Below are positions 1-59,767 of a stretch of 59,767 nt of DNA, one piece after another; positions within the stretch are counted from its first letter, which is position 1; each line of letters opens with the position of its first letter. The position numbers and the translations under genes are program-made. The DNA comes from Phycisphaerales bacterium (GTDB lineage: Bacteria; Planctomycetota; Phycisphaerae; UBA1845): assembly GCA_013140575.1 (NCBI GenBank), contig JABFSN010000133.1, forward strand, positions 1 to 59,767, read 5' to 3'. The notes beneath the pieces were generated by a model, which did no database searches, had not been told where the DNA came from, and saw only the letters and a program-made list of their open reading frames with translations.

Positions 1-129
1 TGAAACCCGCTCGGCGGGTCGGCGGGTGGGTGTCAGAATCGGGGGGTGGTTGCGTGCGAAGTTCGCGCCTATCGTTGAATTGGAGATGCTCGATGGTTGG
101 AATCCGGCGTCGGCCGGGGCGCAACGTCC

Positions 130-160
130 GACGGAGCTGTCGTGTTTGGACAGCTCCGTC
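130..160. repeat. 12-bp perfect inverted repeat downstream of the first gene
   Basis: The arms GACGGAGCTGTC and GACAGCTCCGTC are perfect complements around a 7-nt spacer. It lies about 45 bases past the stop of the minus-strand gene, so it could form the 3' hairpin of that mRNA. No T-run follows on either strand, so it is not a standard intrinsic terminator. I see no gene in bases 1-203. Confidence 0.5.
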
Positions 161-203
161 TGCTCCATACCGGCGTTGCCGGTCGTAGGGAAGTCACCAT
201 AGG

Positions 204-641
204 TCAGATCCGATCGGGCGTCGGGCCGGATCCCGACATCCCCCCGAACAGTTGAGCGCACAGATTCCGCAGGCTTTGGTACGTCTGCCGCAGCTGCGCG
301 ATCTCGGTCTCGACGTCGGCGATGTCGCCTTCAATCTCCGCGGCCTCGGCGTGCAGCGCCGCGAGGGTTTGCAGGTTGATCACGTGCTGCTCCTCGGACA
401 CGTCTCCCGCGCCGCCGGTCATCAGTTCGCTGATCTCCTGATTCACCTGATCGAGTTCGTTGTTCAGCGAGCCGAGCGTCGACTCGGCCTGTTGGATCGC
501 GCGGCCGACCGCCGCGATTTGTGCCAGCAACCGCGCCGCGGACGAACCCGCGACATCGATGTTTCGGGCGAATGCGCTCGTCGCCGCCAAAACCCCGACC
601 ACCCCGACCGTCCGCAGTGCGCGTACTTTCCTCGTAAACAT
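204..641 (-). CDS. small exported coiled-coil protein, function unknown
   Basis: 145 aa. The first ~25 residues form a signal peptide: basic MFTRKVRALR, then a hydrophobic stretch ending AAATSAFA-like before RNID, so signal peptidase I cleavage near residue 25 is likely. The rest is rich in Ala, Glu, Gln and Leu with heptad spacing (about residues 38-125), indicating one long coiled coil, interrupted by a Gly-rich turn (MTGGAGD). A purine-rich AAAGGGTGG lies just upstream of the ATG. It stands alone on its strand. The function is not recognised; a periplasmic structural or chaperone-like role would fit but is inference. Confidence 0.7.
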   Translation of the reverse strand: MFTRKVRALRTVGVVGVLAATSAFARNIDVAGSSAARLLAQIAAVGRAIQQAESTLGSLNNELDQVNQEISELMTGGAGDVSEEQHVINLQTLAALHAEAAEIEGDIADVETEIAQLRQTYQSLRNLCAQLFGGMSGSGPTPDRI

Positions 642-922
642 GATTCCACCCTTTCACTGATTTGGGGACCGCGTTGGATCCGGAAACGGCGTCGTCTGAT
701 TTGTTTCTTCGTCGTTTCCGCGTGCACGTCGGTGCACACTGTATGTACGGCGTCACGGGCGGATTCTGTCGGCCGGTCCGGCTCGATCAAAAAAACCGCA
801 TTCCCCATTCTGGAAACGCAGGTATCGGCAGTCGCGGTTCACGGCGCAACCGGATTCAACCCGTTGGGAATTGACGCGACCGCCGCAGCGCTGACATGCG
901 GCAGCCGGCGGCATGACGGGGT

Positions 923-2779
923 TCAGTTGGCCGCGATGGGGCGCCATTTGCGAATTGCGCCGACTGCGCCGGCCACGATCAGCGTGACCACCCCGCCCAT
1001 CGCCCACGCGGACGCCGCCGGAACACTAACCGCACACGCCGCGTCCGATTCGCAAATCGGCTCGTCGCAATCGGTCAACCCATTGCAATTGTTGTCCGTA
1101 TCATCGTCACACAATTCCGGCGCGGCCGCATGAATCAAGATGTTGGAATCGTTGCAATCAATGGCCGGTCCGTTCGGGCAGTCCGGCGAACCCGGATTGC
1201 CGTATCCGTCGCCGTCCCCGTCGAGACAGACCCCGGGCGGCGAGACGCCCGATACCTGATCAGCAGCCACGTTGTTCAGAACCGTCACCAACCCATCCGG
1301 GAACGTGACCTCGACTACGTCCACGACATTCGCGGCGCCGAGACCGAAATACGCCTCCGCCGGCTCCTGCCCCAGATAACTGGTCCCGGCCGCAATCAGC
1401 CGCATCTGGTTCAAACCGCCCGCCTGAATACGGACGACCGCGCCGATTGCGAAATGATTCAGTCCACCCGTCCGCGGCTGAACGACGAGGTAGTGTTGCT
1501 GCTGTCCGGGCGGCAACGTGGACTGATTCTCGAGCAGGCGCAACGGTCCGCCGCGGCAGGCCTGTACCAAATCGAGATCGCCGTCGCGGTCGTAATCGAA
1601 CGCGATCAGCGCCGCCCCCCAGAATGTGTCGTTGAACCCCACCGCGACCGACTCGTCGGAAAAGACGAACGGCGGCGCGCCGGGGTTTTGGAAGAACTTG
1701 GATTGGTCGTTGATGAACTCCTCCCCGGCCTTCCAGCCGTTGGTCGCGGCGATATCCAGCCACCCGTCGGCGTCCGCATCAAAAAACGTCGCGCCCCATC
1801 CCCAGCCGCCGTGGTCCACCCCGCTCGCCGCGGAAACTTCGCGAAACTCGAGCGTGCCACCGGACGAATCGTTGCGCAGAAGCACGTTGTGGAAGTTGAC
1901 GTTGTAGTCGATGTTGGTGACGTAGATATCGAAATCGCCGTCGTTGTCGTAATCGCCCAGCGACACGCCCATGTCGTGCATGGCGTTGGCCATCCCCGTC
2001 GCCGGCGCGACATCGACGAACGTACCGTCCGTCTGATTCCGCCAATAGCGGTTGGGCCCGTAGTCGATGGACTCGTAGAAATCACCCCACCCGTCCTCGT
2101 CGAAATCGACGAAGACGGCCTGGTGCCCCCACATTGCCGCGAGGCCCACGCCGCACGTTCCCGACACTTCGACGAACGCGCCATTTCCATTATTCAACAG
2201 CACGCGGGAACGGGAATTCCAGAACGGGACGAACAAGTCCACGTAGCCATCACGATTGAAATCGCCCGCGCACGGTCCGCTGAAATGTTGCGGTTGCAGC
2301 GCCTGCGCATCCGCCGGCATCGGCAGCATCAGTCCGGCGGCGACGGTGACGTCCGTGAATTGCGTCGGTGATTCCTGTCGGTACAGCCGAAACACCGTCG
2401 GATGCCCGATGACATCGTTGCCGACCAAAAGGTCGAGATCACGGTCGCCGTCGTAGTCAATCCACAATCCGGTTCGATTCGCGTTCATCGACGCCACCCC
2501 GGCCGCCGCGGCGATCTCCTCGAATTGCCCGTTGCCCAGGTTGCGATACAACTGGTCCGCGACGCCCGCGTCGTTGGGGATGAACAGATCGACGTCGCCG
2601 TCGTTGTCGTAGTCCGCCGCGGCCGCACCACCGCCGTGACCCGTCGTGATTGAATAGGGAAGAATGCCGCGAGCGGCCGACACATCCACAAATTGAATGG
2701 GCGGCGTCGCGCGCAGCAGGGACGCCGAATACGCAAAACACACCGGCACCGCAGTCGCCAACCAACGACGCGTTTTCAA
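923..2779 (-). CDS. exported FG-GAP/VCBS repeat protein with ASPIC/UnbV domain, MopE-like Cys repeats and C-terminal anchor
   Basis: About 618 aa from the chosen TTG start, which follows GAGGATCGAAA and opens directly on a signal peptide (LKTRRW, hydrophobic run, ending near LLRATPP). An ATG lies 72 bases further upstream but adds residues unlike a signal peptide. After the signal come several Ca-binding FG-GAP/VCBS repeats of the DxDxDG type (DYDNDGDVDLF, DFNRDGYVDLF, DYDNDGDFDIY, DYDRDGDLDLV), predicting a beta-propeller. An ASPIC/UnbV domain follows (HYLVVQPR to VTFPDG). Then a Cys/Asp-rich MopE-type stretch (CLDGDGDGYG, DCNDSN, ELCDDDTDNNCNG) and a C-terminal VPAASAWAMGG plus transmembrane helix plus RKWRP, resembling IPTL/PEP-CTERM sorting tails. 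Likely a cell-surface protein; ligand unknown. Confidence 0.85.
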   Translation of the reverse strand: MKTRRWLATAVPVCFAYSASLLRATPPIQFVDVSAARGILPYSITTGHGGGAAAADYDNDGDVDLFIPNDAGVADQLYRNLGNGQFEEIAAAAGVASMNANRTGLWIDYDGDRDLDLLVGNDVIGHPTVFRLYRQESPTQFTDVTVAAGLMLPMPADAQALQPQHFSGPCAGDFNRDGYVDLFVPFWNSRSRVLLNNGNGAFVEVSGTCGVGLAAMWGHQAVFVDFDEDGWGDFYESIDYGPNRYWRNQTDGTFVDVAPATGMANAMHDMGVSLGDYDNDGDFDIYVTNIDYNVNFHNVLLRNDSSGGTLEFREVSAASGVDHGGWGWGATFFDADADGWLDIAATNGWKAGEEFINDQSKFFQNPGAPPFVFSDESVAVGFNDTFWGAALIAFDYDRDGDLDLVQACRGGPLRLLENQSTLPPGQQQHYLVVQPRTGGLNHFAIGAVVRIQAGGLNQMRLIAAGTSYLGQEPAEAYFGLGAANVVDVVEVTFPDGLVTVLNNVAADQVSGVSPPGVCLDGDGDGYGNPGSPDCPNGPAIDCNDSNILIHAAAPELCDDDTDNNCNGLTDCDEPICESDAACAVSVPAASAWAMGGVVTLIVAGAVGAIRKWRPIAAN

Positions 2780-3075
2780 TTTTCGATCCTCGTTGCGGCC
2801 CGTTGAATTGCGATCCAACCGTGCGCCAACTCCGACCCGAGTGGCACCCACGAGCCCTACGAATCCGAATCGTACCGCATGGGCGGTCCCGGCACAAGCA
2901 AAATGCGCCTGCCCCGCGGACCGGGGGTGCGCGATGGAACCGGCAAGGTGATCCCGCTTCTGTTAGAACCGTGGGCGCAAGCCCGCGCATGGCCCGCGGG
3001 CGTTGGTCACCGGGCGTGCGCCCGGCGCACTGACAAAAACGGTCTTCGCGTACGTGACCATGAATCCGTGACGTG

Positions 3076-6000
3076 TCATTTCGACGCGTCGCCATCGCGA
3101 CCGGGCTGGACCAGCGCGTCGTAAAACCGCGCCTCGTCCACGCGCCCTCGTTGCCGCAGTTCGTCGGCCAGCGACCCGAAATCGCGACGAATCCCGAAAT
3201 ACCACCGCCCGGGATAGGCCCCGCGCGTCGCGGCCGGAACGGGTTTGAACCCGTATTCTTCCACGTCCGCCAACAGCGTGCCCATTTCGACCGGGCCGAC
3301 GTACACCACCTGCACCGCGCCGTCGCTGTCGATCAGCAAGCTGGTCGGCAACGGCGTTTCGCCCGGCTTGTATAGCAAATGGCGCAGCACGGCGTCGATT
3401 GTCTCCATCGTGGCTTCATCCGCCGTCCGGAATTTCAGACGCCGGTCTTCGCCCAGCCCGGCGACGACTTCATTGAACGTCGCCAGCGCGGCCGCATGTT
3501 TTTCCGGCTTGTCGACCGAAAGCGCGACAATTTCCAGTTTGGCGGCGTCAATCCGCTCGTGGGCCGCGGCAAGACCCTTCAGCTCGCCGATGCACGGCCC
3601 GCACCATTGCGCCCACAGGTTGACCAATCGTGCGGTCGGACGGTTCGACTTGCCAAACAATCCGCTCAATAACGTGTCGGGCAACGGCAACGGCGTCCGC
3701 AACACCACCCGCGCCGCGTCCGAAACCGCCGGCGGGGGCGGACCGGCGTCCATTTGAAACGGCTGAAACGCCGTCGATGTCGGCGCGGTCGATCCCTGCA
3801 TCAATCGGTAGCAACTTCCCGCGTCCAGATCGATCCACGTCTGCGGATCGCCGCCGGGCCAACGGACCACTACGCGATCAACCCGGCTTGCATCACCCAA
3901 CCCAAAATACAGCCGTTTGGTCGATTGCGACAAATAGCCATCACCGGCCATCAGCGTGCGTATCCAGCGTCTGTCGCCGACGGACACCTCCACCACGGCC
4001 CCGATCGCGTCCCGGTGGCACGTCGTCCCCGACAGTTCGAACGCAATGGAATGCCGCTCTCCGCCGGCGTTGTTTTGCAGGAACCGCAACTGCGGTCCGC
4101 TGCGGTTCCGCAGCCACATGTCCAGATCGCCGTCCCCGTCCCAGTCGGTCGACGCGACCGACCGGCCGTCGTCTTCGAAATCCAGACCGGTAACGGCCGA
4201 CACGTCGGCGAACGTCCCGTCCTTCAGATTCAAAAACGAAACGTCGCGCTCATGCCCGCTCCACGACCACCCCGTATCCATCAACTGCGTCATCGCCACC
4301 CAGCCGCGCACGTAGCCGTCGGTCGGGCCGCTCTCCGTCGGTGAACGCGACGCCACGCGCCGCCAGAAAAAACTTCACAAATCGTCCTTGCGATCGTTGG
4401 TCAAAAATCCGTTCGGCACGAACAGGTCGTCCCACCCGTCGTTGTTGAAATCCACGAACTTCGCACCCCACGCCCACCGCCCCATCCGCACGCCGGCCGC
4501 GTCGCTGATGTCGTCGAATCGACCGTCTCCGCGGTTCACGAACAACGAATTGCCCAGGCTGTGCCGTTGGATTTGTTCCCGCATCGACGGCGCGGCATCG
4601 GATTTGAACCGCGGTTGATACGCGATCCGCTGACCCGCCGACGAAAACATATTGCTGACGTACAAGTCGAAATCGCCGTCCCGATCGAAATCCGACCATG
4701 TCGCCCCCATCCCCGCGGCCTGATCCTCGACTCCCGCCTCGCCGGCCACGTCCACGAACTTCGCGCCGTCATTGCGATACAGGTTGTTCCGCCCGAAATC
4801 GTTGACCACGTGCAGATCGGAATCGCCGTCGCCGTCGTAATCGATCCACGTCGCCGCCAGGCTGAACCGCGTGTTGTTCACGTTCAGCCCCACCTCGGTC
4901 GTCACGTCGACGAAACCGGCCTCGCCGTCGTTCCGCAACATGTGATTCGGCGGCCCGTTGTTCGCGTCGTGAAGGGGCATCGGCACGCTGACCCCGTAAC
5001 GCAGGTTCACGTACCGGCATCCATAAACGTCGAGATCGCCGTCGAGGTCATAGTCGGCCACCGCCAGCGAATAGAACGACGCCGGCGACGACGCCCGCAT
5101 TCCGCGAAACGGCGTGAAATGCCCCCGCCCGTCGTTTTTCTGATAGACGATCGTCGGGCCGATGGCGCACAACAGGTCCTGATCGCCGTCGTTGTCCATG
5201 TCCGCCAGGATGACCCCCTTGGTGTCGTCCAGCCACGCCACGCCGGCCTCGTCGGCCGTGTCCTTGACCGTGCCGTCGCCCTGCTGCACAAGCAGTTTGT
5301 TCGGCAACCCGGTTCCCATGGCCACGTAGATGTCGTCCCGCCCGTCGCCGTTTACGTCGCCGACCGCGATCCCGTTGTGACCCATGAAATTCAGTTCGCC
5401 CAGCGCGTCGGTGCGGCCGAACCAGTATTCGCCGCCGCGGGCAAGTTGTCGCCACGCGGCCGCGTCGCGCAGGACCGCCCCAGTACAATCCACCCAAGCG
5501 CTGTTCCGCGTGTCCACCTCGCTGAACGAATCGACTTGAATGGACCCAATCAACGGATGCTCGACGCCATCGGTGGATGACCAGGCCACGCGCCAATGCC
5601 CATCGTATTGAAACGCCCGCCCGCCGTTTTTGTCCGTCGGCCGCGCGAACGCCTGAAACAAGACGTGCGTCACGAATCGCCGATCGTCGATCCGTTCAAC
5701 GCCGACCGTCTTGAATGCGAACCGCCATTCCGCGGGATGCGGAACCGCCGCCAGCAGCGAGCGCACGGCCGCTGCACGGTTACCGGCCGCCGGAATCGGT
5801 TCCCCAGCCCGCTGCCAGCGTCGTATATCGTACCCATCGATCGAATACCGCTCCCCGCCGTCCGGGCGCAGGAATTCCACGATCGCCGCGTCCGTGAAAA
5901 AACCGCGCAGCGTCTCCCCGATTCCGTCGGAATCACCGCCGGCCGCTTTCCGTAGCGCCTCCCCGAATTGTTTCAACCGGGCTGATGCGGCGACGTACGC

Positions 6001-6189
6001 CTTCTCCGTTTCCCAATCGTCGGCCAACGGATCGGCAATCGCCGTGAGCGCCTCGACGGAATCGACCGCGCCGCCGGGCGCCTGATCGGTTTGCGCATTC
6101 GCCAATCCATTGGGTGGCCAACACGACACCACGGCGATCATCGCCGTGAAGGTTCGATCCCGATTCGCGTTCTTAATCTGACCCGTCAT
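3076..6189 (-). CDS. CRTAC1-like FG-GAP/UnbV protein fused to a thioredoxin-fold (TlpA/ResA) domain, interrupted by one in-frame UGA
   Basis: Two long open stretches lie in the same frame, separated only by TGA at 4375-4377; the six codons after it (S F F W R R) lead straight into the second stretch. Start chosen at the ATG that opens a signal peptide (MTGQIKNANRDR, then a hydrophobic segment ending NGLANAQ); the longer open frame upstream covers repeat DNA. Order: signal peptide; about 200 residues of unknown helical domain; FG-GAP repeats (DVNGDGRDD, DMDNDGDQD, DYDLDGDLD, DYDGDGDSD, DFDRDGDFD); the UGA; another repeat (DWDGDGDLDMW); ASPIC/UnbV (IGAVVEVSVGDRRW to VVVRWPGG); then a redoxin domain with WAQWCGPC active site (CxxC). 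Total about 1037 codons. It is either a selenoprotein-like readthrough gene or a nonsense-mutated pseudogene; domains on both sides are intact and codon use is normal, so decay, if any, is recent. Confidence 0.75.
4347..4377 (-). promoter_or_regulatory. in-frame UGA with SECIS-like stem-loop just downstream
   Basis: Read on the minus strand, TGA is followed by 11 nt (AGTTTTTTCTG) and then GCGGCG-CGTGG-CGTCGC, a 6-bp stem with one G-U pair and a 5-nt loop whose second base is G. Bacterial SECIS elements typically have an apical loop about 16-37 nt after the UGA with a G among the first two loop bases; here the loop starts 17 nt after. GC-rich DNA makes short hairpins common, so this is a candidate only. 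Confidence 0.35.
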
Positions 6190-6590
6190 TTGTAGGGCGG
6201 GTTTTACCCGCCATCTTGTGGCACGGGCATCCTGCCCGTGTTGCCCGGGCGCGGGTGCCCCATCCATCGGGCAGCGATGTGTCGGGGCCCGATGATCGAC
6301 TCGCGAGGGGTTATCCTTCCGCGCGCCGCCGCGGGTCCGTCGGTGCGAGAATCCCTTCTGGTACGTCCGCTGCTCTGAAAACACAGTCAACTGTGACGCA
6401 CTTTCCGCCCGGAGGGCGCACGACCTTAGCCAGGGACTTCAGTCCCTGGATGACGACCTCTTTATGACCTCCGCCCGGAGGGCGGACGGACCGTGTTCGT
6501 CGCCGGCCCGGATTCCGCACTTCTTATTCATGTCCAATGGCGATTATCGCGATCGTGTTTCCTGGTGCGAGAATCCCTTTTCGAACCCAC
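6190..6590. repeat. cluster of short dispersed palindromes
   Basis: This gene-free stretch holds several short hairpins of the kind scattered through planctomycete intergenic DNA: TAGGGCGGGTTTTACCCGCC, CACGGGCATCCTGCCCGTG, CCAGGGACTTCAGTCCCTGG, and two copies of CGCCCGGAGGGCG flanking the last one. They sit between the FG-GAP/redoxin gene and the sulfur amino-acid gene. No coding potential is apparent. They could act as transcript ends or be passive repeat elements. Confidence 0.7.
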
Positions 6591-6621
6591 GCTCGCGGTA
6601 GTCCCTTCGCGCTCCGATCCC

Positions 6622-7785
6622 CTACCCCAACGCCTGCTCCAAATCCGCGATCAGATCGTCCGCGTCCTCAATTCCCACGCTCAACCGCACTAGGCTGTCC
6701 GTGATCCCCCGCTTCTCGCGTATCTCCTTCGGAATCGACGCATGCGTCATGATCGCCGGGTGGTTCAACAACGACTCCACGCCCCCCAGTGATTCCGCCA
6801 GCGAAAACAACTTCACCCGTTTGCAAAACCGGAAGCACCGCTCGCGGTCACCCTTGATCACGAACGTCACGATCCCGCCGAACCCGCGCATCTGCCGCTC
6901 GGCCAACGCCCGGTCGGGGTGTGACGACAGGCTCGGATAAATCACCCGCTCCAATTCCCGATGCCCGTCAAAATGCTCCGCCACGCGCCGCGCATTGTGG
7001 CAATGCTGCTTCATTCGCAACGACAACGTCTTGATCCCCCGATGCGCCAGATAGCAATCGAACGGCCCCGGCACCCCGCCGGCCGCGTTCTGATAGAACG
7101 AAACCGGCTCCATGTCCGCCTTTTTCTTGACGATCACCGCCCCGCCGATCACGTCCGAATGCCCCCCGATGTACTTCGTCGTGCTGTGAATGACGTAGTC
7201 CGCCCCCAACTCGATCGGCCGCTGCAACACCGGCGTCGCGAAGGTATTGTCCACCGCCAGCTTCGCCCCCACACCGTGCGTCACGTCGGCCAACGCCCTG
7301 ATGTCGAGCACGCGCAGCATCGGATTCGTCGGCGACTCGATCCACACCAGCTTCGTCTTGCCGTCCATCAACGCCTTGAACGCCGCCGGCGACGTATCCT
7401 CCGAATACCGCGCCTGCAACCCCCAATGCTTGAACACCCGTTCGAGCAACCGGTACGTCCCCCCGTATGCGTCCGCGAACGCCACCACGTTGTCCCCCGG
7501 CCGCATGGTGTGAAAAATCGCATTCGTCGCCGCCAACCCCGACGCAAACGCCGCGGCCGCCTCACCTCCCTCGGCCGCCGCCAGCACCGCCTCGAAATTG
7601 GCCCGCGTCGGATTGGCCGACCGCGAATACTCGTACCCTTTGTGAACCCCGGGCGACTCCTGCGTGTAGGTGGTAGTGACGTGTATCGGCGGTATCGTCG
7701 CCCCCGTCACACTCTCGGCCTCCTGCCCCGCATGAATCAACAACGTCTCAAGTTTCATTGCGTCCCGTTTCATTTTCGATTCCAT
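6622..7785 (-). CDS. PLP-dependent Cys/Met metabolism enzyme (cystathionine gamma-synthase / gamma-lyase type)
   Basis: 387 aa, the usual size for the Cys/Met metabolism PLP family. Seen: N-terminal TLLIHAGQE, PPIHVTTTYTQ and YEYSRSANPTR near residue 50 (PLP phosphate contacts), FASGLAATNAIF, IESPTNPMLRV, LAVDNTFATP, and the PLP-lysine motif HSTTKYIGGHSD near residue 200. The C-terminal SLGGVESLLNHPA and LVRLSVGIED are standard. It catalyses beta/gamma elimination or gamma-replacement with cystathionine or homoserine esters in the cytosol; sequence alone does not separate synthase (MetB) from gamma-lyase or homocysteine synthase. Three in-frame ATGs (codons 1, 5, 10) compete and none has a good ribosome site; the third, opening MKLETLLIHAG, matches family starts best. 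Stands alone between repeat clusters. Confidence 0.9.
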   Translation of the reverse strand: MESKMKRDAMKLETLLIHAGQEAESVTGATIPPIHVTTTYTQESPGVHKGYEYSRSANPTRANFEAVLAAAEGGEAAAAFASGLAATNAIFHTMRPGDNVVAFADAYGGTYRLLERVFKHWGLQARYSEDTSPAAFKALMDGKTKLVWIESPTNPMLRVLDIRALADVTHGVGAKLAVDNTFATPVLQRPIELGADYVIHSTTKYIGGHSDVIGGAVIVKKKADMEPVSFYQNAAGGVPGPFDCYLAHRGIKTLSLRMKQHCHNARRVAEHFDGHRELERVIYPSLSSHPDRALAERQMRGFGGIVTFVIKGDRERCFRFCKRVKLFSLAESLGGVESLLNHPAIMTHASIPKEIREKRGITDSLVRLSVGIEDADDLIADLEQALG

Positions 7786-7795
7786 AGATCAATCT

Positions 7796-8060
7796 CGTAG
7801 GGTGGGCACTGCCCACCTCTTCGCATGGTCGCGACGCGAGGACTGGTGGGCAGTGCCCACCCTACAAAGCTCGTCGCTCTTCCTCGCCCGCGACCCACCA
7901 CTATTCAATTAGCCCCGAAGGGGCGACAGTCAATAGCCGGGGGCGTCAGCCCCCGGTGGCGTCATCAACACAAACAAGCCCCAACGGGGCGACGGACGCT
8001 GGCAGCCAAGAGCCCGGCGTAGATTTCAGAACCCCGGACGCCAGTCCGGGGCCGACCGGC
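7796..8060. repeat. dispersed palindrome cluster with paired inverted copies
   Basis: Contains GTAGGGTGGGCACTGCCCACC and, about 20 bases on, its inverted copy GGTGGGCAGTGCCCACCCTAC, so the two units also form one larger inverted repeat. These are followed by GCCCCGAAGGGGC, CCGGGGGCGTCAGCCCCCGG, GCCCCAACGGGGC and CCCCGGACGCCAGTCCGGGG. Six palindromes within 265 bases and no credible gene. Likely non-autonomous repeat elements or transcript-end structures; they mark the chromosomal part of the window and become rare to the right of the tRNA. Confidence 0.7.
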
Positions 8061-8206
8061 TCAGCGCCGCGACGAAACCACAACGCTCGCCACCTCGATA
8101 CGGCCCGCCACTCCCGCGGTGGCTTCTGATGCCGAGCGACACCCCCGCGTTTCGATCGCAGCCCCTGGCATGGCCGCAGCCATGGGCGGCCTTGCCTTTT
8201 TCAAAC

Positions 8207-8809
8207 CTATTCCGCCAACCGCCTGTTCAACATTTCGTGCAACCGCTCGAAATGAGGCAGTTGATCCTTCAATACGCCGGCATCCAACTCCGCCACCACC
8301 CGAAACGACCTCTTCCCCTTCTTGTATGGCCCTTTGCAACCCTCCGTCGCCCTCTCCAGTCCGTTTTGAACGTCGTCCTTGCTCTTGTTCTCCAAATCGT
8401 TCATCGCCGGCAGCGCATTCTCCCGAAACCCCTGACCGAAAACCCTCCGCAGCGTCCCCCGATCCGCCACGATCCATGTCTCCATGCACTGCACCATCAA
8501 CTGCGCCTGATCCTCCGCGGTTCCCCTCGGCCGCTTCCATTGGTCGTCCTTCCGATTCTTCAAGTGCGTCCACGGATCCGTCGTCACCGCGGTCTCGCTG
8601 TCCACGAGAAGGACCGGGTAGTAACTCCGCCCGGCCTCCGCCATCGCATTCTGAAAGTCCTTGAACGTCTCCGCCCGCGATCCGCCGGGAACGATTTGCA
8701 ACATGCGCCCGTTCAACTTCGCGTTCTCCAGCAGCGCCCGAAACCCCGCGCGGCACTCCTTGTCCGGCGCTCCCCGGCCGCCGCCCTCGACGTAAATGTG
8801 GACTTTCAC
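8207..8809 (-). CDS. DUF4276 family protein (TOPRIM-like), partner of the upstream ATPase
   Basis: 200 aa from a GTG start whose GTGA overlaps the stop of the ATPase gene; CGGAGG sits just upstream. The longer open frame has no better start and overlaps the ATPase. It begins VKVHIYVEGGG and later has PVLLVDSETAV, which suit the Glu (VEGGG) and Asp motifs of TOPRIM-type nucleases; DUF4276 proteins are thought to belong there (family knowledge, not provable here). The mid-region MVQCMETWIVADR is typical of the family. The C-terminus is helical and basic. Translational coupling to an ABC/OLD-type ATPase suggests a two-gene effector complex, analogous in layout to the AriA-AriB pair of PARIS; defence function is inferred. 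Confidence 0.8.
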   Translation of the reverse strand: MKVHIYVEGGGRGAPDKECRAGFRALLENAKLNGRMLQIVPGGSRAETFKDFQNAMAEAGRSYYPVLLVDSETAVTTDPWTHLKNRKDDQWKRPRGTAEDQAQLMVQCMETWIVADRGTLRRVFGQGFRENALPAMNDLENKSKDDVQNGLERATEGCKGPYKKGKRSFRVVAELDAGVLKDQLPHFERLHEMLNRRLAE

Positions 8810-9993
8810 CAGCGCGTGCCTCCGATCTGCCCCTTCATCCACAACGCCCCAAGGCGGTAATCCTCCAGCCAGCCCTTCAACTTCTCCCCGTCGAGCCGCT
8901 TCATCTCCGTCCCGCCCTCGCCCTTCTCGCACACCACCACGCATTCGGGATGCTCCGTCAACGCGTCAATGATGATGTCCGAGTGCGTCGTCACCACCAA
9001 CTGCATCCGCTCCGAAGCCTCCACCATTAAGTCCGCAATCTTCGGCAACAAATCAGGATGCAATCCCAACTCCGGCTCCTCAATACAAACCACCGGCGGC
9101 GGCTCGGGATTCAGCAGAATCGTCAACAGACACAGATATCGTAGCGTCCCGTCCGACAACCGCGTCGCCGGGATCGTGACGCCCCTCTCCTGAAAGCTGA
9201 TTTGAATGCGTCCGCCCTTTACGGGAGTTCGAATGTCTTCAAACTCGGGATACAAATCCCGCAGATAGTTCAGCAGGTTGCGCTTCACTGACGGGTTGTC
9301 AGACAAATGATTCACAAACAAGGCGAGATTCGACAGATCTTCTTCTAGCGGGTTAGTAGGCAAATCCGATCGTTGGAAATACCGAACCGTCGAGGTCGCA
9401 CCTATTGACCAGTCGCGGTACATGCGAATCCCACGGTACGTAGCATCCAAACGGTTGGGTGCCAGACTCCTGTCAGGATACTTCAATTGCGCCAAGATGG
9501 ATTTGTTTAGGTGGACCTCAACTTCCTTCGTCGCTGCCGGACTTGTCATTGCTACACGCGCAATGCCGTTCTTGTAAACATAGTGTTGCCAAGGAATTCC
9601 ACGGGGATCGATGACGATCGTGTCGGATATTGATTCCGCCACTAACTCAACACGATTCTCCTTACTCCTGAATTCGAAACGGTGTCGCAAAGGCGGGCGG
9701 AAAATGCCGTCTTCCGGACCATTCCAGTCTACGACCAACTCAAGAGTGGCAGACCCGGACGTGCCGGCGCCCTTCCAAATCCACTCCTCCGCGCCGCCGC
9801 CGTCGCTGATGACACGTTCGAGTCCATCCGTGGGTAACACCGTACAAATGGCCAGCGCATTCAAGAAATTCGACTTCCCGGACGCGTTCGGCCCGATCAG
9901 GACGTTCAGCGGCTTCATCTCGAACGGCGGCGTCTCCGGGCCGAACGATAGAAAGTTCCGCAACGTGATTTCCTGAATCACCGGCTGACCCAT
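8806..9993 (-). CDS. AAA family ATPase (AAA_21, OLD/RecF-like)
   Basis: 395 aa. N-terminal ITLRNFLSFG then Walker A GPNASGKSN near residue 35, ABC-type signature-like region RLSDGTLRYL near residue 290, Walker B VVCIEEPELGLHPD near residue 310 and the H-loop VVTTHSDIIID near residue 345. This is the single-polypeptide ABC-like ATPase of the AAA_21/AAA_15 type, with a long inserted domain between Walker A and signature. GAAGGACG precedes the ATG. It is immediately upstream of, and overlaps by four bases, the DUF4276 gene. In such pairs the ATPase usually senses or gates and the TOPRIM-like partner acts. Likely phage or plasmid defence, located in the chromosomal flank rather than in the integrated element. 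Confidence 0.85.
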   Translation of the reverse strand: MGQPVIQEITLRNFLSFGPETPPFEMKPLNVLIGPNASGKSNFLNALAICTVLPTDGLERVISDGGGAEEWIWKGAGTSGSATLELVVDWNGPEDGIFRPPLRHRFEFRSKENRVELVAESISDTIVIDPRGIPWQHYVYKNGIARVAMTSPAATKEVEVHLNKSILAQLKYPDRSLAPNRLDATYRGIRMYRDWSIGATSTVRYFQRSDLPTNPLEEDLSNLALFVNHLSDNPSVKRNLLNYLRDLYPEFEDIRTPVKGGRIQISFQERGVTIPATRLSDGTLRYLCLLTILLNPEPPPVVCIEEPELGLHPDLLPKIADLMVEASERMQLVVTTHSDIIIDALTEHPECVVVCEKGEGGTEMKRLDGEKLKGWLEDYRLGALWMKGQIGGTRW

Positions 9994-10240
9994 GCGATTG
10001 CGTCCTTCAAACGTCGTCGAACCGGCGCCTTGCTTTCCGAGCCGCGACCGTCAGGGAGCGGTCTTCAATTGCAGCGTTGATCGGGTAACATTGCCACGCT
10101 CGCCGGCATGGTATGCCCGGCAGTTTCGCGCGGCCATGCCTCATCCGTAATTCTCGTCAACGAGCCGGTGGACCTATCACGGTCACGGCGATCGCCGCCT
10201 GCATCCTTTCAATCCCACGTTCCTCCACTATCATGCCCGA

Positions 10241-11323
10241 ATGCCGCCCCCCAACGCAACCCAGGCTTCCGCTTTCGGCGTGACGCCCATCACGAAAACC
10301 GTCACGATCGGCCCGTGGACCGGCGCGGACTCCTACGCCGACCTCGCCGTCGAATACGAAGCCGCTTCCCGCGGCATCGGCCTGCACGACCGCGCCTACC
10401 GCGGCCTGCTCGAAATCACCGGCAAGGACCGCCTCGCCTGGCTGCACAACCTGACCACCAACCAGGTCAAATCGTTGCAACCGGGACAGGGCAACTACAC
10501 TTTCGCCGTCAACATTCAGGGCCGAATCCTGTTCGACATGAACCTGCTCGTACTGCGCGACTCCGTCTGGCTGGACATCGACCGCCGATGGATCGACGCG
10601 GCCATCGCCCATTTCAACAAGTACATCATCATGGAAGACGTGAAGCTCGCCGATCGAACGGCCGACTTCGCGCGCTTCGCGCTCACCGGCGCTCGCGTGG
10701 CGCAGTTCATCGCCCGCGCCGGGCTGGCCCAATCCTGCGCCATGCCGCTGCATCAGGTGGAACACTTGTCCATCGACGGCGCCCAGCTCGCGATCTTCCG
10801 CGACGACTTCTGCGGCCCCTTCGGTCTGCAAATCCTCGTCCCGATGGCGTCGGCCATAAACCTGTGGCAACGCTGGACCGCAACCCCCGACGTGACCCCC
10901 ATCGGTTTCGGCGCGGTCGATACGCTGCGGATCGAACACGGCATACCCTGGCCCATGACTGAAATCACGCCGGAAACCCTGCCGGCCGAAACCGGCCAAT
11001 TCCAACGCGCCGTCAGCACCAACAAGGGGTGCTATCTGGGACAGGAAATCGTCGAACGCATGCGATCGCGCGGCGCGGTCGCGCGGCGGTTGGTTCTTAT
11101 CCACCTCCCGGAAGGCGAACCGCCGCCCGCCGGTTCGGAACTACTTTCCGACGGCGCCATCGTCGGAAAGACCACCAGCGCGTGCGTGTCCCAATTGCAC
11201 GGCGGAGCGCTGGCCATGGGTTACGTCAGGAGCGCCGTCCCCGACGAGGCGCCCGTCACGGTCTCCGCGCAAGGTCGCTGCACCAGCGGTTCGATGGTTT
11301 CCGCGGCCACGGCCACGCATTGA
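10241..11323 (+). CDS. ygfZ: YgfZ/GcvT-type folate-binding protein (Fe-S cluster protein maintenance)
   Basis: 360 aa. The N-terminal half follows the GcvT fold (GLHDRAYRGLLEITGKDRLAWLHNLTTNQV), and near residue 265 is the YgfZ signature NKGCYLGQEIVERM (KGCYxGQE), which separates YgfZ from true glycine-cleavage T-proteins. YgfZ/IBA57 proteins use tetrahydrofolate to help build or repair Fe-S clusters in enzymes such as MiaB. The C-terminal barrel (GKTTSACVSQLHGGALAMGYVR) is complete. The ATG chosen gives the family length; another ATG eight bases upstream is out of frame. Runs divergently from the ATPase gene with about 250 bases between. No operon partner. Confidence 0.9.
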   Translation: MPPPNATQASAFGVTPITKTVTIGPWTGADSYADLAVEYEAASRGIGLHDRAYRGLLEITGKDRLAWLHNLTTNQVKSLQPGQGNYTFAVNIQGRILFDMNLLVLRDSVWLDIDRRWIDAAIAHFNKYIIMEDVKLADRTADFARFALTGARVAQFIARAGLAQSCAMPLHQVEHLSIDGAQLAIFRDDFCGPFGLQILVPMASAINLWQRWTATPDVTPIGFGAVDTLRIEHGIPWPMTEITPETLPAETGQFQRAVSTNKGCYLGQEIVERMRSRGAVARRLVLIHLPEGEPPPAGSELLSDGAIVGKTTSACVSQLHGGALAMGYVRSAVPDEAPVTVSAQGRCTSGSMVSAATATH

Positions 11324-11444
11324 CCGGGCGCGCCCAACCGCGAATCCCGTGGCTTCAGGCCTGCGGCATCATCCGATTCGACCTATCCCAAGTCCCGGCA
11401 GCGATCGCGAGACGCCGATGCGCTCGCTCGCGACGGTCGGACGC

Positions 11445-11487
11445 AAAAAAAGCCCAAAAAAAGAGGCCCGGTGGGGTGGACCGGGCC
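11445..11487 (-). terminator. intrinsic terminator of the candidate small RNA
   Basis: GC-rich 8-bp stem with 7-nt loop followed at once by TCTTTTTTT, then GGGC and TTTTTTT. A second 9-bp hairpin lies 9 bases before it. Orientation is minus. It could also end stray antisense transcription toward ygfZ. Confidence 0.75.
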
Positions 11488-11593
11488 TTGGGGGAACCAA
11501 CCCATGGGGGATGGGTTGGTAAGTAGATTGTTCGCCATGACCGCGACCGCGCTGACCTTTAGTTTGCAAACGGTGAAGCCAAACCCCTGAACC
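11445..11593 (-). ncRNA. candidate small RNA gene (~150 nt) with own promoter and intrinsic terminator
   Basis: On the minus strand a near-consensus promoter predicts a start near 11593. The transcript would end in two strong hairpins: CCAACCCAT-ccccc-ATGGGTTGG (9 bp) and GGCCCGGT-ccacccc-ACCGGGCC (8 bp), the second followed by TCTTTTTTT and a further T7 run. The only open frame crossing it has no ribosome site and reads through the terminator, so a protein is unlikely. It shows no SRP, tmRNA, RNase P or obvious 6S signature. It lies between ygfZ and the STN gene, pointing toward ygfZ. Confidence 0.6.
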
Positions 11594-11599
11594 AGAATC

Positions 11600-11628
11600 A
11601 TTTTGGTCCGATTATCGTGCGGTGTCAA
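11600..11628 (-). promoter_or_regulatory. sigma70-type promoter for the candidate small RNA
   Basis: Perfect -35 TTGACA and -10 CAAAAT (4 of 6 matches) with exactly 17 bases between. No gene with a ribosome site follows before the terminator, which is why a non-coding transcript is proposed. Confidence 0.6.
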
Positions 11629-12039
11629 GCCAATTCCTGAATGGTAAGCCGGGAATAAATAAATCGCACGTCATCTCATCGGAAATTACAGCAACGACGC
11701 GATTTTAGAAGCGAACAGTTATGATCGCGTATCCCACTTCGCCCTTGTTCCCACGATTCCCAGAACCATTATCGGACGATCCACGGATCGTCACCCCGCG
11801 GGCTGATAATTTGCGCGCCGCACGCCTCGTGGATCGTCGATGACCGCCCGGTCGGGGCATACCGCGGTGTCGGTGTGAACGTGTGCAATTGATAATTCTC
11901 GCTTTGCGTTTCGGTCGAGCGGTTATAGAATGAATTGCGGTGATCGCAGCGGGTTGTCGATGCGCAGGCGTGGGAGATTCGCGCGTGACAGCCTCTCGCT
12001 GAGTTCCTACCATCGACGACCTCGAAAGGAGGCCCGCCC

Positions 12040-12855
12040 ATGAGATGCACGACCTCGCTTGGATTGCTCGCCGCGGTGGTTATCGCGGTTCCCGCGGTTG
12101 GACAGTCTTGGAATTCGGATGATCGACTTGGGTCCGACTCGTCGAGCGCCGACCGTTTGGACGCCCGCGGCGGAATGAACCCCATCCGCGCGCTGCTGCT
12201 GAAGCCGGTCGAATCGGTGGCATGGGATGGCAATGCTCTTGGCGATATCGTCGAGTGGCTCAAGACCGAGTCCGAGGGCAAAGTCAACATCGTCGTGCAG
12301 GAAAAGGCCTTGGCCGTTGAGAGCATCGACATGGACACCGAGGTGACCCTGGAGATGCACAACACCACGGTGGCCGAGGTTCTCAACGAGGTGCTTGACA
12401 GCATTTCCGACATTGATCCGCTGACCTACGTGGGGTCGGGCACAAAACTGAAAATCTCGACCAAGTCGGACTTCGACAAGAAGCTGTTTACGCGAACCTA
12501 CGACATTTCCGACGTGCTGGTGAAGATCAAGAACAACCGCGGATCGCCGCAAATCGACCTTCAACAGCAACAGCAAGGCTCCGGCGGCGGCGGCGGTTCG
12601 AACGGCCAGGCCCGGGTTCAGTCCATTTTCAGCGGCCAGGGCGGCGGCGGCGGCGATGAGGACGAGGACGATGAGGGTGAAGACGAGGAACGGTCGACGG
12701 AGATTATGGAGTTCATCCGCATGACCGTCGAGCCGGACACCTGGCAGGAGAACAACGGTCTGGGCACCATGAACGTGTTCAACCGCCAGCTCGTGGTCCG
12801 CAACACGCTGACCGTTCACGAAATCTTGGGCGGCCCGTTCCACTTCGACGAATAG
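12040..12855 (+). CDS. exported STN/secretin N-domain-like protein
   Basis: 271 aa with an excellent ribosome site (AAAGGAGG). Residues 1-21 are a signal peptide ending PAVG before QSWN. Residues about 45-150 resemble the STN/secretin N0-type fold seen in many planctomycete proteins: ALGDIVEWLKTESEGKVNIVV, then NTTVAEVLNEVLDSI and LTYVGSGTKLKISTKSDFDKKLFTRTYDISDVL. A Gln/Gly linker and a very acidic tract (DEDEDDEGEDEE) follow, then IMEFIRMTVEPDTWQENNGLGTMNVFNRQLVVRNTLTVHEIL, the conserved tail of these proteins. Likely periplasmic or outer-membrane associated; no secretin channel domain is present. Role unknown. A decayed partial copy follows directly. Confidence 0.8.
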   Translation: MRCTTSLGLLAAVVIAVPAVGQSWNSDDRLGSDSSSADRLDARGGMNPIRALLLKPVESVAWDGNALGDIVEWLKTESEGKVNIVVQEKALAVESIDMDTEVTLEMHNTTVAEVLNEVLDSISDIDPLTYVGSGTKLKISTKSDFDKKLFTRTYDISDVLVKIKNNRGSPQIDLQQQQQGSGGGGGSNGQARVQSIFSGQGGGGGDEDEDDEGEDEERSTEIMEFIRMTVEPDTWQENNGLGTMNVFNRQLVVRNTLTVHEILGGPFHFDE

Positions 12856-12905
12856 GCCGGCGCTGTCCGCACCCGCAGCGGCCGCAATTTCAATTGACGT
12901 GACCG

Positions 12906-12934
12906 AACGACCCGCTCTTGCGGGTCGTTTTTTT
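12906..12934 (+). terminator. intrinsic terminator after the STN gene
   Basis: AACGACCCGC-tctt-GCGGGTCGTT with the T-run continuing to seven T's. It sits about 50 bases after the stop codon, in the right orientation, and also occupies the spot where the following copy would need its promoter and start. Confidence 0.9.
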
Positions 12935-12937
12935 CAG

Positions 12938-13450
12938 GTGCCGGCGCATGCCGGCCGCGAGGCGATTCACCCCATTCGCGCCTTTCTGCGGAAGCCCGTG
13001 GAAGCCGTCCGATGGGACGATGCACCGCTGGAGGACGTGATCGAGTGGCTGCGGACCGAGGCCGACGGAAGCGTCAGCATCGTCGTCCATTGGAACGCGC
13101 TCGCCGACGCGGGCGTCCACCATGACACCAAAGTGAATGCCGAGTTACAGGGAACGACCGTGGCCGAAGTGCTTCGCGTGGTGTTCGAGATGCTCTCGGA
13201 CGACGACCCGCTGACGTACGAGGGCACGGGTTCGGTGTTGACCATCTCCACGACATCTCAGCTGGACCGCAAGCGCATCGCGCGGGTCTACGACCTGGCC
13301 GAAATCATCGTCCGCAGCACATCCGCACCGGGCGTTCCGAGTCGCAGAATTGCCCCGATCAGTCTTTCCACATCGGGGACGTCAGCTTACAATCCGCCCC
13401 GAGTTGGCGTCGATTGGCCTTGCGAGGCTTGGTGCTCGGTTCGCGGTTAG
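12938..13450 (+). pseudogene. 5'-truncated, diverged duplicate of the STN-domain gene
   Basis: The region about 12960-13310 aligns clearly with the upstream gene: PIRAFLRKPVEAVRW vs PIRALLLKPVESVAW, VIEWLRTEADGSVSIVV vs IVEWLKTESEGKVNIVV, GTTVAEVLRVVFEML vs NTTVAEVLNEVLDSI, and DDPLTYEGTG vs IDPLTYVGSG. It lacks a signal peptide, has no ATG, and the only in-frame GTG has no ribosome site and abuts the terminator T-run. After the Tyr-Asp-Leu segment the sequence loses similarity, with no acidic tract or conserved tail. Best explained as a tandem duplication that has decayed. The open frame persists, so expression cannot be strictly excluded. Confidence 0.7.
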
Positions 13451-13468
13451 AATTGGGCATGTGAATTT

Positions 13469-14727
<1,259 letters not shown>

Positions 14728-14742
14728 GGTTCCGATCGATCA

Positions 14743-15045
14743 TTAACGGGGATTCTCGTTAGTCAAGCGATCCAGGAAACGATCGAGTTCGATGCGGCGA
14801 TAAAAGACGCTTTTTGATACCTGAGTGCCTCGCAGGAGACCCATCGCTCGGTAGCGAGCCAGCGTTTCGCCGGGGTTGCGAAGGCCGCGAATCGTGTCCA
14901 ACCGCAGGTAGCGAACGGCCTCCGCCTCGGTGAGAAGTTCGGGAAACGATGTTGCCGGCGTGATCGACGCGGCCGAAGTGGGGGGCAAATCGGCGGGCTC
15001 GGCGGTGTCGATGGGTAGGGGTTCGCAAGTATGCTCAGGGGTCAT
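14743..15045 (-). CDS. excisionase-like helix-turn-helix protein
   Basis: 100 aa with a clear ribosome site (GAGGAGG). The N-terminal 35 residues are Pro/Thr-rich and probably disordered. Residues 36-95 (LLTEAEAVRYLRLD to GLLRGTQVSKSVFYRRIELDRFLDRL) follow the MerR/HTH_17 pattern of excisionases and element-encoded DNA-binding proteins. It lies 15 bases upstream of the integrase, the usual place for a recombination directionality factor. It may instead be a regulator of the module. Its stop and the integrase start are too close for a separate promoter. Confidence 0.7.
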   Translation of the reverse strand: MTPEHTCEPLPIDTAEPADLPPTSAASITPATSFPELLTEAEAVRYLRLDTIRGLRNPGETLARYRAMGLLRGTQVSKSVFYRRIELDRFLDRLTNENPR

Positions 15046-15055
15046 GTTCGCCTCC

Positions 15056-15550
15056 TCAATCCTCTGAATCCAGGAAACTCAAGCCCGTGTCCTTGCCGTG
15101 TCCGGTGGGGCGAATGGCGTCACCAAGACGGCCGCCCCAGAAGATGACGATGGCTGATGGGAACGGGGCCGATGTTTCGGCGCCGCCGAACTTCAGGCGA
15201 CCACGGAGGAAAATGATTTGGCCACGCTTGGCGAAGCGGTGCCACCAGGCGGTGTCGGTGCGGCTGGGGACGAGACACACGACGGTCGCGCCGTGAAGGG
15301 ATTCTCCGTACGCCTTCTCCATGAACGCGGCGATCTTTCGACCGTACGGCGGATTCATCCACACCCTTCCCGTCCAACGCTGCCGCAATGCGTCGTCGTC
15401 CTGCGTGAAGAACCGTGGGCACTTGGCGTTGCTTGGTGATGCGCACGCATCGAGATCGAAATGAAAGATCGAATTGAGTTCGGCGAACAAGTCGTCGGGA
15501 GTCGACCAGTCCTCAACCCGTGAGGAAAAATGAACTTTGAGTCGGTCCAT
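15056..15550 (-). CDS. phage-type N6-adenine DNA methyltransferase
   Basis: 164 aa, typical for the phage DNA N-6-adenine methyltransferase family (Dam-like, PF05869). It has the N-terminal DDWSTP-like EDWSTPDDLFAELN, FDLDACASPSNAKC, the catalytic MNPPYGR (N-P-P-Y), LVPSRTDTAWW and a C-terminal IVIFWGG. It methylates adenine in duplex DNA and in phages and elements serves to evade host restriction or mark element DNA. ATG chosen because GGAG lies 5-8 bases upstream. Ten bases separate it from the next gene, so it is co-transcribed with the excisionase and integrase. Confidence 0.9.
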   Translation of the reverse strand: MDRLKVHFSSRVEDWSTPDDLFAELNSIFHFDLDACASPSNAKCPRFFTQDDDALRQRWTGRVWMNPPYGRKIAAFMEKAYGESLHGATVVCLVPSRTDTAWWHRFAKRGQIIFLRGRLKFGGAETSAPFPSAIVIFWGGRLGDAIRPTGHGKDTGLSFLDSED

Positions 15551-15619
15551 GATCAACTCCGTCTCGCGGAAGGCTCGTCGTTCAACATGCTCGATGCTGC
15601 GGGTGTTCCCTTGCCTGCC

Positions 15620-15943
15620 TCACCGTTCAACGGGCGTAGGCGAGGTGCCCGAACCCTGCCGCACTGTTTGAGTCGGCTGGGCGTCCTGCACCTCTCCGAC
15701 GCGAAGCATCAGGTGCTCATAGAGATTCGTGGCGACGAGCGCGAGCTTGGGCAAGTCGTCGGGGCGAAGGTATCCGGTTGTCTTCCATTCGCCGGTGCGC
15801 TCGTCGCGGTAGCGTTTCTCGATGCGGATGCTGTGATTCGTAATGGGCCGGCCGTTCAGCGTGGAGCTTTCGCTCCAGACGGCGCCGACGATTCCGCCGG
15901 CGCGGGCCTCGAAGATCGGTCGATCGTTTGTCCTAGACGCCAT
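15620..15943 (-). CDS. small element-associated protein, unknown function
   Basis: 107 aa from the ATG preceded by TAGGAG. The body (FEARAGGIVGAVWSES, GRPITNHSIRIEKRYRDERTGEWKTTGYLRPDDLPKLALVATNLYEHL) looks like the small beta-rich proteins, sometimes single-strand DNA related, that accompany plasmid and phage replication genes. That reading is a guess. The C-terminal 20 residues are Pro/Gln/Ser-rich and likely flexible. It sits between the ImmA peptidase gene and the methyltransferase in the same transcriptional run. Confidence 0.6.
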   Translation of the reverse strand: MASRTNDRPIFEARAGGIVGAVWSESSTLNGRPITNHSIRIEKRYRDERTGEWKTTGYLRPDDLPKLALVATNLYEHLMLRVGEVQDAQPTQTVRQGSGTSPTPVER

Positions 15944-16000
15944 GTTCATTCTCCTACGCATGTCGGCGGACATGCGTACACATAAGCGAAAAAATGCCTT

Positions 16001-16753
16001 TCACTCAAAAAGCAGACCCCGCAACGGGCGGCGGGGAAAACCATCAATCAATCGAAACGACTCCTTCCGGCCGTCGGCCTTCGCGCTTTGGAGTAGCCGA
16101 TCCAACGATCGCTCGAACAGAAACGACCTGCCATCGAACCGGCGAAGCTCACGAAAGCGAAAGATCGTCGCCTGAAGCGACATCCCAAATCTTCGCGTGA
16201 GCGTTGGCAGAAAAACCTTCTTCCAAAGCCAATCGGATTCCGGCGTGTCCAGCATCAACTCGGCGATGCCTTCCTTGTGCGTGACGCCTTGTTCGTCGCA
16301 AGTGTTGACCAGCTCACGCACGAGCAACGAGACGGGCATCAGGAAGGCCGCCGCGAAGCGGTCGGCTTGACGCTCCAGTAGGTTTACGTCGGGCAAGGGG
16401 CGCTCCTGCGTGTCTCGAAACAAGCGCCGCTTGCCCTTGTGCAACAGCATGTGCCCAAGCTCGTGCGCGCAGGTGAAGCGAAATCGGGCTTCGTTCGACA
16501 GGACGGATTCGCTGATCAGAATCTCGTTGTCGCTCGGTGATGCCGCGCCCAGGACATCCGGGCTGATGTAGGAAAGGTCCGTGATTCCGAATCGGATGCC
16601 GAGCGGACACTCGATCCAACGGTCAACCGGGATGGGCAACGGGGCTCGTTTCAGGCCGAGCGATTCACAACATCGCTCCAAGCAATCGGAGGCGCGCTGC
16701 TCGATCTTTCGCGCACGAGGCTCGACCTGAAGTAGCAGAGGAGGGTGGCTCAT
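16001..16753 (-). CDS. ImmA/IrrE-type metallopeptidase
   Basis: 250 aa. The zinc-binding HELGHMLLHKG (HExxH) lies near residue 100, with the third ligand probably in the ERQADRFAAAFLMP motif (ExxAdxFA) near residue 130, as in ImmA/IrrE (DUF955). Family members cleave or inactivate a cognate XRE repressor, switching on excision or defence genes after damage. The ATG overlaps the stop of the XRE gene in ATGA, so the pair is translationally coupled, strongly supporting partnership. The C-terminal ~100 residues are probably a sensing or protein-binding extension. Confidence 0.9.
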   Translation of the reverse strand: MSHPPLLLQVEPRARKIEQRASDCLERCCESLGLKRAPLPIPVDRWIECPLGIRFGITDLSYISPDVLGAASPSDNEILISESVLSNEARFRFTCAHELGHMLLHKGKRRLFRDTQERPLPDVNLLERQADRFAAAFLMPVSLLVRELVNTCDEQGVTHKEGIAELMLDTPESDWLWKKVFLPTLTRRFGMSLQATIFRFRELRRFDGRSFLFERSLDRLLQSAKADGRKESFRLIDGFPRRPLRGLLFE

Positions 16754-17139
16754 GATCCGGCCTCGCCTTCCTGTCCGGTCATGCGGCGGGCCTGCTTGAT
16801 GATTTTGTTCCACTGATCGGGCGTGAGATTTCGAGCGGTACGCAGAAACTCCGGCAGCTTCGCGGCCGTCATGGCGTCCTGCGTGGCCACCTCCTTGACG
16901 ATCGATTCGGGTTTGCTCCACCCGGCGCGGAGGTCGGCTTCGGGGATGCCGTAGCAACGGGTAATGCGTAGGAGCAGGTCTTCGGACGGGCTGCGACGGC
17001 CAAGCTCCAAGTCCGTAAGGTGGGCCGGGGCGATGTTGAGCTCCCTGGCCATTTCGCGCAGGCCCTTTTTGAGCACCTCGGCCCGGCGTTGCCGAAGCAC
17101 GTCCCCGATGGGAACCCCGGACGGTCGTTTCTTAGGCAC
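16750..17139 (-). CDS. XRE-family transcriptional regulator
   Basis: 129 aa from GTG, chosen because AGGAG precedes it and because a promoter -10 lies downstream of the longer ATG start, which would leave that ATG untranscribed. Residues about 10-70 form a classical Cro/C1 HTH (IGDVLRQRRAEVLKKGLREMARELNIAPAHLTDLELGRRSPSEDLLLRITRCYGI). The C-terminal ~50 residues are helical. With the coupled ImmA gene it forms a repressor/antirepressor switch likely to control both its own operon and the divergent helicase operon across the 164-base gap. Confidence 0.9.
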   Translation of the reverse strand: MPKKRPSGVPIGDVLRQRRAEVLKKGLREMARELNIAPAHLTDLELGRRSPSEDLLLRITRCYGIPEADLRAGWSKPESIVKEVATQDAMTAAKLPEFLRTARNLTPDQWNKIIKQARRMTGQEGEAGS

Positions 17140-17171
17140 GGCTGACTCCTCATCTGTGCTTGTCCGCCTAC

Positions 17172-17200
17172 ATGCTAACACGGGGTTCGAACGAAGTCAA
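17172..17200 (-). promoter_or_regulatory. sigma70-type promoter of the xre-immA-int run
   Basis: TTGACT and TAGCAT with a 17-base spacer. The spacer contains the palindrome TTCGAACGAA (TTCGAA core), a plausible XRE operator. The predicted transcript start is about 26 bases before the GTG. Confidence 0.55.
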
Positions 17201-17264
17201 GGTGGGCCGTCGGCCGATTTTGACGCCAGCTTGGCCACGGAGCCACCAACCGAAACGGTACCGC

Positions 17265-17294
17265 TTGACACTCTTTGATGCCATTTGCTATCAT
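17265..17294 (+). promoter_or_regulatory. near-consensus promoter giving a leaderless helicase mRNA
   Basis: TTGACA, 18-base spacer, TATCAT. The helicase ATG begins 9 bases after the -10, so the transcript would start at or within a few bases of the AUG and carry no ribosome site. No Shine-Dalgarno is present. Divergent from the XRE promoter, so cross-control is likely. Confidence 0.6.
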
Positions 17295-17302
17295 ATTACG
17301 TC

Positions 17303-19321
17303 ATGAGCCATTCATGGATCGGCACGGATGAAGCTGCGGAATACCTCGGCTTGGGGAAGACGAAGCTCTACGAACTGACGCGGGAGGGCCGGATTCCGGC
17401 GAAGCAGGTTGGCAAGAAGTGGATGTATGAGCGTGAAGAGCTCGCGGAATGGATGCGGAGCAGCCGACCCCTGGAGGACTATTTCCAAGGCACGGCCGCC
17501 AACATCGAGACCAACAGCAATCTTCGTGACCCGCAGCGAGACGCGTACATCCAAGCTGTGACCTTCTTCGAGGGCGGGGGTAAAAAAGCGCTGATGCAGC
17601 TTCCTGTAGGCTGCGGCAAAACGGGCTTGGCGGCGATACTTCCGTTTGGGATCGCGAATGGTCGCGTGCTCATCATCGCGCCCAACCTGACAATCAAAGA
17701 CGAGTTGTATAAAGCGCTTGACATCACCAACAGGCAGAAGTGCTTTTGGCGTCGGATGGCCGTCCTCGCAGACAAAGACATGAAGGGTGGCCCATACGTC
17801 TGTACGCTCGATAGCGGCAATCTCTCAGTGTGCGAAAAGTCGCACATCGTGATCACCAACATTCAGCAGCTTGGCACGAACATCGACAAGTGGCTGACGC
17901 GGTTTCCTGACGAATTCTTCGACCTGATCATTGTCGATGAGGCCCATCACGGCGCTGCGGCAAGTTGGAAAAGGGTATTCGAGAAGTTTCCTAGCGCGAA
18001 GGTCGCCAATCTGACCGCAACGCCGTTTCGCAGCGATCGGCAGGAACTTGATGGAGAGTTGATCTTTCGCTACCCGTTCAAGAGTGCCAGCATTAAGGGC
18101 TATATCAAGAAGCTGAAGGCTAGCTACGTCGCTCCGACGGAGCTCACTTTCACCCTCAAGGGAAAAGAGCGCACGTATACCCTTGAGGAAGTTCTAAAAA
18201 TGAAGGAAGAGGAGTGGTTCAGCCGCGGCGTAGCCCTGTCCGCTCCTTGCAATGTCTCGATCGTCGACAACAGCCTCCAGAAGCTGGAACAGCTAAGACA
18301 AACCGGCACGAAACATCAGCTTATTGCCGTCGCCTGCTCGATCAATCACGCTCAGCAAATTCGGTCGCTGTACAAGGAACGGGGATACGAGGCGGCCATC
18401 ATCCATAGCCAGCTGGAGGGGGATGAACAGGACGCTGTGATGCGGGACCTCTTCAACGGGACGCTCGACTGCATCGTCCAAGTGCAAATGCTGGGCGAGG
18501 GATTCGATCACCCCAAGCTCAGCGTCGCCGCGATCTTCCGGCCATTTCGAACGCTAGCTCCATACATCCAGTTCGTCGGACGGATACTCCGCGTCGTTGT
18601 TCAGAACGACCCCACGCATCCCGACAACTATGGCCATATCGTAACCCACGTTGGAATGAATCTCGACGAACAGTTGAAGCGCTTCAAGGAGTTTGAGAAT
18701 GACGACCAGAAGTTTTGGGAGGAAGTGACGGGCGGTAAAGAGCCAGACCCGCCGCGTGCAGTCGTATCGGGTGAAGCGCGGATGAAACTAGGTGAGGACA
18801 TGGTGGTCCAAAGCGAGATTGTTGAACGCGTGTTTGAGGAGGATTTCTCGACTGCGGAGGATAGCGATATCCAGCAGGATCTCGAAAAGAAACTAGAGGC
18901 CCTGGGACTTGATTCCACACTTGCTCGACACATAGTCGAGGAAAGCCGCCAAGGCTCACGCAACAGGACCAGTGCGCGAGCGGCGGAACCATTCAGCGTG
19001 ATTCCTGCGAAGCAGTGGCAGGAGGCAAAGAAGCGGCTCAACGAAGAGGCGAAGCGAACTGCCAAACTGGTTCTGAACCGAACACACCTAAAGCCGGAGG
19101 GAGTCGAACTGCCGTACAAACTTAAGCCGGGAATCGGAGCAAGGAACAACTTCATCGCGGCGTTTCAAATGGTGAACGAAGCGATAGCGAAGAAAGTGGG
19201 CGGGGGACGCAAGCGGCCTGAATGGTCCACGGAGGAGTTTACGATTGCGATGCGATCCCTACCAGAAGTGCTGAATGGACTGGTCCGTGAGGTTAAGAGG
19301 GCACAAAATGCCGAAGGGTAA
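17303..19321 (+). CDS. SF2 helicase with N-terminal excisionase-type HTH (putative defence helicase)
   Basis: 672 aa. Residues 1-50 form an HTH_17 DNA-binding domain (IGTDEAAEYLGLGKTKLYELTREGRIPAKQVGKKW). The helicase core follows: motif I LPVGCGKTGLAA near residue 105, motif II IIVDEAHHGA near 210, motif III NLTATPFRSD near 240, and the C-terminal RecA lobe with IIHSQLEGDEQD, VQMLGEGFDHP and QFVGRILRV (motifs V-VI). The C-terminal ~200 residues are charged and helical. The core is closest to type III/I restriction-like and UvrB-type helicases. The start overlaps a strong promoter. The next gene begins inside its last codons, so it heads a three-gene operon with a zinc mini-protein and a DUF6119 protein. 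Confidence 0.88.
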   Translation: MSHSWIGTDEAAEYLGLGKTKLYELTREGRIPAKQVGKKWMYEREELAEWMRSSRPLEDYFQGTAANIETNSNLRDPQRDAYIQAVTFFEGGGKKALMQLPVGCGKTGLAAILPFGIANGRVLIIAPNLTIKDELYKALDITNRQKCFWRRMAVLADKDMKGGPYVCTLDSGNLSVCEKSHIVITNIQQLGTNIDKWLTRFPDEFFDLIIVDEAHHGAAASWKRVFEKFPSAKVANLTATPFRSDRQELDGELIFRYPFKSASIKGYIKKLKASYVAPTELTFTLKGKERTYTLEEVLKMKEEEWFSRGVALSAPCNVSIVDNSLQKLEQLRQTGTKHQLIAVACSINHAQQIRSLYKERGYEAAIIHSQLEGDEQDAVMRDLFNGTLDCIVQVQMLGEGFDHPKLSVAAIFRPFRTLAPYIQFVGRILRVVVQNDPTHPDNYGHIVTHVGMNLDEQLKRFKEFENDDQKFWEEVTGGKEPDPPRAVVSGEARMKLGEDMVVQSEIVERVFEEDFSTAEDSDIQQDLEKKLEALGLDSTLARHIVEESRQGSRNRTSARAAEPFSVIPAKQWQEAKKRLNEEAKRTAKLVLNRTHLKPEGVELPYKLKPGIGARNNFIAAFQMVNEAIAKKVGGGRKRPEWSTEEFTIAMRSLPEVLNGLVREVKRAQNAEG

Positions 19322-19553
19322 GACACCGTCCTTGATTGGCTCATCCCTTGGTAGACCGGCGAAGGCCGTTGCCGGAAGGAAATGTGAGTGTAGTCGGTGT
19401 GGCGCCGGCATCGCTAAGGATGACGATTGCTATGACGTCCCGCAACCCCAGAAGCCGCATTCAACAACCCGTCGATTCTGCCGCGGGTGCTTCGGCGACG
19501 TGCTAGAGCAGACTAAGTCCGATGTTGCGGAGCTAGAATCTCTGCTCCAATAA
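19308..19553 (+). CDS. zinc-ribbon mini-protein in the helicase operon
   Basis: 81 aa. The ATG lies 14 bases inside the 3' end of the helicase gene, in another frame, indicating coupling. Residues 1-25 are basic (MPKGKTPS, GRPAKAVAGRK). Two CxxC pairs (CSRC with an adjacent Cys, then CRGC after 30 residues) can bind one zinc. A short helix (VLEQTKSDVAELESLL) ends it. Likely a nucleic-acid or protein-binding adaptor linking helicase and DUF6119 protein; function not recognised. Confidence 0.7.
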   Translation: MPKGKTPSLIGSSLGRPAKAVAGRKCECSRCGAGIAKDDDCYDVPQPQKPHSTTRRFCRGCFGDVLEQTKSDVAELESLLQ

Positions 19554-19579
19554 GACCATCTGCGCTGGAGTTTCCAGCT

Positions 19580-21184
19580 ATGCCGAAAAAGAACAAAAAG
19601 TCCGTACCCCTCAGTACCGTCTCAATTGCGCTGCTTCGTGGAATCAAGAATGCGGCTGATGCAATTGACTCAACTTTCAAGCCCAAGCAGATCGGCATGG
19701 TTCCTGCCATACTTCCCGAAGGGACTATGTTCTACAGGGCCGGAAAACTCCAGCCCGCAGCTTGGTGGAAATTCTTATCGCCCGCCGTTCCCACAGGTGT
19801 CGCACCGCTCAGAGGGCAGCACCCCGATGCGGTGATTGTGTTCAAGGCGGGGACAGATTGGTTTGCCGCCATTTTCGGCCACGGTCGTACACTGCTGGCT
19901 GATGCCGCAATTGACCCGGATTTCGGCTTTCAGACCGCCATCAGGATTTGCGACGCTGATGACCTCAAGATCATGGAAGTTCGAACAATAGAGACGCGTA
20001 GCCGATTCACTCGAGTAAAAGTCAGCGACAAAGCTCGTGTCGGTGCCTTTGGATTGGACACTGACACCGATCTACTTCGTGGGATTGGCGGAACGTGCAA
20101 GAACAAGGCCCTGTGCGAGCGGGCCGAAGCGTCAGGCGGAGCAATCTCGTTGGCGGCGCGCATTCAGATCGGCGATCTTCCGGCGACCGCCAAGAGGCTT
20201 CGTGCTGCTCGAAAATTGCCTGTAGATGAGGATCTGGAATGGGTCGGTCGGGTAGTGAGAATCGTCGACGCAGCGGAACGAACACGGCTTGATGCCGAAT
20301 TGGAAGTCCGCCTGAAGAATGGACAACATACAAACATCCGACTCGCCCTGCCAGACACTCGTGAGGACGACGTAAGCATTGTTGCGAGGTTCCTCGCCGC
20401 GACCGGACCGCGATTCTCGCCCGACCCTTCGGATTATTTGATACTCAAGAATCGGCGTTGTGCCTCTCTCTTGGCGAGGGCACGCGGTGATCGAGTGTAT
20501 TTGGTTCGCGAGGGAGACGATATCCCGTTAGGCCATCACACGGTCTACCGATGCTTAGTTGCAGAGGTCAGTGTCGCGAACAAGACTTACATGCTTATCG
20601 AGGGTGAGTGGTTTGAGGTTAATCAAGATTATGCGAAGAGAGTCCGGTCCGCCGTGAAAGACATGAAGGTGTGGAAGCCAACGACGGCATTGCTGAAGTG
20701 GGATGCAGCCGGATATCCAGGTGACGGTGAGACCGGTTACAATAGAAATATCTGCTCAAGCCGGACGGATTTCGCACCTCTGGACAAGAAATTCATTTGT
20801 TCCGCAGGTGTTGGCAGTCAAGTCGAGCCAGCGGATTGGATTACTTTGGATGGACACTTGGTCCATGTCAAGCGCCGGGACCGAGATAGCAGCGGCCTCA
20901 GTCATGTCTTTGCCCAAGGGCTTGTATGCGCGACCTTACTTAGGAATGAACGAACGTTCGGAAAAAAGCTCGCGGAGAAACTTCCGGCGAGCCACAACCT
21001 AGCAAAGACGAAGCTCACGGCCAAGATTTTCGACCCCACCGGCTGGAACGTTGTGTTCTTGATTCTGGGTGCGGATAGTAAGGCCCCGGGCGCGGATATT
21101 CCATTCTTTTCACAAGTTAACCTACGAAAACAAGCTCGCCTCATCAAAAACTTGGGCTTTGGGTGTCTACTGGCAGGCGCTTAG
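19580..21184 (+). CDS. DUF6119 / TIGR04141 family protein (putative defence component)
   Basis: 534 aa. I recognise the family from its layout: an N-terminal domain with PAAWWKFLSP and AVIVFKAGTDWFAAIFGHGRTLL, a middle part opening GLDTDTDLLRGIGG, and the C-terminal hallmark FDPTGWNVVFLILG followed by IPFFSQVNLRKQARLIKNLGFGC. These sporadically distributed proteins occur near restriction and phage-defence genes; their biochemical activity is not known to me. GGAG precedes the ATG by about ten bases inside a small CTGGAGTTTCCAG hairpin. It closes the operon with the helicase and zinc protein, 26 bases downstream of the latter. N-terminal MPKKNKKS is basic. Confidence 0.85.
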   Translation: MPKKNKKSVPLSTVSIALLRGIKNAADAIDSTFKPKQIGMVPAILPEGTMFYRAGKLQPAAWWKFLSPAVPTGVAPLRGQHPDAVIVFKAGTDWFAAIFGHGRTLLADAAIDPDFGFQTAIRICDADDLKIMEVRTIETRSRFTRVKVSDKARVGAFGLDTDTDLLRGIGGTCKNKALCERAEASGGAISLAARIQIGDLPATAKRLRAARKLPVDEDLEWVGRVVRIVDAAERTRLDAELEVRLKNGQHTNIRLALPDTREDDVSIVARFLAATGPRFSPDPSDYLILKNRRCASLLARARGDRVYLVREGDDIPLGHHTVYRCLVAEVSVANKTYMLIEGEWFEVNQDYAKRVRSAVKDMKVWKPTTALLKWDAAGYPGDGETGYNRNICSSRTDFAPLDKKFICSAGVGSQVEPADWITLDGHLVHVKRRDRDSSGLSHVFAQGLVCATLLRNERTFGKKLAEKLPASHNLAKTKLTAKIFDPTGWNVVFLILGADSKAPGADIPFFSQVNLRKQARLIKNLGFGCLLAGA

Positions 21185-21297
21185 TCCGCATTCGATTGCG
21201 AACAGCCTGCCGGATTGCGACGATCTGTTGGGTTATAGAACCTGGGCAAAGAACTGCTGTGTTCGTAGTGACTAATGCATTTAGTTGGGCTATCTTG

Positions 21298-21322
21298 GAT
21301 CGGTGAAACAGTGTTTCACGAT
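21298..21322. repeat. strong hairpin at the start of the gene-free region
   Basis: GTGAAAC-agt-GTTTCAC, extended on both sides by GATCG and GATC. A related GTGAAAC recurs at about 21334. It lies about 115 bases after the DUF6119 gene. No T-run follows. Confidence 0.55.
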
Positions 21323-21576
21323 CGTCAGAATCACGTGAAACGCGTGGCCTGGCGTCTGGATCGTGGGATCGGACAACCGGTAAACCTGTCCACCAAACAG
21401 GCTAAGGAGGCGGAGTTCATCACCCGCCATGTTCGAGGCTCGTAGCGCTGAGTACGTCGAGAGGCGTTCGCTCAGTGCGAGGGAGGCTCGGCAGAGTAAT
21501 CCCAAGTTTTTGGAGTAATCCTGCCGTTCGATCCCATAGCGAATTTGGCGAATCGCTGACCGAGGGAACCTCCCCC

Positions 21577-22060
21577 AGCGACGCATGCGTCGCTGCCTCC
21601 TTCACAAGGAGGGGAGTGGGGACCGCTTACTCACGTGCGCGGGAAATGAAGACCGCTCCCTTTCGGCTCCTGCCGGTTGGCACTCCGTGGGCATCGACGC
21701 TGCGCGTCGATGGGTCGCGGCTCTGAAATTCGCCGTTGTTCTTTGCATATCGAAAATGGGCGACCGGGACATACCCTTGACTCGCGGCTTCGGGCAAAGC
21801 CCGATGGTCGCTTCGCGACCAGTGCCGCAATGCGGCACGCAGCGTGTCAAGGGCCGGGTCAGTCAAAGTGGGTGATGTTGTTGATGCAGCGAGTGCCGTG
21901 TGGCGGCACTGATCGCACAGCGATCGTCGAATGGAGTTCGATTCGTTGCGTCAATGGCTAATCCCCCTGCGGGGTTCGGGCCAAGCTTCGAGCGCATGCT
22001 CGAAAACGGCCCGCTCAACGCAAGCCCAGGCAGGGAGCTCGTCGGCAGCAATGCCGACGA
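21577..22060 (+). ncRNA. candidate structured RNA, module A: chain of hairpins and two three-hairpin junctions
   Basis: No credible ORF. In order: an 18-base palindrome AGCGACGCATGCGTCGCT; CCTCCTT-cac-AAGGAGG; CATCGACGC-tgc-GCGTCGATG; a closed junction CCCTTGAC (21774) / GTCAAGGG (21846) enclosing TCGGGC-aaa-GCCCGA, TGGTCGC-ttc-GCGACCA and GTGCCGCAATGCGGCAC; a second junction TTGATGCAGCG (21881) / CGTTGCGTCAA (21944) enclosing AGTGCCG/CGGCACT, GATCGC-aca-GCGATC and TCGAA/TTCGA; a long stem CGGGCC...TTCGAGC-gcat-GCTCGAA...GGCCCG; and TCGTCGGCA-GCAA-TGCCGACGA with a GNRA loop. The second junction stem contains one U-G and one G-U pair that work only on the plus-strand RNA. Density and nesting far exceed chance expectation by eye. 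Confidence 0.5.
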
Positions 22061-22262
22061 TCGGGGCGACGACAAGCCTCGGCGTTCCACGCAAATCGTG
22101 GACGGTGAAAAGCTCAACTGCGAAAGGCGGGATGACCGCTTCTGGGTAAGTTTGATCGGAGACGGTGCCAAACCGCGATAGAACGACCTGCGCTGAGGGT
22201 AAGGGGATCTTCTAGATTCGTACCCCGAAATCGTTCGCCAACGGGCGGGCGGAAACATGTCA

Positions 22263-22763
22263 GTCGGCGGAAGCCGGCGGGCGATCAGCGCTGTGAACGC
22301 AACGTGCGGGAGAGACGCACGCGGCGTTTCCAGGTCCAGCGACGTGACCGATCAGATGGAGACTGGTTCTAACCGGGGAAGGACTCTGGCGGCCGGGGTG
22401 ATGCCCGGTGCCCGCGACAGTCGCGCGGGTGTTTCAAATGCCGGAGTCTGGGAGCGGGGCCTGAGTAGGAGCGCGCGGAAGCGCGGCGGCAAAGCGGCAA
22501 GGCAGTCGCGAGGCCGTTCGTGCATTACGGGTGGTGCCGGGTGCATAACGACGACGAAAGGGCTGACGAGCATTTCCCATGTTTGCAGACGTGTCGGTGC
22601 GGCGCCGGGGCAGGGAAGTCCTGCCCCGGCCCGCGTCGGCGAGTCGGAAGACAGCCAAGCGGTCAAACGAGGACCGTCGGAAGACGGCCGTCGTTTGGCA
22701 GCGGAATGACGATGCACAGGCGGGGTGTACCCGCGGGTGTATCGAGGTTGCGTGGCCGCAACC
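22263..22763 (+). ncRNA. candidate structured RNA, module B: GNRA-capped stems upstream of two small ORFs
   Basis: Continuation of the gene-free tract. Seen: GTCGGC-GGAA-GCCGGC (GNRA loop, one U-G pair on the plus strand); GTGCG-ggagaga-CGCAC; CCGGG-gtgatg-CCCGG; CCCGCG/CGCGGG; an 11-bp perfect stem GCCGGGGCAGG-gaagt-CCTGCCCCGGC; GTC-GGAA-GAC; CAAACGA..CCGTC-GGAA-GACGG..TCGTTTG (two stacked stems, GNRA loop); GGTTGCG-tggc-CGCAACC. Three GGAA tetraloops in 420 bases are typical of large structured RNAs. The 5' GTGCG recalls group II introns, but no domain V and no reverse transcriptase is present. Another 300 bases of unassigned sequence lead to the next ORF. Confidence 0.5.
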
Positions 22764-23071
22764 GCTATGTATTGGGCAACTGCAATAGATGAATCTAGCT
22801 GCATGGGGCGGACGAATGCCGATCGCATGATGCGGGCCGATGGCGCGCCGATGGAGCCGGCGCGGATTGGTTCGCGGAGGCGAGATGCGATGGCGTTTGG
22901 TTCGCAGCGATGCGGTGACGGATTCAGAAGGGGCAGTTTGTTCAGGACGTGGCGGTACGCGGCCGGGTTCTTGTGGAAGGAGGAGGTTTGGCATGTCGAG
23001 CCGTGACGCGGGCGACCGCGTGGCCGGCGTGCAGGGGGATATTTGGTTTCGAGCGAAAGGAGGTGATTCGC

Positions 23072-23293
23072 ATGGGTTGGTGGCGCACGGGTAGCGGCGG
23101 GGTCATCGGCGACGGGCCGGCCAACATCATCGACGAGTTCGATGATCGGTTCTGGCCCGAACCGTCGAGCATCCCGATTGACGTGCGGGTGCGCATCGTA
23201 GCGTGCTACCGGGAGGATTTCGACCGGGAACCGACCGTGCAGGAACTCAGCGATTTGCTGGAGTTCTGCGGGCCGGGCCCAGATACGGATTGA
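23072..23293 (+). CDS. small acidic protein following the structured-RNA tract
   Basis: 73 aa. The ATG has a near-perfect ribosome site (AAAGGAGGTGATTCGC), which decides the start over the longer open frame. Sequence: MGWWRTGSGG, then an acidic, helical body (IIDEFDDRFWPEPSSIPIDVRVRIVACYREDFDREPTVQELSDLLEFCG). No known domain. About 80 bases separate it from the next ORF on the same strand, so the two are likely one transcript with the RNA tract as leader. Function unknown. Confidence 0.7.
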   Translation: MGWWRTGSGGVIGDGPANIIDEFDDRFWPEPSSIPIDVRVRIVACYREDFDREPTVQELSDLLEFCGPGPDTD

Positions 23294-23374
23294 AGCTCGG
23301 AGGAAGGAAGGTTGAAGAAGGCTTCGCGGGTTGTGCCAAAACAACCCGTACTTTTCAGTGGAGGAGAGAAGCAC

Positions 23375-24058
23375 ATGGAGTATCGATGCGTCGCAACGTC
23401 GGTCGAAGGGTTCGTCCAGCAGCTCGCCGTGGCCTACATCACGCACGGGTATTGGTTCTACGTGGCCGGGGAAATCCCGGAAGGGAAGGATCTAGCCGTG
23501 GTCGATGCGAAGCTTATCAAGCGGTACGGGATTGCGATCTCAAAATGGGCGCGCTGTCGGCGCAAGAAACAGGGGTTGGCGAACATGCAGTACCTGCGGC
23601 ATGGACGGTTTTTCGTACTCCTTGCGACAAAGGGACGGCACGCGTTCTTCGAACGGGAGCGAGCGTCGTTCCGGGATGTCCGCCGCGTGCCGATCAAGTT
23701 TGCGGGGTACAGCATCGGCTGCCGGACAGGCCGCGACGGACAGTGGCATGCGTCTGTGCGAATCGACCCTGGTACATACGCTGACCTCAAGGCGTTCATT
23801 GTGGAGGCCGGAATCGGGTCTAGCGTCGAGAATCTGACAAACCACTTCGTACGAACACGCCTCCAACCGTACGCGCCGGTTCGCGGTCAATTGCTCAGCG
23901 TCTGGCGCACTCTGAATCGCGCGCGACGGACAGCGGGGTTGGAGGGATTCCCCGTCGAGTGCGTGCCGTCACAGCGTCGCCTTCTACAGCCATTTCGACC
24001 CTTCGCCGGGCGATTGGACACTTTGGCAACCACTGATGGCATCGCTGGTGCGCCGTAG
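23375..24058 (+). CDS. 227-aa basic protein of a planctomycete-type family, function unknown
   Basis: Start at the ATG after GGAGGAGAGAAGCAC; the upstream in-frame ATG lacks a ribosome site. Begins MEYRCVATSVEGFVQQLAVAY, then YWFYVAGEIPEGKD, a basic segment KWARCRRKKQGLANMQYLRHGRFFVLLATKGRHAFFE, VPIKFAGYSIGCRTGRDG, WHASVRIDPGTYADLKAF, and a C-terminal PVRGQLLSVWRTLNRARR. The composition (Arg/Lys with alternating beta strands) suggests nucleic-acid binding. I have the impression that similar proteins are frequent in planctomycete genomes but cannot verify it. No catalytic motif is recognisable. Placed just after the structured-RNA tract, it may bind or mobilise that RNA; this is inference. Confidence 0.7.
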   Translation: MEYRCVATSVEGFVQQLAVAYITHGYWFYVAGEIPEGKDLAVVDAKLIKRYGIAISKWARCRRKKQGLANMQYLRHGRFFVLLATKGRHAFFERERASFRDVRRVPIKFAGYSIGCRTGRDGQWHASVRIDPGTYADLKAFIVEAGIGSSVENLTNHFVRTRLQPYAPVRGQLLSVWRTLNRARRTAGLEGFPVECVPSQRRLLQPFRPFAGRLDTLATTDGIAGAP

Positions 24059-24211
24059 GTTTTCGTCGCATTCTAAGGCGATCGCCAGTTTGCGGCGACG
24101 TGGTCAGGCCTTTTCAGCTTGCTAAAGGGGATGCGCCAGCCACCACTCGGGGAGCATCCACACCGCGATTGGTTAGCACAGCCATCCACCATCCACCTAG
24201 ATTCAAGGCAT

Positions 24212-27200
24212 TCACGACGGGGTTGATTGGCCGTTCTGTTTCAACGCTTCGACAGTCTGAGCAAGGAATTCCCCATCCACAAAAGGTACCTGCGCGAAAA
24301 TGATCTCAGGTGCGCCTTCAAGCTTCGCTGCGAGGTGCCCCTTGCCAAGCAGCCGCTCCGCCCCCTTTTCGCCAAGAGCAATTTCCGAGGTCCCCTCGCC
24401 GTCCACGCGAAGTACAAGTCGATTGCCGAGGTTTGCTCGCAGCTGCATCGGCATTACGTTCGCATCTGGACGTTGCGCAGCGAACACTAGCGAGATACCC
24501 GCGGCTCGCGCCTTCATGCCCAATCGGCCCACAATGTTCGACACGGCGTCCGCGTATTCCGGGGTCATCATCCATTCGGCGAACTCGTCATGGATTACCC
24601 ACAAGAACGGCAATCGCTCGGTCGCGGTCGGCTTCCGATTCAGGTCGAAGATGTTCGAGACCTTGTTCGCCTTAAGCACGGAGTATCGCCTATTCATCTC
24701 ATCGACGAGTTCATTCAGCGTGTGGACTGCCTTGTCCTGCGCATCGATGAGGCCGCCCCGAAGATGGGGCAAGCCCTCAAACGCGAAATAGTCCACTCCG
24801 AGCTTCGGATCGATGAGCACAATCCTCGCTTGCGAGATCGTGTTGGTACAGGCGATTCCGAGGATAATGTTCTGCATCAGCACTGACTTGCCGCTGCCAG
24901 TGGACCCAGCGATAAGGGTGTGCGGCGCGTTGGACTTTGGAGACAAAACTAACGGACTGCTGTCTTCCTCTCGCACGGCGATGAGCAGGTCATGATTGCC
25001 GTGAGTCCAGTTCGGGTTCCATTTCTTCCAAACGTCGGGCAGGTGCAGCACGCGACGATTCGGACGTGCGATGGCAATCGCCACAACTCCGGGTTCAGCA
25101 CGGACAGACACCACATTCAGTCCGTGAGTGGTCAGAAACTCTGAACGCCGTTTGAGCACTTGCTCCACCGTGAGGTTCGCACTGCCTTGGAATTTCAGCA
25201 ACGCGGCGTTCGGGGTGAGCGCCCTCGCCAACAGTTTCGATTGAAGCTGGAACTGCTGCAACGCGCCTTTGCACTTGTTCTCGACTTGCCGCAGCCATTC
25301 TTCGTCGGCCGCGCCGTCTTGAGAGCCGCCCTTATATCCGGCGATGAGTTGACCCACCCGCGAGCACGGCCACGCGTCTGCGGGCATGACACGTGGTGCG
25401 GGCATTGCTGCTGGCGCAGGAGCGGGGGACGGCATTGTTGTTGACATTCCTGGTGGAGTTGGAGTTGTCGGCTCCGGGCCCTTACCGCCGCCCACGCCGG
25501 GTGCGTTGCCGCATGCGTCAGGTTCGTGTTCCGCTTTGCGCCGGTGAACAATCTGGATGCGGTCAGACGGCTTCCGATAGGTCTGCTCTTTCCAGATGTC
25601 TTCGCCCGCATTTGCCCTCCGGATAGGCGTCGGGTTCACGTCCTTCGCGTAGCTCAACACCAACTCACGCAGCCGCGCTCGCGAGAAGACTTCCTGCCAC
25701 GACTCCTCGGACTTAGCCACCGTCACGAAGTCCGAGCACTCCGGCGCGTCGGACGGCCCAGACACAAAGACATGCGAATAGCCGCGCATGTGGATGCCGC
25801 ACTTGCCGTAACGCACGGCCCTGCGCCACGCGGCCAGATCAATCGGTGAATTTGCCGGGAACTGGATGCCGTTCAGCATCAGGTCGGAAAAGCGGGAAAG
25901 CCACAGGTCGCGGTCGAGCCGCTTCGGGTCGCCGAAGATGGCGTCATTGATGCGACGCACCGTATCGCGCAGTTGTTTTTGTGATTCCTTCCGTTTCGCT
26001 GAGAGACTGGCGTGGTCGATGTACTTGGACTCCGACACGATGACCGCCAGTTGGAGTTTCCCATCCGGCGTCTGCTCGGGCGTTAGCGCGAGAATGTCGG
26101 CAATCTGCTCTTCGCGCTGACCGAGCCACTCGGCGTAGTCGTCGAGGAAATACCAACCGAAGTGCCGCGTCGCGCCAAGCTCGTACCGAATCATGTAACG
26201 ACTGAGGACGACGCCCATGAGTTCGCTGGCGTTGCGACCGCGTTTGGCGGCGCGCAGCACGATGTCACCGGAAATCTCGTTCGCGTCATTGATGAACTTC
26301 TCCGTCAGTTCGCGGTACTCGGCATCGGTCAACTCAAGATTCAAGTCCTTCACACGGCCCAGCACCATCGAGCGCAGCAGGCTCAACGACGCAGTCGATG
26401 AAATCAAGACATTGCGCCCCTGCGTTGCACCCTGCTTGTAGCGGATGACCTTGACGCTTTGGTTGAGCAGTTGGCGACGGTCAAGAAGCTCGTCGTAGTT
26501 CACCACCCAGGTTCCGAGGTTGTGAATTTCTTTGAAGATGCTGGCGGTCTGCGGGTCGTTGAAGTCAAGCTTGCGGGCCGGAAGCAATCGCTTGCTCTCG
26601 ACGCAATCCCAGTCGCCTCGGATGAACGTGGTCAGCGCGGTGATGAACGACCACCCTTCCTTCGTCTGTACCGGACAGCAGAGATAGACGACGGATTTCA
26701 TGTCGTCGCTTGGCGACGGACGCCGCCGTGACCAACGTGCCGGGATGAGAGTCTCGGACTCTACCGGCACACACGCTTCCAAGTACCACTCCATGCCGGC
26801 GTGCCGGGCGATGACATCCTGCAAGAACACCATGTCTGCGGGAGGGCCGTCCTTCGGGTCGGGAACCGGCGCTTGGTCGGCCATGATCCCGATGCGGAGC
26901 CGGGCCATAAAATCCTTCGCAGCCTCGCTGGACACGAAGGAGTCCGCGTCAGCGTCCGGCGACTCAATGAGCTTCTCGTAGAGCTCGCGGAGCTTCGCCC
27001 CGTCTCGGTGACGCAGGATGATTTGACAACGCATGTCATCCTGGTCCTCGTGAAGCTCGTTCATTTTGCCTACGAGCGCGTTGGGCAGCCGCGCCGAGTC
27101 GCAGTTGTAGAGCACCACGGAAAGGTTGGCCCGCTCGTGCGGATAGAGGGACAGGAACCGCTTGGTCAAATCGACGATGAGTGTGGATGTCTCCACCGGA

Positions 27201-29485
27201 CTTTCGTTCGTGTCGTCGAAGCCATCGTTGCTGATGACCGGCGACTCGTGAAGGCTGTAGTCGAGATGATGGTCGGTCAGCGAAAGCACTTCTGGCTTCT
27301 TGTCGTGCCAGCCCAAGACGATTTCCGGGTAGTAGGGGTGCGCTAGTTCCGCTTCGAGTTCCTTGAAGAACAGCGGGGGGTCGCCAAAAAACACATTTTC
27401 CGCCGTAAGCAGGTGTTTGAGCAGCGACGCAATTTGCAGCGCCTTGTTTGCCATCGCCGAAAGCCGGAGCGGATGCCACGGCGCGACGATGGCGGTAACG
27501 CGTCCGCCCTCTACAATCACAGAGCCAATTTGCAGCAGCGGACGCAACAGACCCTCTCGATTGCGGTCGCCTTTCGCTTCGCGGCAAATGGCATCGAGCA
27601 GCACGCCGTAGTCCTCCGCCTGCTTGACCATCCCCTCGCAAGCCAGCCCTTCGGCGGCGAAGCCTTTGATCGCTGTCCGGTAGCTCTGCTGAAACGCTTG
27701 AAACAACGTGAGCAGCTTCGAGGCGGCCGCCTCGGAGATGAGTCCCTCCTGCTGTGCCTTGGCAAGATTCGCAGGCCATAGCAGGGCGATGTCGTTTTCC
27801 TTCTTGTGGGTGGAGACGAACGAGCCGCGGTCTTGGCCATACGCCGGATATAGCGTGCGGACGTTGCGGAGGTCGAGCGACTGGTAGCGGCCCTTGCCAC
27901 TCACGGGCTCGCGGTTCACGCGGCAGAGCATTAAGGGATGCTCCGCGAGGCGCTGCCAATCGCCTGGGAACTCACCGGCGATGGAGTTTGGGTCGTAAAT
28001 CCAGACCATTTGCTTGAAGGTTGTCTCGGTCGTGCCGGAAAACAGTTCGACCTCCAACTCCAACAAGAACTTCAATTGCAATGCCGCTTTCGCGGCGGAC
28101 TTGTTGACGTAGGGCTTCGTCGCTTTGCGCCACTGGTCGGCCAGAGCATCGAAGTTCATTAGGTCACCCACATCCCACGAGACACGAGTTCCGAAGAGTG
28201 ACTTCAATCCGCGAAAGCGCCGGGTGAAAAACAAGCCCGCGTCCTCATTCAGCTCCTTAAGGTCTTTCTTTGTGCGGCGATCGCAGGTGATCTTCAGACG
28301 CCGCTTGGACGATGGCATGTCTTGATCAAACAGCCATTCCAGACACAGCGCGATGCCGAGCAGAAAATCCTCTGTCTCAATGGGAGTCCCAAAAATGAAT
28401 CTGTCCCACCTGGACTTGAGTGCTGGCTGCTCCTTGAGTTCGTTCCGGTGGCGTCGATAAAACTCTTCGTCTTCGTCCTGTGCCTCGGTGCGGTTGCCGT
28501 CGCGCAGGTTTACAAGGTACTCGCGCTCGTCAGCGGTTAGCATCGCCTCATCCCGCTCTTCGTAGAATGCGATTGTGGCTTTACCGAGGTTGAACCTCTC
28601 CTTCTTCAACCCATCAAACAGCGGCCTGACCATCTCCCACTCGCAACGAGCCAGGTCAGCAGCGTGTCTGTTCCACCCGCTCTCGGCTGCGATGAACGCT
28701 TGGATGGTCGGGTGGATTTCGTCCGGGATAGAATCCTTCACTTTGGCGAACGCCCCCGCCAACTCGTCTTCAAGCAGCATTGCCTGCGCTGCTGTCTGCT
28801 TCAGCAGATAGCAGGCGCGTTTCCTGATAGTCTGCGAATACAGCGCCTTCCACCTTGATGTGTGCCCAGCGGTCTTTTCATTGAGTGCGGACGCGAACGC
28901 AGTGTCTTTCGGAACACGCAGCGCGGGGAGCGCGACTCCCAATGCAGCCAGCACCGGCTGGCCGTCCTCGATGGCAATGCGAATTTGGAGAATGTATTCC
29001 GCGAACCGGTCAAGTGCGAAGGAACGGACTTCGAGCAATCCCTCCAAGGCTTTCACCCACCAGCGCTGATGCTCGTCGAGGATGGGCAAACCTTCAGCAG
29101 CCCACTTTACCCAGAGTGCGGGATGCGCGTAAAGCTGCGGCGCGCCTATGGGCACCAGATCCTTGAGCGACTGCTCTTCGTCGTCGCCGGTGTTTGCCAC
29201 GAGCAGCGCCGACTTGGAGCACGCGGCATTTCGGAAATACGTCGTGCGCTCGTTCGTGAGTATGTGCGCTGGCAAGCCGTGACCGCCGACGAAATGAACC
29301 GGCAGGTTGATTTCGACGAGCGTAGACAACGTGGCGTCATCGAGGATGGTTTTCGCGACCGCAGCGGTCTGGTCGGCGCTCAGACAGTCGAGCAAATAAC
29401 GGGCAACGCCAGTCGAATCGTCGTCTGTGAGTCGGTCGCGCAGGTAGCTTGCGACCACTTTGCCGATGAGTTGGTCGCTGGTCAT
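24212..29485 (-). CDS. sspH: SspH/DptH-like restriction protein with FtsK/HerA-type ATPase domain
   Basis: 1757 aa, the size expected for the largest subunit of phosphorothioation-linked restriction complexes (DptH/SspH). The first ~1350 residues hold no domain I can name with certainty; a Pro/Ala linker (about 1360-1400) separates them from the C-terminal FtsK/HerA motor: PHTLIAGSTGSGKSVLMQN (Walker A, near 1530), ARIVLIDPKLGVDYFAF, FLWVIHDEFAEWMM (Walker B, near 1630), GISLVFAAQRPDANVMP and RLVLRVDGEGTSEIALGEKGAERLLGKGHL. It likely translocates or opens DNA lacking the sulfur mark. Its ATG overlaps the preceding sspG stop (ATGA), so expression is coupled. Last gene of the operon. Confidence 0.88.
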   Translation of the reverse strand: MTSDQLIGKVVASYLRDRLTDDDSTGVARYLLDCLSADQTAAVAKTILDDATLSTLVEINLPVHFVGGHGLPAHILTNERTTYFRNAACSKSALLVANTGDDEEQSLKDLVPIGAPQLYAHPALWVKWAAEGLPILDEHQRWWVKALEGLLEVRSFALDRFAEYILQIRIAIEDGQPVLAALGVALPALRVPKDTAFASALNEKTAGHTSRWKALYSQTIRKRACYLLKQTAAQAMLLEDELAGAFAKVKDSIPDEIHPTIQAFIAAESGWNRHAADLARCEWEMVRPLFDGLKKERFNLGKATIAFYEERDEAMLTADEREYLVNLRDGNRTEAQDEDEEFYRRHRNELKEQPALKSRWDRFIFGTPIETEDFLLGIALCLEWLFDQDMPSSKRRLKITCDRRTKKDLKELNEDAGLFFTRRFRGLKSLFGTRVSWDVGDLMNFDALADQWRKATKPYVNKSAAKAALQLKFLLELEVELFSGTTETTFKQMVWIYDPNSIAGEFPGDWQRLAEHPLMLCRVNREPVSGKGRYQSLDLRNVRTLYPAYGQDRGSFVSTHKKENDIALLWPANLAKAQQEGLISEAAASKLLTLFQAFQQSYRTAIKGFAAEGLACEGMVKQAEDYGVLLDAICREAKGDRNREGLLRPLLQIGSVIVEGGRVTAIVAPWHPLRLSAMANKALQIASLLKHLLTAENVFFGDPPLFFKELEAELAHPYYPEIVLGWHDKKPEVLSLTDHHLDYSLHESPVISNDGFDDTNESPVETSTLIVDLTKRFLSLYPHERANLSVVLYNCDSARLPNALVGKMNELHEDQDDMRCQIILRHRDGAKLRELYEKLIESPDADADSFVSSEAAKDFMARLRIGIMADQAPVPDPKDGPPADMVFLQDVIARHAGMEWYLEACVPVESETLIPARWSRRRPSPSDDMKSVVYLCCPVQTKEGWSFITALTTFIRGDWDCVESKRLLPARKLDFNDPQTASIFKEIHNLGTWVVNYDELLDRRQLLNQSVKVIRYKQGATQGRNVLISSTASLSLLRSMVLGRVKDLNLELTDAEYRELTEKFINDANEISGDIVLRAAKRGRNASELMGVVLSRYMIRYELGATRHFGWYFLDDYAEWLGQREEQIADILALTPEQTPDGKLQLAVIVSESKYIDHASLSAKRKESQKQLRDTVRRINDAIFGDPKRLDRDLWLSRFSDLMLNGIQFPANSPIDLAAWRRAVRYGKCGIHMRGYSHVFVSGPSDAPECSDFVTVAKSEESWQEVFSRARLRELVLSYAKDVNPTPIRRANAGEDIWKEQTYRKPSDRIQIVHRRKAEHEPDACGNAPGVGGGKGPEPTTPTPPGMSTTMPSPAPAPAAMPAPRVMPADAWPCSRVGQLIAGYKGGSQDGAADEEWLRQVENKCKGALQQFQLQSKLLARALTPNAALLKFQGSANLTVEQVLKRRSEFLTTHGLNVVSVRAEPGVVAIAIARPNRRVLHLPDVWKKWNPNWTHGNHDLLIAVREEDSSPLVLSPKSNAPHTLIAGSTGSGKSVLMQNIILGIACTNTISQARIVLIDPKLGVDYFAFEGLPHLRGGLIDAQDKAVHTLNELVDEMNRRYSVLKANKVSNIFDLNRKPTATERLPFLWVIHDEFAEWMMTPEYADAVSNIVGRLGMKARAAGISLVFAAQRPDANVMPMQLRANLGNRLVLRVDGEGTSEIALGEKGAERLLGKGHLAAKLEGAPEIIFAQVPFVDGEFLAQTVEALKQNGQSTPS

Positions 29486-31020
29486 CGGGCCTCCGTGTGA
29501 AACGGATTGACGACGTAGGCGCAGCCGTCTGACAATCGCCGCAACAGACCCAAGCTGCCGAGCCGCTGTTCAAGACGGCGGGAGTTGCCCTGAAACGCTT
29601 TCTTGTCGAACTCGTCCTTCGAGAGTACCTGTTCGGCTTCCTTATCTCCGAAGACGAAGCCATATCGGAGATGCAGACGATCAAGGAACTGATGAAGCTC
29701 GATGCGCTTCTCCACATTGGCGAACAGTAGAGTTTTGAACAGCGCATCCGTGGGTGCGTAACGGAGCTTCACAGTGCCACGCTTCGACACCAGGCCGATT
29801 TCGCGCCCGTAGTTGCGGTGGATGTTCGCTACGTGTTGGCGATGGCGCTTCATCGCGTCTTGGCGAAGCCGGGAAATAAGTTCACCAGCGTCGGGTGGGC
29901 CGTCGTAGTCTTCACCCCAGCGCACTTTCTCTTTGAGAATGCGTCTACACTTCTCGAACGCACCGTTCTCCGTGATTGCCCGCTGCCAATCGTCCGACCG
30001 GTCGATATTCGCAATGAATGTCTCGACGGCCTGGGCCGGCAGCAGGTTGTTCGATTGGTAAAGGTCGCAGGATAGCTCGCGAACAAGCGTCTTCTTCGGC
30101 GCAACGACTTCGCAGATCAGTTTGAGCGGTGTGGACGAGCCGAGAAGTTGGCGTGACACGCTCAGCTGGTATTTCAGAATATGCAACCCTGCCAAGTTGA
30201 CGAGATGTGGGAACACATCGTAGCTCGGGATGTTGAGCCGCAAGACGGCCAGCCAATCGTCAGCAAGGTCGTCAAAGCAGGGGTGGCTGGCGTAAGGCAG
30301 GAACGCATTGGCGCGTTCGCCGCTCATGTCCTCGGCACTTGTTGGCTGTAGACAGTTGATGATCGAGGCCCAAGTCTTTTCTGCCTTGGCCAACCGCCCT
30401 TTGAACGCGGCCAGGAGTTCCTGTTTGCGCGGCGTGCGGCAGAGCATCAGGTAGAGCATTTCGCCTGTCCTGCCGAAGAAGCGCCGGTCGTTGGTCGAGG
30501 CGTTGTTGTCCAAGTCCTCGTAGAGGCAACCCCGGCCGTAGGGGAACACGAATTTCGATGTCCAACGCTTGTTGCTGTTGACTTCAAGGCTGGTGGAGCG
30601 CACGAGCGACACGATCTCACAGAAGTCCTCAAAGGAATGAAAGTGATCTTTGAGAAACCCGAACTCGGGGTGATTGAGTCCGGTTGCCGCCGACTTCATA
30701 CGCCGCAACCATTCTTCCCAGCGGTTGCTGTCGTTTGGATAAGACAGACGGATGTTCGGCAGATGCGGATTGTTGAACAGGATGTTGCGGAGGTAGAGCC
30801 GGTGAGCGGCCCGATATTTCAATTCGTTCGGTTTGTCCTGTTCATCGAAAGCGCGGCCCTTGTCGTCCTCGTGCGTGAACACGTTCAGGAACTCAAGAAA
30901 AACGAACCACGGCAACTGCTCGTCGTAAAGGCGGTGCCCCCAAATCGCCTCGTCCACCCACATGGAGGACGACTGTTCGAAGCTCTCCGGCGGCGGCAGT
31001 GGTTGAGGCAGCGCATTCAT
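29482..31020 (-). CDS. sspG: SspG/DptG-like restriction protein
   Basis: 512 aa, translationally coupled at both ends through ATGA overlaps with sspF and sspH. No catalytic motif is obvious: the protein is mixed alpha/beta with many aromatic residues (SMWVDEAIWGHRLYDEQLPWFVFLEFLNVF at the N-terminus, DEQDKPNELKYRAAHRLYLRNILFNNPHLP, and FHSFEDFCEIVSLVRS). The C-terminal ~80 residues (RIELHQFLDRLHLRYGFVFGDKEAEQVLSKDEFDKKAFQGNSRRLEQRLGSLGLLRRLSD) look like a winged-helix. I assign it as the G subunit from size, position and coupling between recognised F- and H-type ATPases. Confidence 0.8.
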   Translation of the reverse strand: MNALPQPLPPPESFEQSSSMWVDEAIWGHRLYDEQLPWFVFLEFLNVFTHEDDKGRAFDEQDKPNELKYRAAHRLYLRNILFNNPHLPNIRLSYPNDSNRWEEWLRRMKSAATGLNHPEFGFLKDHFHSFEDFCEIVSLVRSTSLEVNSNKRWTSKFVFPYGRGCLYEDLDNNASTNDRRFFGRTGEMLYLMLCRTPRKQELLAAFKGRLAKAEKTWASIINCLQPTSAEDMSGERANAFLPYASHPCFDDLADDWLAVLRLNIPSYDVFPHLVNLAGLHILKYQLSVSRQLLGSSTPLKLICEVVAPKKTLVRELSCDLYQSNNLLPAQAVETFIANIDRSDDWQRAITENGAFEKCRRILKEKVRWGEDYDGPPDAGELISRLRQDAMKRHRQHVANIHRNYGREIGLVSKRGTVKLRYAPTDALFKTLLFANVEKRIELHQFLDRLHLRYGFVFGDKEAEQVLSKDEFDKKAFQGNSRRLEQRLGSLGLLRRLSDGCAYVVNPFHTEAR

Positions 31021-33011
31021 GGCATTATTTCAACAGCTCTTGGGTCGGGCGTTCCCAGCTCGGTCAAGGAGAGGAGCATGAGTGAAATCGTCGATCCTGA
31101 TGGCGATTCCTCTTTCGCCTGCCGCTTGGAGTATGCGGCAATGAGTTGGCTCTTGAACGCCAGCAAGTCCTCGTAGCACTCCCTGGAAAAGCTAGCGGGC
31201 AACGCACCCTCAATCGCGATGCGCAACAGGAACTCGTAGCGGATAAGCGTGAGGTTGAAGTCTACATAGTTGTCTGGAGCGAAGAAGACCGAAAGCAGCA
31301 CCCGCCCACTCGCAGGATCAACACGCAGAATTACTTTTTCGCCCTTGCTCGGTTCGACCGACACGCGCTCTACGAGGATGCGGCTCACCTTGGCTTGGGA
31401 GTAGTTGCCGCTCGTGGCCAGAAAGAGCTCCCGGTCACTGTTGATGAGCATACCGGTGAACACACGGTTCAACCCCTTCACCAAATGAGACACGAGGGGA
31501 CGCTTCACAACCCCACCCCGCTTCAGCACGGCTACAACCTCGTCAAGGTATTCCCCGGCAAACCTGAATACCGTCAGTTCCCACAGGTTCAATTCGACTT
31601 CAGCGTCCTTTGGAATTTTGAAGAACAGTCCGCGCCGCTGGGCGACCAGCATTTGCAGAAACGCATTATCGTTCTCTTCATCTTCGCTCGTACCTTCGAT
31701 GTACTCGTGCTTGGCCGCGTAGAAACGGTCGTCTGCGCCGTAAAACTTGTCCTTCTCGATGAAATTGGCGAAATAGTCACCGAGGTTTTCGTCGCCGTCA
31801 CCGAAGATGAGCAAGTTGTCTACGCGGTTCGATGTCTCGGAGCCGATTTGAAACCGCTCCAAGAAATCAAAAATGGTGATGGACTGCCGCCGGATGTCGG
31901 AAAGGTTCGCGCCGAAAATGTTGTTGTAAATACTGGCTTTGGACACGGTGCCCGCTGCGATGACTTTCGGTACGTCGCCGGGCAGCATCAAGTGCTGACC
32001 GACATCAGGATGGCCGAGCACAGCGTTTGTGAGCAGCAGGAGAATCTGGCGCACCGGAACGTGAAGGCCGTTGTAGTCGCACAATTCGAGCAGTGACCGC
32101 AGCCGCGCTCTGACCAATGGCGTGCCGAGCAGTTCGTAGTTTTGCCGGATCGGACACTTGGGACCAAACACATCGTTTTCAGCGGGCACGCCCTGTTTGA
32201 GTTCGTCCCAACCCGGATGTGCAAGGAACTGTTCGATGGCCCGGTCAAACAAGACGGCGGAACTGGCACGACTCAGGTTGAAGAACTTCAACCGCACCCC
32301 AGTCTGCTCCTGCCGGTCTTCGACAAGCAGATCCTCGAACACCTGCCGCGCCCGTTTCACGTCGGGCGTGCCGTTCAAGCGCCGAAAGGACTCGATGAGT
32401 TGACCGTCGTTGGCCGCAATGAGGAATATCTCGTCCGAGTCCGAGCTGAATAGCGAGTGACAGAACTTTTGAAGCAATGCCTCCTTGGCTACGTCCCACT
32501 CAGCGCCCTGCTGTGGTGCCCAGCCGCTCAGGTCGCGGATGAAGTGAATCTTCACTGAACGGTAGAGGCGCGGCTCTGCTGATTGTGGCCAGGTTGTCCG
32601 GTCTTTCGGATACTCAAACCCGATGGTCAGGTAGGGGTTGTCCGATGCCCAATCATCGTCGCTTCCCCGCAGTGCTTTCCATACCTGCCTACAGAGATGC
32701 GTTTTCCCGTCGCCTGCGGTGCCAGTGAGGATGACGGATACCGGATCGGCGGTCGCTCGGTTGAAGCAGTCAGCGATTTCCGCTTGTTTTGGGTGCTGAA
32801 AATCAATCGGTGCAATTTGTTGGCGGCGAGCGAGACGTTGTAGCGTCTCGTCAAACATGTTGTCTGCCCTGGGCACCGGCCCGTAGTGGCGAAGGAACTT
32901 CAACCAGGCGTGACCACTGTTTGCAAAGGAGGGATTAGGCACGTATTCGGCCCGTCCTCTCTGAGTCTCCATCCGGGCGAGCGACTGCGCCATGGATTGC
33001 CGACACGGCAT
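31017..33011 (-). CDS. sspF: SspF/DptF-like ATPase of phosphorothioation-linked restriction
   Basis: 664 aa. N-terminal AWLKFLRHYGP, then a P-loop VILTGTAGDGKTHLCRQVW (Walker A GTAGDGKT near residue 98) and EIFLIAANDGQLIESFRRL near residue 190, typical of DptF-type AAA ATPases. A long helical region follows, then a C-terminal beta-rich part (KVILRVDPASGRVLLSVFF). Start uncertain: the first ATG gives the full frame, a second ATG (codon 14) opens METQRGRAEYVPNPSF; neither has a convincing ribosome site. About 180 bases separate it from sspD, so it may have its own promoter. Its stop overlaps sspG. Works with SspG and SspH to damage DNA without phosphorothioate. Confidence 0.85.
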   Translation of the reverse strand: MPCRQSMAQSLARMETQRGRAEYVPNPSFANSGHAWLKFLRHYGPVPRADNMFDETLQRLARRQQIAPIDFQHPKQAEIADCFNRATADPVSVILTGTAGDGKTHLCRQVWKALRGSDDDWASDNPYLTIGFEYPKDRTTWPQSAEPRLYRSVKIHFIRDLSGWAPQQGAEWDVAKEALLQKFCHSLFSSDSDEIFLIAANDGQLIESFRRLNGTPDVKRARQVFEDLLVEDRQEQTGVRLKFFNLSRASSAVLFDRAIEQFLAHPGWDELKQGVPAENDVFGPKCPIRQNYELLGTPLVRARLRSLLELCDYNGLHVPVRQILLLLTNAVLGHPDVGQHLMLPGDVPKVIAAGTVSKASIYNNIFGANLSDIRRQSITIFDFLERFQIGSETSNRVDNLLIFGDGDENLGDYFANFIEKDKFYGADDRFYAAKHEYIEGTSEDEENDNAFLQMLVAQRRGLFFKIPKDAEVELNLWELTVFRFAGEYLDEVVAVLKRGGVVKRPLVSHLVKGLNRVFTGMLINSDRELFLATSGNYSQAKVSRILVERVSVEPSKGEKVILRVDPASGRVLLSVFFAPDNYVDFNLTLIRYEFLLRIAIEGALPASFSRECYEDLLAFKSQLIAAYSKRQAKEESPSGSTISLMLLSLTELGTPDPRAVEIMP

Positions 33012-33192
33012 CTCTCAACGCGCTGGCTGGACTCCCCCCCCGGATCGCGTAACGCAAATTGAGCGGCTGCGGCCGCGCGGTCCAATTGATCGCTTCACGC
33101 CGTTTTGGGGCCATGTCGAGTGATCGGGCGGCAGTGGGAGATTCGAGGCTCATGGGTTCACACCAAGGCTGGAAGCGTAACACCAATATGAC

Positions 33193-33999
33193 CTACACGT
33201 GGCAGAACGAACACGGCAGGTTCTCGTCATCGTCATCGGAGTCATCCAGGATGTCGACAAGGGCTTTGCTCTTGGCACCGACTGAGATGGTCTGCCGAGC
33301 AAACTTCGTATTGATCTCCTCGACACGGGCCGGCTGCTCAAGCTCAGCGAGCGATTCTCGCTCGCTCCAGGTGTAGCGTTGTCCAGTATCTTGATCGGTC
33401 TTCTCGTACTGTTTGGCGAGCTCGAACAAATCAGGGTGGTTCTCCTTCAACCCGACCCATTCGTGCTTGCGCTGGTAGAAACAGAAAAAGCAGCCGGACC
33501 TCGTCCGCCACGAGTAGTACGGAGGGACGCCCACACCGCTTTCTTCAAGGATGCGATGGACGCCGTCCAGTGTGATTCCGGCTTCAATGAACGGGTAGAC
33601 GGGGGTGATATTGGGCTTGGTCGGCTTGTACCCGCCACGGTTCTCGTCGGCACGGATTCCGACGTACATCTGCACGTCTACATCGCCCAGCTCCTCGACC
33701 CACGCCTCGAAGGGACGGATCTTTAGCATTTTCGTACACCAGCGCATCCTCGGGGAGGGCAGGTATCCGCCGTAGATCTGAAGCCAGTGATCAAATCCGC
33801 GGTCCGCTCGGAGGCGAATGATCTGCTTGCCCAGAAATGCCTCGATTCTGGCGAGGTAATCATATGTCTCTGGCAGCTCCTTGTCCGTGTCGCTGAACAC
33901 GTAGTCCAGCTCGGGCAATCGGTCCCGCAAGTAGATCGCCATTGCGGCGCTATCTTTTCCCCCAGAGAGCGATACAACGTGACGAATGGGACGGCTCAT
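33193..33999 (-). CDS. sspD: SspD-like ATP pyrophosphatase (PAPS-reductase family) for DNA phosphorothioation
   Basis: 268 aa. The PP-loop SLSGGKDSAAMAIYLRD lies at residues 8-25, the ATP-pyrophosphatase signature of the PAPS reductase/DndC/SspD family. RMRWCTKMLKIRPFEAWV near residue 85 and RSGCFFCFYQRKHEWVGL near residue 168 supply Cys residues that could hold an Fe-S cluster or carry sulfur (CxxC in GCFFCF). It activates the DNA backbone phosphate by adenylation for sulfur insertion. ATG overlaps the sspC stop (ATGA), ensuring coupled synthesis. It ends FCHV with an acidic stretch (DDSDDDDEN) just before. Confidence 0.92.
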   Translation of the reverse strand: MSRPIRHVVSLSGGKDSAAMAIYLRDRLPELDYVFSDTDKELPETYDYLARIEAFLGKQIIRLRADRGFDHWLQIYGGYLPSPRMRWCTKMLKIRPFEAWVEELGDVDVQMYVGIRADENRGGYKPTKPNITPVYPFIEAGITLDGVHRILEESGVGVPPYYSWRTRSGCFFCFYQRKHEWVGLKENHPDLFELAKQYEKTDQDTGQRYTWSERESLAELEQPARVEEINTKFARQTISVGAKSKALVDILDDSDDDDENLPCSFCHV

Positions 34000-36900
34000 G
34001 CGTGAATCTCCGCGGATTTTGGTGTTGAGGTCTCATCCGAAAGGGTTGAGCGGACAACACGGGCCAAAGCTGCAACCAAGAACCGACGATCGTTTCCCTT
34101 ACGGTGTGCATCGAGCACCGATCGGAGTTGATCCTCGATTGTGGTTACTGTACCAGCTTCATCAGGACCGATGTGGACGATAAGCCTAGACTCGGGGAAT
34201 GCGGTGCCAACAACGGAAAGGTGAATGGACTCGTCCGTCGACAGGTACGAGCCTTGCTGTCTCGCAAGTGCAAGCGCCTCCAACGATCGGAACGCCGATG
34301 CGACCTGTGCAAGCCGCACGCGGAGGCGCGCGCGGTCGTCGTCAATCCACTGAGAGGGGTGCTTATTCGACAAGAACGAAGCGATCGACTCAATCCATGA
34401 TCGGTCATCCGCTGATGCATCCGCGAGCCTAGCGCTGAACACGCGAAGCTCGGGGTTGAGGGCGAATGCGGTGACTTGGGCCGATCGATGTCTCAAGGAG
34501 GCTCGAATCCCGCGAGGATGAGGGGGATTCTCTAGGCCGTCGGCAAGCTCCTCTAATAGGGAATGGAGAAGAGCGTCATAGCCTTTCTGAAGCTCAGCAA
34601 GCGCGTTTTGCAGCGTACGGCGGAACCGCTGCACGTCGCCCGGCGTCGCTGGTTTCCGCGCAGCGAACGGCTCCATGCTGCACGCCTTTGGCAGTTCAGA
34701 GAAGAGAAGCTGATCTGGTTCTGTTGCGTCCAAAAGGGCGTGACGAACAGCTACGGCGGTAGGTGAAAAGGTTTTCGTGGTTCGGCAGAATTCGTTGAGT
34801 CGCCCAACAAACCGTAGGATTGGCTTCACCACGTCCAACAGGTCTCGTCGCCCAACTTTGCCGGCAACGGCGCTATGTCCGAGCATCTCAGCGAGTTGCT
34901 CGAAGACAACCGCCCGAACACCATCAACGTGCCAACGTCGAACGGCATAGTTAGACGGGGATTTGACAAGCTTTTCGAGTACAGGATCGGTGAGTTGGGG
35001 GAGAAAAGCACCTTTCTCGTATATGGCCACATCCGCTTCGCGAGCGAGTAAAGCCGTGCACACAATGATCGGGATCACACCTTCACGGACCCCATACGGA
35101 CGAGCACGGAGAAGGCTGAAGAGTTGATCCAAGGGCCTAGCTTCTGCCGCAGACTCGTCAAGGAAGCGTCGAACGGCTTTCATCATAGGGCGAGCCGAAG
35201 GTTCGAGTCCGGCTGGCCCGGTGGAGAACTGGTATCGATCTCCATGCCGTTGATGAAGGCCGAGCCGACTTAGCACGGAGAGATAAATACTCTTCTCTGG
35301 TGGATTTCCTTCGAGACCCAACCCGTCGACTTCACCGTTCCCAACCATCGCCTTCAAAAGGTTACCTTGTGCTGCCGCTGCCGACGATGAAAGCTCGCGA
35401 CGATTGATGATCTCATTTTGGATTGTTGGACAATCAGGAAACAGTTCATCACAGATTGCCGAAAGCCGTTCGTTCAATTCTCGGTGTGACCTTATTCGAA
35501 GGTCCGAACTACTCCTGATCCACCGAGTCGTACAGGTGCCTGGTTGGGCCGGCGTCAGTAGGTCAGAGAGCGATTGATCTAGTTTGCGACGTACTTCGTC
35601 CTTGCGAGCGGCTAGCTCCCGAAGGGCTGTCTGGTCATTGTGAAGCTCTCGTACTGAGCGTTCGACCCCATCGATAGCAGCTAGCTCGCGGGCCAAGGAA
35701 TCCACCTCGCGTGCAGCCGCGGGTACGCAGAGCACGATATTGGTGGAAACTGCCAAAACTCTCACGGTCTCATCCGACAGCTTCTTCGGGTCGCTAAGGT
35801 TATGCAAGAGGACTAGAAGATGACCGTCTGCCGTGCTTCGCGAGACTGCGTCGGTGGCCTCACCCGGTAGGGATGGCGAGACAGGGACGATATCAAAGTA
35901 CCGGAGTGTACCACGCTCAAAAGAATGGCGGCGTGCAACAAGGGGGCGAGGAGCGTAAATCCCGCGTAGGAGGTGGGTGACGGGTATATCACGTGCCTGG
36001 CCTGCACGAATTTCCGCAATCTTGGCCTCCACGTCAATGTCGCTGCCTTCCCAGAGGCCAAAGGACTTATCGAATTTGCGAAAGACGATCGCAGACTTTT
36101 GCTGCAGTGATTCCAGTGCCTTCTCAGCCTCGGCACGGCCAAAGTGAGGCATCACAGAAAGAACCACTGCATCGACCGTTGCGGGAATCCCATGCCATCG
36201 GCCGACGATGGTGAGCAGCGCAATCGTTCGCAGTACGTCGCACTCAGCAGAGGTCAACCCCGGGTGCTGCGCTTCGACGTTGAATGCGTCAGCCCATCGT
36301 CGGCCATCCCGGCTTGCGAGGAGCGCATCGCCAAAGACCCCGGTCAGATACTGATAAAGGTCCACAAGCCGATACAGACTTGGCCTCTTCTGACGCGAAA
36401 TAAAGTCCGGCAGACCAAAGGGCTCAGCCGATCTCAAAAAAGAAAAGGCGGAACGCTCGTTCTGTCCGAATCGTCGGAAAACTGGCCCAAGCAGCAGAAC
36501 AACGGTTGGGTGGAGGGGATAGCACTTGCCCAGAATGGTCCGATTCTGTTGTTGTCCATTCTTTGACGGAAGCACACGCAAACTCAGCACGTCTCGGCAC
36601 ACTTGTTGGTACGCCGTCTGCGTTGCAGGCGCGGAGTTGATAAGGGCTTCGCGGCCGCCCCCGACTGCTTCGGCGATCAGCCTGACCATATCGTCCGCTG
36701 ATTGCTCAAATACAATGTCCTCGAATCTACCTCGAATCTTTTCCCACTCGTGTTGCTGGGAAGGCACAAGCGTACTTGCGTAGCCCGAGAAGTCCTGGTG
36801 AAGCACGCCAACGATGGAAAGATCAGAATGAGGCCGGGACGCCATTTCCGCCATCTGTTGCAGGAGAAACACGTCCGATTGCTCAGGGTCTGCAGCCGCA

Positions 36901-37511
36901 AACTCCAGAAACTTTCCCATCTCGTCGAGGATAAGTAGGCAACCTTGGGCTCCCGGTGTCCCTTGAACGAGGTACTTGACGGCCTTGTCGATCAGAATCA
37001 GGAACTTAGTAGGGGTAGTGCCGGAGAGCGACTCAAGCTCGGTAGCAATCCGTGTTGCCCCCGCCATCCGAATCGTCCGCAAAGCGCTGGCAAAGCCTCG
37101 GGCAATTGCGCTTTGGAGGGGCTCCCGGCTGCCGGTGACGGGCACGGTAAGGAGTCCCTGGCCTGCTTTGAACTCTCCTTTGAGAGATTTGGCCAATTCG
37201 TCGTCGATTTGTGCGACCAATTGTCGCGCGCGGCGACCCGCGGGTGTACCGCCTGAGCTTAATAGGGCGGCCGCAAAGAGGCAGAACGAAGATTTGCCAG
37301 TTCCATAGGGACCAGTCAGAGTCCAAGCTCTTTGTTGTGAGTAGTCCCTTATTCCCTCCAGCAACCGGCGGAGAGTTCTCCGAGCACACGCTGTCAGTAT
37401 GAACGAATCAAGTGCTTCGTGGTCGTTCCTATCTCGTTCAACATTCAAAGCTCGGCGAAAACTCGTCGTATTCGACGCGACGTGGCCCTTGCTTCTAGTG
37501 ATGGCTGGCAT
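33996..37511 (-). CDS. sspC: SspC-like P-loop ATPase for DNA phosphorothioation
   Basis: 1171 aa from an ATG preceded by GGGAGGT, clearly the best start; the longer open frame would overlap sspB by 128 bases. Walker A GPYGTGKSSFCLFAAAL near residue 65 and LLILDEMGKFLEFAA (Walker B) near 180 define a large AAA-like ATPase. The rest is helical and includes LYRLVDLYQYLTGVFGDALLASRDGRRWADAFN and a C-terminal segment LNKHPSQWIDDD. In SspABCD systems SspC supplies ATP-driven help to the B nickase and D pyrophosphatase. The start overlaps the sspB stop by 17 bases and the stop overlaps sspD by four. Confidence 0.87.
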   Translation of the reverse strand: MPAITRSKGHVASNTTSFRRALNVERDRNDHEALDSFILTACARRTLRRLLEGIRDYSQQRAWTLTGPYGTGKSSFCLFAAALLSSGGTPAGRRARQLVAQIDDELAKSLKGEFKAGQGLLTVPVTGSREPLQSAIARGFASALRTIRMAGATRIATELESLSGTTPTKFLILIDKAVKYLVQGTPGAQGCLLILDEMGKFLEFAAADPEQSDVFLLQQMAEMASRPHSDLSIVGVLHQDFSGYASTLVPSQQHEWEKIRGRFEDIVFEQSADDMVRLIAEAVGGGREALINSAPATQTAYQQVCRDVLSLRVLPSKNGQQQNRTILGKCYPLHPTVVLLLGPVFRRFGQNERSAFSFLRSAEPFGLPDFISRQKRPSLYRLVDLYQYLTGVFGDALLASRDGRRWADAFNVEAQHPGLTSAECDVLRTIALLTIVGRWHGIPATVDAVVLSVMPHFGRAEAEKALESLQQKSAIVFRKFDKSFGLWEGSDIDVEAKIAEIRAGQARDIPVTHLLRGIYAPRPLVARRHSFERGTLRYFDIVPVSPSLPGEATDAVSRSTADGHLLVLLHNLSDPKKLSDETVRVLAVSTNIVLCVPAAAREVDSLARELAAIDGVERSVRELHNDQTALRELAARKDEVRRKLDQSLSDLLTPAQPGTCTTRWIRSSSDLRIRSHRELNERLSAICDELFPDCPTIQNEIINRRELSSSAAAAQGNLLKAMVGNGEVDGLGLEGNPPEKSIYLSVLSRLGLHQRHGDRYQFSTGPAGLEPSARPMMKAVRRFLDESAAEARPLDQLFSLLRARPYGVREGVIPIIVCTALLAREADVAIYEKGAFLPQLTDPVLEKLVKSPSNYAVRRWHVDGVRAVVFEQLAEMLGHSAVAGKVGRRDLLDVVKPILRFVGRLNEFCRTTKTFSPTAVAVRHALLDATEPDQLLFSELPKACSMEPFAARKPATPGDVQRFRRTLQNALAELQKGYDALLHSLLEELADGLENPPHPRGIRASLRHRSAQVTAFALNPELRVFSARLADASADDRSWIESIASFLSNKHPSQWIDDDRARLRVRLAQVASAFRSLEALALARQQGSYLSTDESIHLSVVGTAFPESRLIVHIGPDEAGTVTTIEDQLRSVLDAHRKGNDRRFLVAALARVVRSTLSDETSTPKSAEIHA

Positions 37512-38445
37512 TACGCACCTCCCGACGGGCAACGTAGTGCCGACGCAAACTGGGCAACGGATCCGTTCGTTTGGAGCGGAATACCTGTTTGAGTCCAGAG
37601 GTCTCGTCGAAGCGGAGGGCACCCTCGGAATCCGTTGCGATGCGATGGAGCCGGTCTATGACGGCGTTCTCCGTGAGTTTGAAGACCGTCCCGGGACTTC
37701 CCGCGCTAAAGGCAATCTGATCGAATCGGAGAGAATCCGATTTTGGCGCTACGGCGTCCCAGAATGACAACAAGGCGTAAAGGAACAGCGATGATGGCAA
37801 GGAATTGTGGGAAGCGCGCACAAAGGCGAAAGTGTCACGGTTCCCAGCGCGGCGAATGAGGCCAAGCTCCGTAAGCGGACAGTCCAGCAGTTCTTCTCTC
37901 GATAGTCGTTTGTCCGGGTCAGACGGGACGTAAGTGCGCAGTAGACAGTCGAGATCTCTTTCGATGGTGTCAACCGCGACGGGCTTCGACCCGACTCGGT
38001 TGGCTCGTGTATGAAGTTCACGGACGATGTCAGGCTTGTGAAACTCAGTTGCGCGAAGGTCATTGAACAGCCAATGCCACGTCCCGAGTCGCCGGTTACT
38101 GGCGAGTTGCCAATGGAGTAGCCAAACTGTGGCCGGATCCTCGATGAAGGGATCTTTGCCGCGATCTCCGAACAGGAATGCGCCAAGTTGTGTCGGACAG
38201 TGACGGGTCGTTCTTCCGGCCGATTCATCATCCGCAAGGACTGCGGTACTCAAAGCCCAGAATCGGATTGATCGCACCATGTTCTTGCCAACACCGAGTC
38301 GAACCATGGCATCGTCGCGAGCGAACAAGTCTCGATGCTTCGGTGCCTCGCATCCCCTGACGGCCTTGGTGAGCCAAGTGAAACGAAGCGGAAAGCTCTC
38401 ATGGCCCGAAAAAGTCTGCGCCTGGATGGTTGAGGCCGCGTTCAT
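37495..38445 (-). CDS. sspB: SspB-like DUF4007 nickase of DNA phosphorothioation
   Basis: 316 aa, first gene of the minus-strand operon. DUF4007 signature elements: FSGHESFPLRFTWLTKAVRG at the N-terminus, then ARDDAMVRLGVGKNMVRSIRFWALSTAVL, TQLGAFLFGDRGKDPFIEDPATVWLLHWQLAS and TWHWLFNDL. DUF4007 proteins of ssp loci are SspB, which nicks DNA at the motif to be modified so that sulfur can be inserted in one strand. The ATG has only a weak ribosome site. Immediately upstream and divergent lies the methyltransferase-helicase ORF, with about 300 bases between. No cysteine desulfurase (SspA) accompanies it, nor SspE. Confidence 0.9.
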   Translation of the reverse strand: MNAASTIQAQTFSGHESFPLRFTWLTKAVRGCEAPKHRDLFARDDAMVRLGVGKNMVRSIRFWALSTAVLADDESAGRTTRHCPTQLGAFLFGDRGKDPFIEDPATVWLLHWQLASNRRLGTWHWLFNDLRATEFHKPDIVRELHTRANRVGSKPVAVDTIERDLDCLLRTYVPSDPDKRLSREELLDCPLTELGLIRRAGNRDTFAFVRASHNSLPSSLFLYALLSFWDAVAPKSDSLRFDQIAFSAGSPGTVFKLTENAVIDRLHRIATDSEGALRFDETSGLKQVFRSKRTDPLPSLRRHYVARREVRNASHH

Positions 38446-38743
38446 CCAGGCAGCTTACTCGGAGCGAGGGTAAGCGCCTACCCGATTGCGCTCCGGGTTC
38501 CGTCAACCGGTCCGCACGACGTTTTCGGCAGGTTTTAGCCCCCAATTGCTGCGTCGGCACGTCCGTCGCTATGGCCGCGTCCAGCGGCCTAGGTAACGCC
38601 GAGCATTCTAGCCGGCGGCCGGCTGAATAGAACGTTACCCACCTCCCATCCGATCGTCACGGACATTTCGACCTAAAGGCACGAGGGCATCCAATCCCAC
38701 CATAACGCCCTTGAGGCTATTTTCCATTTTTCGGGCGAGTTTC
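38446..38743. other. divergent intergenic region between sspB and the methyltransferase-helicase
   Basis: About 300 bases that must hold the promoters of both large transcription units. I see no clear -35/-10 pair, terminator or repeat. The short open frames here are not convincing. Confidence 0.4.
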
Positions 38744-41700
38744 ATGAACAAATACGAGCAACTCCGATTCGACTGGTCCGGCGCGCCGCGAACGGGAACG
38801 GACGACGCATGTCCGGCGCAGACCCCGTTGTTGCCTGTCCCGGACGGGGCGTCGCGTAGTGCGGCGAGCTTGGTTTCACCCAACGGGGCAACGGTGAGCG
38901 ACCCGCTGGTGGTGTCGTCCGGCGGAATTGGGCAACCGCCCGCGGTCGTTCGTTTTGCGTTGCGGTTTTCGGGGTTGTTGGAGGCGGAGCCGGGAACGCG
39001 GTTCGACAATTCGGCGATCGAGGCGTTGGCTCGCGAGGTGTTCGGAGCGTCGGCGGGCTTTGGTCGCGATGCGTACGATGCGGCTGAGGCGGGGATGAAC
39101 ATCCACCTGCATCGGCGCGGACTCGATTACGACGACGCAATGAGTTCAATCGAAAGACTCCTTGCGATTCAGGAACGGATGCCGCGACAAACTCGCCGCG
39201 ATGATCGGCAGGTGGAGTTGCAACAGTTCAGCACACCGCCGGCGGAGGCGCTTCTTGTAGTGAAAGCTGCGGCAATAGGGGCGGGGATGCGCGTCCTCGA
39301 ACCCAGCGCGGGGACGGGGAACATCGCGGTACTCGCAAGGCACGCAGGGGCGGAGGTCGATACGAACGAGATCGACGAGCGGCGCCGGGAGTTGCTGGAG
39401 CTTCAGGGGTTCACGCCCACGGCGTTGGACGCGGAACGGCTCGACAACCTGCTGCCGGCGGAGAAGTTCTACGATGCCGTCGTGATGAACCCGCCGTTTT
39501 CGGCGACGGGTGGTCGCGTGCGGGGGCACAGCACGGAATTTGGAGCAAGGCACGTCGAACAAGCGTTGTTGCGCCTCAAACCGGGCGGGCGGCTCGTGGC
39601 AATCGTGGGGCGCGGAATGGCACTCGATCGGCCTGCGTTTCGGGGATGGTGGAAGGGCATCGAGTCGCGCTATCGTGTAAGGGCCAACGTCGGCCTCGAC
39701 GGCAAGGTGTACGGCAAGTTCGGCACGACGTTTGACAACCAGATCATCGTGATTGACCGAGACGGCGTCACGGCCAACGAGTCGGACATCATCACCGGCG
39801 GCGGGCTTTCGATTCAGGATGCGTATGAGTTACTCAAAAAGCTTTCGCAGGAGGACATCCGTGGGCGAATTCGCGAATTCGGTCAGAAATCAGGCGGCGG
39901 AGACGATGCGGATGGTGTATCACCGGACCGTCGATCGCGAAGCGGACCCGGTAATCGAATTGATCGCGTGCGTTCTGGAGGACGGAGCGGGGGGAATCAT
40001 ACCGATACCAAACACAACGGTGACGACGGAGCAGTGGTTCACCTGGAACAGGCTGGTGATGGAGCAACCTCGGGTGTTGACGCGGATGCTGACGCGGGAG
40101 TTGGAGCGCGAGCGAATCCCGCTGCCGGCGGAAACGGAAGCGCTACCCTCCTGGGCCGCGACGATGTTGCTCAGCACGCTGGATCGCTTGGGGATGGCGT
40201 AGGACAACTCGAAGCGGCGACGAGGCCACAGGCGATTCGCATCGAAGAGGGGACGGTCTTTGCCGATTATCGCGTGCAGAAGGCCATTGTACGCGGGACG
40301 CAATCGCATCCGGCGAACGTCGTGGAATCCACGGCAATGGCTTCGGTCGAACCGCCCGACGTTACATATCAACACCACCTGCCGGCCGACGTGATCGTTG
40401 AAGGGCGCATCTCGGATTTGCAACTCGAAGACGTGGTCTACGCGGGGCAGGCGACGGAAGTAATCCTGCCCAACGGATCCCGCAAAGGTCATTGGAACGG
40501 CGACGGCACGGGTATCGGCAAGGGCCGCGAAATTTACGCATTTATCTACGATCAGCTCCAACTGGGACGACTCAAGCACGTCCACATTTCGGCTTCGCAT
40601 CAACTGCACGCCGACGCCGAGCGCGACCGCGACGCCGTCTGCCTTCCGCTGCGAATCGTCCATCAGGCACAGTTCAAGCCAATCGCCGTGATTCCGGCTG
40701 AATCGGGCGTGCTGTTCACAACCTACACGATGCTGAGTAAGGATTTCGATCGCGACCATCCGCGATTCAAGCAGTTGACCGATTGGCTCGGCCCCGATTT
40801 CGATGGTGTGATCGCCTTCGACGAAGCCCATCTCATGAAGAACGCGGCCGTCACACCGCACGGGGGGAAGGCCACGGTGGACGAGGGAACGCTACGCGGC
40901 AACATGGGCATCGCCTTGCAGCGGATGTTTCCGATGGCACGGGTCCGCTATTTCAGCGCGACGGGTGCTACGGAAGCCCGACACATGGCCCCTTACGAAC
41001 GGCTTGGATTGTGGGGGGAAGGCGCTCCGTTTTCGGATTTCGCTGCATTCTTGATAGCTATGGAACGCGGCGGTGTGGCGGCGATGGAGATGCTCTGCCG
41101 CGATCTCAAGAGCGTGGGAACTTACCTGGCCCGCACCATCAGCTACGGCCCGACGCGGGCGGCCGATGGAGGCATGGTTCCGGAAAGCGCCGTCGAGTAC
41201 GAACCAGTTCTGCATCGGGTGAGCGGGGCTGAGCGACGCCAGTACGACGAAATCGCCGACTTGTGGGCAGAGCTTCTCGTTGCGTTCGAGTCTGGTGAGG
41301 CGAATGCGTGTCAGCGCCGAAACGGCGGGCGCTACGCACAATTCTACTCGGCGCAGCAACGATTTTTTCTGCAACTCATGATGGCCTACACCCTGCCGGA
41401 CGTGATTCCCGAAATCGAGAAGGACCTCGCCGTGGGCCGGTCCGTGGTCGTGAGTCTCTTCAACACCGGTGAAGCCCAAGCGGACCGCAAGGTGCGGGAC
41501 GCCCGCGCCCAAGGCATCGAGTTGTCCGAGTTCGACGCGACGCCGCGGGAAATGATCGTCCAACTCATCGAGAAGCAGTTTCCCATTTATCAATACCGCG
41601 AACAAACGGATCCGGTGACGGGGAACGTCATCTGCGTTCGCGTCGAGGACGAGTTCGGCAACCCGGAGATCAACCGCGAGAACCAACGCAAGCAACAGGA

Positions 41701-43348
41701 ACTTCTCGACAAGGTGGCGGACCTGGATTTCCCGCACAACCCGATGGACGCCCTGGTTTCACACTTCGGCGTTAGCAACGTGGCCGAGATCAGCGGGCGC
41801 ACGCACCGCTGGGAGAATAGGCGGTACGTGCGGCGGAAGCTCCACGGCGTCAATCGGCGGCAGTTGAACGAATACGAGACGCGGCTGTTTCAGAACGGGC
41901 GAAAACGCCTTGCGGTCCTGTCCGGCGCCGGGGCGACGGGCATCAGCGTCCATGCCGACATGACGGCGACGAATCAGCAACGCCGCGTTTTCTACGCTTT
42001 CCAACTCTCGTGGTCCGCTGATCAACAGATGCAAGCCTTTGGCCGCGTGCATCGCTCGAACCAGACTTCATCACCCATCATTCGCTTGGTGCTGCTGGAC
42101 CTTGCCGGTCAGAAACGGCTCGTGAACGCGATATCGAAACGGCTGGCTGCGCTGGGGGCGCTGACCAAGGGTGAGAGGCATTCGCTGTCGAGCGACTTGT
42201 TCAGGCCGGAGGACGTGACCGACGAATACGGAAAGGCCGCGCTCACGCGGTTCTATCGGCAAATCGAGCGTGGCGAGCACGCGGGGGTCGCAATGGGCAT
42301 GCGCGACCTGGAACGCATGGGGGTGTTGAACAAGGAAAAAACCGCCGTGCGAGACAAAGACGCCCGCAACGTCGAGCAGTTTTTGAACCGCATTATGGTG
42401 CTTCACGTCGAGAAACAGAACCGAATCTTCGAGTTGTTCTATGAGCGGTACGTGCAGGCAGTCGAAGCAGCCAAGGGGGCCGGGGCATTTGACTTCGGCG
42501 TGGAGGAAATTCGAGCCCGCAACCTGCGAAGCGTCGCGGAGCCGCAGACACTGTTCGTGGACCCAACATCCGGTGCACGGACGACGCTGCACGAGTTGGA
42601 GGGCGAGGTGGAGGTTGATCGCCACACATTCATGGAAGCGCTGGCGAGCTATGCCGGCGAGGGCTTCTATCGTAACCGCCGAAGCGGCCGCATTTTCGCC
42701 GTGTCGCCACATGTCGAGACCCGGCCGAACGAGGTATTGCTGGCCGGCGTGAAGGCGCCGAGACACGGGATGGAGCGACACGAACTCGGTCAGAAGTACG
42801 ACGAGGTCAGCCGCGAAACGGCGCGAAGTTGGTGGGAGGCCGAGTACGCAAACACCCCGGCCACGGAGTCGCGGCGGTTTCACATTCTCGGAGGCGCCAT
42901 CTTTCCCGTCTACGATAAGATCATGGGTTCGTCGGGCATCCAAAGCGTCAAAATCGCCCGCGCGATGCTGGTTGATGGCCGCGCCCTCGTCGGCCTCAAC
43001 CTGAGTCCGTCCGACGTTCCGAGCGTGAAGCAACGCCTCGGCATCGGAACGCCGCTCGCCGAATCGTCGCCGACCGAAATCCTCGACTTGGTCAACGGCG
43101 GCGCGGTCATCGAACTGGACAACGGCTGGCATCTGACCGCTGCCCGTATCGCGGGCGACGACGTGGTCGAGCTCGTCCTCAACGGCACCCCCGCCAACCG
43201 CGATGAACTTCATCGCTACGGATTGTCCGAGGAGATCATCAGCTACAAACGCCGATGGTTCGCCGTGCTGGACGAAGCCGACGCACCACTAAATCGGCTG
43301 CTGACGCATCGGAAAGCGATCCGCGAGGCCAAAGACGGAGACCTTTAA
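38744..43348 (+). CDS. DNA methyltransferase joined to Strawberry-notch-type (SBNO) helicase
   Basis: 1534 aa if read as one frame, starting at MNKYEQLRFDW. First domain (to about residue 375): class I methyltransferase with motif I LEPSAGTGNIAVLARH (near 185) and catalytic NPPF (near 248), as in N6-adenine enzymes. Residues about 375-490 are Gly/Asp/Arg-rich low-complexity (DADADAGVGARANPAAGGNGS) and look like an out-of-frame translation: a better gene occupies that DNA in another frame. From about 500 on: VESTAMASVEPP, LQLEDVVYAGQA, Walker A NGDGTGIGKGRE (near 585), DEXH-like VIAFDEAHLMKN (near 690), FSATGATE, and a C-terminal helicase lobe with LSGAGATGISVHAD and FGRVHRSNQ. Such MTase-helicase proteins occur on plasmids and ICEs. 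It may be two proteins, methyltransferase and helicase. Confidence 0.82.
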   Translation: MNKYEQLRFDWSGAPRTGTDDACPAQTPLLPVPDGASRSAASLVSPNGATVSDPLVVSSGGIGQPPAVVRFALRFSGLLEAEPGTRFDNSAIEALAREVFGASAGFGRDAYDAAEAGMNIHLHRRGLDYDDAMSSIERLLAIQERMPRQTRRDDRQVELQQFSTPPAEALLVVKAAAIGAGMRVLEPSAGTGNIAVLARHAGAEVDTNEIDERRRELLELQGFTPTALDAERLDNLLPAEKFYDAVVMNPPFSATGGRVRGHSTEFGARHVEQALLRLKPGGRLVAIVGRGMALDRPAFRGWWKGIESRYRVRANVGLDGKVYGKFGTTFDNQIIVIDRDGVTANESDIITGGGLSIQDAYELLKKLSQEDIRGRIREFGQKSGGGDDADGVSPDRRSRSGPGNRIDRVRSGGRSGGNHTDTKHNGDDGAVVHLEQAGDGATSGVDADADAGVGARANPAAGGNGSATLLGRDDVAQHAGSLGDGVGQLEAATRPQAIRIEEGTVFADYRVQKAIVRGTQSHPANVVESTAMASVEPPDVTYQHHLPADVIVEGRISDLQLEDVVYAGQATEVILPNGSRKGHWNGDGTGIGKGREIYAFIYDQLQLGRLKHVHISASHQLHADAERDRDAVCLPLRIVHQAQFKPIAVIPAESGVLFTTYTMLSKDFDRDHPRFKQLTDWLGPDFDGVIAFDEAHLMKNAAVTPHGGKATVDEGTLRGNMGIALQRMFPMARVRYFSATGATEARHMAPYERLGLWGEGAPFSDFAAFLIAMERGGVAAMEMLCRDLKSVGTYLARTISYGPTRAADGGMVPESAVEYEPVLHRVSGAERRQYDEIADLWAELLVAFESGEANACQRRNGGRYAQFYSAQQRFFLQLMMAYTLPDVIPEIEKDLAVGRSVVVSLFNTGEAQADRKVRDARAQGIELSEFDATPREMIVQLIEKQFPIYQYREQTDPVTGNVICVRVEDEFGNPEINRENQRKQQELLDKVADLDFPHNPMDALVSHFGVSNVAEISGRTHRWENRRYVRRKLHGVNRRQLNEYETRLFQNGRKRLAVLSGAGATGISVHADMTATNQQRRVFYAFQLSWSADQQMQAFGRVHRSNQTSSPIIRLVLLDLAGQKRLVNAISKRLAALGALTKGERHSLSSDLFRPEDVTDEYGKAALTRFYRQIERGEHAGVAMGMRDLERMGVLNKEKTAVRDKDARNVEQFLNRIMVLHVEKQNRIFELFYERYVQAVEAAKGAGAFDFGVEEIRARNLRSVAEPQTLFVDPTSGARTTLHELEGEVEVDRHTFMEALASYAGEGFYRNRRSGRIFAVSPHVETRPNEVLLAGVKAPRHGMERHELGQKYDEVSRETARSWWEAEYANTPATESRRFHILGGAIFPVYDKIMGSSGIQSVKIARAMLVDGRALVGLNLSPSDVPSVKQRLGIGTPLAESSPTEILDLVNGGAVIELDNGWHLTAARIAGDDVVELVLNGTPANRDELHRYGLSEEIISYKRRWFAVLDEADAPLNRLLTHRKAIREAKDGDL
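39861..40202 (+). CDS. nested gene inside the methyltransferase-helicase linker (shifted frame)
   Basis: 113 codons beginning at GTG, preceded at ideal distance by AGGAGG. Protein: VGEFANSVRNQAAETMRMVYHRTVDREADPV, then IELIACVLEDGAGGIIPIPNTTVTTEQWFTWNRLVMEQPRVLTRMLTRELERERIPLP and a helical C-terminus ending LDRLGMA. Composition is ordinary for a folded protein and third codon positions are GC-rich, whereas the overlapping long frame here is low-complexity. It is therefore probably the true coding frame of this segment. No domain recognised. It stops just before the helicase-specific sequence begins, so the layout resembles methyltransferase - small gene - helicase with the first and third frames accidentally joined. 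Confidence 0.65.
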   Translation: MGEFANSVRNQAAETMRMVYHRTVDREADPVIELIACVLEDGAGGIIPIPNTTVTTEQWFTWNRLVMEQPRVLTRMLTRELERERIPLPAETEALPSWAATMLLSTLDRLGMA

Positions 43349-43632
43349 GCCTGTACCCAGAATTTGCCTCTCACGGGTTCTTTCGAAGTTAAGAACCGAC
43401 ATCGCGAACGGCACAAGATCCCGTGGGTGTCGATGACGCGCAAGTATTTGCAACAAATGATCTTCTGTGCAAATTGAAGGCACGCAGGAAGCATCGCAGT
43501 TTTATTTGCCTATTCGCCCGCTGACGCCTATAATCGGATTAGTAGAGTCGCCGGGCGCGCGCGGTCGGGCGGTCCGATCGTATTATGCGTTACCCGATTC
43601 AACCGGTTGTTCGAAGCTAGGAGATTCATCCG
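43349..43632. other. gene-free stretch
   Basis: About 280 bases, less GC-rich than the preceding gene, with no open frame that has a ribosome site. I see no strong hairpin or promoter. It leads into a set of three small plus-strand ORFs. Confidence 0.4.
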
Positions 43633-43836
43633 ATGGGATCATTCAACATAGATCCAGCGGACCAAGGGGGAGAGTTTGAAATCACCCAGAGCGCGGGGGA
43701 CCTAATCGCAGGTTACCGGAATGGTGAAGATTACAGCCGGATTTCCGCGTACAGGGGCGAAGATGAAGGGCTTCACACGGGAAGCCGAAGCGAGACGCTT
43801 GGGCGACACGGTGAAGCTTTCGGCAACCAGGACTGA
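43633..43836 (+). CDS. small hydrophilic protein, unknown
   Basis: 67 aa with a good ribosome site (TAGGAGATTCATCCG). Acidic and Gly/Ser-rich: MGSFNIDPADQGGEFEITQSAGDL, then YRNGEDYSRISAYRGEDEG. No membrane segment, no Cys, probably mostly disordered. First of three small ORFs of similar character on this strand, which suggests a set of accessory element genes. Not recognised. The lower GC of this segment hints at a separate origin. Confidence 0.5.
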   Translation: MGSFNIDPADQGGEFEITQSAGDLIAGYRNGEDYSRISAYRGEDEGLHTGSRSETLGRHGEAFGNQD

Positions 43837-43876
43837 GTAAGCCTTTTCGTGGACTTTATGCGTACAGTGGTCATCC

Positions 43877-43982
43877 CTAGCAGTCCGTGGTGAAACTCAG
43901 TGGGCACTTGAAACGTCTGCCCTGGCACCATTGAAAACACAGTCATCGCCTTGCGGTTCTGACTTTCACCACGGACTGCTAG
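43877..43982. mobile_element. 106-bp MITE-like element with 19-bp perfect terminal inverted repeats
   Basis: Left end CTAGCAGTCCGTGGTGAAA and right end TTTCACCACGGACTGCTAG are exact inverted copies around 68 bases without coding capacity. The outer TA on both sides can be read as a duplicated TA target, as in IS630/Tc1-mariner-derived MITEs. It sits in the spacer between two small ORFs and breaks neither. On RNA it would form a long stem. No related transposase is in the window. Confidence 0.7.
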
Positions 43983-44083
43983 CGATTTGAGAGAGAGGGT
44001 CATATTATCTCCGCCGAGAATAACGCAGGATCGGGAAGCCGGGTTTCCTGCCACCAACGAGCGTCAAGAATGAGGAGTTAGCA

Positions 44084-44290
44084 ATGAGCGGCGAAACATT
44101 CTACAATCCTGTTTCTGGTGAAACCCTTAAGCACTCTGAGCGTGCTGACGGTACGCGCGATCTTTTCGTGTGGAGGGGAGAAACAACTAATCGTTCAGAC
44201 GATCATCAACACAGCGTTCTAAACCCCGAGGGATCAGTCAGGTTTATTCGGGACTTCGATCGGCGTGTCATCGCCGACGACAGCGCGTGA
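44084..44290 (+). CDS. small hydrophilic protein, unknown
   Basis: 68 aa, ribosome site GAGGAG six bases before the ATG. Sequence MSGETFYNPVSGETLKHSERADGTRDLFVWRGE then NRSDDHQHSVLNPEGSVRFIRDFDRRVI. Short beta-hairpin-like turns (NPVSGET, NPEGSVRF) suggest a compact beta protein. No known domain, no signal peptide. Follows the MITE-like element. Function unknown. Confidence 0.5.
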   Translation: MSGETFYNPVSGETLKHSERADGTRDLFVWRGETTNRSDDHQHSVLNPEGSVRFIRDFDRRVIADDSA

Positions 44291-44405
44291 CCGAATTGCC
44301 GGTCGCACGTAGTCTTGCCTACCGCGCAGGATGCCAGACTGACCAAACAAAGGAACCTTCGTAATTACATGGAATGAATGAGGCGTATTCGAGAATGGAA
44401 TAACG

Positions 44406-44789
44406 ATGGATCTTTCAAAGTACCGATACCGACGAGATGGTCAAACTGACGGACACGGCAGAAATTTCTCGGACATCTCTTATGAAGAGGCCAAGAACTG
44501 GCGGCAGCGTTTTCGAGAAAGCGAGAGTGTTGTCAACAGCGCGATATCAAGAGCGGAATCGTTAATTAACAAAGCTATCGCATCTGCGAAAGACGACTTC
44601 TCAAATGAAGGACGGGACCTTTTGGTTCAAGCCGAGAGGATAATCGACGAAGCACACAGGGAAGCATCTGGTTGGTATGAGTACAGTGACTTGAAGAAGG
44701 TAATTGACAGTATGAAGAGCGACCGCCGATTCGATATTCCGCCCTGGTCTCATTCTTCAATTTCAAAGGATGGGACAGCGTATATTTGA
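44406..44789 (+). CDS. small helical protein, unknown
   Basis: 127 aa. A GGAATAACG precedes the ATG. Residues 28-100 are strongly helical and charged (YEEAKNWRQRFRESESVVNSAISRAESLINKAIASAKDDFSNEGRDLLVQAERIIDEAHREASG), probably a coiled coil. It is AT-richer than neighbours, a sign of recent acquisition. No membrane segment or catalytic motif. Third of the small-ORF set. Function not recognised. Confidence 0.5.
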   Translation: MDLSKYRYRRDGQTDGHGRNFSDISYEEAKNWRQRFRESESVVNSAISRAESLINKAIASAKDDFSNEGRDLLVQAERIIDEAHREASGWYEYSDLKKVIDSMKSDRRFDIPPWSHSSISKDGTAYI

Positions 44790-45235
44790 CGGGTAGCGGC
44801 TTTCGTTTCAATTCGCTCATCCATCAGAGACGGTTGCCATTCTGCGCTAAGATGGGCATTCGAGACGCCATTTCTCGGTCGTCAGTAACACATAAGCGAA
44901 TCACCTGACGCCTTCATCAATGGCTTCAAAACCCGGTAACCGCGGTCACCAGGCGCGCGTTAAGGGGCGGGTTGTCAACCGTTGTCTGAAGGCCCGTAGG
45001 CGCGAACATTCCGCAATGGGCAAGCCTCAACCTGACCTGCGCCATGCTCGCCCAATTCCCGTTAGGCTACACAACGGCGCTTACAGCCCATAACACGTCT
45101 TTGAGAAGATTCGCCAATGTCTGACCGATTTGGGCGGGCTCCGGGTGATGCCGCGCGCGTCGCGGTAGCGCCGAGAGACCGGTGGTGCAATTGATGGTTC
45201 CAAGCGGTCCTTTGGACCGAAGGAGGTTTATTACC
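44790..45235. other. gene-free stretch before the DUF932 gene
   Basis: About 445 bases without a credible gene. It probably contains the promoter of the DUF932 gene; no clear -35/-10 pair was found. A weak inverted segment (CCCGGTAACCGCGGTCACCAGG) is present near 44934. Confidence 0.4.
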
Positions 45236-46345
45236 ATGCAGAATCTGACGCAGGCGAGTGAGGAACTCTTCCGGCGCGGGCCGGATGAGTGCTTCGCGAC
45301 GTTTGACGACCTGTGGCGGCATTGCCAGCAGGTCAAAGCGAAATCGGCTGATCGGTGGCATTCGCCGAGCGCCATTCAGTTGGACGCCGGCGGCGGCCGG
45401 CTGGGGCTATCGCTCGGTGACGACGGAAAGTTTCGTCTGAACGAGTGGAGCTTTTCCCAGCTCTGCGGGTTGGCCGGCGTCAACAAGGCGACGGTGAACA
45501 AGCTGTCGGCCATGACCGCCAACCAGGTGTTCACGGAGACGCTGCCGCGCGGCGGCGACAAGCCGCTGCAAGTGCTGACCACGGCGGGCGAACCGGGTGA
45601 AATGATCCGGTCGATTCACGGGGCCAGCTACACGCGGCTGTACGACGCGGACCTGCTTTCGATGGTTCGCGAGTTCGCGACGGACTTTCAGCCGCCGCAG
45701 CAGGGCAACGCGGGACGGGCCGACTCGACCGCGTCGGACGACGACGTTCCGTTCGAGCCGGACGCCGAACCGACGGCGCCGCGCGGCACGGGCCTGTACC
45801 GGGGCGAGCAGGACATGTTCGTGTTCCTGATCGACCCGATGGGTTGGACGGAGATCGACGGGCAGGCTTTCGCTCCTGGATTTTTCCTGTGGAATTCGGA
45901 AGTCGGCAAGCGGTCGGTCGGCATTCAGACGTTTTGGTTTCAGGCGATTTGTAAAAATCATATCGTTTGGGATGCCGTCGAAGTTGTGGAGTTCAGCCGT
46001 AAGCACACGGCGAACGTCCACGAGGCGTTCAGCGAGATCCGGCGAATCGTGGAGCGATTGGTCGCCACGCGCGATGAGCGCCGTGACGGCTTCGCCCGCG
46101 TGATCCGCAAGGCGATGGAATCGAAGATTGGTGATGACGCCGATCAGGTTCTCAAGCTGCTTTGTGGCAAAGGGATCACGCGCACCGTGGCCAAGGAGGC
46201 ACTTGAAATCGCCAAGGAAAGCGGGCGGTTCACGGTGTTTTCGCTGGTCGATGCGTTGACCCGAATCTCGGGCCGCATGAAGTTTGCCGGCGAACGGACT
46301 GACGCGGACGCAAAAGCCTCCGCGCTGCTCGCACTGGCGGTGTAG
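45236..46345 (+). CDS. DUF932 family protein (plasmid/phage-type)
   Basis: 369 aa. The ATG with AAGGAGG upstream is chosen over an earlier in-frame start. DUF932 features: an N-terminal ~40-residue helical part, LSLGDDGKFRLNEWSFSQLCGLAGVNKATVNKLS, RSIHGASYTRLYDADLLSMV, FVFLIDPMGW, then the conserved core FFLWNSEVGKRSVGIQTFWFQAICKNHIVWDAVEVVEFSRKHT and a C-terminal helical domain. DUF932 proteins are carried by plasmids, phages and ICEs; YfdQ/YfjQ-like relatives are of unknown activity, possibly anti-restriction. Stands alone, convergent with the second integrase. Confidence 0.85.
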   Translation: MQNLTQASEELFRRGPDECFATFDDLWRHCQQVKAKSADRWHSPSAIQLDAGGGRLGLSLGDDGKFRLNEWSFSQLCGLAGVNKATVNKLSAMTANQVFTETLPRGGDKPLQVLTTAGEPGEMIRSIHGASYTRLYDADLLSMVREFATDFQPPQQGNAGRADSTASDDDVPFEPDAEPTAPRGTGLYRGEQDMFVFLIDPMGWTEIDGQAFAPGFFLWNSEVGKRSVGIQTFWFQAICKNHIVWDAVEVVEFSRKHTANVHEAFSEIRRIVERLVATRDERRDGFARVIRKAMESKIGDDADQVLKLLCGKGITRTVAKEALEIAKESGRFTVFSLVDALTRISGRMKFAGERTDADAKASALLALAV

Positions 46346-46686
46346 TTGAAATGTTTAGGACGGCAACGGTTGTCGTCAATAGGTTTTGAGGCTCATGCAC
46401 CACCGGGCCTCTCACCATATTTTGCCCTTGCGGGGAATGTTTCAAACGGGGTTTGATTAGAGATCCCGAACCGTGCTACGGTCGAATGGTGAAGACGACC
46501 CGGTCACCACCATCCACTACAGAGGCGCGTAGCTGCAACTCCGCACGCGAGCAAATGGCTTCGTCCGTGGACCCACGCGGTCGTGAACGCATCCTTCTTC
46601 AAGTCACTATCGGAAGCGGCGTTGACCAGGTGCGCGGGGCGAAGCTATTTGCCGGCGAGCGTTACCGAAACGACCGCCAAGAATCG
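46346..46686. other. convergent intergenic stretch
   Basis: About 340 bases between the convergent DUF932 and integrase genes. No convincing gene and no intrinsic terminator with a T-run. Nothing else recognisable. Confidence 0.4.
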
Positions 46687-47715
46687 TCAAATCGCAATTC
46701 GCTCCACATCGTCCAGTGTGATTTCGTCCTGACGCCGATCGTACAGAGAAGTCGTACGGGACGATTCATGACCGGCCATGTACTGAGCCTTCTCCAACGT
46801 GCCGCCGTTTCTGAGGTACGTTGTGATGCCGGTGGCTCGAAAGGAGTGAGAACAGATTTCCGGCGGCAGCCCGGCCGCACGTGCCCGGCGTTTCACGATC
46901 GACCAAACAAGCTGGCGGGTCATCGGAATGGCTGTAAGTTCAGTGTGTCGATGCTTGGCGACGCGGCGGAACAGCGCCTGCTTGCGGTCGCCGCGAATTA
47001 CCGCCCGATCGATATACTCGTCCAGATACGCTTCCAAGTTGTGATGCACGCCCATTTCGATCAGCTTTCCATTTTTTTCATGCAGCCGTACGGCCCATCG
47101 TTTGCCGTGTTGGAAGTAATCCTCGACCTTCAGCGCCACGACGGCGCCGACGCGGGCGAAGGTGAACACCATTGTGGCGATCAACGCCCGGTCGCGAACG
47201 CCGACGATGCTGCCCACGTCGATCGAATCAAGCAATCGCCGTGCTTGATCGGCGTCCAACACCGGCGTCTTGCCCCGGCGGAGCGAGTAACGCGGACCGC
47301 GGACGGATGAGGCCGGATTGAACGGCATGACGTGGCCGGTCACGAACCAGTCGAACAGCATCCGTATCGCCGCTAGCGCTTGCTTGACACTCGGTTCCGG
47401 ACGGTGCCGCTGCATCTCTTCGACGTACGCCGCGATCACGACCGGGTTCAGATCCACCATCCGCACTCGGCGCGCCGCGCACCAATCGGCGAACCGACAT
47501 ACGGCTCGGTAGTAGGCCGCGCGGGTGTTGGGGTTTCGGATGTGGGCGGCGAAGAATTCGATGAAGCGAAAGTCGGCCCGAGGACCAGCCGAAGCGAAAA
47601 ACGCAGGCACGTTCCGAACGGTCACGCCGGTGCAAACGGCGTTTGATTGCGGCCACGGGTCGGCGATCAAACGAAGTTGGAATTGCGCGTCGGGTTTCTC
47701 GGATTCGTCGGACAT
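46687..47715 (-). CDS. second tyrosine recombinase (XerD/phage-integrase type)
   Basis: 342 aa from the ATG preceded by AAAGGACGTT; the longer frame lacks support. N-terminal SAM-like core-binding domain (residues ~55-140: FIEFFAAHIRNPNTRAAYYRAVCRFADWCAARRV). Catalytic domain with TFARVGAVVALKVEDY (first Arg), HSFRATGITTYLRNGG (H-x-x-R), MAGHESSRTTSLYDRRQDE (His and nucleophilic Tyr). This subgroup usually lacks an arm-binding domain and occurs in transposon-like and integron-adjacent settings. It differs from the tRNA-linked integrase, so the island may have been built from more than one mobile unit. No tRNA is adjacent. Confidence 0.9.
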   Translation of the reverse strand: MSDESEKPDAQFQLRLIADPWPQSNAVCTGVTVRNVPAFFASAGPRADFRFIEFFAAHIRNPNTRAAYYRAVCRFADWCAARRVRMVDLNPVVIAAYVEEMQRHRPEPSVKQALAAIRMLFDWFVTGHVMPFNPASSVRGPRYSLRRGKTPVLDADQARRLLDSIDVGSIVGVRDRALIATMVFTFARVGAVVALKVEDYFQHGKRWAVRLHEKNGKLIEMGVHHNLEAYLDEYIDRAVIRGDRKQALFRRVAKHRHTELTAIPMTRQLVWSIVKRRARAAGLPPEICSHSFRATGITTYLRNGGTLEKAQYMAGHESSRTTSLYDRRQDEITLDDVERIAI

Positions 47716-47804
47716 AACGTCCTTTAAGTCATACGACGGATTGTGGTCGAAACGCAACGGGGTCAGTGAATTCAAACATCGTTTGGGAAGCGAAGCCTCA
47801 CCGA

Positions 47805-48821
47805 TCAGGAGTCGGACCGACGAATGCACGCGGTCTTGGTGCCAAGGAGCGGCATCGCGACGCTACTACCAATCTGGCTTTCCAACCATGCAACACGACC
47901 GAGTCCATAGCCGATGTGGCTAAACTTGAGCGACAGCGCGGTCGCGCGAGCCAATTCGTCGCTGGTGTGAGCAATCTCGCGGTCGTAGCGGCTGAGGGCT
48001 TCGGCGCCGCGTTCGACGATCTCTTGATATCTGCGTTTATCGTTTTCGACGCGCTCCCGCTCAAGTTGTAGCAATTCTCGTAGTCGCACAGCGCGTTTGG
48101 CGCGGTTCTTGGGCAACTCGCGCTCGATGAATCGACCGACGCCGAGGTTGGGTTCGATCTCATCAACGGGGATCGGCGGTGCGTTGTCGCCCTCGTGGTA
48201 GTAATGCCACGGGTGTCCGGGGTCGTATCGGCCAACTCCCGGCATGCCTCCCGCGACGTTTTTTCTCACCCAATGGTCGAGTTGGTGGGTGGCGTCGCCA
48301 CCGAATCCTCCGGCGTAGGCCGCGAGCGCGCTGCTGTATGCGTTTTTCAATCGGGTGTTCTCGCGTGCAAGAAATTCGGCGAGGTGCTTCCGCGCCTCCT
48401 GGGTTTTCGGTACGCGACCGGTGCGGGGATCCTCGCCGGTTCGCAGTGCGTCTTCGACCGCCTGGGCATCGGCAAGGGTGGCGATGAGCTGCCGCGCATG
48501 TTCCTCGGTCAAGGCGCGGACGTCCTCCTCGTCCGGGTCGATCGGGCCTTCCTCCGTCAGGCCGAAGACTCCATGCGCGACCGCCTCTCGCAGCGGTTTC
48601 GGCACGGGCAGTTGTTCCCACGCAGGAATGGTTTCAGACGGGCCCGATTCTTCGGAGCCTAGCGGAGGGTCGCCCGTGGGTTCGGCCTTCACCGCAATAT
48701 CTGCCGATTGCAGCTGACTCGGTAGACAGGCATCGATGGTGTCATCGACGGACGTGGTGGTATCCGGCTTCGCGGACGCGGTCTCGTCAAACCAATTGAA
48801 TTCTTGTTGAACGCACTTCAT
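47805..48821 (-). CDS. unknown element protein with charged helical C-terminus
   Basis: 338 aa. N-terminal ~70 residues are acidic and low-complexity (TTTSVDDTIDACLPSQ). Residues about 95-180 contain DPDEEDVRALTEEHARQLIATLADAQAVEDALRTGEDPRTGRVPKTQEARKHLAEFLARENTRLKNAY, a long helical segment. VRKNVAGGMPGVGRYDPGHPWHYYHEGD is Gly/His-rich. The region 245-300 (RAVRLRELLQLERERVENDKRRYQEIVERGAEALSRYD) is a predicted coiled coil. No domain recognised. It precedes the second integrase gene by about 90 bases in the same direction and may be expressed with it. Confidence 0.6.
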   Translation of the reverse strand: MKCVQQEFNWFDETASAKPDTTTSVDDTIDACLPSQLQSADIAVKAEPTGDPPLGSEESGPSETIPAWEQLPVPKPLREAVAHGVFGLTEEGPIDPDEEDVRALTEEHARQLIATLADAQAVEDALRTGEDPRTGRVPKTQEARKHLAEFLARENTRLKNAYSSALAAYAGGFGGDATHQLDHWVRKNVAGGMPGVGRYDPGHPWHYYHEGDNAPPIPVDEIEPNLGVGRFIERELPKNRAKRAVRLRELLQLERERVENDKRRYQEIVERGAEALSRYDREIAHTSDELARATALSLKFSHIGYGLGRVAWLESQIGSSVAMPLLGTKTACIRRSDS

Positions 48822-48931
48822 CGTCCCCCGTCGTCTGGATAATTGCTGATGTCGCCGTAACCGGCCAGGTTCCCACAGTTGTTATGGCCGGGCCGCACGG
48901 CGATGTGCCGCGGTGACACGCGGCCCAATCG

Positions 48932-49612
48932 TCAATGGACCAAGCCGCCGTCCATCGCGGGCGTCCAACGCAGAATCGGCAGCGTGTACTGAGCGGCATC
49001 GTTCAGGGGAATGAGCGGATTGTGGTACGAAAGCAGAAGCAGGTCCTCGGTCGGCGCGCTGAAGGTGTGCAACAGGCCGCGGGTGAAGACGAGCACGTCG
49101 CCGGCACGCACCGGTCGCCCATGAATGTTCGTCGCGGTGAACGCCCGCAACGTCTCGTCGGTGTAATGAAACACGCCGTCGCCGCGAAGCACGACGATGT
49201 ACCGGTCCGATTGCTCATGGACGTGCAGCGGCAGGTCCAGCGTGCCGCGCTCGAAGCGCAGTTTCAGAACGCCGTCGTTACGCTGCGTCCCAAACAGCTC
49301 GCACCCGGGCCACACGGCGCCGGCCACGGAAGCCGTGTCCTCGAACGGGGCTTGAAGCACAATGGGGTATTCCTCGTCAATGAGCGATGCCAGGTCGGCG
49401 ATCATGTTGCGGGTGAACGGGCCGCTTACCCGTCCAAACAGGCATGATCGCGGACCCAAGCGGCCCGCCCGAATCTCGGCGTTGACCTCGGTGATGGTTT
49501 GCTCGCCGATGTCGAATAGCTTGGCCAACGCCCCGTGCCAAGGGCGCCGCTCCCCGTCGATGCCGGTCAAAACCTCTAAGCCCACTACACCGATTGCTTC
49601 TGATAGCGACAT
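48932..49612 (-). CDS. cupin-fold protein with N-terminal extension
   Basis: 226 aa with a strong ribosome site (AAGGAGGATGACACA). Residues 1-100 form an unassigned domain (MSLSEAIGVVGLEVLTGIDGE). From about 120 on the protein fits a cupin barrel: LPLHVHEQSDRYIVVLRGDGVFHYTDE (metal-binding His-x-His and Glu/Gln-type motif 1) and VRAGDVLVFTRGLLHTFSAPTEDLLLLSYHNP (motif 2 with its His). Substrate not predictable; could be an enzyme or a small-molecule sensor. Runs divergently from a small membrane protein gene. Confidence 0.75.
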   Translation of the reverse strand: MSLSEAIGVVGLEVLTGIDGERRPWHGALAKLFDIGEQTITEVNAEIRAGRLGPRSCLFGRVSGPFTRNMIADLASLIDEEYPIVLQAPFEDTASVAGAVWPGCELFGTQRNDGVLKLRFERGTLDLPLHVHEQSDRYIVVLRGDGVFHYTDETLRAFTATNIHGRPVRAGDVLVFTRGLLHTFSAPTEDLLLLSYHNPLIPLNDAAQYTLPILRWTPAMDGGLVH

Positions 49613-49696
49613 TGTGTCATCCTCCTTGTGAACTCACGATGCGGTGCGGCCTGGCCGCGCCCATCGCCTATTGAACTGAAACTCGCATCCTGTGCC

Positions 49697-50314
49697 ATGA
49701 ATGACGTAATTCGTCCACAACCGCTCACCGACCGTGATCGAATCGATCTCCTCCTGGAGGAGTATCGATCGCTGTACTCGTTGCTTCTGTTTCGTCTCAA
49801 CGCGATGGAACAGCGAATCCCCTTCGCGAGCAGTACACTCGCCACGCTGCTGGGCGGATTGCCGCTGCTCCCCATTGAGGTGCGCACGGCGGCCTTGGTG
49901 GCCATCCCTTTCGCCCTGGTCTGGCTGCTGTTGACGACGTTGAATCACGGGCGATCCAAGGAGGACGTCTTGCGGCGCGTCGACGAAATCGAACGGTTGA
50001 TCAACCGGCTTGCCGGCGAGGATCTCCTGGTCTTTCAATCGCAACATAGGAGCCGAACGGATGCCGTCGGCGGCCGCACGGCGATGGGCACGAACATGGT
50101 GATCTTGACGTACTGCCTCCTCATGTTGCTCGGCTGCGATTACCTGTTTCGAGAGCAAACGACGATGGTTGACGCCTCCGCCGTGTATTCGGGCTACGTC
50201 GGATTCGTCGCCACGGTCTTGATTGCGGCGGTGTGGCGATTTCGAGTGTATCGCTACCAAAAATCGACGAACCATCGGAACGCCCTGTTTCGGTCTCACG
50301 GGCTGCCTTGGTGA
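49697..50314 (+). CDS. membrane protein with four predicted helices, unknown
   Basis: 205 aa. Start at the internal ATG (MNDVIRPQPLTDRDRIDLLLEEYRSLYSLLLFRLNAMEQ); the longer GTG-initiated frame is also possible and no ribosome site decides. An N-terminal helical cytosolic part precedes two membrane helices (FASSTLATLLGGLPLLP and ALVAIPFALVWLLLTTL), a cytosolic basic loop (HGRSKEDVLRRVDEIERLINRL), then two more (MVILTYCLLMLLGCDYLF and YVGFVATVLIAAVWRF). The C-terminus is basic. Resembles small membrane subunits of two-gene defence or transport systems, but no family is recognised. Confidence 0.6.
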   Translation: MNDVIRPQPLTDRDRIDLLLEEYRSLYSLLLFRLNAMEQRIPFASSTLATLLGGLPLLPIEVRTAALVAIPFALVWLLLTTLNHGRSKEDVLRRVDEIERLINRLAGEDLLVFQSQHRSRTDAVGGRTAMGTNMVILTYCLLMLLGCDYLFREQTTMVDASAVYSGYVGFVATVLIAAVWRFRVYRYQKSTNHRNALFRSHGLPW

Positions 50315-50351
50315 GTTCTACGGCCTATCCGCCGTGCAAACCCGTTAAGGT

Positions 50352-50397
50352 ACACGCCCTAGATTGTATGCAATCGGACACGCCCGTCAAGGCGTGT
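50352..50397. promoter_or_regulatory. repeated ACACGCC sites upstream of the XRE gene (possible operator)
   Basis: ACACGCC occurs at 50352 and 50378, and its complement GGCGTGT at 50391. The last two form a hairpin ACACGCC-cgtcaa-GGCGTGT. The sites lie 50-100 bases before the regulator start, where an autoregulatory XRE operator would be expected. Confidence 0.4.
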
Positions 50398-50449
50398 GTC
50401 GTAGATTTTGCACACGCTTTACCATGCAGCCGAAGCAGGAGCCTCGGAA

Positions 50450-50782
50450 ATGGATCTCCACCGTGAATTGGGCAAGCGGGTTCGAGAGCTACGGCGGCGA
50501 TTGGGAATCTCCCAACAGGAGCTTGGGGAGCGCTGCGGGCGGGGGCTGGCCATGCAGCGAATCGGCGAGATCGAGCGCGGCGAGGCCAATAGCACGCTGG
50601 AAACTGTTGAGCTGCTCTGCAAGGGGCTTGGCTGCGACCCGTTGGAGCTGTTCATGTTTCGACCGGCCAAGGACCGTCCGCTCAACTTGCCCGACAAACG
50701 CCTCATGGAGTTGTGGAGGGGGGCCGACGACAAAACGAGGACGAAGATTCTCCGCATCCTCGCCGAAATGCTCGACCGCTGA
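50450..50782 (+). CDS. XRE-family transcriptional regulator
   Basis: 110 aa from the ATG preceded by AGGAG; an upstream in-frame ATG lacks a ribosome site. Residues 5-65 are a Cro/C1 HTH (LGKRVRELRRRLGISQQELGERCGRGLAMQRIGEIERGEANSTLETVELLCKGLGCDPLELF). The C-terminal half is helical (ADDKTRTKILRILAEML). Similar single-HTH regulators control ICE transfer or maintenance genes. It is the only gene on this strand here and may autoregulate through the ACACGCC repeats upstream. Neighbouring minus-strand genes are possible targets. Confidence 0.85.
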   Translation: MDLHRELGKRVRELRRRLGISQQELGERCGRGLAMQRIGEIERGEANSTLETVELLCKGLGCDPLELFMFRPAKDRPLNLPDKRLMELWRGADDKTRTKILRILAEMLDR

Positions 50783-50811
50783 TCTCCGGGTTTGTCGCGG
50801 GCAACAGCAGC

Positions 50812-51567
50812 CTAAGGCCGGGGTTTCGCTTCGGAGGCGATGCGCGTCTCAAGGCGGTCGATAGCCCGATCGATGACGTGCAACCGCTTGAGTTGGGCGT
50901 CAACCCAATTGCGGGCTTCCTTGTACTGAGCGGCGGCGGCGTCGCCGAGCGGACGATCAATTCGCGAGATATCTTGGTAGGCTTCCAGTTGCGTTCGGTC
51001 GACGCCGTCGTACGCGCGCACCGCCACCCAATGAACGCGATCCGGATCGGATTCGGAAAGGCGTGATCCGAACTCGACGAGCCCGGGCATGATTTCTCGC
51101 AATCGCCGATTGAGCAGCTCGTCCGTCTTGCGGAGTTGATCAATCCCCTTACTGGCGACCTCGCGATCCTCGCGCCATTCGCGGGAATGTAGGTGGAGGT
51201 ACGCGTTGTCCATGATGCCGGACTGCGCGTTCGAATTTCCGTTGGCAGCCGAATCCTCCGTCAAAGAACGATCGTTGACCTCAAGTTTCAATGCCTCGGC
51301 TCGCAGCCTGTCGCGCGGGCTGCCGACATTATGAGATTGTGACCGATCCGAAGAAATTGGAGGCTCCGTTTTCAGCCCGGCGCATTTTACGAGGACAAAT
51401 CCCGGCGAAATCACTACCTCGAACACCAGAAAGCTCATCGTGCCGACGAGCAGCGCACCCCCAAGAAGGCCCGCAGCGTACCTTGGAATCGCGACGGGCT
51501 TGGTCAGAAATACGATCCGCATCTTGTTCATCGCGGCGGTGAGAACACGCATCGCACGGTCAATCAT
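50812..51567 (-). CDS. single-pass membrane protein with helical periplasmic domain, unknown
   Basis: 251 aa. A membrane helix lies near residues 28-55 (YAAGLLGGALLVGTMSFLVFEVVISPG), followed by a long charged helical region (about 90-250: RDRLRAEALKLEVND, EDREVASKGIDQLRKTDELLNRRLREIMPGLVEFGSRL, WVDAQLKRLHVIDRAIDRLETRIASE). Its ATG overlaps the stop of the upstream lipoprotein-like gene in ATGA. The two share short sequence themes (for example WVAVRAYDGVDRTQLEAY here, WRAIDAYAGLDREKM there), so they may be distant relatives or partners. Possibly a conjugation or envelope-associated pair; function not recognised. Confidence 0.65.
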   Translation of the reverse strand: MIDRAMRVLTAAMNKMRIVFLTKPVAIPRYAAGLLGGALLVGTMSFLVFEVVISPGFVLVKCAGLKTEPPISSDRSQSHNVGSPRDRLRAEALKLEVNDRSLTEDSAANGNSNAQSGIMDNAYLHLHSREWREDREVASKGIDQLRKTDELLNRRLREIMPGLVEFGSRLSESDPDRVHWVAVRAYDGVDRTQLEAYQDISRIDRPLGDAAAAQYKEARNWVDAQLKRLHVIDRAIDRLETRIASEAKPRP

Positions 51568-53156
51568 TTTCGAGCCAAGTCCTGTTCCGCGGCCCTGATC
51601 TCCACAAGAGCTTCGTTTGACGGAAGCGGCGCCGGCTCGGCCTTCAGGGCGCGGGCCTCCGTCGGCGTCACAAAATAGGTGGCCAAGCTGTCGTAGCTCG
51701 GATAGTTGCCTTCCTTTACACGTCGCTCCCGCTGGAAAGCCTCCGCGTATTCATCTGGATTTCGCGACAGGCGCCGGAGTGAAAACAGCGTCCAACGATG
51801 TTCCTTCTCATAGTTGCTGAAAGGGTTCATCTTCGGATCGAATTCCGGTCGCGGATTTCCGAGTGGGCAGTAGAGCCCTTGAAGGACGATCTCTTTGAAG
51901 TCCTTCCAAAGCGCCCGCGACTCGGGGGCGTCATGGGGGTATCGCTCCGGGTCCAGTCGGAGAGAACTGCCTTTGTACCATCGCTCGTCCGTCGCCCAAG
52001 CGTACCAGTATTCGAATGACGCGCACGCCGCGAAAACATCGGTGACGCACCAAGTCCATCGGGTTGGTACGGGCACGAGGGGTTCCATCGGCCGAATCGC
52101 CTGCATGAAGGAAGGATCGCGCGACCGGAAACCCGCCTGATCACCGGTTCGTTGCAACGGATCCAGCAACATGTATCGAAACGCCTGGTATTCCGGGCGG
52201 GATGACTGGGGAATTTGCAGTCGCCAATGCGGCACCAGGCGATACGTCATGGCGTACGTGTGGCGTCCGACGCGTTCGCGAAGGGCGGCCCATTGGTCCT
52301 GAGTGCGCCATTCGTTGCTAGCGTCCGGCCAGGCGTTCTCCACCTCCAGGTAATCGGAACTGATGCGATGGAACCACCCCTCGCGCTGCAACGCATCGAC
52401 CTCGTCGTCCGATCGGGCGTAGAACACCGGCAGGCATCGAAATTGGAGGAACATGTCCTCCGTTCCGTCGAGCAACTCATCCAGTTTGTCGCCGGCTTCC
52501 TCAGCCCAAGCCCGAACGTCGATCGCCACCTTAGCTTCTTCCGGGTCGTAATCCTCGCCGGACAAAGCCAATCCCTCCAAGCGTTCCAGGCCATCCTTCA
52601 GGACGCCCATCTTTTCTCGATCGAGTCCGGCATACGCGTCGATGGCCCGCCAGTCACGAGCCAGGGGGTCATTGGCAAGCCGCTTGCCCTCGTTGAACAA
52701 TCGCTCGGCCTTGGGCCGAATGCGGTCGCGGTTTCGCCGAAAATCTTGTTCCAATTGTTGGAGTTCGAGGAGCACGGCACGCGCCTGGGCGGCAAGCGTA
52801 GCGTGAACTTTTGCATCGGCGAGCGACACGCGCCGTGCCGGCTTGGGCTCCTGGGCGATCGCCATGTTCAGGTCCGCGGCTTCTCGCTTGGCTTGGTCCA
52901 GGAAAGAGGCGCCGACAGCATCCGATGATGGTGCGAGCGTCCCCACCGGCGCACTCGTGCCGGACTGAGTGGTGCCTGATGCCGGAGTCGTGGCGGATGG
53001 CGAGGTTGCGGTCTGCCCGGTGAACTCCGCGGCCGCGGTCGTCGGCGGGCTTGCATCCGCCGATTTCGCGGGTACCTCGTTCTTGCGTGAACAACCGCCC
53101 CCATCCAGGGTGAGAAAGGCACTGAACAACAAAGTCACGGCTCGTGAATGGTTCAT
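51564..53156 (-). CDS. exported, probably lipid-anchored, large protein, unknown
   Basis: 530 aa from the ATG preceded by GGAGAG; the longer frame adds residues before the signal. Signal peptide MNHSRAVTLLFSAFLTLDGGGC: the Cys after GGG could be a lipobox Cys though the -3 residue is atypical. A Ser/Thr/Pro/Ala linker (about 25-75) precedes a helical region (about 85-200) and a Trp/Tyr-rich domain (DQWAALRERVGRHTYAMTYRLVPHWRLQIPQSSRPEYQAFRYMLLDPLQRTGD, PTRWTWCVTDVFAACASFEYWYAWATDERWYKGSSL). No catalytic motif seen. Coupled to the following single-pass membrane protein gene. Probably surface or periplasmic. Confidence 0.65.
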   Translation of the reverse strand: MNHSRAVTLLFSAFLTLDGGGCSRKNEVPAKSADASPPTTAAAEFTGQTATSPSATTPASGTTQSGTSAPVGTLAPSSDAVGASFLDQAKREAADLNMAIAQEPKPARRVSLADAKVHATLAAQARAVLLELQQLEQDFRRNRDRIRPKAERLFNEGKRLANDPLARDWRAIDAYAGLDREKMGVLKDGLERLEGLALSGEDYDPEEAKVAIDVRAWAEEAGDKLDELLDGTEDMFLQFRCLPVFYARSDDEVDALQREGWFHRISSDYLEVENAWPDASNEWRTQDQWAALRERVGRHTYAMTYRLVPHWRLQIPQSSRPEYQAFRYMLLDPLQRTGDQAGFRSRDPSFMQAIRPMEPLVPVPTRWTWCVTDVFAACASFEYWYAWATDERWYKGSSLRLDPERYPHDAPESRALWKDFKEIVLQGLYCPLGNPRPEFDPKMNPFSNYEKEHRWTLFSLRRLSRNPDEYAEAFQRERRVKEGNYPSYDSLATYFVTPTEARALKAEPAPLPSNEALVEIRAAEQDLARK

Positions 53157-53460
53157 CGAGTTTCTCTCCGCAAGCGAACGCTTTCGCAACGGTCAGTCCG
53201 ACATTTCGGCAAGGCCATTGAATCGGGGCGGCCTGCCGGCTACAATCCGTCGCTGGTAATTTATCTCGCTTCCGCCCCGAGACAAAACAACGGCGGGACC
53301 GACCGCGAATGGCGATGTCGCTTCATGGCACGGTTTGGAATCGCTGAGGACCCGCACGGCCCTGAGCGCTTATTAACCGTACCCGACCGTGACAATACGG
53401 ACGGGGAATTTCCCTGGAGGGACCACGAATGAAAAGGCGATTCGCAGCCGGTTGTCTTCT
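53157..53460. other. divergent stretch with a dead-end plus-strand start
   Basis: About 300 bases. On the plus strand a good ribosome site (CTGGAGGGACCACGA) is followed by an ATG, but the frame runs directly into a strong terminator and ends after 34 codons. It looks like a leader or the remnant of a deleted gene. No other gene is apparent. Confidence 0.35.
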
Positions 53461-53493
53461 GACACAAGACCCCGCGGGGTCTTGTGTCTTTTT
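53461..53493 (+). terminator. strong intrinsic terminator, plus orientation
   Basis: GACACAAGACCCC-gc-GGGGTCTTGTGTC followed by TTTTT: a 13-bp perfect stem. On the plus strand it ends at the stop codon of the opposing coupling-protein gene. On the minus strand there is no U-run, so it would serve only as a 3' hairpin there. Confidence 0.8.
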
Positions 53494-56400
53494 AGGAGGT
53501 CGCGTCATCGCTCCTTTCCTCGGTTCCTTCTGAGTTTTCTCCTGTCCCTTCCGGCCGCTCCGCAGATCGATCTTCCGCATCCCCCGTTTCTTCAGGAGGC
53601 TTGGCCCGTCGCTTTTCGCGCATGCTCTTGGTCGGCCGTTGTCTGCCTTTTTTCTTTTTCGGCGGCGTCGCGTCCGGCGCGGTGGCTCCTCCAGATTCGT
53701 CCCGCTTGATCTCGGCGATGGCGTCGAGGAGGCTGGGGTCGATTGCCGCTTGAAGCTCGCGGCGTCGTTGTTCGATGCTTTCCGGCGCTTGCTCGGGTGT
53801 GATCTGACCGGATGGTCCCTCTTGCGGTGAAAGCGGCCAAGGCGTGCGGCGCCGACGCTCGTATTCGGCGCGATCCATGAACCACGGCGTGTAGATGCGC
53901 GTCGGGTATCCCCCCAGCGCGGTCAGCCCGCCGTCGCGGATGATGTGCAGGAGTGAACCCTGCCGGTCGTTGTTGATGGCGATGAAGTCGTCGGCCCGCA
54001 GCCGGTTGGTGATGGTCTCGCTGCGGCCAGTATCGCTTTTCTGACCTTCGGAGACGCCGAAGCCCGTACCCATCGATGTGTAGTTTACTTGTTTCTGTTT
54101 GGTGAAGGACACCGAGTCGCTGTAAAGATACTCGATCTGTTCGCCGGAAAGAGTCGAGAGCTGCTCCATTATGTCACTGTCCGTGACCGTGAAGTACTGA
54201 CGCATCCGAGAATTGGTCATCACCGTCGAGCGCAAATCGACGTTCGGCAGTCGAAGGTCGTTAGGGTCCTGGTTGGCCATAATCAGGGCGATGTAGGACA
54301 TGCGAACTTGCTGCAGAACGACGGACAGGTTTTCCGCCGCAATCCGCTGGAACTCATCGATGATGACGTAGGTTTGAATGGGTTCGTCGTTGGGATCGAG
54401 TTGACCGTGGTAATCGGCCGATGCCGTCATCAAAGTGTACAGCGCCAGCTTGGCGATCTCGCGCACGCTCATGTTCACCAGCGCGGAAGGCAGCCAGAAA
54501 TATACGATCTGCCGCTCTCGAATCACGGTCGGCATGTGAATGGCCGGTTGTCTGCATCGTGGGCTGCCCAGGGCGAGCTGATCGTAAAAAGTGAGGGCAT
54601 GGATCACCGTGATCAGCTCCAGAGCATCGCGGTATTTCCGTCCTCCGTCGCGCTGCTTGGCGAATTCGTAGAGTTGATTCCACGACGTGATCTGCTTGCC
54701 CGCCCGCTGCGCCTCGCTGGTGAGGGTCAGCAGCAGGTCTCGGTGCTGGCGCGAGTAGTAACTGGCGCCGTAGAACTCCCCGTGGAAAAGGCCCAGCGCC
54801 TGAACCAGAAGCTCGCTGATTTCGATGCAACTGCGCGGCTCGGCATTGAGGTTTGAAAACGGATCGAAACAGTGCGTGGCCTTACGTCCGTCCGCGCTGA
54901 ACGCCAGAAACGTTCGACCGGCGCACTCCGCCTCGATCCGGGCGGTGTTGTAGAGGACGGGGTCGCCTTTGAGGTCCAATATGACGATGGGCGCGTGCTT
55001 GGATGGTTCCCAATCTCCGGTCCACATGCGGTCTGCGTCGAGTTTCGGCACGTCGTGACCGCGAATCAACTGTACGAGTAGGGGAATGATCCCCAGCGCC
55101 GTCTTGCCGCTTCCGGTCTGGCCGACGATGTAGGCGTGTTCGTGGAGAATGTCGCGGTCTAGGAGTACGGGGGTGTCATCCTCGGAGTTGAATCCCACAA
55201 AGAGATGCTCCGCCTTGATCTTGCACGGTCGACCGGTCGAGTCGGACTCAAGTACAACGTGCGACCTGGCCACGCTTTCGGATTCTCGCTCCCAGGTTGG
55301 AGTATCCACTACCGGTGACGGCGATGCCCCTTTTTCGGTTGGAGCGTCGGTCGTGGCCTTGGCCGCTCCGGGGGGCGGCTCCTGACTTGAGGGCGCGGCA
55401 CTTTGATCGGGTCGCTCTGCATCGCGCTGACCACGATGTTGGCTGGCTTTGGCGTCCTGTGGCCCTTGTGATTGTTCGTTGCTTTGACACAACACGGGTG
55501 CATAAACAGCCATCAGAATCAACTCAGGAAGCAGGAAAAGAAGTCCCAACCCGACGATAACGTTTCCCCAATAGAGAAAAGTCACGTGCGCTCGGGGCCA
55601 TATCGGCGCCGTTAACCACTGGTACGCGTGATAATTCATGTCCGGCGTGATCTTCCATTGAAAGTCACTCGACCAGAATTGCGCGAAGATTTCCCAGGGG
55701 CAGCAGAAGCTCAAGGAAACGGCCAAAGTTAGGGTCAACGGGACCATGCAAGCCAGGTACGTCATGCGTCTTGCATTGGCAGTGCGCGTGGCTCCACGCT
55801 CCACCCAAGGATCGGCGTCGTCCAGGTAGGCCGCTCGCGCCGCGTTCAACCATTTCCGGGCGTACCACACTGAACGCCAGGGCGTGCGATTGGCCCACGC
55901 CGCTTCCAAGAGAATTGCGCCCACGCACGTCGCGATCACCGCGAGGATCGCAAGCGTCGTCGAGTGCGCCGTGGGCACGATCGACACGATGAGCAGTACA
56001 ATGATCAGCGATACAAGTCGGGGCCGACGGGGAGGGACGCGGGTCACACTCCCCCCTATCGGTAGGGCGGGCGTCCTGAGATCCGCCACCGCCTCGCTGA
56101 TCCAACGCCCGCAAAACAGAAAGGCGATCAAGGTGACGACCGCAAGAGGGATCGTGGAGTAGAGGCGACTGCGTAGCAGGATTCCCAGACCATAGGCTGC
56201 GAGGAGAATCGCCAACCACGCGAGCGGGTATTTCACGAGCGCACTTGCCGGCTCGTGCCCCAGCCGCACGGCCCTCAGGGCGGTAAATACCGATATTCCG
56301 CAGGTGACGGTGACGGCAAATGACAGGGAAACGGACCGCGCCACGATGCAGAACAGAACAAATGACGGAACTCCCAGCGCCAGCAACAGGTACATGCGCT

Positions 56401-56509
56401 GGGCCTCGCGGAGTGCGTTCCATCCCGCGATGCCCGGCCCACGTTGTCGCACCGGCCGACCCTTGACGGGGCGGGGTTGCGTTGTGCGTTTATCGCGGTG
56501 CGGCGCCAC
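53492..56509 (-). CDS. type IV coupling protein-like ATPase (VirD4/TraG/TraD family)
   Basis: 1005 aa from GTG with AAGGAGG upstream. The N-terminal ~350 residues hold several membrane helices (MYLLLALGVPSFVLFCIVARSVSLSF, YPLAWLAILLAAYGLGIL, TIPLAVVTLIAFLFCG, IIVLLIVSIVPTAH and others), then a Gln/Pro/Ala linker. The motor has Walker A HAYIVGQTGSGKTALGI near residue 460, IVILDLKGDP, Walker B TYVIIDEFQRIAAENL near 715, IALIMANQDPNDLRLPN and TNSRMRQYFTV. The C-terminal 150 residues are charged and Pro-rich. It would deliver relaxosome-bound DNA to the transfer channel. The gene overlaps the preceding winged-helix gene by 20 bases; no T4SS channel genes lie within the window. Confidence 0.88.
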   Translation of the reverse strand: MAPHRDKRTTQPRPVKGRPVRQRGPGIAGWNALREAQRMYLLLALGVPSFVLFCIVARSVSLSFAVTVTCGISVFTALRAVRLGHEPASALVKYPLAWLAILLAAYGLGILLRSRLYSTIPLAVVTLIAFLFCGRWISEAVADLRTPALPIGGSVTRVPPRRPRLVSLIIVLLIVSIVPTAHSTTLAILAVIATCVGAILLEAAWANRTPWRSVWYARKWLNAARAAYLDDADPWVERGATRTANARRMTYLACMVPLTLTLAVSLSFCCPWEIFAQFWSSDFQWKITPDMNYHAYQWLTAPIWPRAHVTFLYWGNVIVGLGLLFLLPELILMAVYAPVLCQSNEQSQGPQDAKASQHRGQRDAERPDQSAAPSSQEPPPGAAKATTDAPTEKGASPSPVVDTPTWERESESVARSHVVLESDSTGRPCKIKAEHLFVGFNSEDDTPVLLDRDILHEHAYIVGQTGSGKTALGIIPLLVQLIRGHDVPKLDADRMWTGDWEPSKHAPIVILDLKGDPVLYNTARIEAECAGRTFLAFSADGRKATHCFDPFSNLNAEPRSCIEISELLVQALGLFHGEFYGASYYSRQHRDLLLTLTSEAQRAGKQITSWNQLYEFAKQRDGGRKYRDALELITVIHALTFYDQLALGSPRCRQPAIHMPTVIRERQIVYFWLPSALVNMSVREIAKLALYTLMTASADYHGQLDPNDEPIQTYVIIDEFQRIAAENLSVVLQQVRMSYIALIMANQDPNDLRLPNVDLRSTVMTNSRMRQYFTVTDSDIMEQLSTLSGEQIEYLYSDSVSFTKQKQVNYTSMGTGFGVSEGQKSDTGRSETITNRLRADDFIAINNDRQGSLLHIIRDGGLTALGGYPTRIYTPWFMDRAEYERRRRTPWPLSPQEGPSGQITPEQAPESIEQRRRELQAAIDPSLLDAIAEIKRDESGGATAPDATPPKKKKGRQRPTKSMREKRRAKPPEETGDAEDRSAERPEGTGENSEGTEERSDDATS

Positions 56510-57179
56510 GGAGAGCCTCCTTCAGCGTGCGCGGTCCGGGGATGGTGGCCACGCGCACGTAGGCTTGGTCAGCCAGCCTGCCGTCCAGGTCTTTGTGGTC
56601 GCCGAGAAGCGATTTCAGCGACCGTGTCCGTTCCTGCGTCTCGGAGAACACCACGATCGCATAGCGTCGCGCCTCCATCCACGCACGAACCTTATCATAT
56701 TGCCGGGCACGATGGACTTTAGCCACCACCTGGTCGCGGACCGTGCGAACTTCGGTGTCCGGTCCGGGCACGTAAATCAGGAACATTCGCGGGGCGGCCG
56801 CTTCTTCCAGGCAATGGTCGCCAGGAGGGGCATCCGGCCCAAGGAGGTGTTCTACCTGCGGCGATTCCATGCGGAATCGCCGGGTGCCGTCCATGAAGCA
56901 GTACCAGAGTATCGCAAGATGGGCGTGCAGAGCCTGGGCGCCGAATTCGGCCGAACGACTGCGCGGCAATCCCACGCACGCCGCGCCCTTCGCGGAAAGT
57001 TGGTAGTAGCTGTAATTGCCCGCCAGCCCTTTGCGGTATTGGACAAAACCTTCGCGGATGAGCCGGTGCATCACGTTGCCGCAGCTTCGCCCTTCGAACA
57101 GGGCGTGCTCCAACGCCGGTCGGATGCTGATGCGATACAGGCCGACGTGCTTCAAGATGCGCAGGTCACGTTCTTCCAT
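56490..57179 (-). CDS. winged-helix protein of the mobilization module
   Basis: 229 aa. The ATG shares TGATG with the stop of the gene upstream, which decides the start over a much longer open frame. MEERDLRILKHVGLYRISIRPALEHALFEGRSCGNVMHRLIREGFVQYRK is an N-terminal winged-helix of the replication-relaxation type, followed by YYQLSAKGAACVGLP. The C-terminal half (FLIYVPGPDTEVRTVRDQVVAKVHRARQYDKVRAWMEARRYAIVVFSE) has an alpha/beta core. Such proteins accompany relaxase or replication initiation genes of elements. Together with its neighbour and the coupling protein it forms a three-gene transfer block. Confidence 0.7.
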   Translation of the reverse strand: MEERDLRILKHVGLYRISIRPALEHALFEGRSCGNVMHRLIREGFVQYRKGLAGNYSYYQLSAKGAACVGLPRSRSAEFGAQALHAHLAILWYCFMDGTRRFRMESPQVEHLLGPDAPPGDHCLEEAAAPRMFLIYVPGPDTEVRTVRDQVVAKVHRARQYDKVRAWMEARRYAIVVFSETQERTRSLKSLLGDHKDLDGRLADQAYVRVATIPGPRTLKEALRGAAPR

Positions 57180-57823
57180 CACCAAATCTCGTAGGCCATG
57201 CCCCGCCGGGCGCAGTCGTCGTGGAACGCCGCCAGCTTCTTGGCCGTGTAGAGGCCGCCCATCTCGATGGCCGTGGCACCGGCACGGTTGCGGATGATTG
57301 CGTCGGGCAGCTTCTCGTCCCGCCCGCCGCCCTCGGCCTGGATGATGGCCTCGGAGATCCAGCGAGCGGCGCGTTTGGGTTGTTCCGCCCTCATCTTCAG
57401 GTACACCGCCGTCAGATGTAGGTCGTGGGTCGCCTCGGAGCGACGGGGTCGCCTCCCTCCCCGCCCACCAAGCCATTCTCCCGCCCCAGCCGATGCGATG
57501 ACCACCGGTGTCGACCGCGGGGGCAGATTCCAGCGTTTCCGAAGCCGGTAGGCGAGTGCGTCAAAATCGGGCGCCGCCTCGCCCCGTTTCCAAACCGCGA
57601 CGGGCGCGGGTAGGTCGATTTCGGGATGGGCCAGAACGGTCAACCGTTCGAGCAACCCCTCCTTGGTCAACGCCGCCACGCGCCGGTTGGCGGCGTCCAC
57701 GGGGCGGGCAACCTCCTTCCAAAAAGTCCGTGCAAGCTGATCGATGGAAAGCAGCCGGACTCGGCGGGCAAGGATGCCGACGATATCCGTGTCGCGCGGC
57801 GTCAGCTCGATTCTCGTGACCAT
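57179..57823 (-). CDS. replication-relaxation family winged-helix protein
   Basis: 214 aa from the ATG preceded by AAAGGTAGACTC; the longer frame is not supported. MVTRIELTPRDTDIVGILARRVRLLSIDQLARTFWKEVARPVDAANRRVAALTKEGLLERLTVLAHPEIDLPAPVAVW fits the Replic_Relax winged-helix pattern (PF13814). A Gly/Arg stretch (GGRGGRRPRRSE) follows near 125, then a C-terminal domain with HLTAVYLKMRAEQPKRAARWISEAIIQAEGG and PDAIIRNRAGATAIEMGGLYTAKKL, which has the look of a restriction-endonuclease-like fold (PD...E-x-G), as in MobC-like accessory proteins. Probably binds the element's origin of transfer or replication. Confidence 0.75.
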   Translation of the reverse strand: MVTRIELTPRDTDIVGILARRVRLLSIDQLARTFWKEVARPVDAANRRVAALTKEGLLERLTVLAHPEIDLPAPVAVWKRGEAAPDFDALAYRLRKRWNLPPRSTPVVIASAGAGEWLGGRGGRRPRRSEATHDLHLTAVYLKMRAEQPKRAARWISEAIIQAEGGGRDEKLPDAIIRNRAGATAIEMGGLYTAKKLAAFHDDCARRGMAYEIW

Positions 57824-58054
57824 GAGTCTACCTTTGCAGAGGTTCCGGCAGTGATCTCCGGTGTCTTGGTTACGAGGGGAGGTGCAGCAGCCGCCGAGAC
57901 ATAGTGCGTTGCGGGAAAACAACTTACGAACGCAACAGCACAACTGCACGGGCAACCGAACGCCCGCATAGTACGGTAGGCGGTGCAGTTCGGCCAGTAG
58001 GGTGCGAAAACGCCGGCGGCTACCCACGACGGGGCAGCCGAACCGGCTCGTTGG

Positions 58055-58327
58055 TCAATAGTCTTCAGGCAGAAGGATGGTCGTCACCGAGCGGTCGGCC
58101 TCGGTGATAATCCAGAACTTCAGGCCGGTTCGGTCGTGGTAGACGGAAAAGAGCCGCAGGTACTTGTCCAGCGCGAACTCGTTCTCCGCCCTATCGTCGG
58201 GGCACACGTCGCCCCAATCGCCGGATGCGTGCCGTTTCAGTGCCGCACAGGCGTCGTCGGTGTTTATGCTGGCAAGTGCGTTCGGCGTAATCACCGTCCG
58301 TCCGAGTGCGAATTTCGTTGTTGTCAT
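58055..58327 (-). CDS. conserved plasmid/ICE protein, unknown function
   Basis: 90 aa from the ATG preceded by GGAG. It matches a small family I recognise from plasmids and integrative elements: LGRTVITPNALASI, then ALKRHASGDWGDVCPDDRAENEFALDKYLRLFSVYHDRTGLKFWIITEADRSVTTILLPEDY. The C-terminal W-I-I-T-E-A-D-R-S...LLP motif is the hallmark. Function is unknown in all cases I know. It supports the reading of the surrounding region as transferable DNA. Isolated by repeats from the next gene. Confidence 0.8.
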   Translation of the reverse strand: MTTTKFALGRTVITPNALASINTDDACAALKRHASGDWGDVCPDDRAENEFALDKYLRLFSVYHDRTGLKFWIITEADRSVTTILLPEDY

Positions 58328-58390
58328 ATATCGAATCTCCAAAAACCGACGCTGCCCCTCGCACGTCGGAAGTTTCGCCGCCGGTCGCCG

Positions 58391-58476
58391 CTGCTTCGCA
58401 GCAGCTTTTTCCCGGAAGGGGGGCGGCTTGTTCGCTCGCCCATTTCGCGAACAAGCCGCCCCCCTTTCGGGAAAAG
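58391..58476. repeat. large palindromic intergenic repeat
   Basis: A small hairpin CTGCT-tcgc-AGCAG is followed by arms of about 30 bases (left 58405-58435, right 58447-58476) that are inverted copies with one mismatch and one length change, around an 11-base loop. The arms contain GGGGGGCGGCTTGTTCGC and its complement. It lies between two minus-strand genes. No T-run, so more likely a repeat element than a terminator. Confidence 0.75.
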
Positions 58477-58756
58477 CCAAAAATGCTGTCCAGTATCGGG
58501 CTTTGCCCGATGCGCTTTGAATTGAAGAACCGCAGACGTTTGAGAACGGCACGAGCGGTGCGACAGCAAGGGGCATGACACGTCGCAGGCGTGGCGTGAC
58601 CCTTGCCGCACCGCGCCGGTGGAATCACCACATCGGTGGACAAGCCACGGGTTGCTCGCGGGTCAACGATTCGAGTCGCGTTACCAACGCATCCAGGAGG
58701 AACGGAAACCCTCCGGTCGGCTTCAGACAACGCCGACCGGAAGGATTCCTGCGAGA

Positions 58757-59611
58757 TTACTGCTTTGGCTCATCGGACGGAGCCGGCGGCGCAATTTCTT
58801 CGCGGCGACCATCCCCGTGTACGATGATGACCTCACAGCCAGCGGTCACGACCACCGACTTCCAATCGTCGAGCTGTGACCGGAGCACATCGATGACGCG
58901 ACGCCGGAACCACTCGTTGCGGCCGACAAGCTCCGCCCAGAAGCGATTCAATTCTTGGGTGAACTGGTCGAGCTGGGTGTCGTAACTGTCGCTTAGCTCG
59001 TCGTACCCGCCGAGATGGTACATCAAGTCTGACGGGACGAGGCGGTGCTCCGCCTCGCGTGTAACAAGGACGGTCGCGTTGGTACCCCACTCGGTGTTGT
59101 CCGGTCGCAAGGCCATGCAGACGGGAGACTCAAACACCTTGCCGTCGCTGGTTTCGGCGCGAAGCGCGATTGATTCAACGCCGCTGATTTTGCCCCGCCA
59201 AATGCCGTCCTCGTGGATGGTCGCCCCCACCGACAACTCGACCCTGTCGATGGTGGGAAGCTTCGCCCACGTGTAACCATCGTATATCGTCGAAATGTGC
59301 ACCGGCACGAACGGTTCGGCGAACGTGCCCAGCGCCGCCAGCAGGTGGGCGTTGCCGCACCCGACCTCGTCGGCGTCCTCATCGTGGAAGCGATAACAAC
59401 GCTCCAACTCAAGCTCCTTTGGAGCAGCGATTTGCACGGGTTCCAGCATGAAATCGGAAATGCTCAGCAAACCGGCGGTGTACATCGGTCTTGCCTCCGG
59501 CAGCTCGACCCCAAGCTCTTTGGCTCGCACGTAGTCCTTGTAAGGTAGGCGGTGATGCCCGCGCCGCTGAACGTATCGAAACGCCTCCAACTCCAGCGCG
59601 TGCTTCAGCAC
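58757..59611 (-). pseudogene. unknown protein, apparently 5'-truncated by an insertion
   Basis: 284 codons from the first usable in-frame codon (GTG). Coding-like sequence (CLVENDAFAVLKHALELEAFRY) continues upstream of it, but no ATG, GTG or TTG with ribosome site is found before the frame runs into the insertion-sequence end. So the true start has probably been removed. Seen: LPYKDYVRAKELGVELPEA, ELELERCYRFHDEDADEVGCGNAHLLAAL, WRGKISGVESIALRAETSDGKVFESPVCMALR, LDQFTQELNRFWAELVGRNEWFRRRVIDVL. No domain recognised. It may still be translated from the GTG or be defunct. Confidence 0.55.
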
Positions 59612-59639
59612 TGCGAACGCATCGTTTTCAACAAGGCAT

Positions 59640-59767
59640 GTCTGTGTTGCTTCAGTCGGAAATGGAGTTTTCGGCCGTGCGGGTTAGTGTGGTCCCGATC
59701 GGAGGAAAACGACATGAACAACGCGAAGCAACGGCGGCATTTCACAGGGCAGGAGAAGGTGGCGATT
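59640..59767 (+). mobile_element. left end of an insertion sequence, cut by the window edge
   Basis: A transposase gene start with good ribosome site appears about 75 bases inside, and the neighbouring gene loses its 5' end at this point. The exact terminal repeat cannot be fixed because the other end is outside the window; the boundary is approximate. Confidence 0.5.
59714..59767 (+). CDS. transposase N-terminus (partial)
   Basis: Eighteen codons, MNNAKQRRHFTGQEKVAI, preceded by GGAGGAAAACGAC. The RRHFTGQEKVAI stretch matches the opening of IS3-type OrfA/HTH transposase subunits (KRRxFTxEEKxxI). The gene runs off the window. The family assignment rests on these few residues only. Confidence 0.55.
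   Translation, partial: MNNAKQRRHFTGQEKVAI

Follow-up and report, generated by a model that had tools for sequence, protein, structure and literature searches.

The locus described here raises the question of whether a UGA in the middle of an otherwise open reading frame breaks a gene or encodes selenocysteine (Sec). The window, i.e., the whole stretch of 59,767 nucleotides analysed from a Phycisphaerales bacterium, carries a frame of 1037 codons whose sole interruption is a TGA at codon 605 (Table 1). The original prediction, made from sequence alone, had read this frame as an intact FG-GAP/UnbV/redoxin gene with coding-like codons behind the stop. Both parts of this description held. The codons following the in-frame TGA encode SFFWRR, and Pfam places the domains in the order FG-GAP repeats, UnbV_ASPIC and AhpC-TSA with its CGPC motif, the UGA lying between the start of the FG-GAP region and UnbV. 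An upstream in-frame TTG at 6390 represents a possible alternative start.

Table 1. Positions of the gene, its in-frame UGA, its hairpin and its protein domains in the window.
Feature	Position	Strand	Details
Predicted selenoprotein gene	3076..6189	-	1037 residues, Sec at 605; terminator TGA 3076-3078
In-frame UGA, taken as the selenocysteine codon (residue 605)	4375..4377	-	Frame analysis and homologue alignment
SECIS hairpin	4347..4363	-	6-bp stem, 4363-4358 with 4352-4347; 5-nt loop 4357-4353
FG-GAP beta-propeller, CRTAC1-like, approximately residues 227-712	4054..5511	-	Pfam, AlphaFold, structure comparison
UnbV_ASPIC domain, residues 728-791	3817..4008	-	Pfam
TlpA/ResA-like redoxin domain, residues 855-961	3307..3627	-	Pfam AhpC-TSA, Foldseek, phmmer
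CGPC redox motif, Cys863 and Cys866	3592..3603	-	Evolutionarily coupled to Sec
N-terminal signal-like segment with lipobox-like VVSC, from the ATG at 6189	6121..6189	-	Simple rule, no signal-peptide predictor

The window protein meets the domain criterion for CRTAC1/ASPIC-UnbV proteins (FG-GAP_3, 120 bits against a cut-off of 26.9; UnbV, 67 bits against 23.4) as well as that of a thioredoxin-like domain with a CxxC motif (AhpC-TSA, 36.7 bits against 26, with CGPC). The NCBIfam models of TlpA and ResA matched it below their cut-offs, which places it outside those curated families; in total, NCBIfam returned nine families up to an E-value of 1, none above its cut-off, and no NCBIfam selenoprotein model scored above its curated cut-off. 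An Rfam scan of window positions 3000-6400 gave no match at gathering scores. The AlphaFold2 model, built with 28 sequences, reached a mean pLDDT of 87.0 and a pTM of 0.88, and places residue 605 in the first turn of a helix spanning residues 604-615, as its second residue. Signal-like N-termini were found in 32 of 37 full-length family members and a lipobox-like motif in 12, suggesting that the family might be exported, a possibility that rests on a simple rule and not on a predictor.

The gene just downstream of the predicted selenoprotein gene (window 923-2851, minus strand) encodes another FG-GAP/UnbV protein, 642 residues long and without an in-frame UGA, which shows a weak MopE-like metal-binding motif near its C-terminus, below the cut-off (25.0 bits against 27). 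Elsewhere in the family, three FG-GAP/UnbV genes stand in tandem, followed by a sulfatase gene (L087:544-8381, and likewise in L088 and L089); each of these tandem genes is open in two parts of approximately 640 and 220 codons, and the third was confirmed to carry UGA at the Sec site. At L057:1988-3850 and L063:1046-2725, genes of di-haem peroxidase families (DHOR; CCP_MauG) precede the Sec gene in the same orientation. Overall, the neighbours of the Sec gene vary, including a sulfatase downstream in L087, a peptidase in L083 and a Cys/Met metabolism enzyme in the window and L056, and no fixed operon partner was found in the few loci examined.

Conservation of the UGA and its decoding signals

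Homologous loci were fetched, aligned to a profile and freed of duplicates. Removing 5 exact duplicates from the 219 loci with an aligned site left 214. Of these, 199 combined a score of at least 180 with a residue at the site, and exclusion of 10 outgroup proteins without the W-R motif gave 189 family members. A further 9 loci had a gap at the site, and near-identical rows are still present among the 189. UGA occupies the aligned site in 159 of these unique members, spanning Planctomycetota, Verrucomicrobiota and many genera, with Cys in 5 (L043, L180, L183, L184 and L263) and other residues (A, D, E, N, Q, R or S) in 25. Non-Cys residues thus replace Sec more often than Cys does. Within the aligned span (130,904 codons), 156 of the 159 UGA genes have no other in-frame TGA and three have one more. 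A conserved in-frame UGA together with Cys in some homologues is one criterion for membership among bacterial selenoproteins, and we show that the family meets it.

Narrower samples gave a similar picture. Among 150 relatives, 23 genomes carried a homologue at E <= 1e-60, and in the 25 of 27 loci where the site was covered it was occupied by UGA (18), Asp (2), Ser (2), Cys (1), Asn (1) and Ala (1). The named loci L056-L084, which include Planctomycetota as well as Verrucomicrobiota (Roseibacillus, Akkermansiaceae, Verrucomicrobiales), have UGA in 27 of 29 cases, the exceptions being Ser in L074 and Arg in L081. Across the phylum of the window, a homologue was present in 86 of 392 genomes. The named Planctomycetota genome of L057 (G151) shares the contig location of its selA with G360 of this sample, from which we infer that the phylum sampled is Planctomycetota. 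The original prediction had proposed reading the residue that homologues carry at the site and had suggested for relatives a DL-x-SFFWR motif with Cys sometimes at x. The motif with Cys is confirmed by L043, and UGA indeed predominates across genera and two phyla, with Cys in the five homologues named above, although Cys is outnumbered there by other residues.

The hairpin behind the UGA was found exactly as first described, with a 6-bp stem and a 5-nt loop, which starts at a distance of 17 nt from the UGA and has G at its second position. The minimum free energy (MFE) of the UGA plus 48 nt of the window is -15.8. The published bSECIS model (PMC13188914) calls for an apical loop of 3-9 nt, an upper stem of 4-16 bp, G within the first two loop positions, a distance of 16-37 nt from the UGA and an MFE <= -7.5 kcal/mol, all of which the window hairpin satisfies. 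We compared the family with a null in which amino acids were held fixed and synonymous codons were redrawn according to each gene's own usage. In a fixed register, the full 6-bp stem occurs in 113 of 159 UGA genes, far beyond the 5.5 +/- 2.2 expected by chance (maximum 14 in 500 draws), and in 1 of 30 non-UGA genes (expected 0.6). All 113 stem-bearing UGA genes have G in the first two loop positions. The single non-UGA gene with the stem is L043, which encodes Cys (TGC) at the site with its SECIS hairpin intact and is likely the fossil of a recent Sec-to-Cys change.

This count covered three loop lengths (3-5 nt) at a single stem position, without a systematic search elsewhere. Under these constraints, 35 of the 159 UGA members lack the full 6-bp stem; most of them belong to divergent subfamilies, for which no other SECIS was established. 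Covariation was assessed on 90 aligned UGA genes, which remained of 96 distinct Sec sequences after exclusion of those whose loop has 4 nt (L083, L087-L090 and L092). There, 97.6% of the cells were paired, the score was 0.349 compared with 0.161 after shuffling and at most 0.195 after sliding, and 48 cells had changed on both sides of the stem compared with 14.9 expected by shuffling. A separate alignment to the window sequence comprised 27 of 35 named sequences (without L069, L079, L081, L082, L085, L088, L090 and L092). The apical base pair connects the second positions of two codons, and the RNA therefore constrains the protein at residues 611 and 613. In 114 Sec proteins, Arg occurs at these residues only with Ala, Thr or Pro (39/39) and never with Val, and Gln occurs mostly with Val (50/56); Arg/Val is the most frequent combination (4/18) among the 18 proteins that lack both Sec and Cys.

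A search for sel genes, also proposed at the outset, showed that the source genome (5.05 Mb in 268 contigs, 96.5% complete) is equipped to decode Sec. It carries selA (561 bits; cut-off 268), selB (305 bits, 342 when joined; cut-off 242), selD (366 bits; cut-off 125) and a tRNA-Sec with anticodon tca (66 bits; gathering score 47), and thus meets the criterion of a Sec-decoding machinery. Its selD gene (L018:1501-2421) has an in-frame UGA of its own within SCAGU, from which we infer that SelD is itself likely to contain Sec.

The family and the machinery also co-occur. In the phylum sample, selA was detected in 79 of 86 homologue-bearing genomes compared with 163 of 306 others (Fisher p = 3e-12), and in 40 of 41 compared with 85 of 176 when the comparison was limited to genomes of high quality (completeness >= 90%, contamination <= 5%; Fisher p = 3e-10). 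The 86 genomes include G000, G338, G433, G438, G479 and G481. The seven in which selA was not detected are all drafts, G438 among them being 91% complete. Two of the genomes lacking selA have Cys forms, L263 in G275 and L180 in G406. Moreover, selA was present in 14 of 16 genomes of relatives with the UGA form and in 27 of 32 genomes of the named UGA loci. The selenoprotein reading has thus been supported by all proposed tests that were run. We consider it very probable that the UGA encodes selenocysteine, given that the machinery and signals are shown; Sec insertion itself remains an inference, without protein-level or expression evidence.

Sec, the CxxC motif and coupled residues

The fate of the redoxin CxxC motif follows that of residue 605. 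Where a redoxin domain is aligned, 124 of 127 Sec members retain CxxC, as does the one Cys protein, compared with 2 of 18 members with neither Sec nor Cys. On a fasttree phylogeny of 120 redoxin-bearing members, Sec changes at least eight times, and among eight independent pairs Sec and CxxC changed in the same direction in five, showed no difference in three and never went in opposite directions (p = 0.0625, fasttree only). Besides residue 605 itself, the positions whose conservation drops most without Sec or Cys are Lys160, Cys863, Ser644, Cys866, Glu869 and Gln525; for instance, Lys160 falls from 86 of 95 to 0 of 15, and Ser644 from 111 of 113 to 4 of 18. Since the non-Cys replacements mostly accompany loss of CxxC in redoxin-bearing members, they likely reflect loss of function and are not evidence against Sec.

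These observations suggest a mechanism, every step of which is inferred. SelB with Sec-tRNA(UCA) would bind the mRNA hairpin that starts 11 nt past the UGA and deliver Sec, yielding one full-length, exported protein in which Sec would sit at the N-terminus of a short propeller helix, within the motif DL-U-SFFWR. The product would most likely work as a periplasmic or surface oxidoreductase, whose helix-capping selenolate acts on an as yet unidentified substrate that the propeller holds, and whose own C-terminal TlpA/ResA-like CxxC domain would re-reduce the Sec. That Sec and CxxC form a working unit is inferred because Sec, CxxC, Lys160, Gln525 and Ser644 are lost together. A redox cycle between the propeller Sec and the protein's own thioredoxin-like domain, inferred from this co-loss, is as likely as not or slightly more likely.

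Alternative readings

A referee might first suspect a nonsense mutation or a sequencing or assembly error, i.e., a pseudogene or a misread codon, as the original prediction had also allowed. Viewed in isolation, one stop interrupting an open frame in one draft genome would look like such an error. This reading is all but ruled out, and we rejected it, because independent assemblies from two phyla share UGA at the same codon in the 159 of 189 members, and because the 432 codons beyond it are open and conserved. A split into two separate proteins, with a stop at the UGA and a restart behind it, so that the propeller and the UnbV-redoxin portion would be made separately, finds some support in an in-frame GTG seven codons past the UGA (ORF 3076-4356). 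Such a split is nonetheless very improbable: that GTG belongs to the SECIS hairpin loop, two separate products would interrupt the propeller and leave the covarying hairpin unexplained, and the 30 members with a sense codon at the site read straight through. It could also be argued that UGA is read through as another amino acid, by a change of the code or natural suppression, given that sequence by itself cannot equate read-through with Sec. We regard this as highly unlikely. UGA terminates this very gene and many of its homologues, and neither Trp nor Gly occurs at the site among the 189 members; SECIS, tRNA-Sec, selA and selB are moreover present.

A rival that remains possible accepts Sec as real and assigns it the role of a metal ligand or structural residue of the propeller, rather than that of a redox catalyst working with the CxxC domain. 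FG-GAP repeats bind metal ions, which counts in its favour. So do 27 Sec members without an aligned redoxin domain, which keep Sec without redoxin; some of these are cut fragments, and the redoxin-less proteins of L087-L090 and L092, with 876 residues, are whole. In such members (e.g., L087) a different protein would need to serve as the reductant, and no thioredoxin domain was found by Pfam in the three genes downstream in L087, where such a partner was sought. Against a metal-binding or structural role stands the observation that Sec and CxxC are mostly lost together in redoxin-bearing members, including in five of the eight independent pairs.

Relation to known families and implications

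The nearest solved fold to the window protein is that of CRTAC1 (cartilage acidic protein 1; FG-GAP plus UnbV/ASPIC; PDB 9etn), with a VIA-align Z of 41.0, an rmsd of 2.3 over 455 residues, 24% identity and a phmmer E-value of 5e-13. Unlike the window protein, CRTAC1 has no thioredoxin-like domain in the matched part, and no Sec has been reported for it in the open-access literature searched. The C-terminal domain resembles the TlpA/ResA thiol:disulfide oxidoreductases (TlpA 1jfu, phmmer E 4e-8; Foldseek matches to ResA and TlpA; CGPC kept). In contrast to those proteins, it is fused to a propeller, and the Sec lies approximately 260 residues upstream of CxxC in another domain. The remaining PDB relatives are general propellers.

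A 2026 catalogue (PMC13188914) lists 119 prokaryotic selenoprotein families or subfamilies in its Table 1, among them Sec-containing thioredoxin-like families such as UGC-containing TlpA, the Redoxin family UxxC and Prx TxxU. The window protein shares with these a UGA followed by a SECIS and a thioredoxin-like domain; however, their Sec motif is in the thioredoxin-like domain, whereas here that domain has plain Cys and the Sec is in the propeller. No FG-GAP, UnbV or CRTAC1-like family appears in that table, and no report of such a selenoprotein was found in the open-access literature searched (including PMC12013277 and PMC4807772), with the constraint that the S9 table of planctomycete candidates in PMC4807772 was not covered and could list a member. 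Within that literature, we consider it likely that two things are new, namely the protein family and a Sec outside the thioredoxin fold combined with a thioredoxin-like domain bearing plain Cys. The insertion system is of the ordinary bacterial type and is not new.

A bolder reading, to which we give no more weight than to its opposite, is that the family represents a new kind of selenium active site on a CRTAC1-like propeller, with Sec605 at the N-terminus of a helix, a pocket for which Lys160, Gln525 and Ser644 are candidates, and a TlpA-like CxxC domain within the protein as its reductase. The family would then be an exported selenoenzyme of Planctomycetota and Verrucomicrobiota at large, with more than one copy in some genomes (e.g., the three tandem genes of L087-L089).

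If the selenoprotein reading is true, the family would be a widespread addition to bacterial selenoproteins, on an FG-GAP/UnbV propeller absent from the 119-family catalogue. Gene callers that read UGA as a stop would split such genes and record each as defective or as a pair of genes. Natural experiments are also available in the family: Sec has been lost repeatedly, often along with CxxC, and one Cys form still carries its SECIS. To our knowledge, no function has been established for bacterial CRTAC1-like proteins, and the family offers a handle on it.

Follow-up and report, generated by a model that had tools for sequence, protein, structure and literature searches.

A probable circularly permuted group II ribozyme upstream of acpG in a Phycisphaerales bacterium, and the predicted reverse transcriptase ancestry of AcpG

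Gene content and identity of the tract

What occupies the approximately 1.8 kb between a DUF6119/TIGR04141 gene and two small open reading frames (ORFs) in a Phycisphaerales genome? The window, meaning the whole stretch of DNA that was analyzed, comprises 59,767 nucleotides of contig JABFSN010000133.1. A first-pass annotation had described the tract as gene-free, and this description held: the DUF6119/TIGR04141 gene stops at 21184, no credible gene precedes the ORFs at 23072 and 23375, and a Pfam search of the ORFs within the tract returned zero matches, including none to an intron-encoded reverse transcriptase (RT). Two minus-strand ORFs (22352-23446 and 21290-21586) were rejected as genes; the former has no family match, and both recur in relatives solely because the RNA described below is conserved. 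DNA conservation spans approximately 21268 to 22785. The RNA structure itself finishes at approximately 22765, so that 22790-23071 represents leader or intergenic sequence.

Folding energies were compared with those of dinucleotide shuffles, as had been proposed in the first pass. The z scores of 21290-22780 were -8.7 on the plus strand and -7.8 on the minus strand, and that of domains 1 to 4 (D1-D4, defined below) was -7.2, whereas two coding controls scored -2.7 and +0.5. Energy alone does not tell the strand. The assignment to the plus strand follows from the motifs of domains 5 and 6 (D5 and D6), from the splice sites, and from the orientation of the genes downstream.

In circularly permuted (CP) group II ribozymes, D5-D6 comes first and D1-D4 last, and the linker between them is cut out as a circle (Roth et al. 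2021, PMC8637638). The class has GGGCG as its published 5' splice-site motif (PMC8637638). These RNAs are proven catalysts with no known role. The tract shows the same order, with D5-D6 at 21445-21535, the linker at 21538-21757, and D1-D4 from 21758 to approximately 22765. The plus-strand interval 21443-21537 matches Rfam RF00029 (group II D5-D6; 41.2 bits, gathering threshold 40, E 3e-6); this match was found by a permissive Rfam scan only and is missed by the default whole-window scan. Matches to whalefall-1 and to miRNA families scored under gathering and were rejected. Covariation among relatives bears out the proposal of a large, ornate, structured plus-strand RNA. The idea that it belonged to an unrecognized class did not survive, since the domain order and the GGGCG site are those of the published CP group II ribozymes (PMC8637638); the RNA adds a member to this known class and does not found a new one. 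The tract is thus very probably a CP group II ribozyme heading an operon with genes for a 73-aa protein and AcpG, with predicted back-splicing and with AcpG predicted to be a catalytically dead RT.

Structure and distribution of the RNA

The 5' part of the RNA and its flank comprise the following features.

21268-21296, plus strand: promoter-like element GTGACT-N17-TATCTT, directly 5' of the RNA
21303-21428, plus strand: 5' stems upstream of D5 (P1/P2-type region); hairpins 21377-21407 and 21409-21428 covary
21445-21478, plus strand: D5, matching RF00029, with a GAGA (GNRA) tetraloop at 21459-21462 and a 2-nt bulge, UC
21481-21537, plus strand: D6, with unpaired branch-site A 21531 and the predicted 3' splice site between 21537 and 21538
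21538-21757, plus strand: linker, the predicted excised RNA circle of 220 nt, flanked by 3' and 5' splice-site motifs

Nucleotide conservation begins at the promoter-like element (approximately 21268), and similar hexamers, spaced 17-18 nt apart and at the same distance to the RNA, were found in more than 10 relatives. A strict promoter scan did not list GTGACT-N17-TATCTT; at the level of consensus, the element is promoter-like.

The stems upstream of D5 (helices 1-3 of alignment A3) were paired in 100% of cells, with two-sided changes in 8 of 11 pairs. In the same alignment, D5 has five pairs up to the bulge and a GNRA loop, D6 carries a bulged A, and the 14 pairs of D5 are 100% paired, nine of them with two-sided changes. 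The D5 triad is CGC in the window (21446-21448) and AGC in 9 of 19 loci, the base of the triad swapping together with its partner. Both AGC and CGC are known group II D5 triads (PMC4424553). Over the 41 pairs of the D5-D6 alignment, 98.6% of cells were standard pairs, and 29 pairs showed two-sided changes compared to 16.5 in shuffles; when the partners were slid by 1-3 columns, pairing fell to 33-43%. G-U pairs, which are kept only by RNA, are present in this alignment. The column of the branch-site A (21531) is invariant across the 19 loci.

In close relatives, conservation extends up to the end of D6 (21537-21538), breaks, and resumes further on. The linker is conserved neither in sequence nor in length. 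The 220 nt of the window are the longest of 63 linkers measured, the others ranging from 12 to 189 nt (median approximately 24) after correction of three loci with a chance GGGCGA inside the linker. D6 ends in AU in all of the aligned loci and in nearly all of 64 loci, and GGGCGA lies downstream of the linker in 63 of the 64, so that an NU-type 3' site and a GGGCG-like 5' site bound the linker. A pairing of the EBS1-IBS1 type was sought by an ungapped alignment scan, a per-locus complement search, and a 64-locus covariation scan, none of which gave a convincing site; the best p value in a permutation test on chosen regions was 0.12. One segment gave a match with p 0.0005, which was not accepted given approximately 70 tests.

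The 3' part is as follows; the labels of domains 2, 3, and 4 are tentative.

21758-22380, plus strand: predicted 5' splice site GGGCG and D1, whose internal helices covary
21774-21853, plus strand: expanded D1 side stem 1 (first three-hairpin junction), a short single hairpin in most relatives
21882-21954, plus strand: expanded D1 side stem 2 (second junction), a simple CCGCC..GGCGG hairpin in relatives
22381-22449, plus strand: domain 2 (tentative), closed by a 10-bp helix that is 99% paired and has two-sided changes in 8 pairs
22458-22564, plus strand: domain 3 (tentative), with closing helix 22458-22462/22560-22564, 100% paired, and covarying internal helices
22595-22763, plus strand: domain 4 and 3' hairpins (tentative), including hairpin 22659-22702

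Counting nested helices only, D1-D4 has 231 predicted pairs, which were 93% paired with two-sided changes in 150; this structure was predicted from the same alignment on which it was scored, which favors it. Slid controls were 37-44% paired, with two-sided changes in 44-64 pairs. The D1 closing helix (21962-21966/22375-22379) was 93% paired. Hairpin 22659-22702 has 18 pairs, 99% paired, 15 of them with two-sided changes, and a terminator-like hairpin follows at 22746-22763. Covariation among homologs, which the first-pass annotation had named as its own check, is therefore strong in both parts of the molecule.

The two long closing stems noticed in the first pass exist (CCCTTGAC/GTCAAGGG at 21774-21853 and TTGATGCAGCG/CGTTGCGTCAA at 21882-21954), as does the GGAA hairpin, at 22257-22285, with 11 pairs showing two-sided changes among relatives. 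Neither three-hairpin junction is a domain of its own; both belong to D1 as side stems, and nearly all relatives have simple hairpins in their place. An ARAGORN call of tRNA-His at 21871-21956 was rejected, as it corresponds to an expanded D1 stem that is absent from relatives. The first junction is an 80-nt three-hairpin palindromic element, single-copy in the window, which recurs at 72-88% identity in other planctomycete genomes, both in and away from CP RNAs; one further CP locus (L041) carries it at the same D1 side stem.

DNA homologs were found in 44 of 150 related genomes. Culturable hosts with a close copy include Tautonia sociabilis (L137) and Aeoliella straminimaris (L171). From 19 loci, a covariance model (R1) was made for the first 164 nt of the RNA. 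R1 matched 45 of 114 genomes of the order (approximately 40%), 33 of 65 good-quality ones, and 26 of 392 genomes drawn from the phylum, approximately 10 of these strongly; the phylum-scan matches below approximately 40 bits, some of them multi-copy, are probably canonical introns and were excluded from the strong ones. In independent records, R1 also matched positions 101-212 of plasmid pPNAP05 of Polaromonas naphthalenivorans (22.3 bits, E 7e-4), where GGGCG begins exactly 32 nt past the match. The pPNAP05 RNA has a predicted circle of 32 nt and reacts in vitro (Roth et al., PMC8637638). Further matches lie on the planctomycete plasmid pK2D_1, on Leptolyngbya pLBX, and on a 5.5-kb Planococcus plasmid. 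Thermus RNAs were not reached by R1, and the comparison with Thermus therefore runs through AcpG only.

Two further arrangements were seen among the relatives. On Calothrix plasmid5, R1 matched two CP group II copies, on the same strand and approximately 2 kb apart (1599-1758 and 3729-3900). In another CP copy (L037, genome G057), D5-D6 was not found upstream of D1, and the upstream DNA resembles transposase coding sequence, possibly reflecting an insertion.

Downstream genes and the predicted fold of AcpG

The two ORFs into which the RNA had been said to read are real, conserved genes.

23072-23293, plus strand: conserved small protein of 73 aa (MGWWRTGSGGVIGD...), 40-80% identity in relatives by tblastn
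23375-24058, plus strand: acpG, 227 aa, predicted RT fold without catalytic aspartates, matching the Thermus AcpG profile

AcpG has been reported near CP group II RNAs in variable orientation and with no homology to known proteins (PMC8637638). The profile of the window AcpG aligned with that of Thermus AcpG in hhalign with E 2e-7 over 165 columns; the family (approximately 230 aa) has no Pfam or NCBIfam match. With a subset of closer AcpG sequences as query, 80 AcpG loci were collected in named genomes, of which 63 had at least 1800 nt upstream and were testable. In 61 of these 63, an R1 match lies directly 5' of acpG and in the same orientation, the median distance from D6 to acpG being 1249 nt. 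The 73-aa gene sits between the RNA and acpG, in 20 of the 80 loci. A search of viral contigs for AcpG relatives found none.

AlphaFold models of the window AcpG and of a second AcpG subfamily, made from different alignments, had pLDDT values of 91.0 and 91.7. In VIA, the best solved match of both was 8h2h_D, a group II intron RT (window AcpG: Z 9.8, rmsd 3.8, 185 residues; second subfamily: Z 10.0, rmsd 4.5, 198 residues). A Z of approximately 10 is moderate. RT-like polymerases and Prp8 came next (Z approximately 8), and all the matches listed were RTs, RT-like polymerases, or Prp8. Plain Foldseek reached E values of approximately 1e-3 only, retron and group II RTs again ranking first.

At the level of sequence profiles, the match of AcpG to group II RTs was weak (prob 4.6, P 0.009; 1 of 60 shuffled profiles scored higher), with RT7 and the thumb placed in matching order. 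A second profile comparison aligned AcpG YLRHGRFFVL with RT YVRYADDFLL. The RT5 motif frame is kept (compare YIRYADDFLL), and [YF]-x-R-x4-[FWA] is retained across AcpG with both aspartates missing. Positions 77-78 are mostly G/R, and position 78 is acidic in 1 of 49 sequences, so that there is no DD and YxDD is not found; the motif A aspartate is also unconserved. Given the RT fold matches and an RT5 frame devoid of aspartates, the best interpretation of AcpG is a shortened RT that would be unable to polymerize. The maturase of group II introns uses its thumb to position the branch helix of D6, and its counterpart is Prp8 (PMC10733145). By analogy, AcpG may have the same role, and it is probably a dead-RT maturase for the CP group II ribozyme.

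Other elements of the window were also recorded. Phosphorothioate defense genes SspH, SspG, SspF, SspD, and SspB (PADLOC) lie at 24212-38445 on the minus strand, with a 1208-aa ATPase occupying the SspC position. At 13469-14727, an integrase gene runs at its end into a tRNA-Gly(CCC), which is probably where the mobile element integrated. An Acido-Lenti-1 RNA (Rfam, 57 bits) lies at 7911-7956 on the minus strand.

Alternative readings, proposed mechanism, and known systems

The ancestry of the RNA could be as described and the copy nevertheless be decaying or inactive, its enlarged D1 stems and overlong linker stopping splicing. The linker length and the extra palindromic sequence in two D1 stems, missing from most relatives, are what such a reading would predict, and these features could impair this copy. 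The window also holds a second, clearly decayed CP group II copy at 44880-45210, directly 5' of a 387-aa ORF, in which the 5' stems are kept, D5 is missing, and D1 is truncated (R1 19.2 bits, E 0.0045). However, D5, D6, the branch A, the splice sites, and the remainder of D1-D4 are intact in the main copy and 83-93% identical to close relatives, the inserts are confined to side stems tolerant of change, and acpG and the 73-aa gene are intact. We therefore regard inactivity as unlikely.

Much less probable is a DNA-level element, such as a replication or transfer origin whose hairpins act in DNA. The mobile-element location and the proximity of the pPNAP05 copy to the plasmid origin fit such an element, but G-U pairs kept by RNA only, the D5 motif, and the splice sites do not, and most of the pTT8 ribozyme was deletable with replication retained, according to Aoki and Itoh as cited. 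The reading that assembly broke up or reordered an ordinary group II intron, making the permutation merely apparent, can practically be set aside: canonical group II introns are present in these genomes, but the same order recurs in 19 aligned loci from many genomes, including single-contig chromosomes, and in plasmids of other phyla, and the tract has no intron-encoded RT. Equally negligible is the GOLLD/ROOL-type giant RNA suggested in the first pass on account of size and ornateness, as cmscan returned group II D5-D6 with no GOLLD or ROOL match at E <= 5 in 20900-23400, and the domain order, splice-site motifs, AcpG, and pPNAP05 homology fit CP group II.

For the CP group II ribozyme, the comparison shows permuted order, intact D5/D6, the branch A, splice sites, a conserved fold, and a near-universal co-oriented acpG. 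Back-splicing would be expected from the in vitro chemistry of relatives. In the first step, branch A21531 would attack the 5' splice site (between 21757 and 21758); in the second, the freed 3' end of the linker would attack the 3' splice site (between 21537 and 21538). A circle of 220 nt would be released. What remains would be a T-shaped RNA, with D5-D6 attached through a 2'-5' linkage to the beginning of D1 and hence to the acpG message. AcpG, as a predicted minimal dead relative of group II RT/maturases resembling Prp8, may bind its own leader RNA and, judging from its predicted structure, aid ribozyme folding and D6 positioning.

Because its sequence and length are unconserved, the circle is unlikely to be what selection acts on, a view shared by Roth et al. 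(PMC8637638), and it may be a by-product. The reaction would most likely serve to protect the acpG message, or to control it in cis, on mobile elements; this is the least certain step of the scheme. In other phyla, acpG is reported to occur in any orientation or to be missing (PMC8637638), and cis control therefore cannot be universal. We give about even chances to the fuller proposal that AcpG is a miniature dead RT turned dedicated CP maturase, and that the pair in this clade is an autoregulated cassette of mobile elements, the acpG message being capped by the branched 5' end that back-splicing creates.

The locus shares with the published CP group II class its domain order, the GGGCG and NU splice motifs, the bulged A of D6, the stems upstream of D5, the lack of an internal RT ORF, a nearby AcpG, and an association with plasmids or mobile elements (PMC8637638). 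It differs in host: the locus is from Planctomycetota, and its relatives occur in bins of Verrucomicrobia and Acidobacteria and in plasmids of cyanobacteria, all of them phyla that are unnamed in the text of that paper. It also differs in its predicted circle (220 nt versus 32-86 nt published), its enlarged D1 stems, the CGC triad in half of the loci, and the constant placement of acpG, 3' of the RNA and co-oriented with it. With this locus the class gains a large clade whose RNA and protein genes are linked in fixed order; this linkage, together with the prediction that AcpG is a dead RT, is what is new here.

Compared to the group II intron-encoded proteins (8h2h, 8t2r, 6ar3), AcpG is predicted to share the palm, the thumb, and the RT5/RT7 frame (YxR....F, F.GY), whereas it is 227 aa long, has no YADD, is encoded after the RNA rather than in domain 4, and its sequence similarity alone is not significant. 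The lariat-capping ribozyme offers a possible analogy, raised by Roth et al., in the branched 5' end on a downstream message; unlike the CP group II RNAs, it is derived from group I introns and makes no circle. Prp8 likewise has an RT fold without RT activity and serves a group II-type active site (structural match, Z approximately 8), but unlike AcpG it is eukaryotic, 280 kDa in size, and part of a multi-RNA spliceosome. AcpG gains a predicted ancestry as a dead, Prp8-like RT. If this is true, the locus would be, besides the spliceosome and Prp8, a second case of a group II-type core with a separately encoded dead RT, in bacteria. Should AcpG activate the ribozyme and the branched product control the acpG message, the pair would form a simple bacterial parallel to the Prp8-snRNA core.
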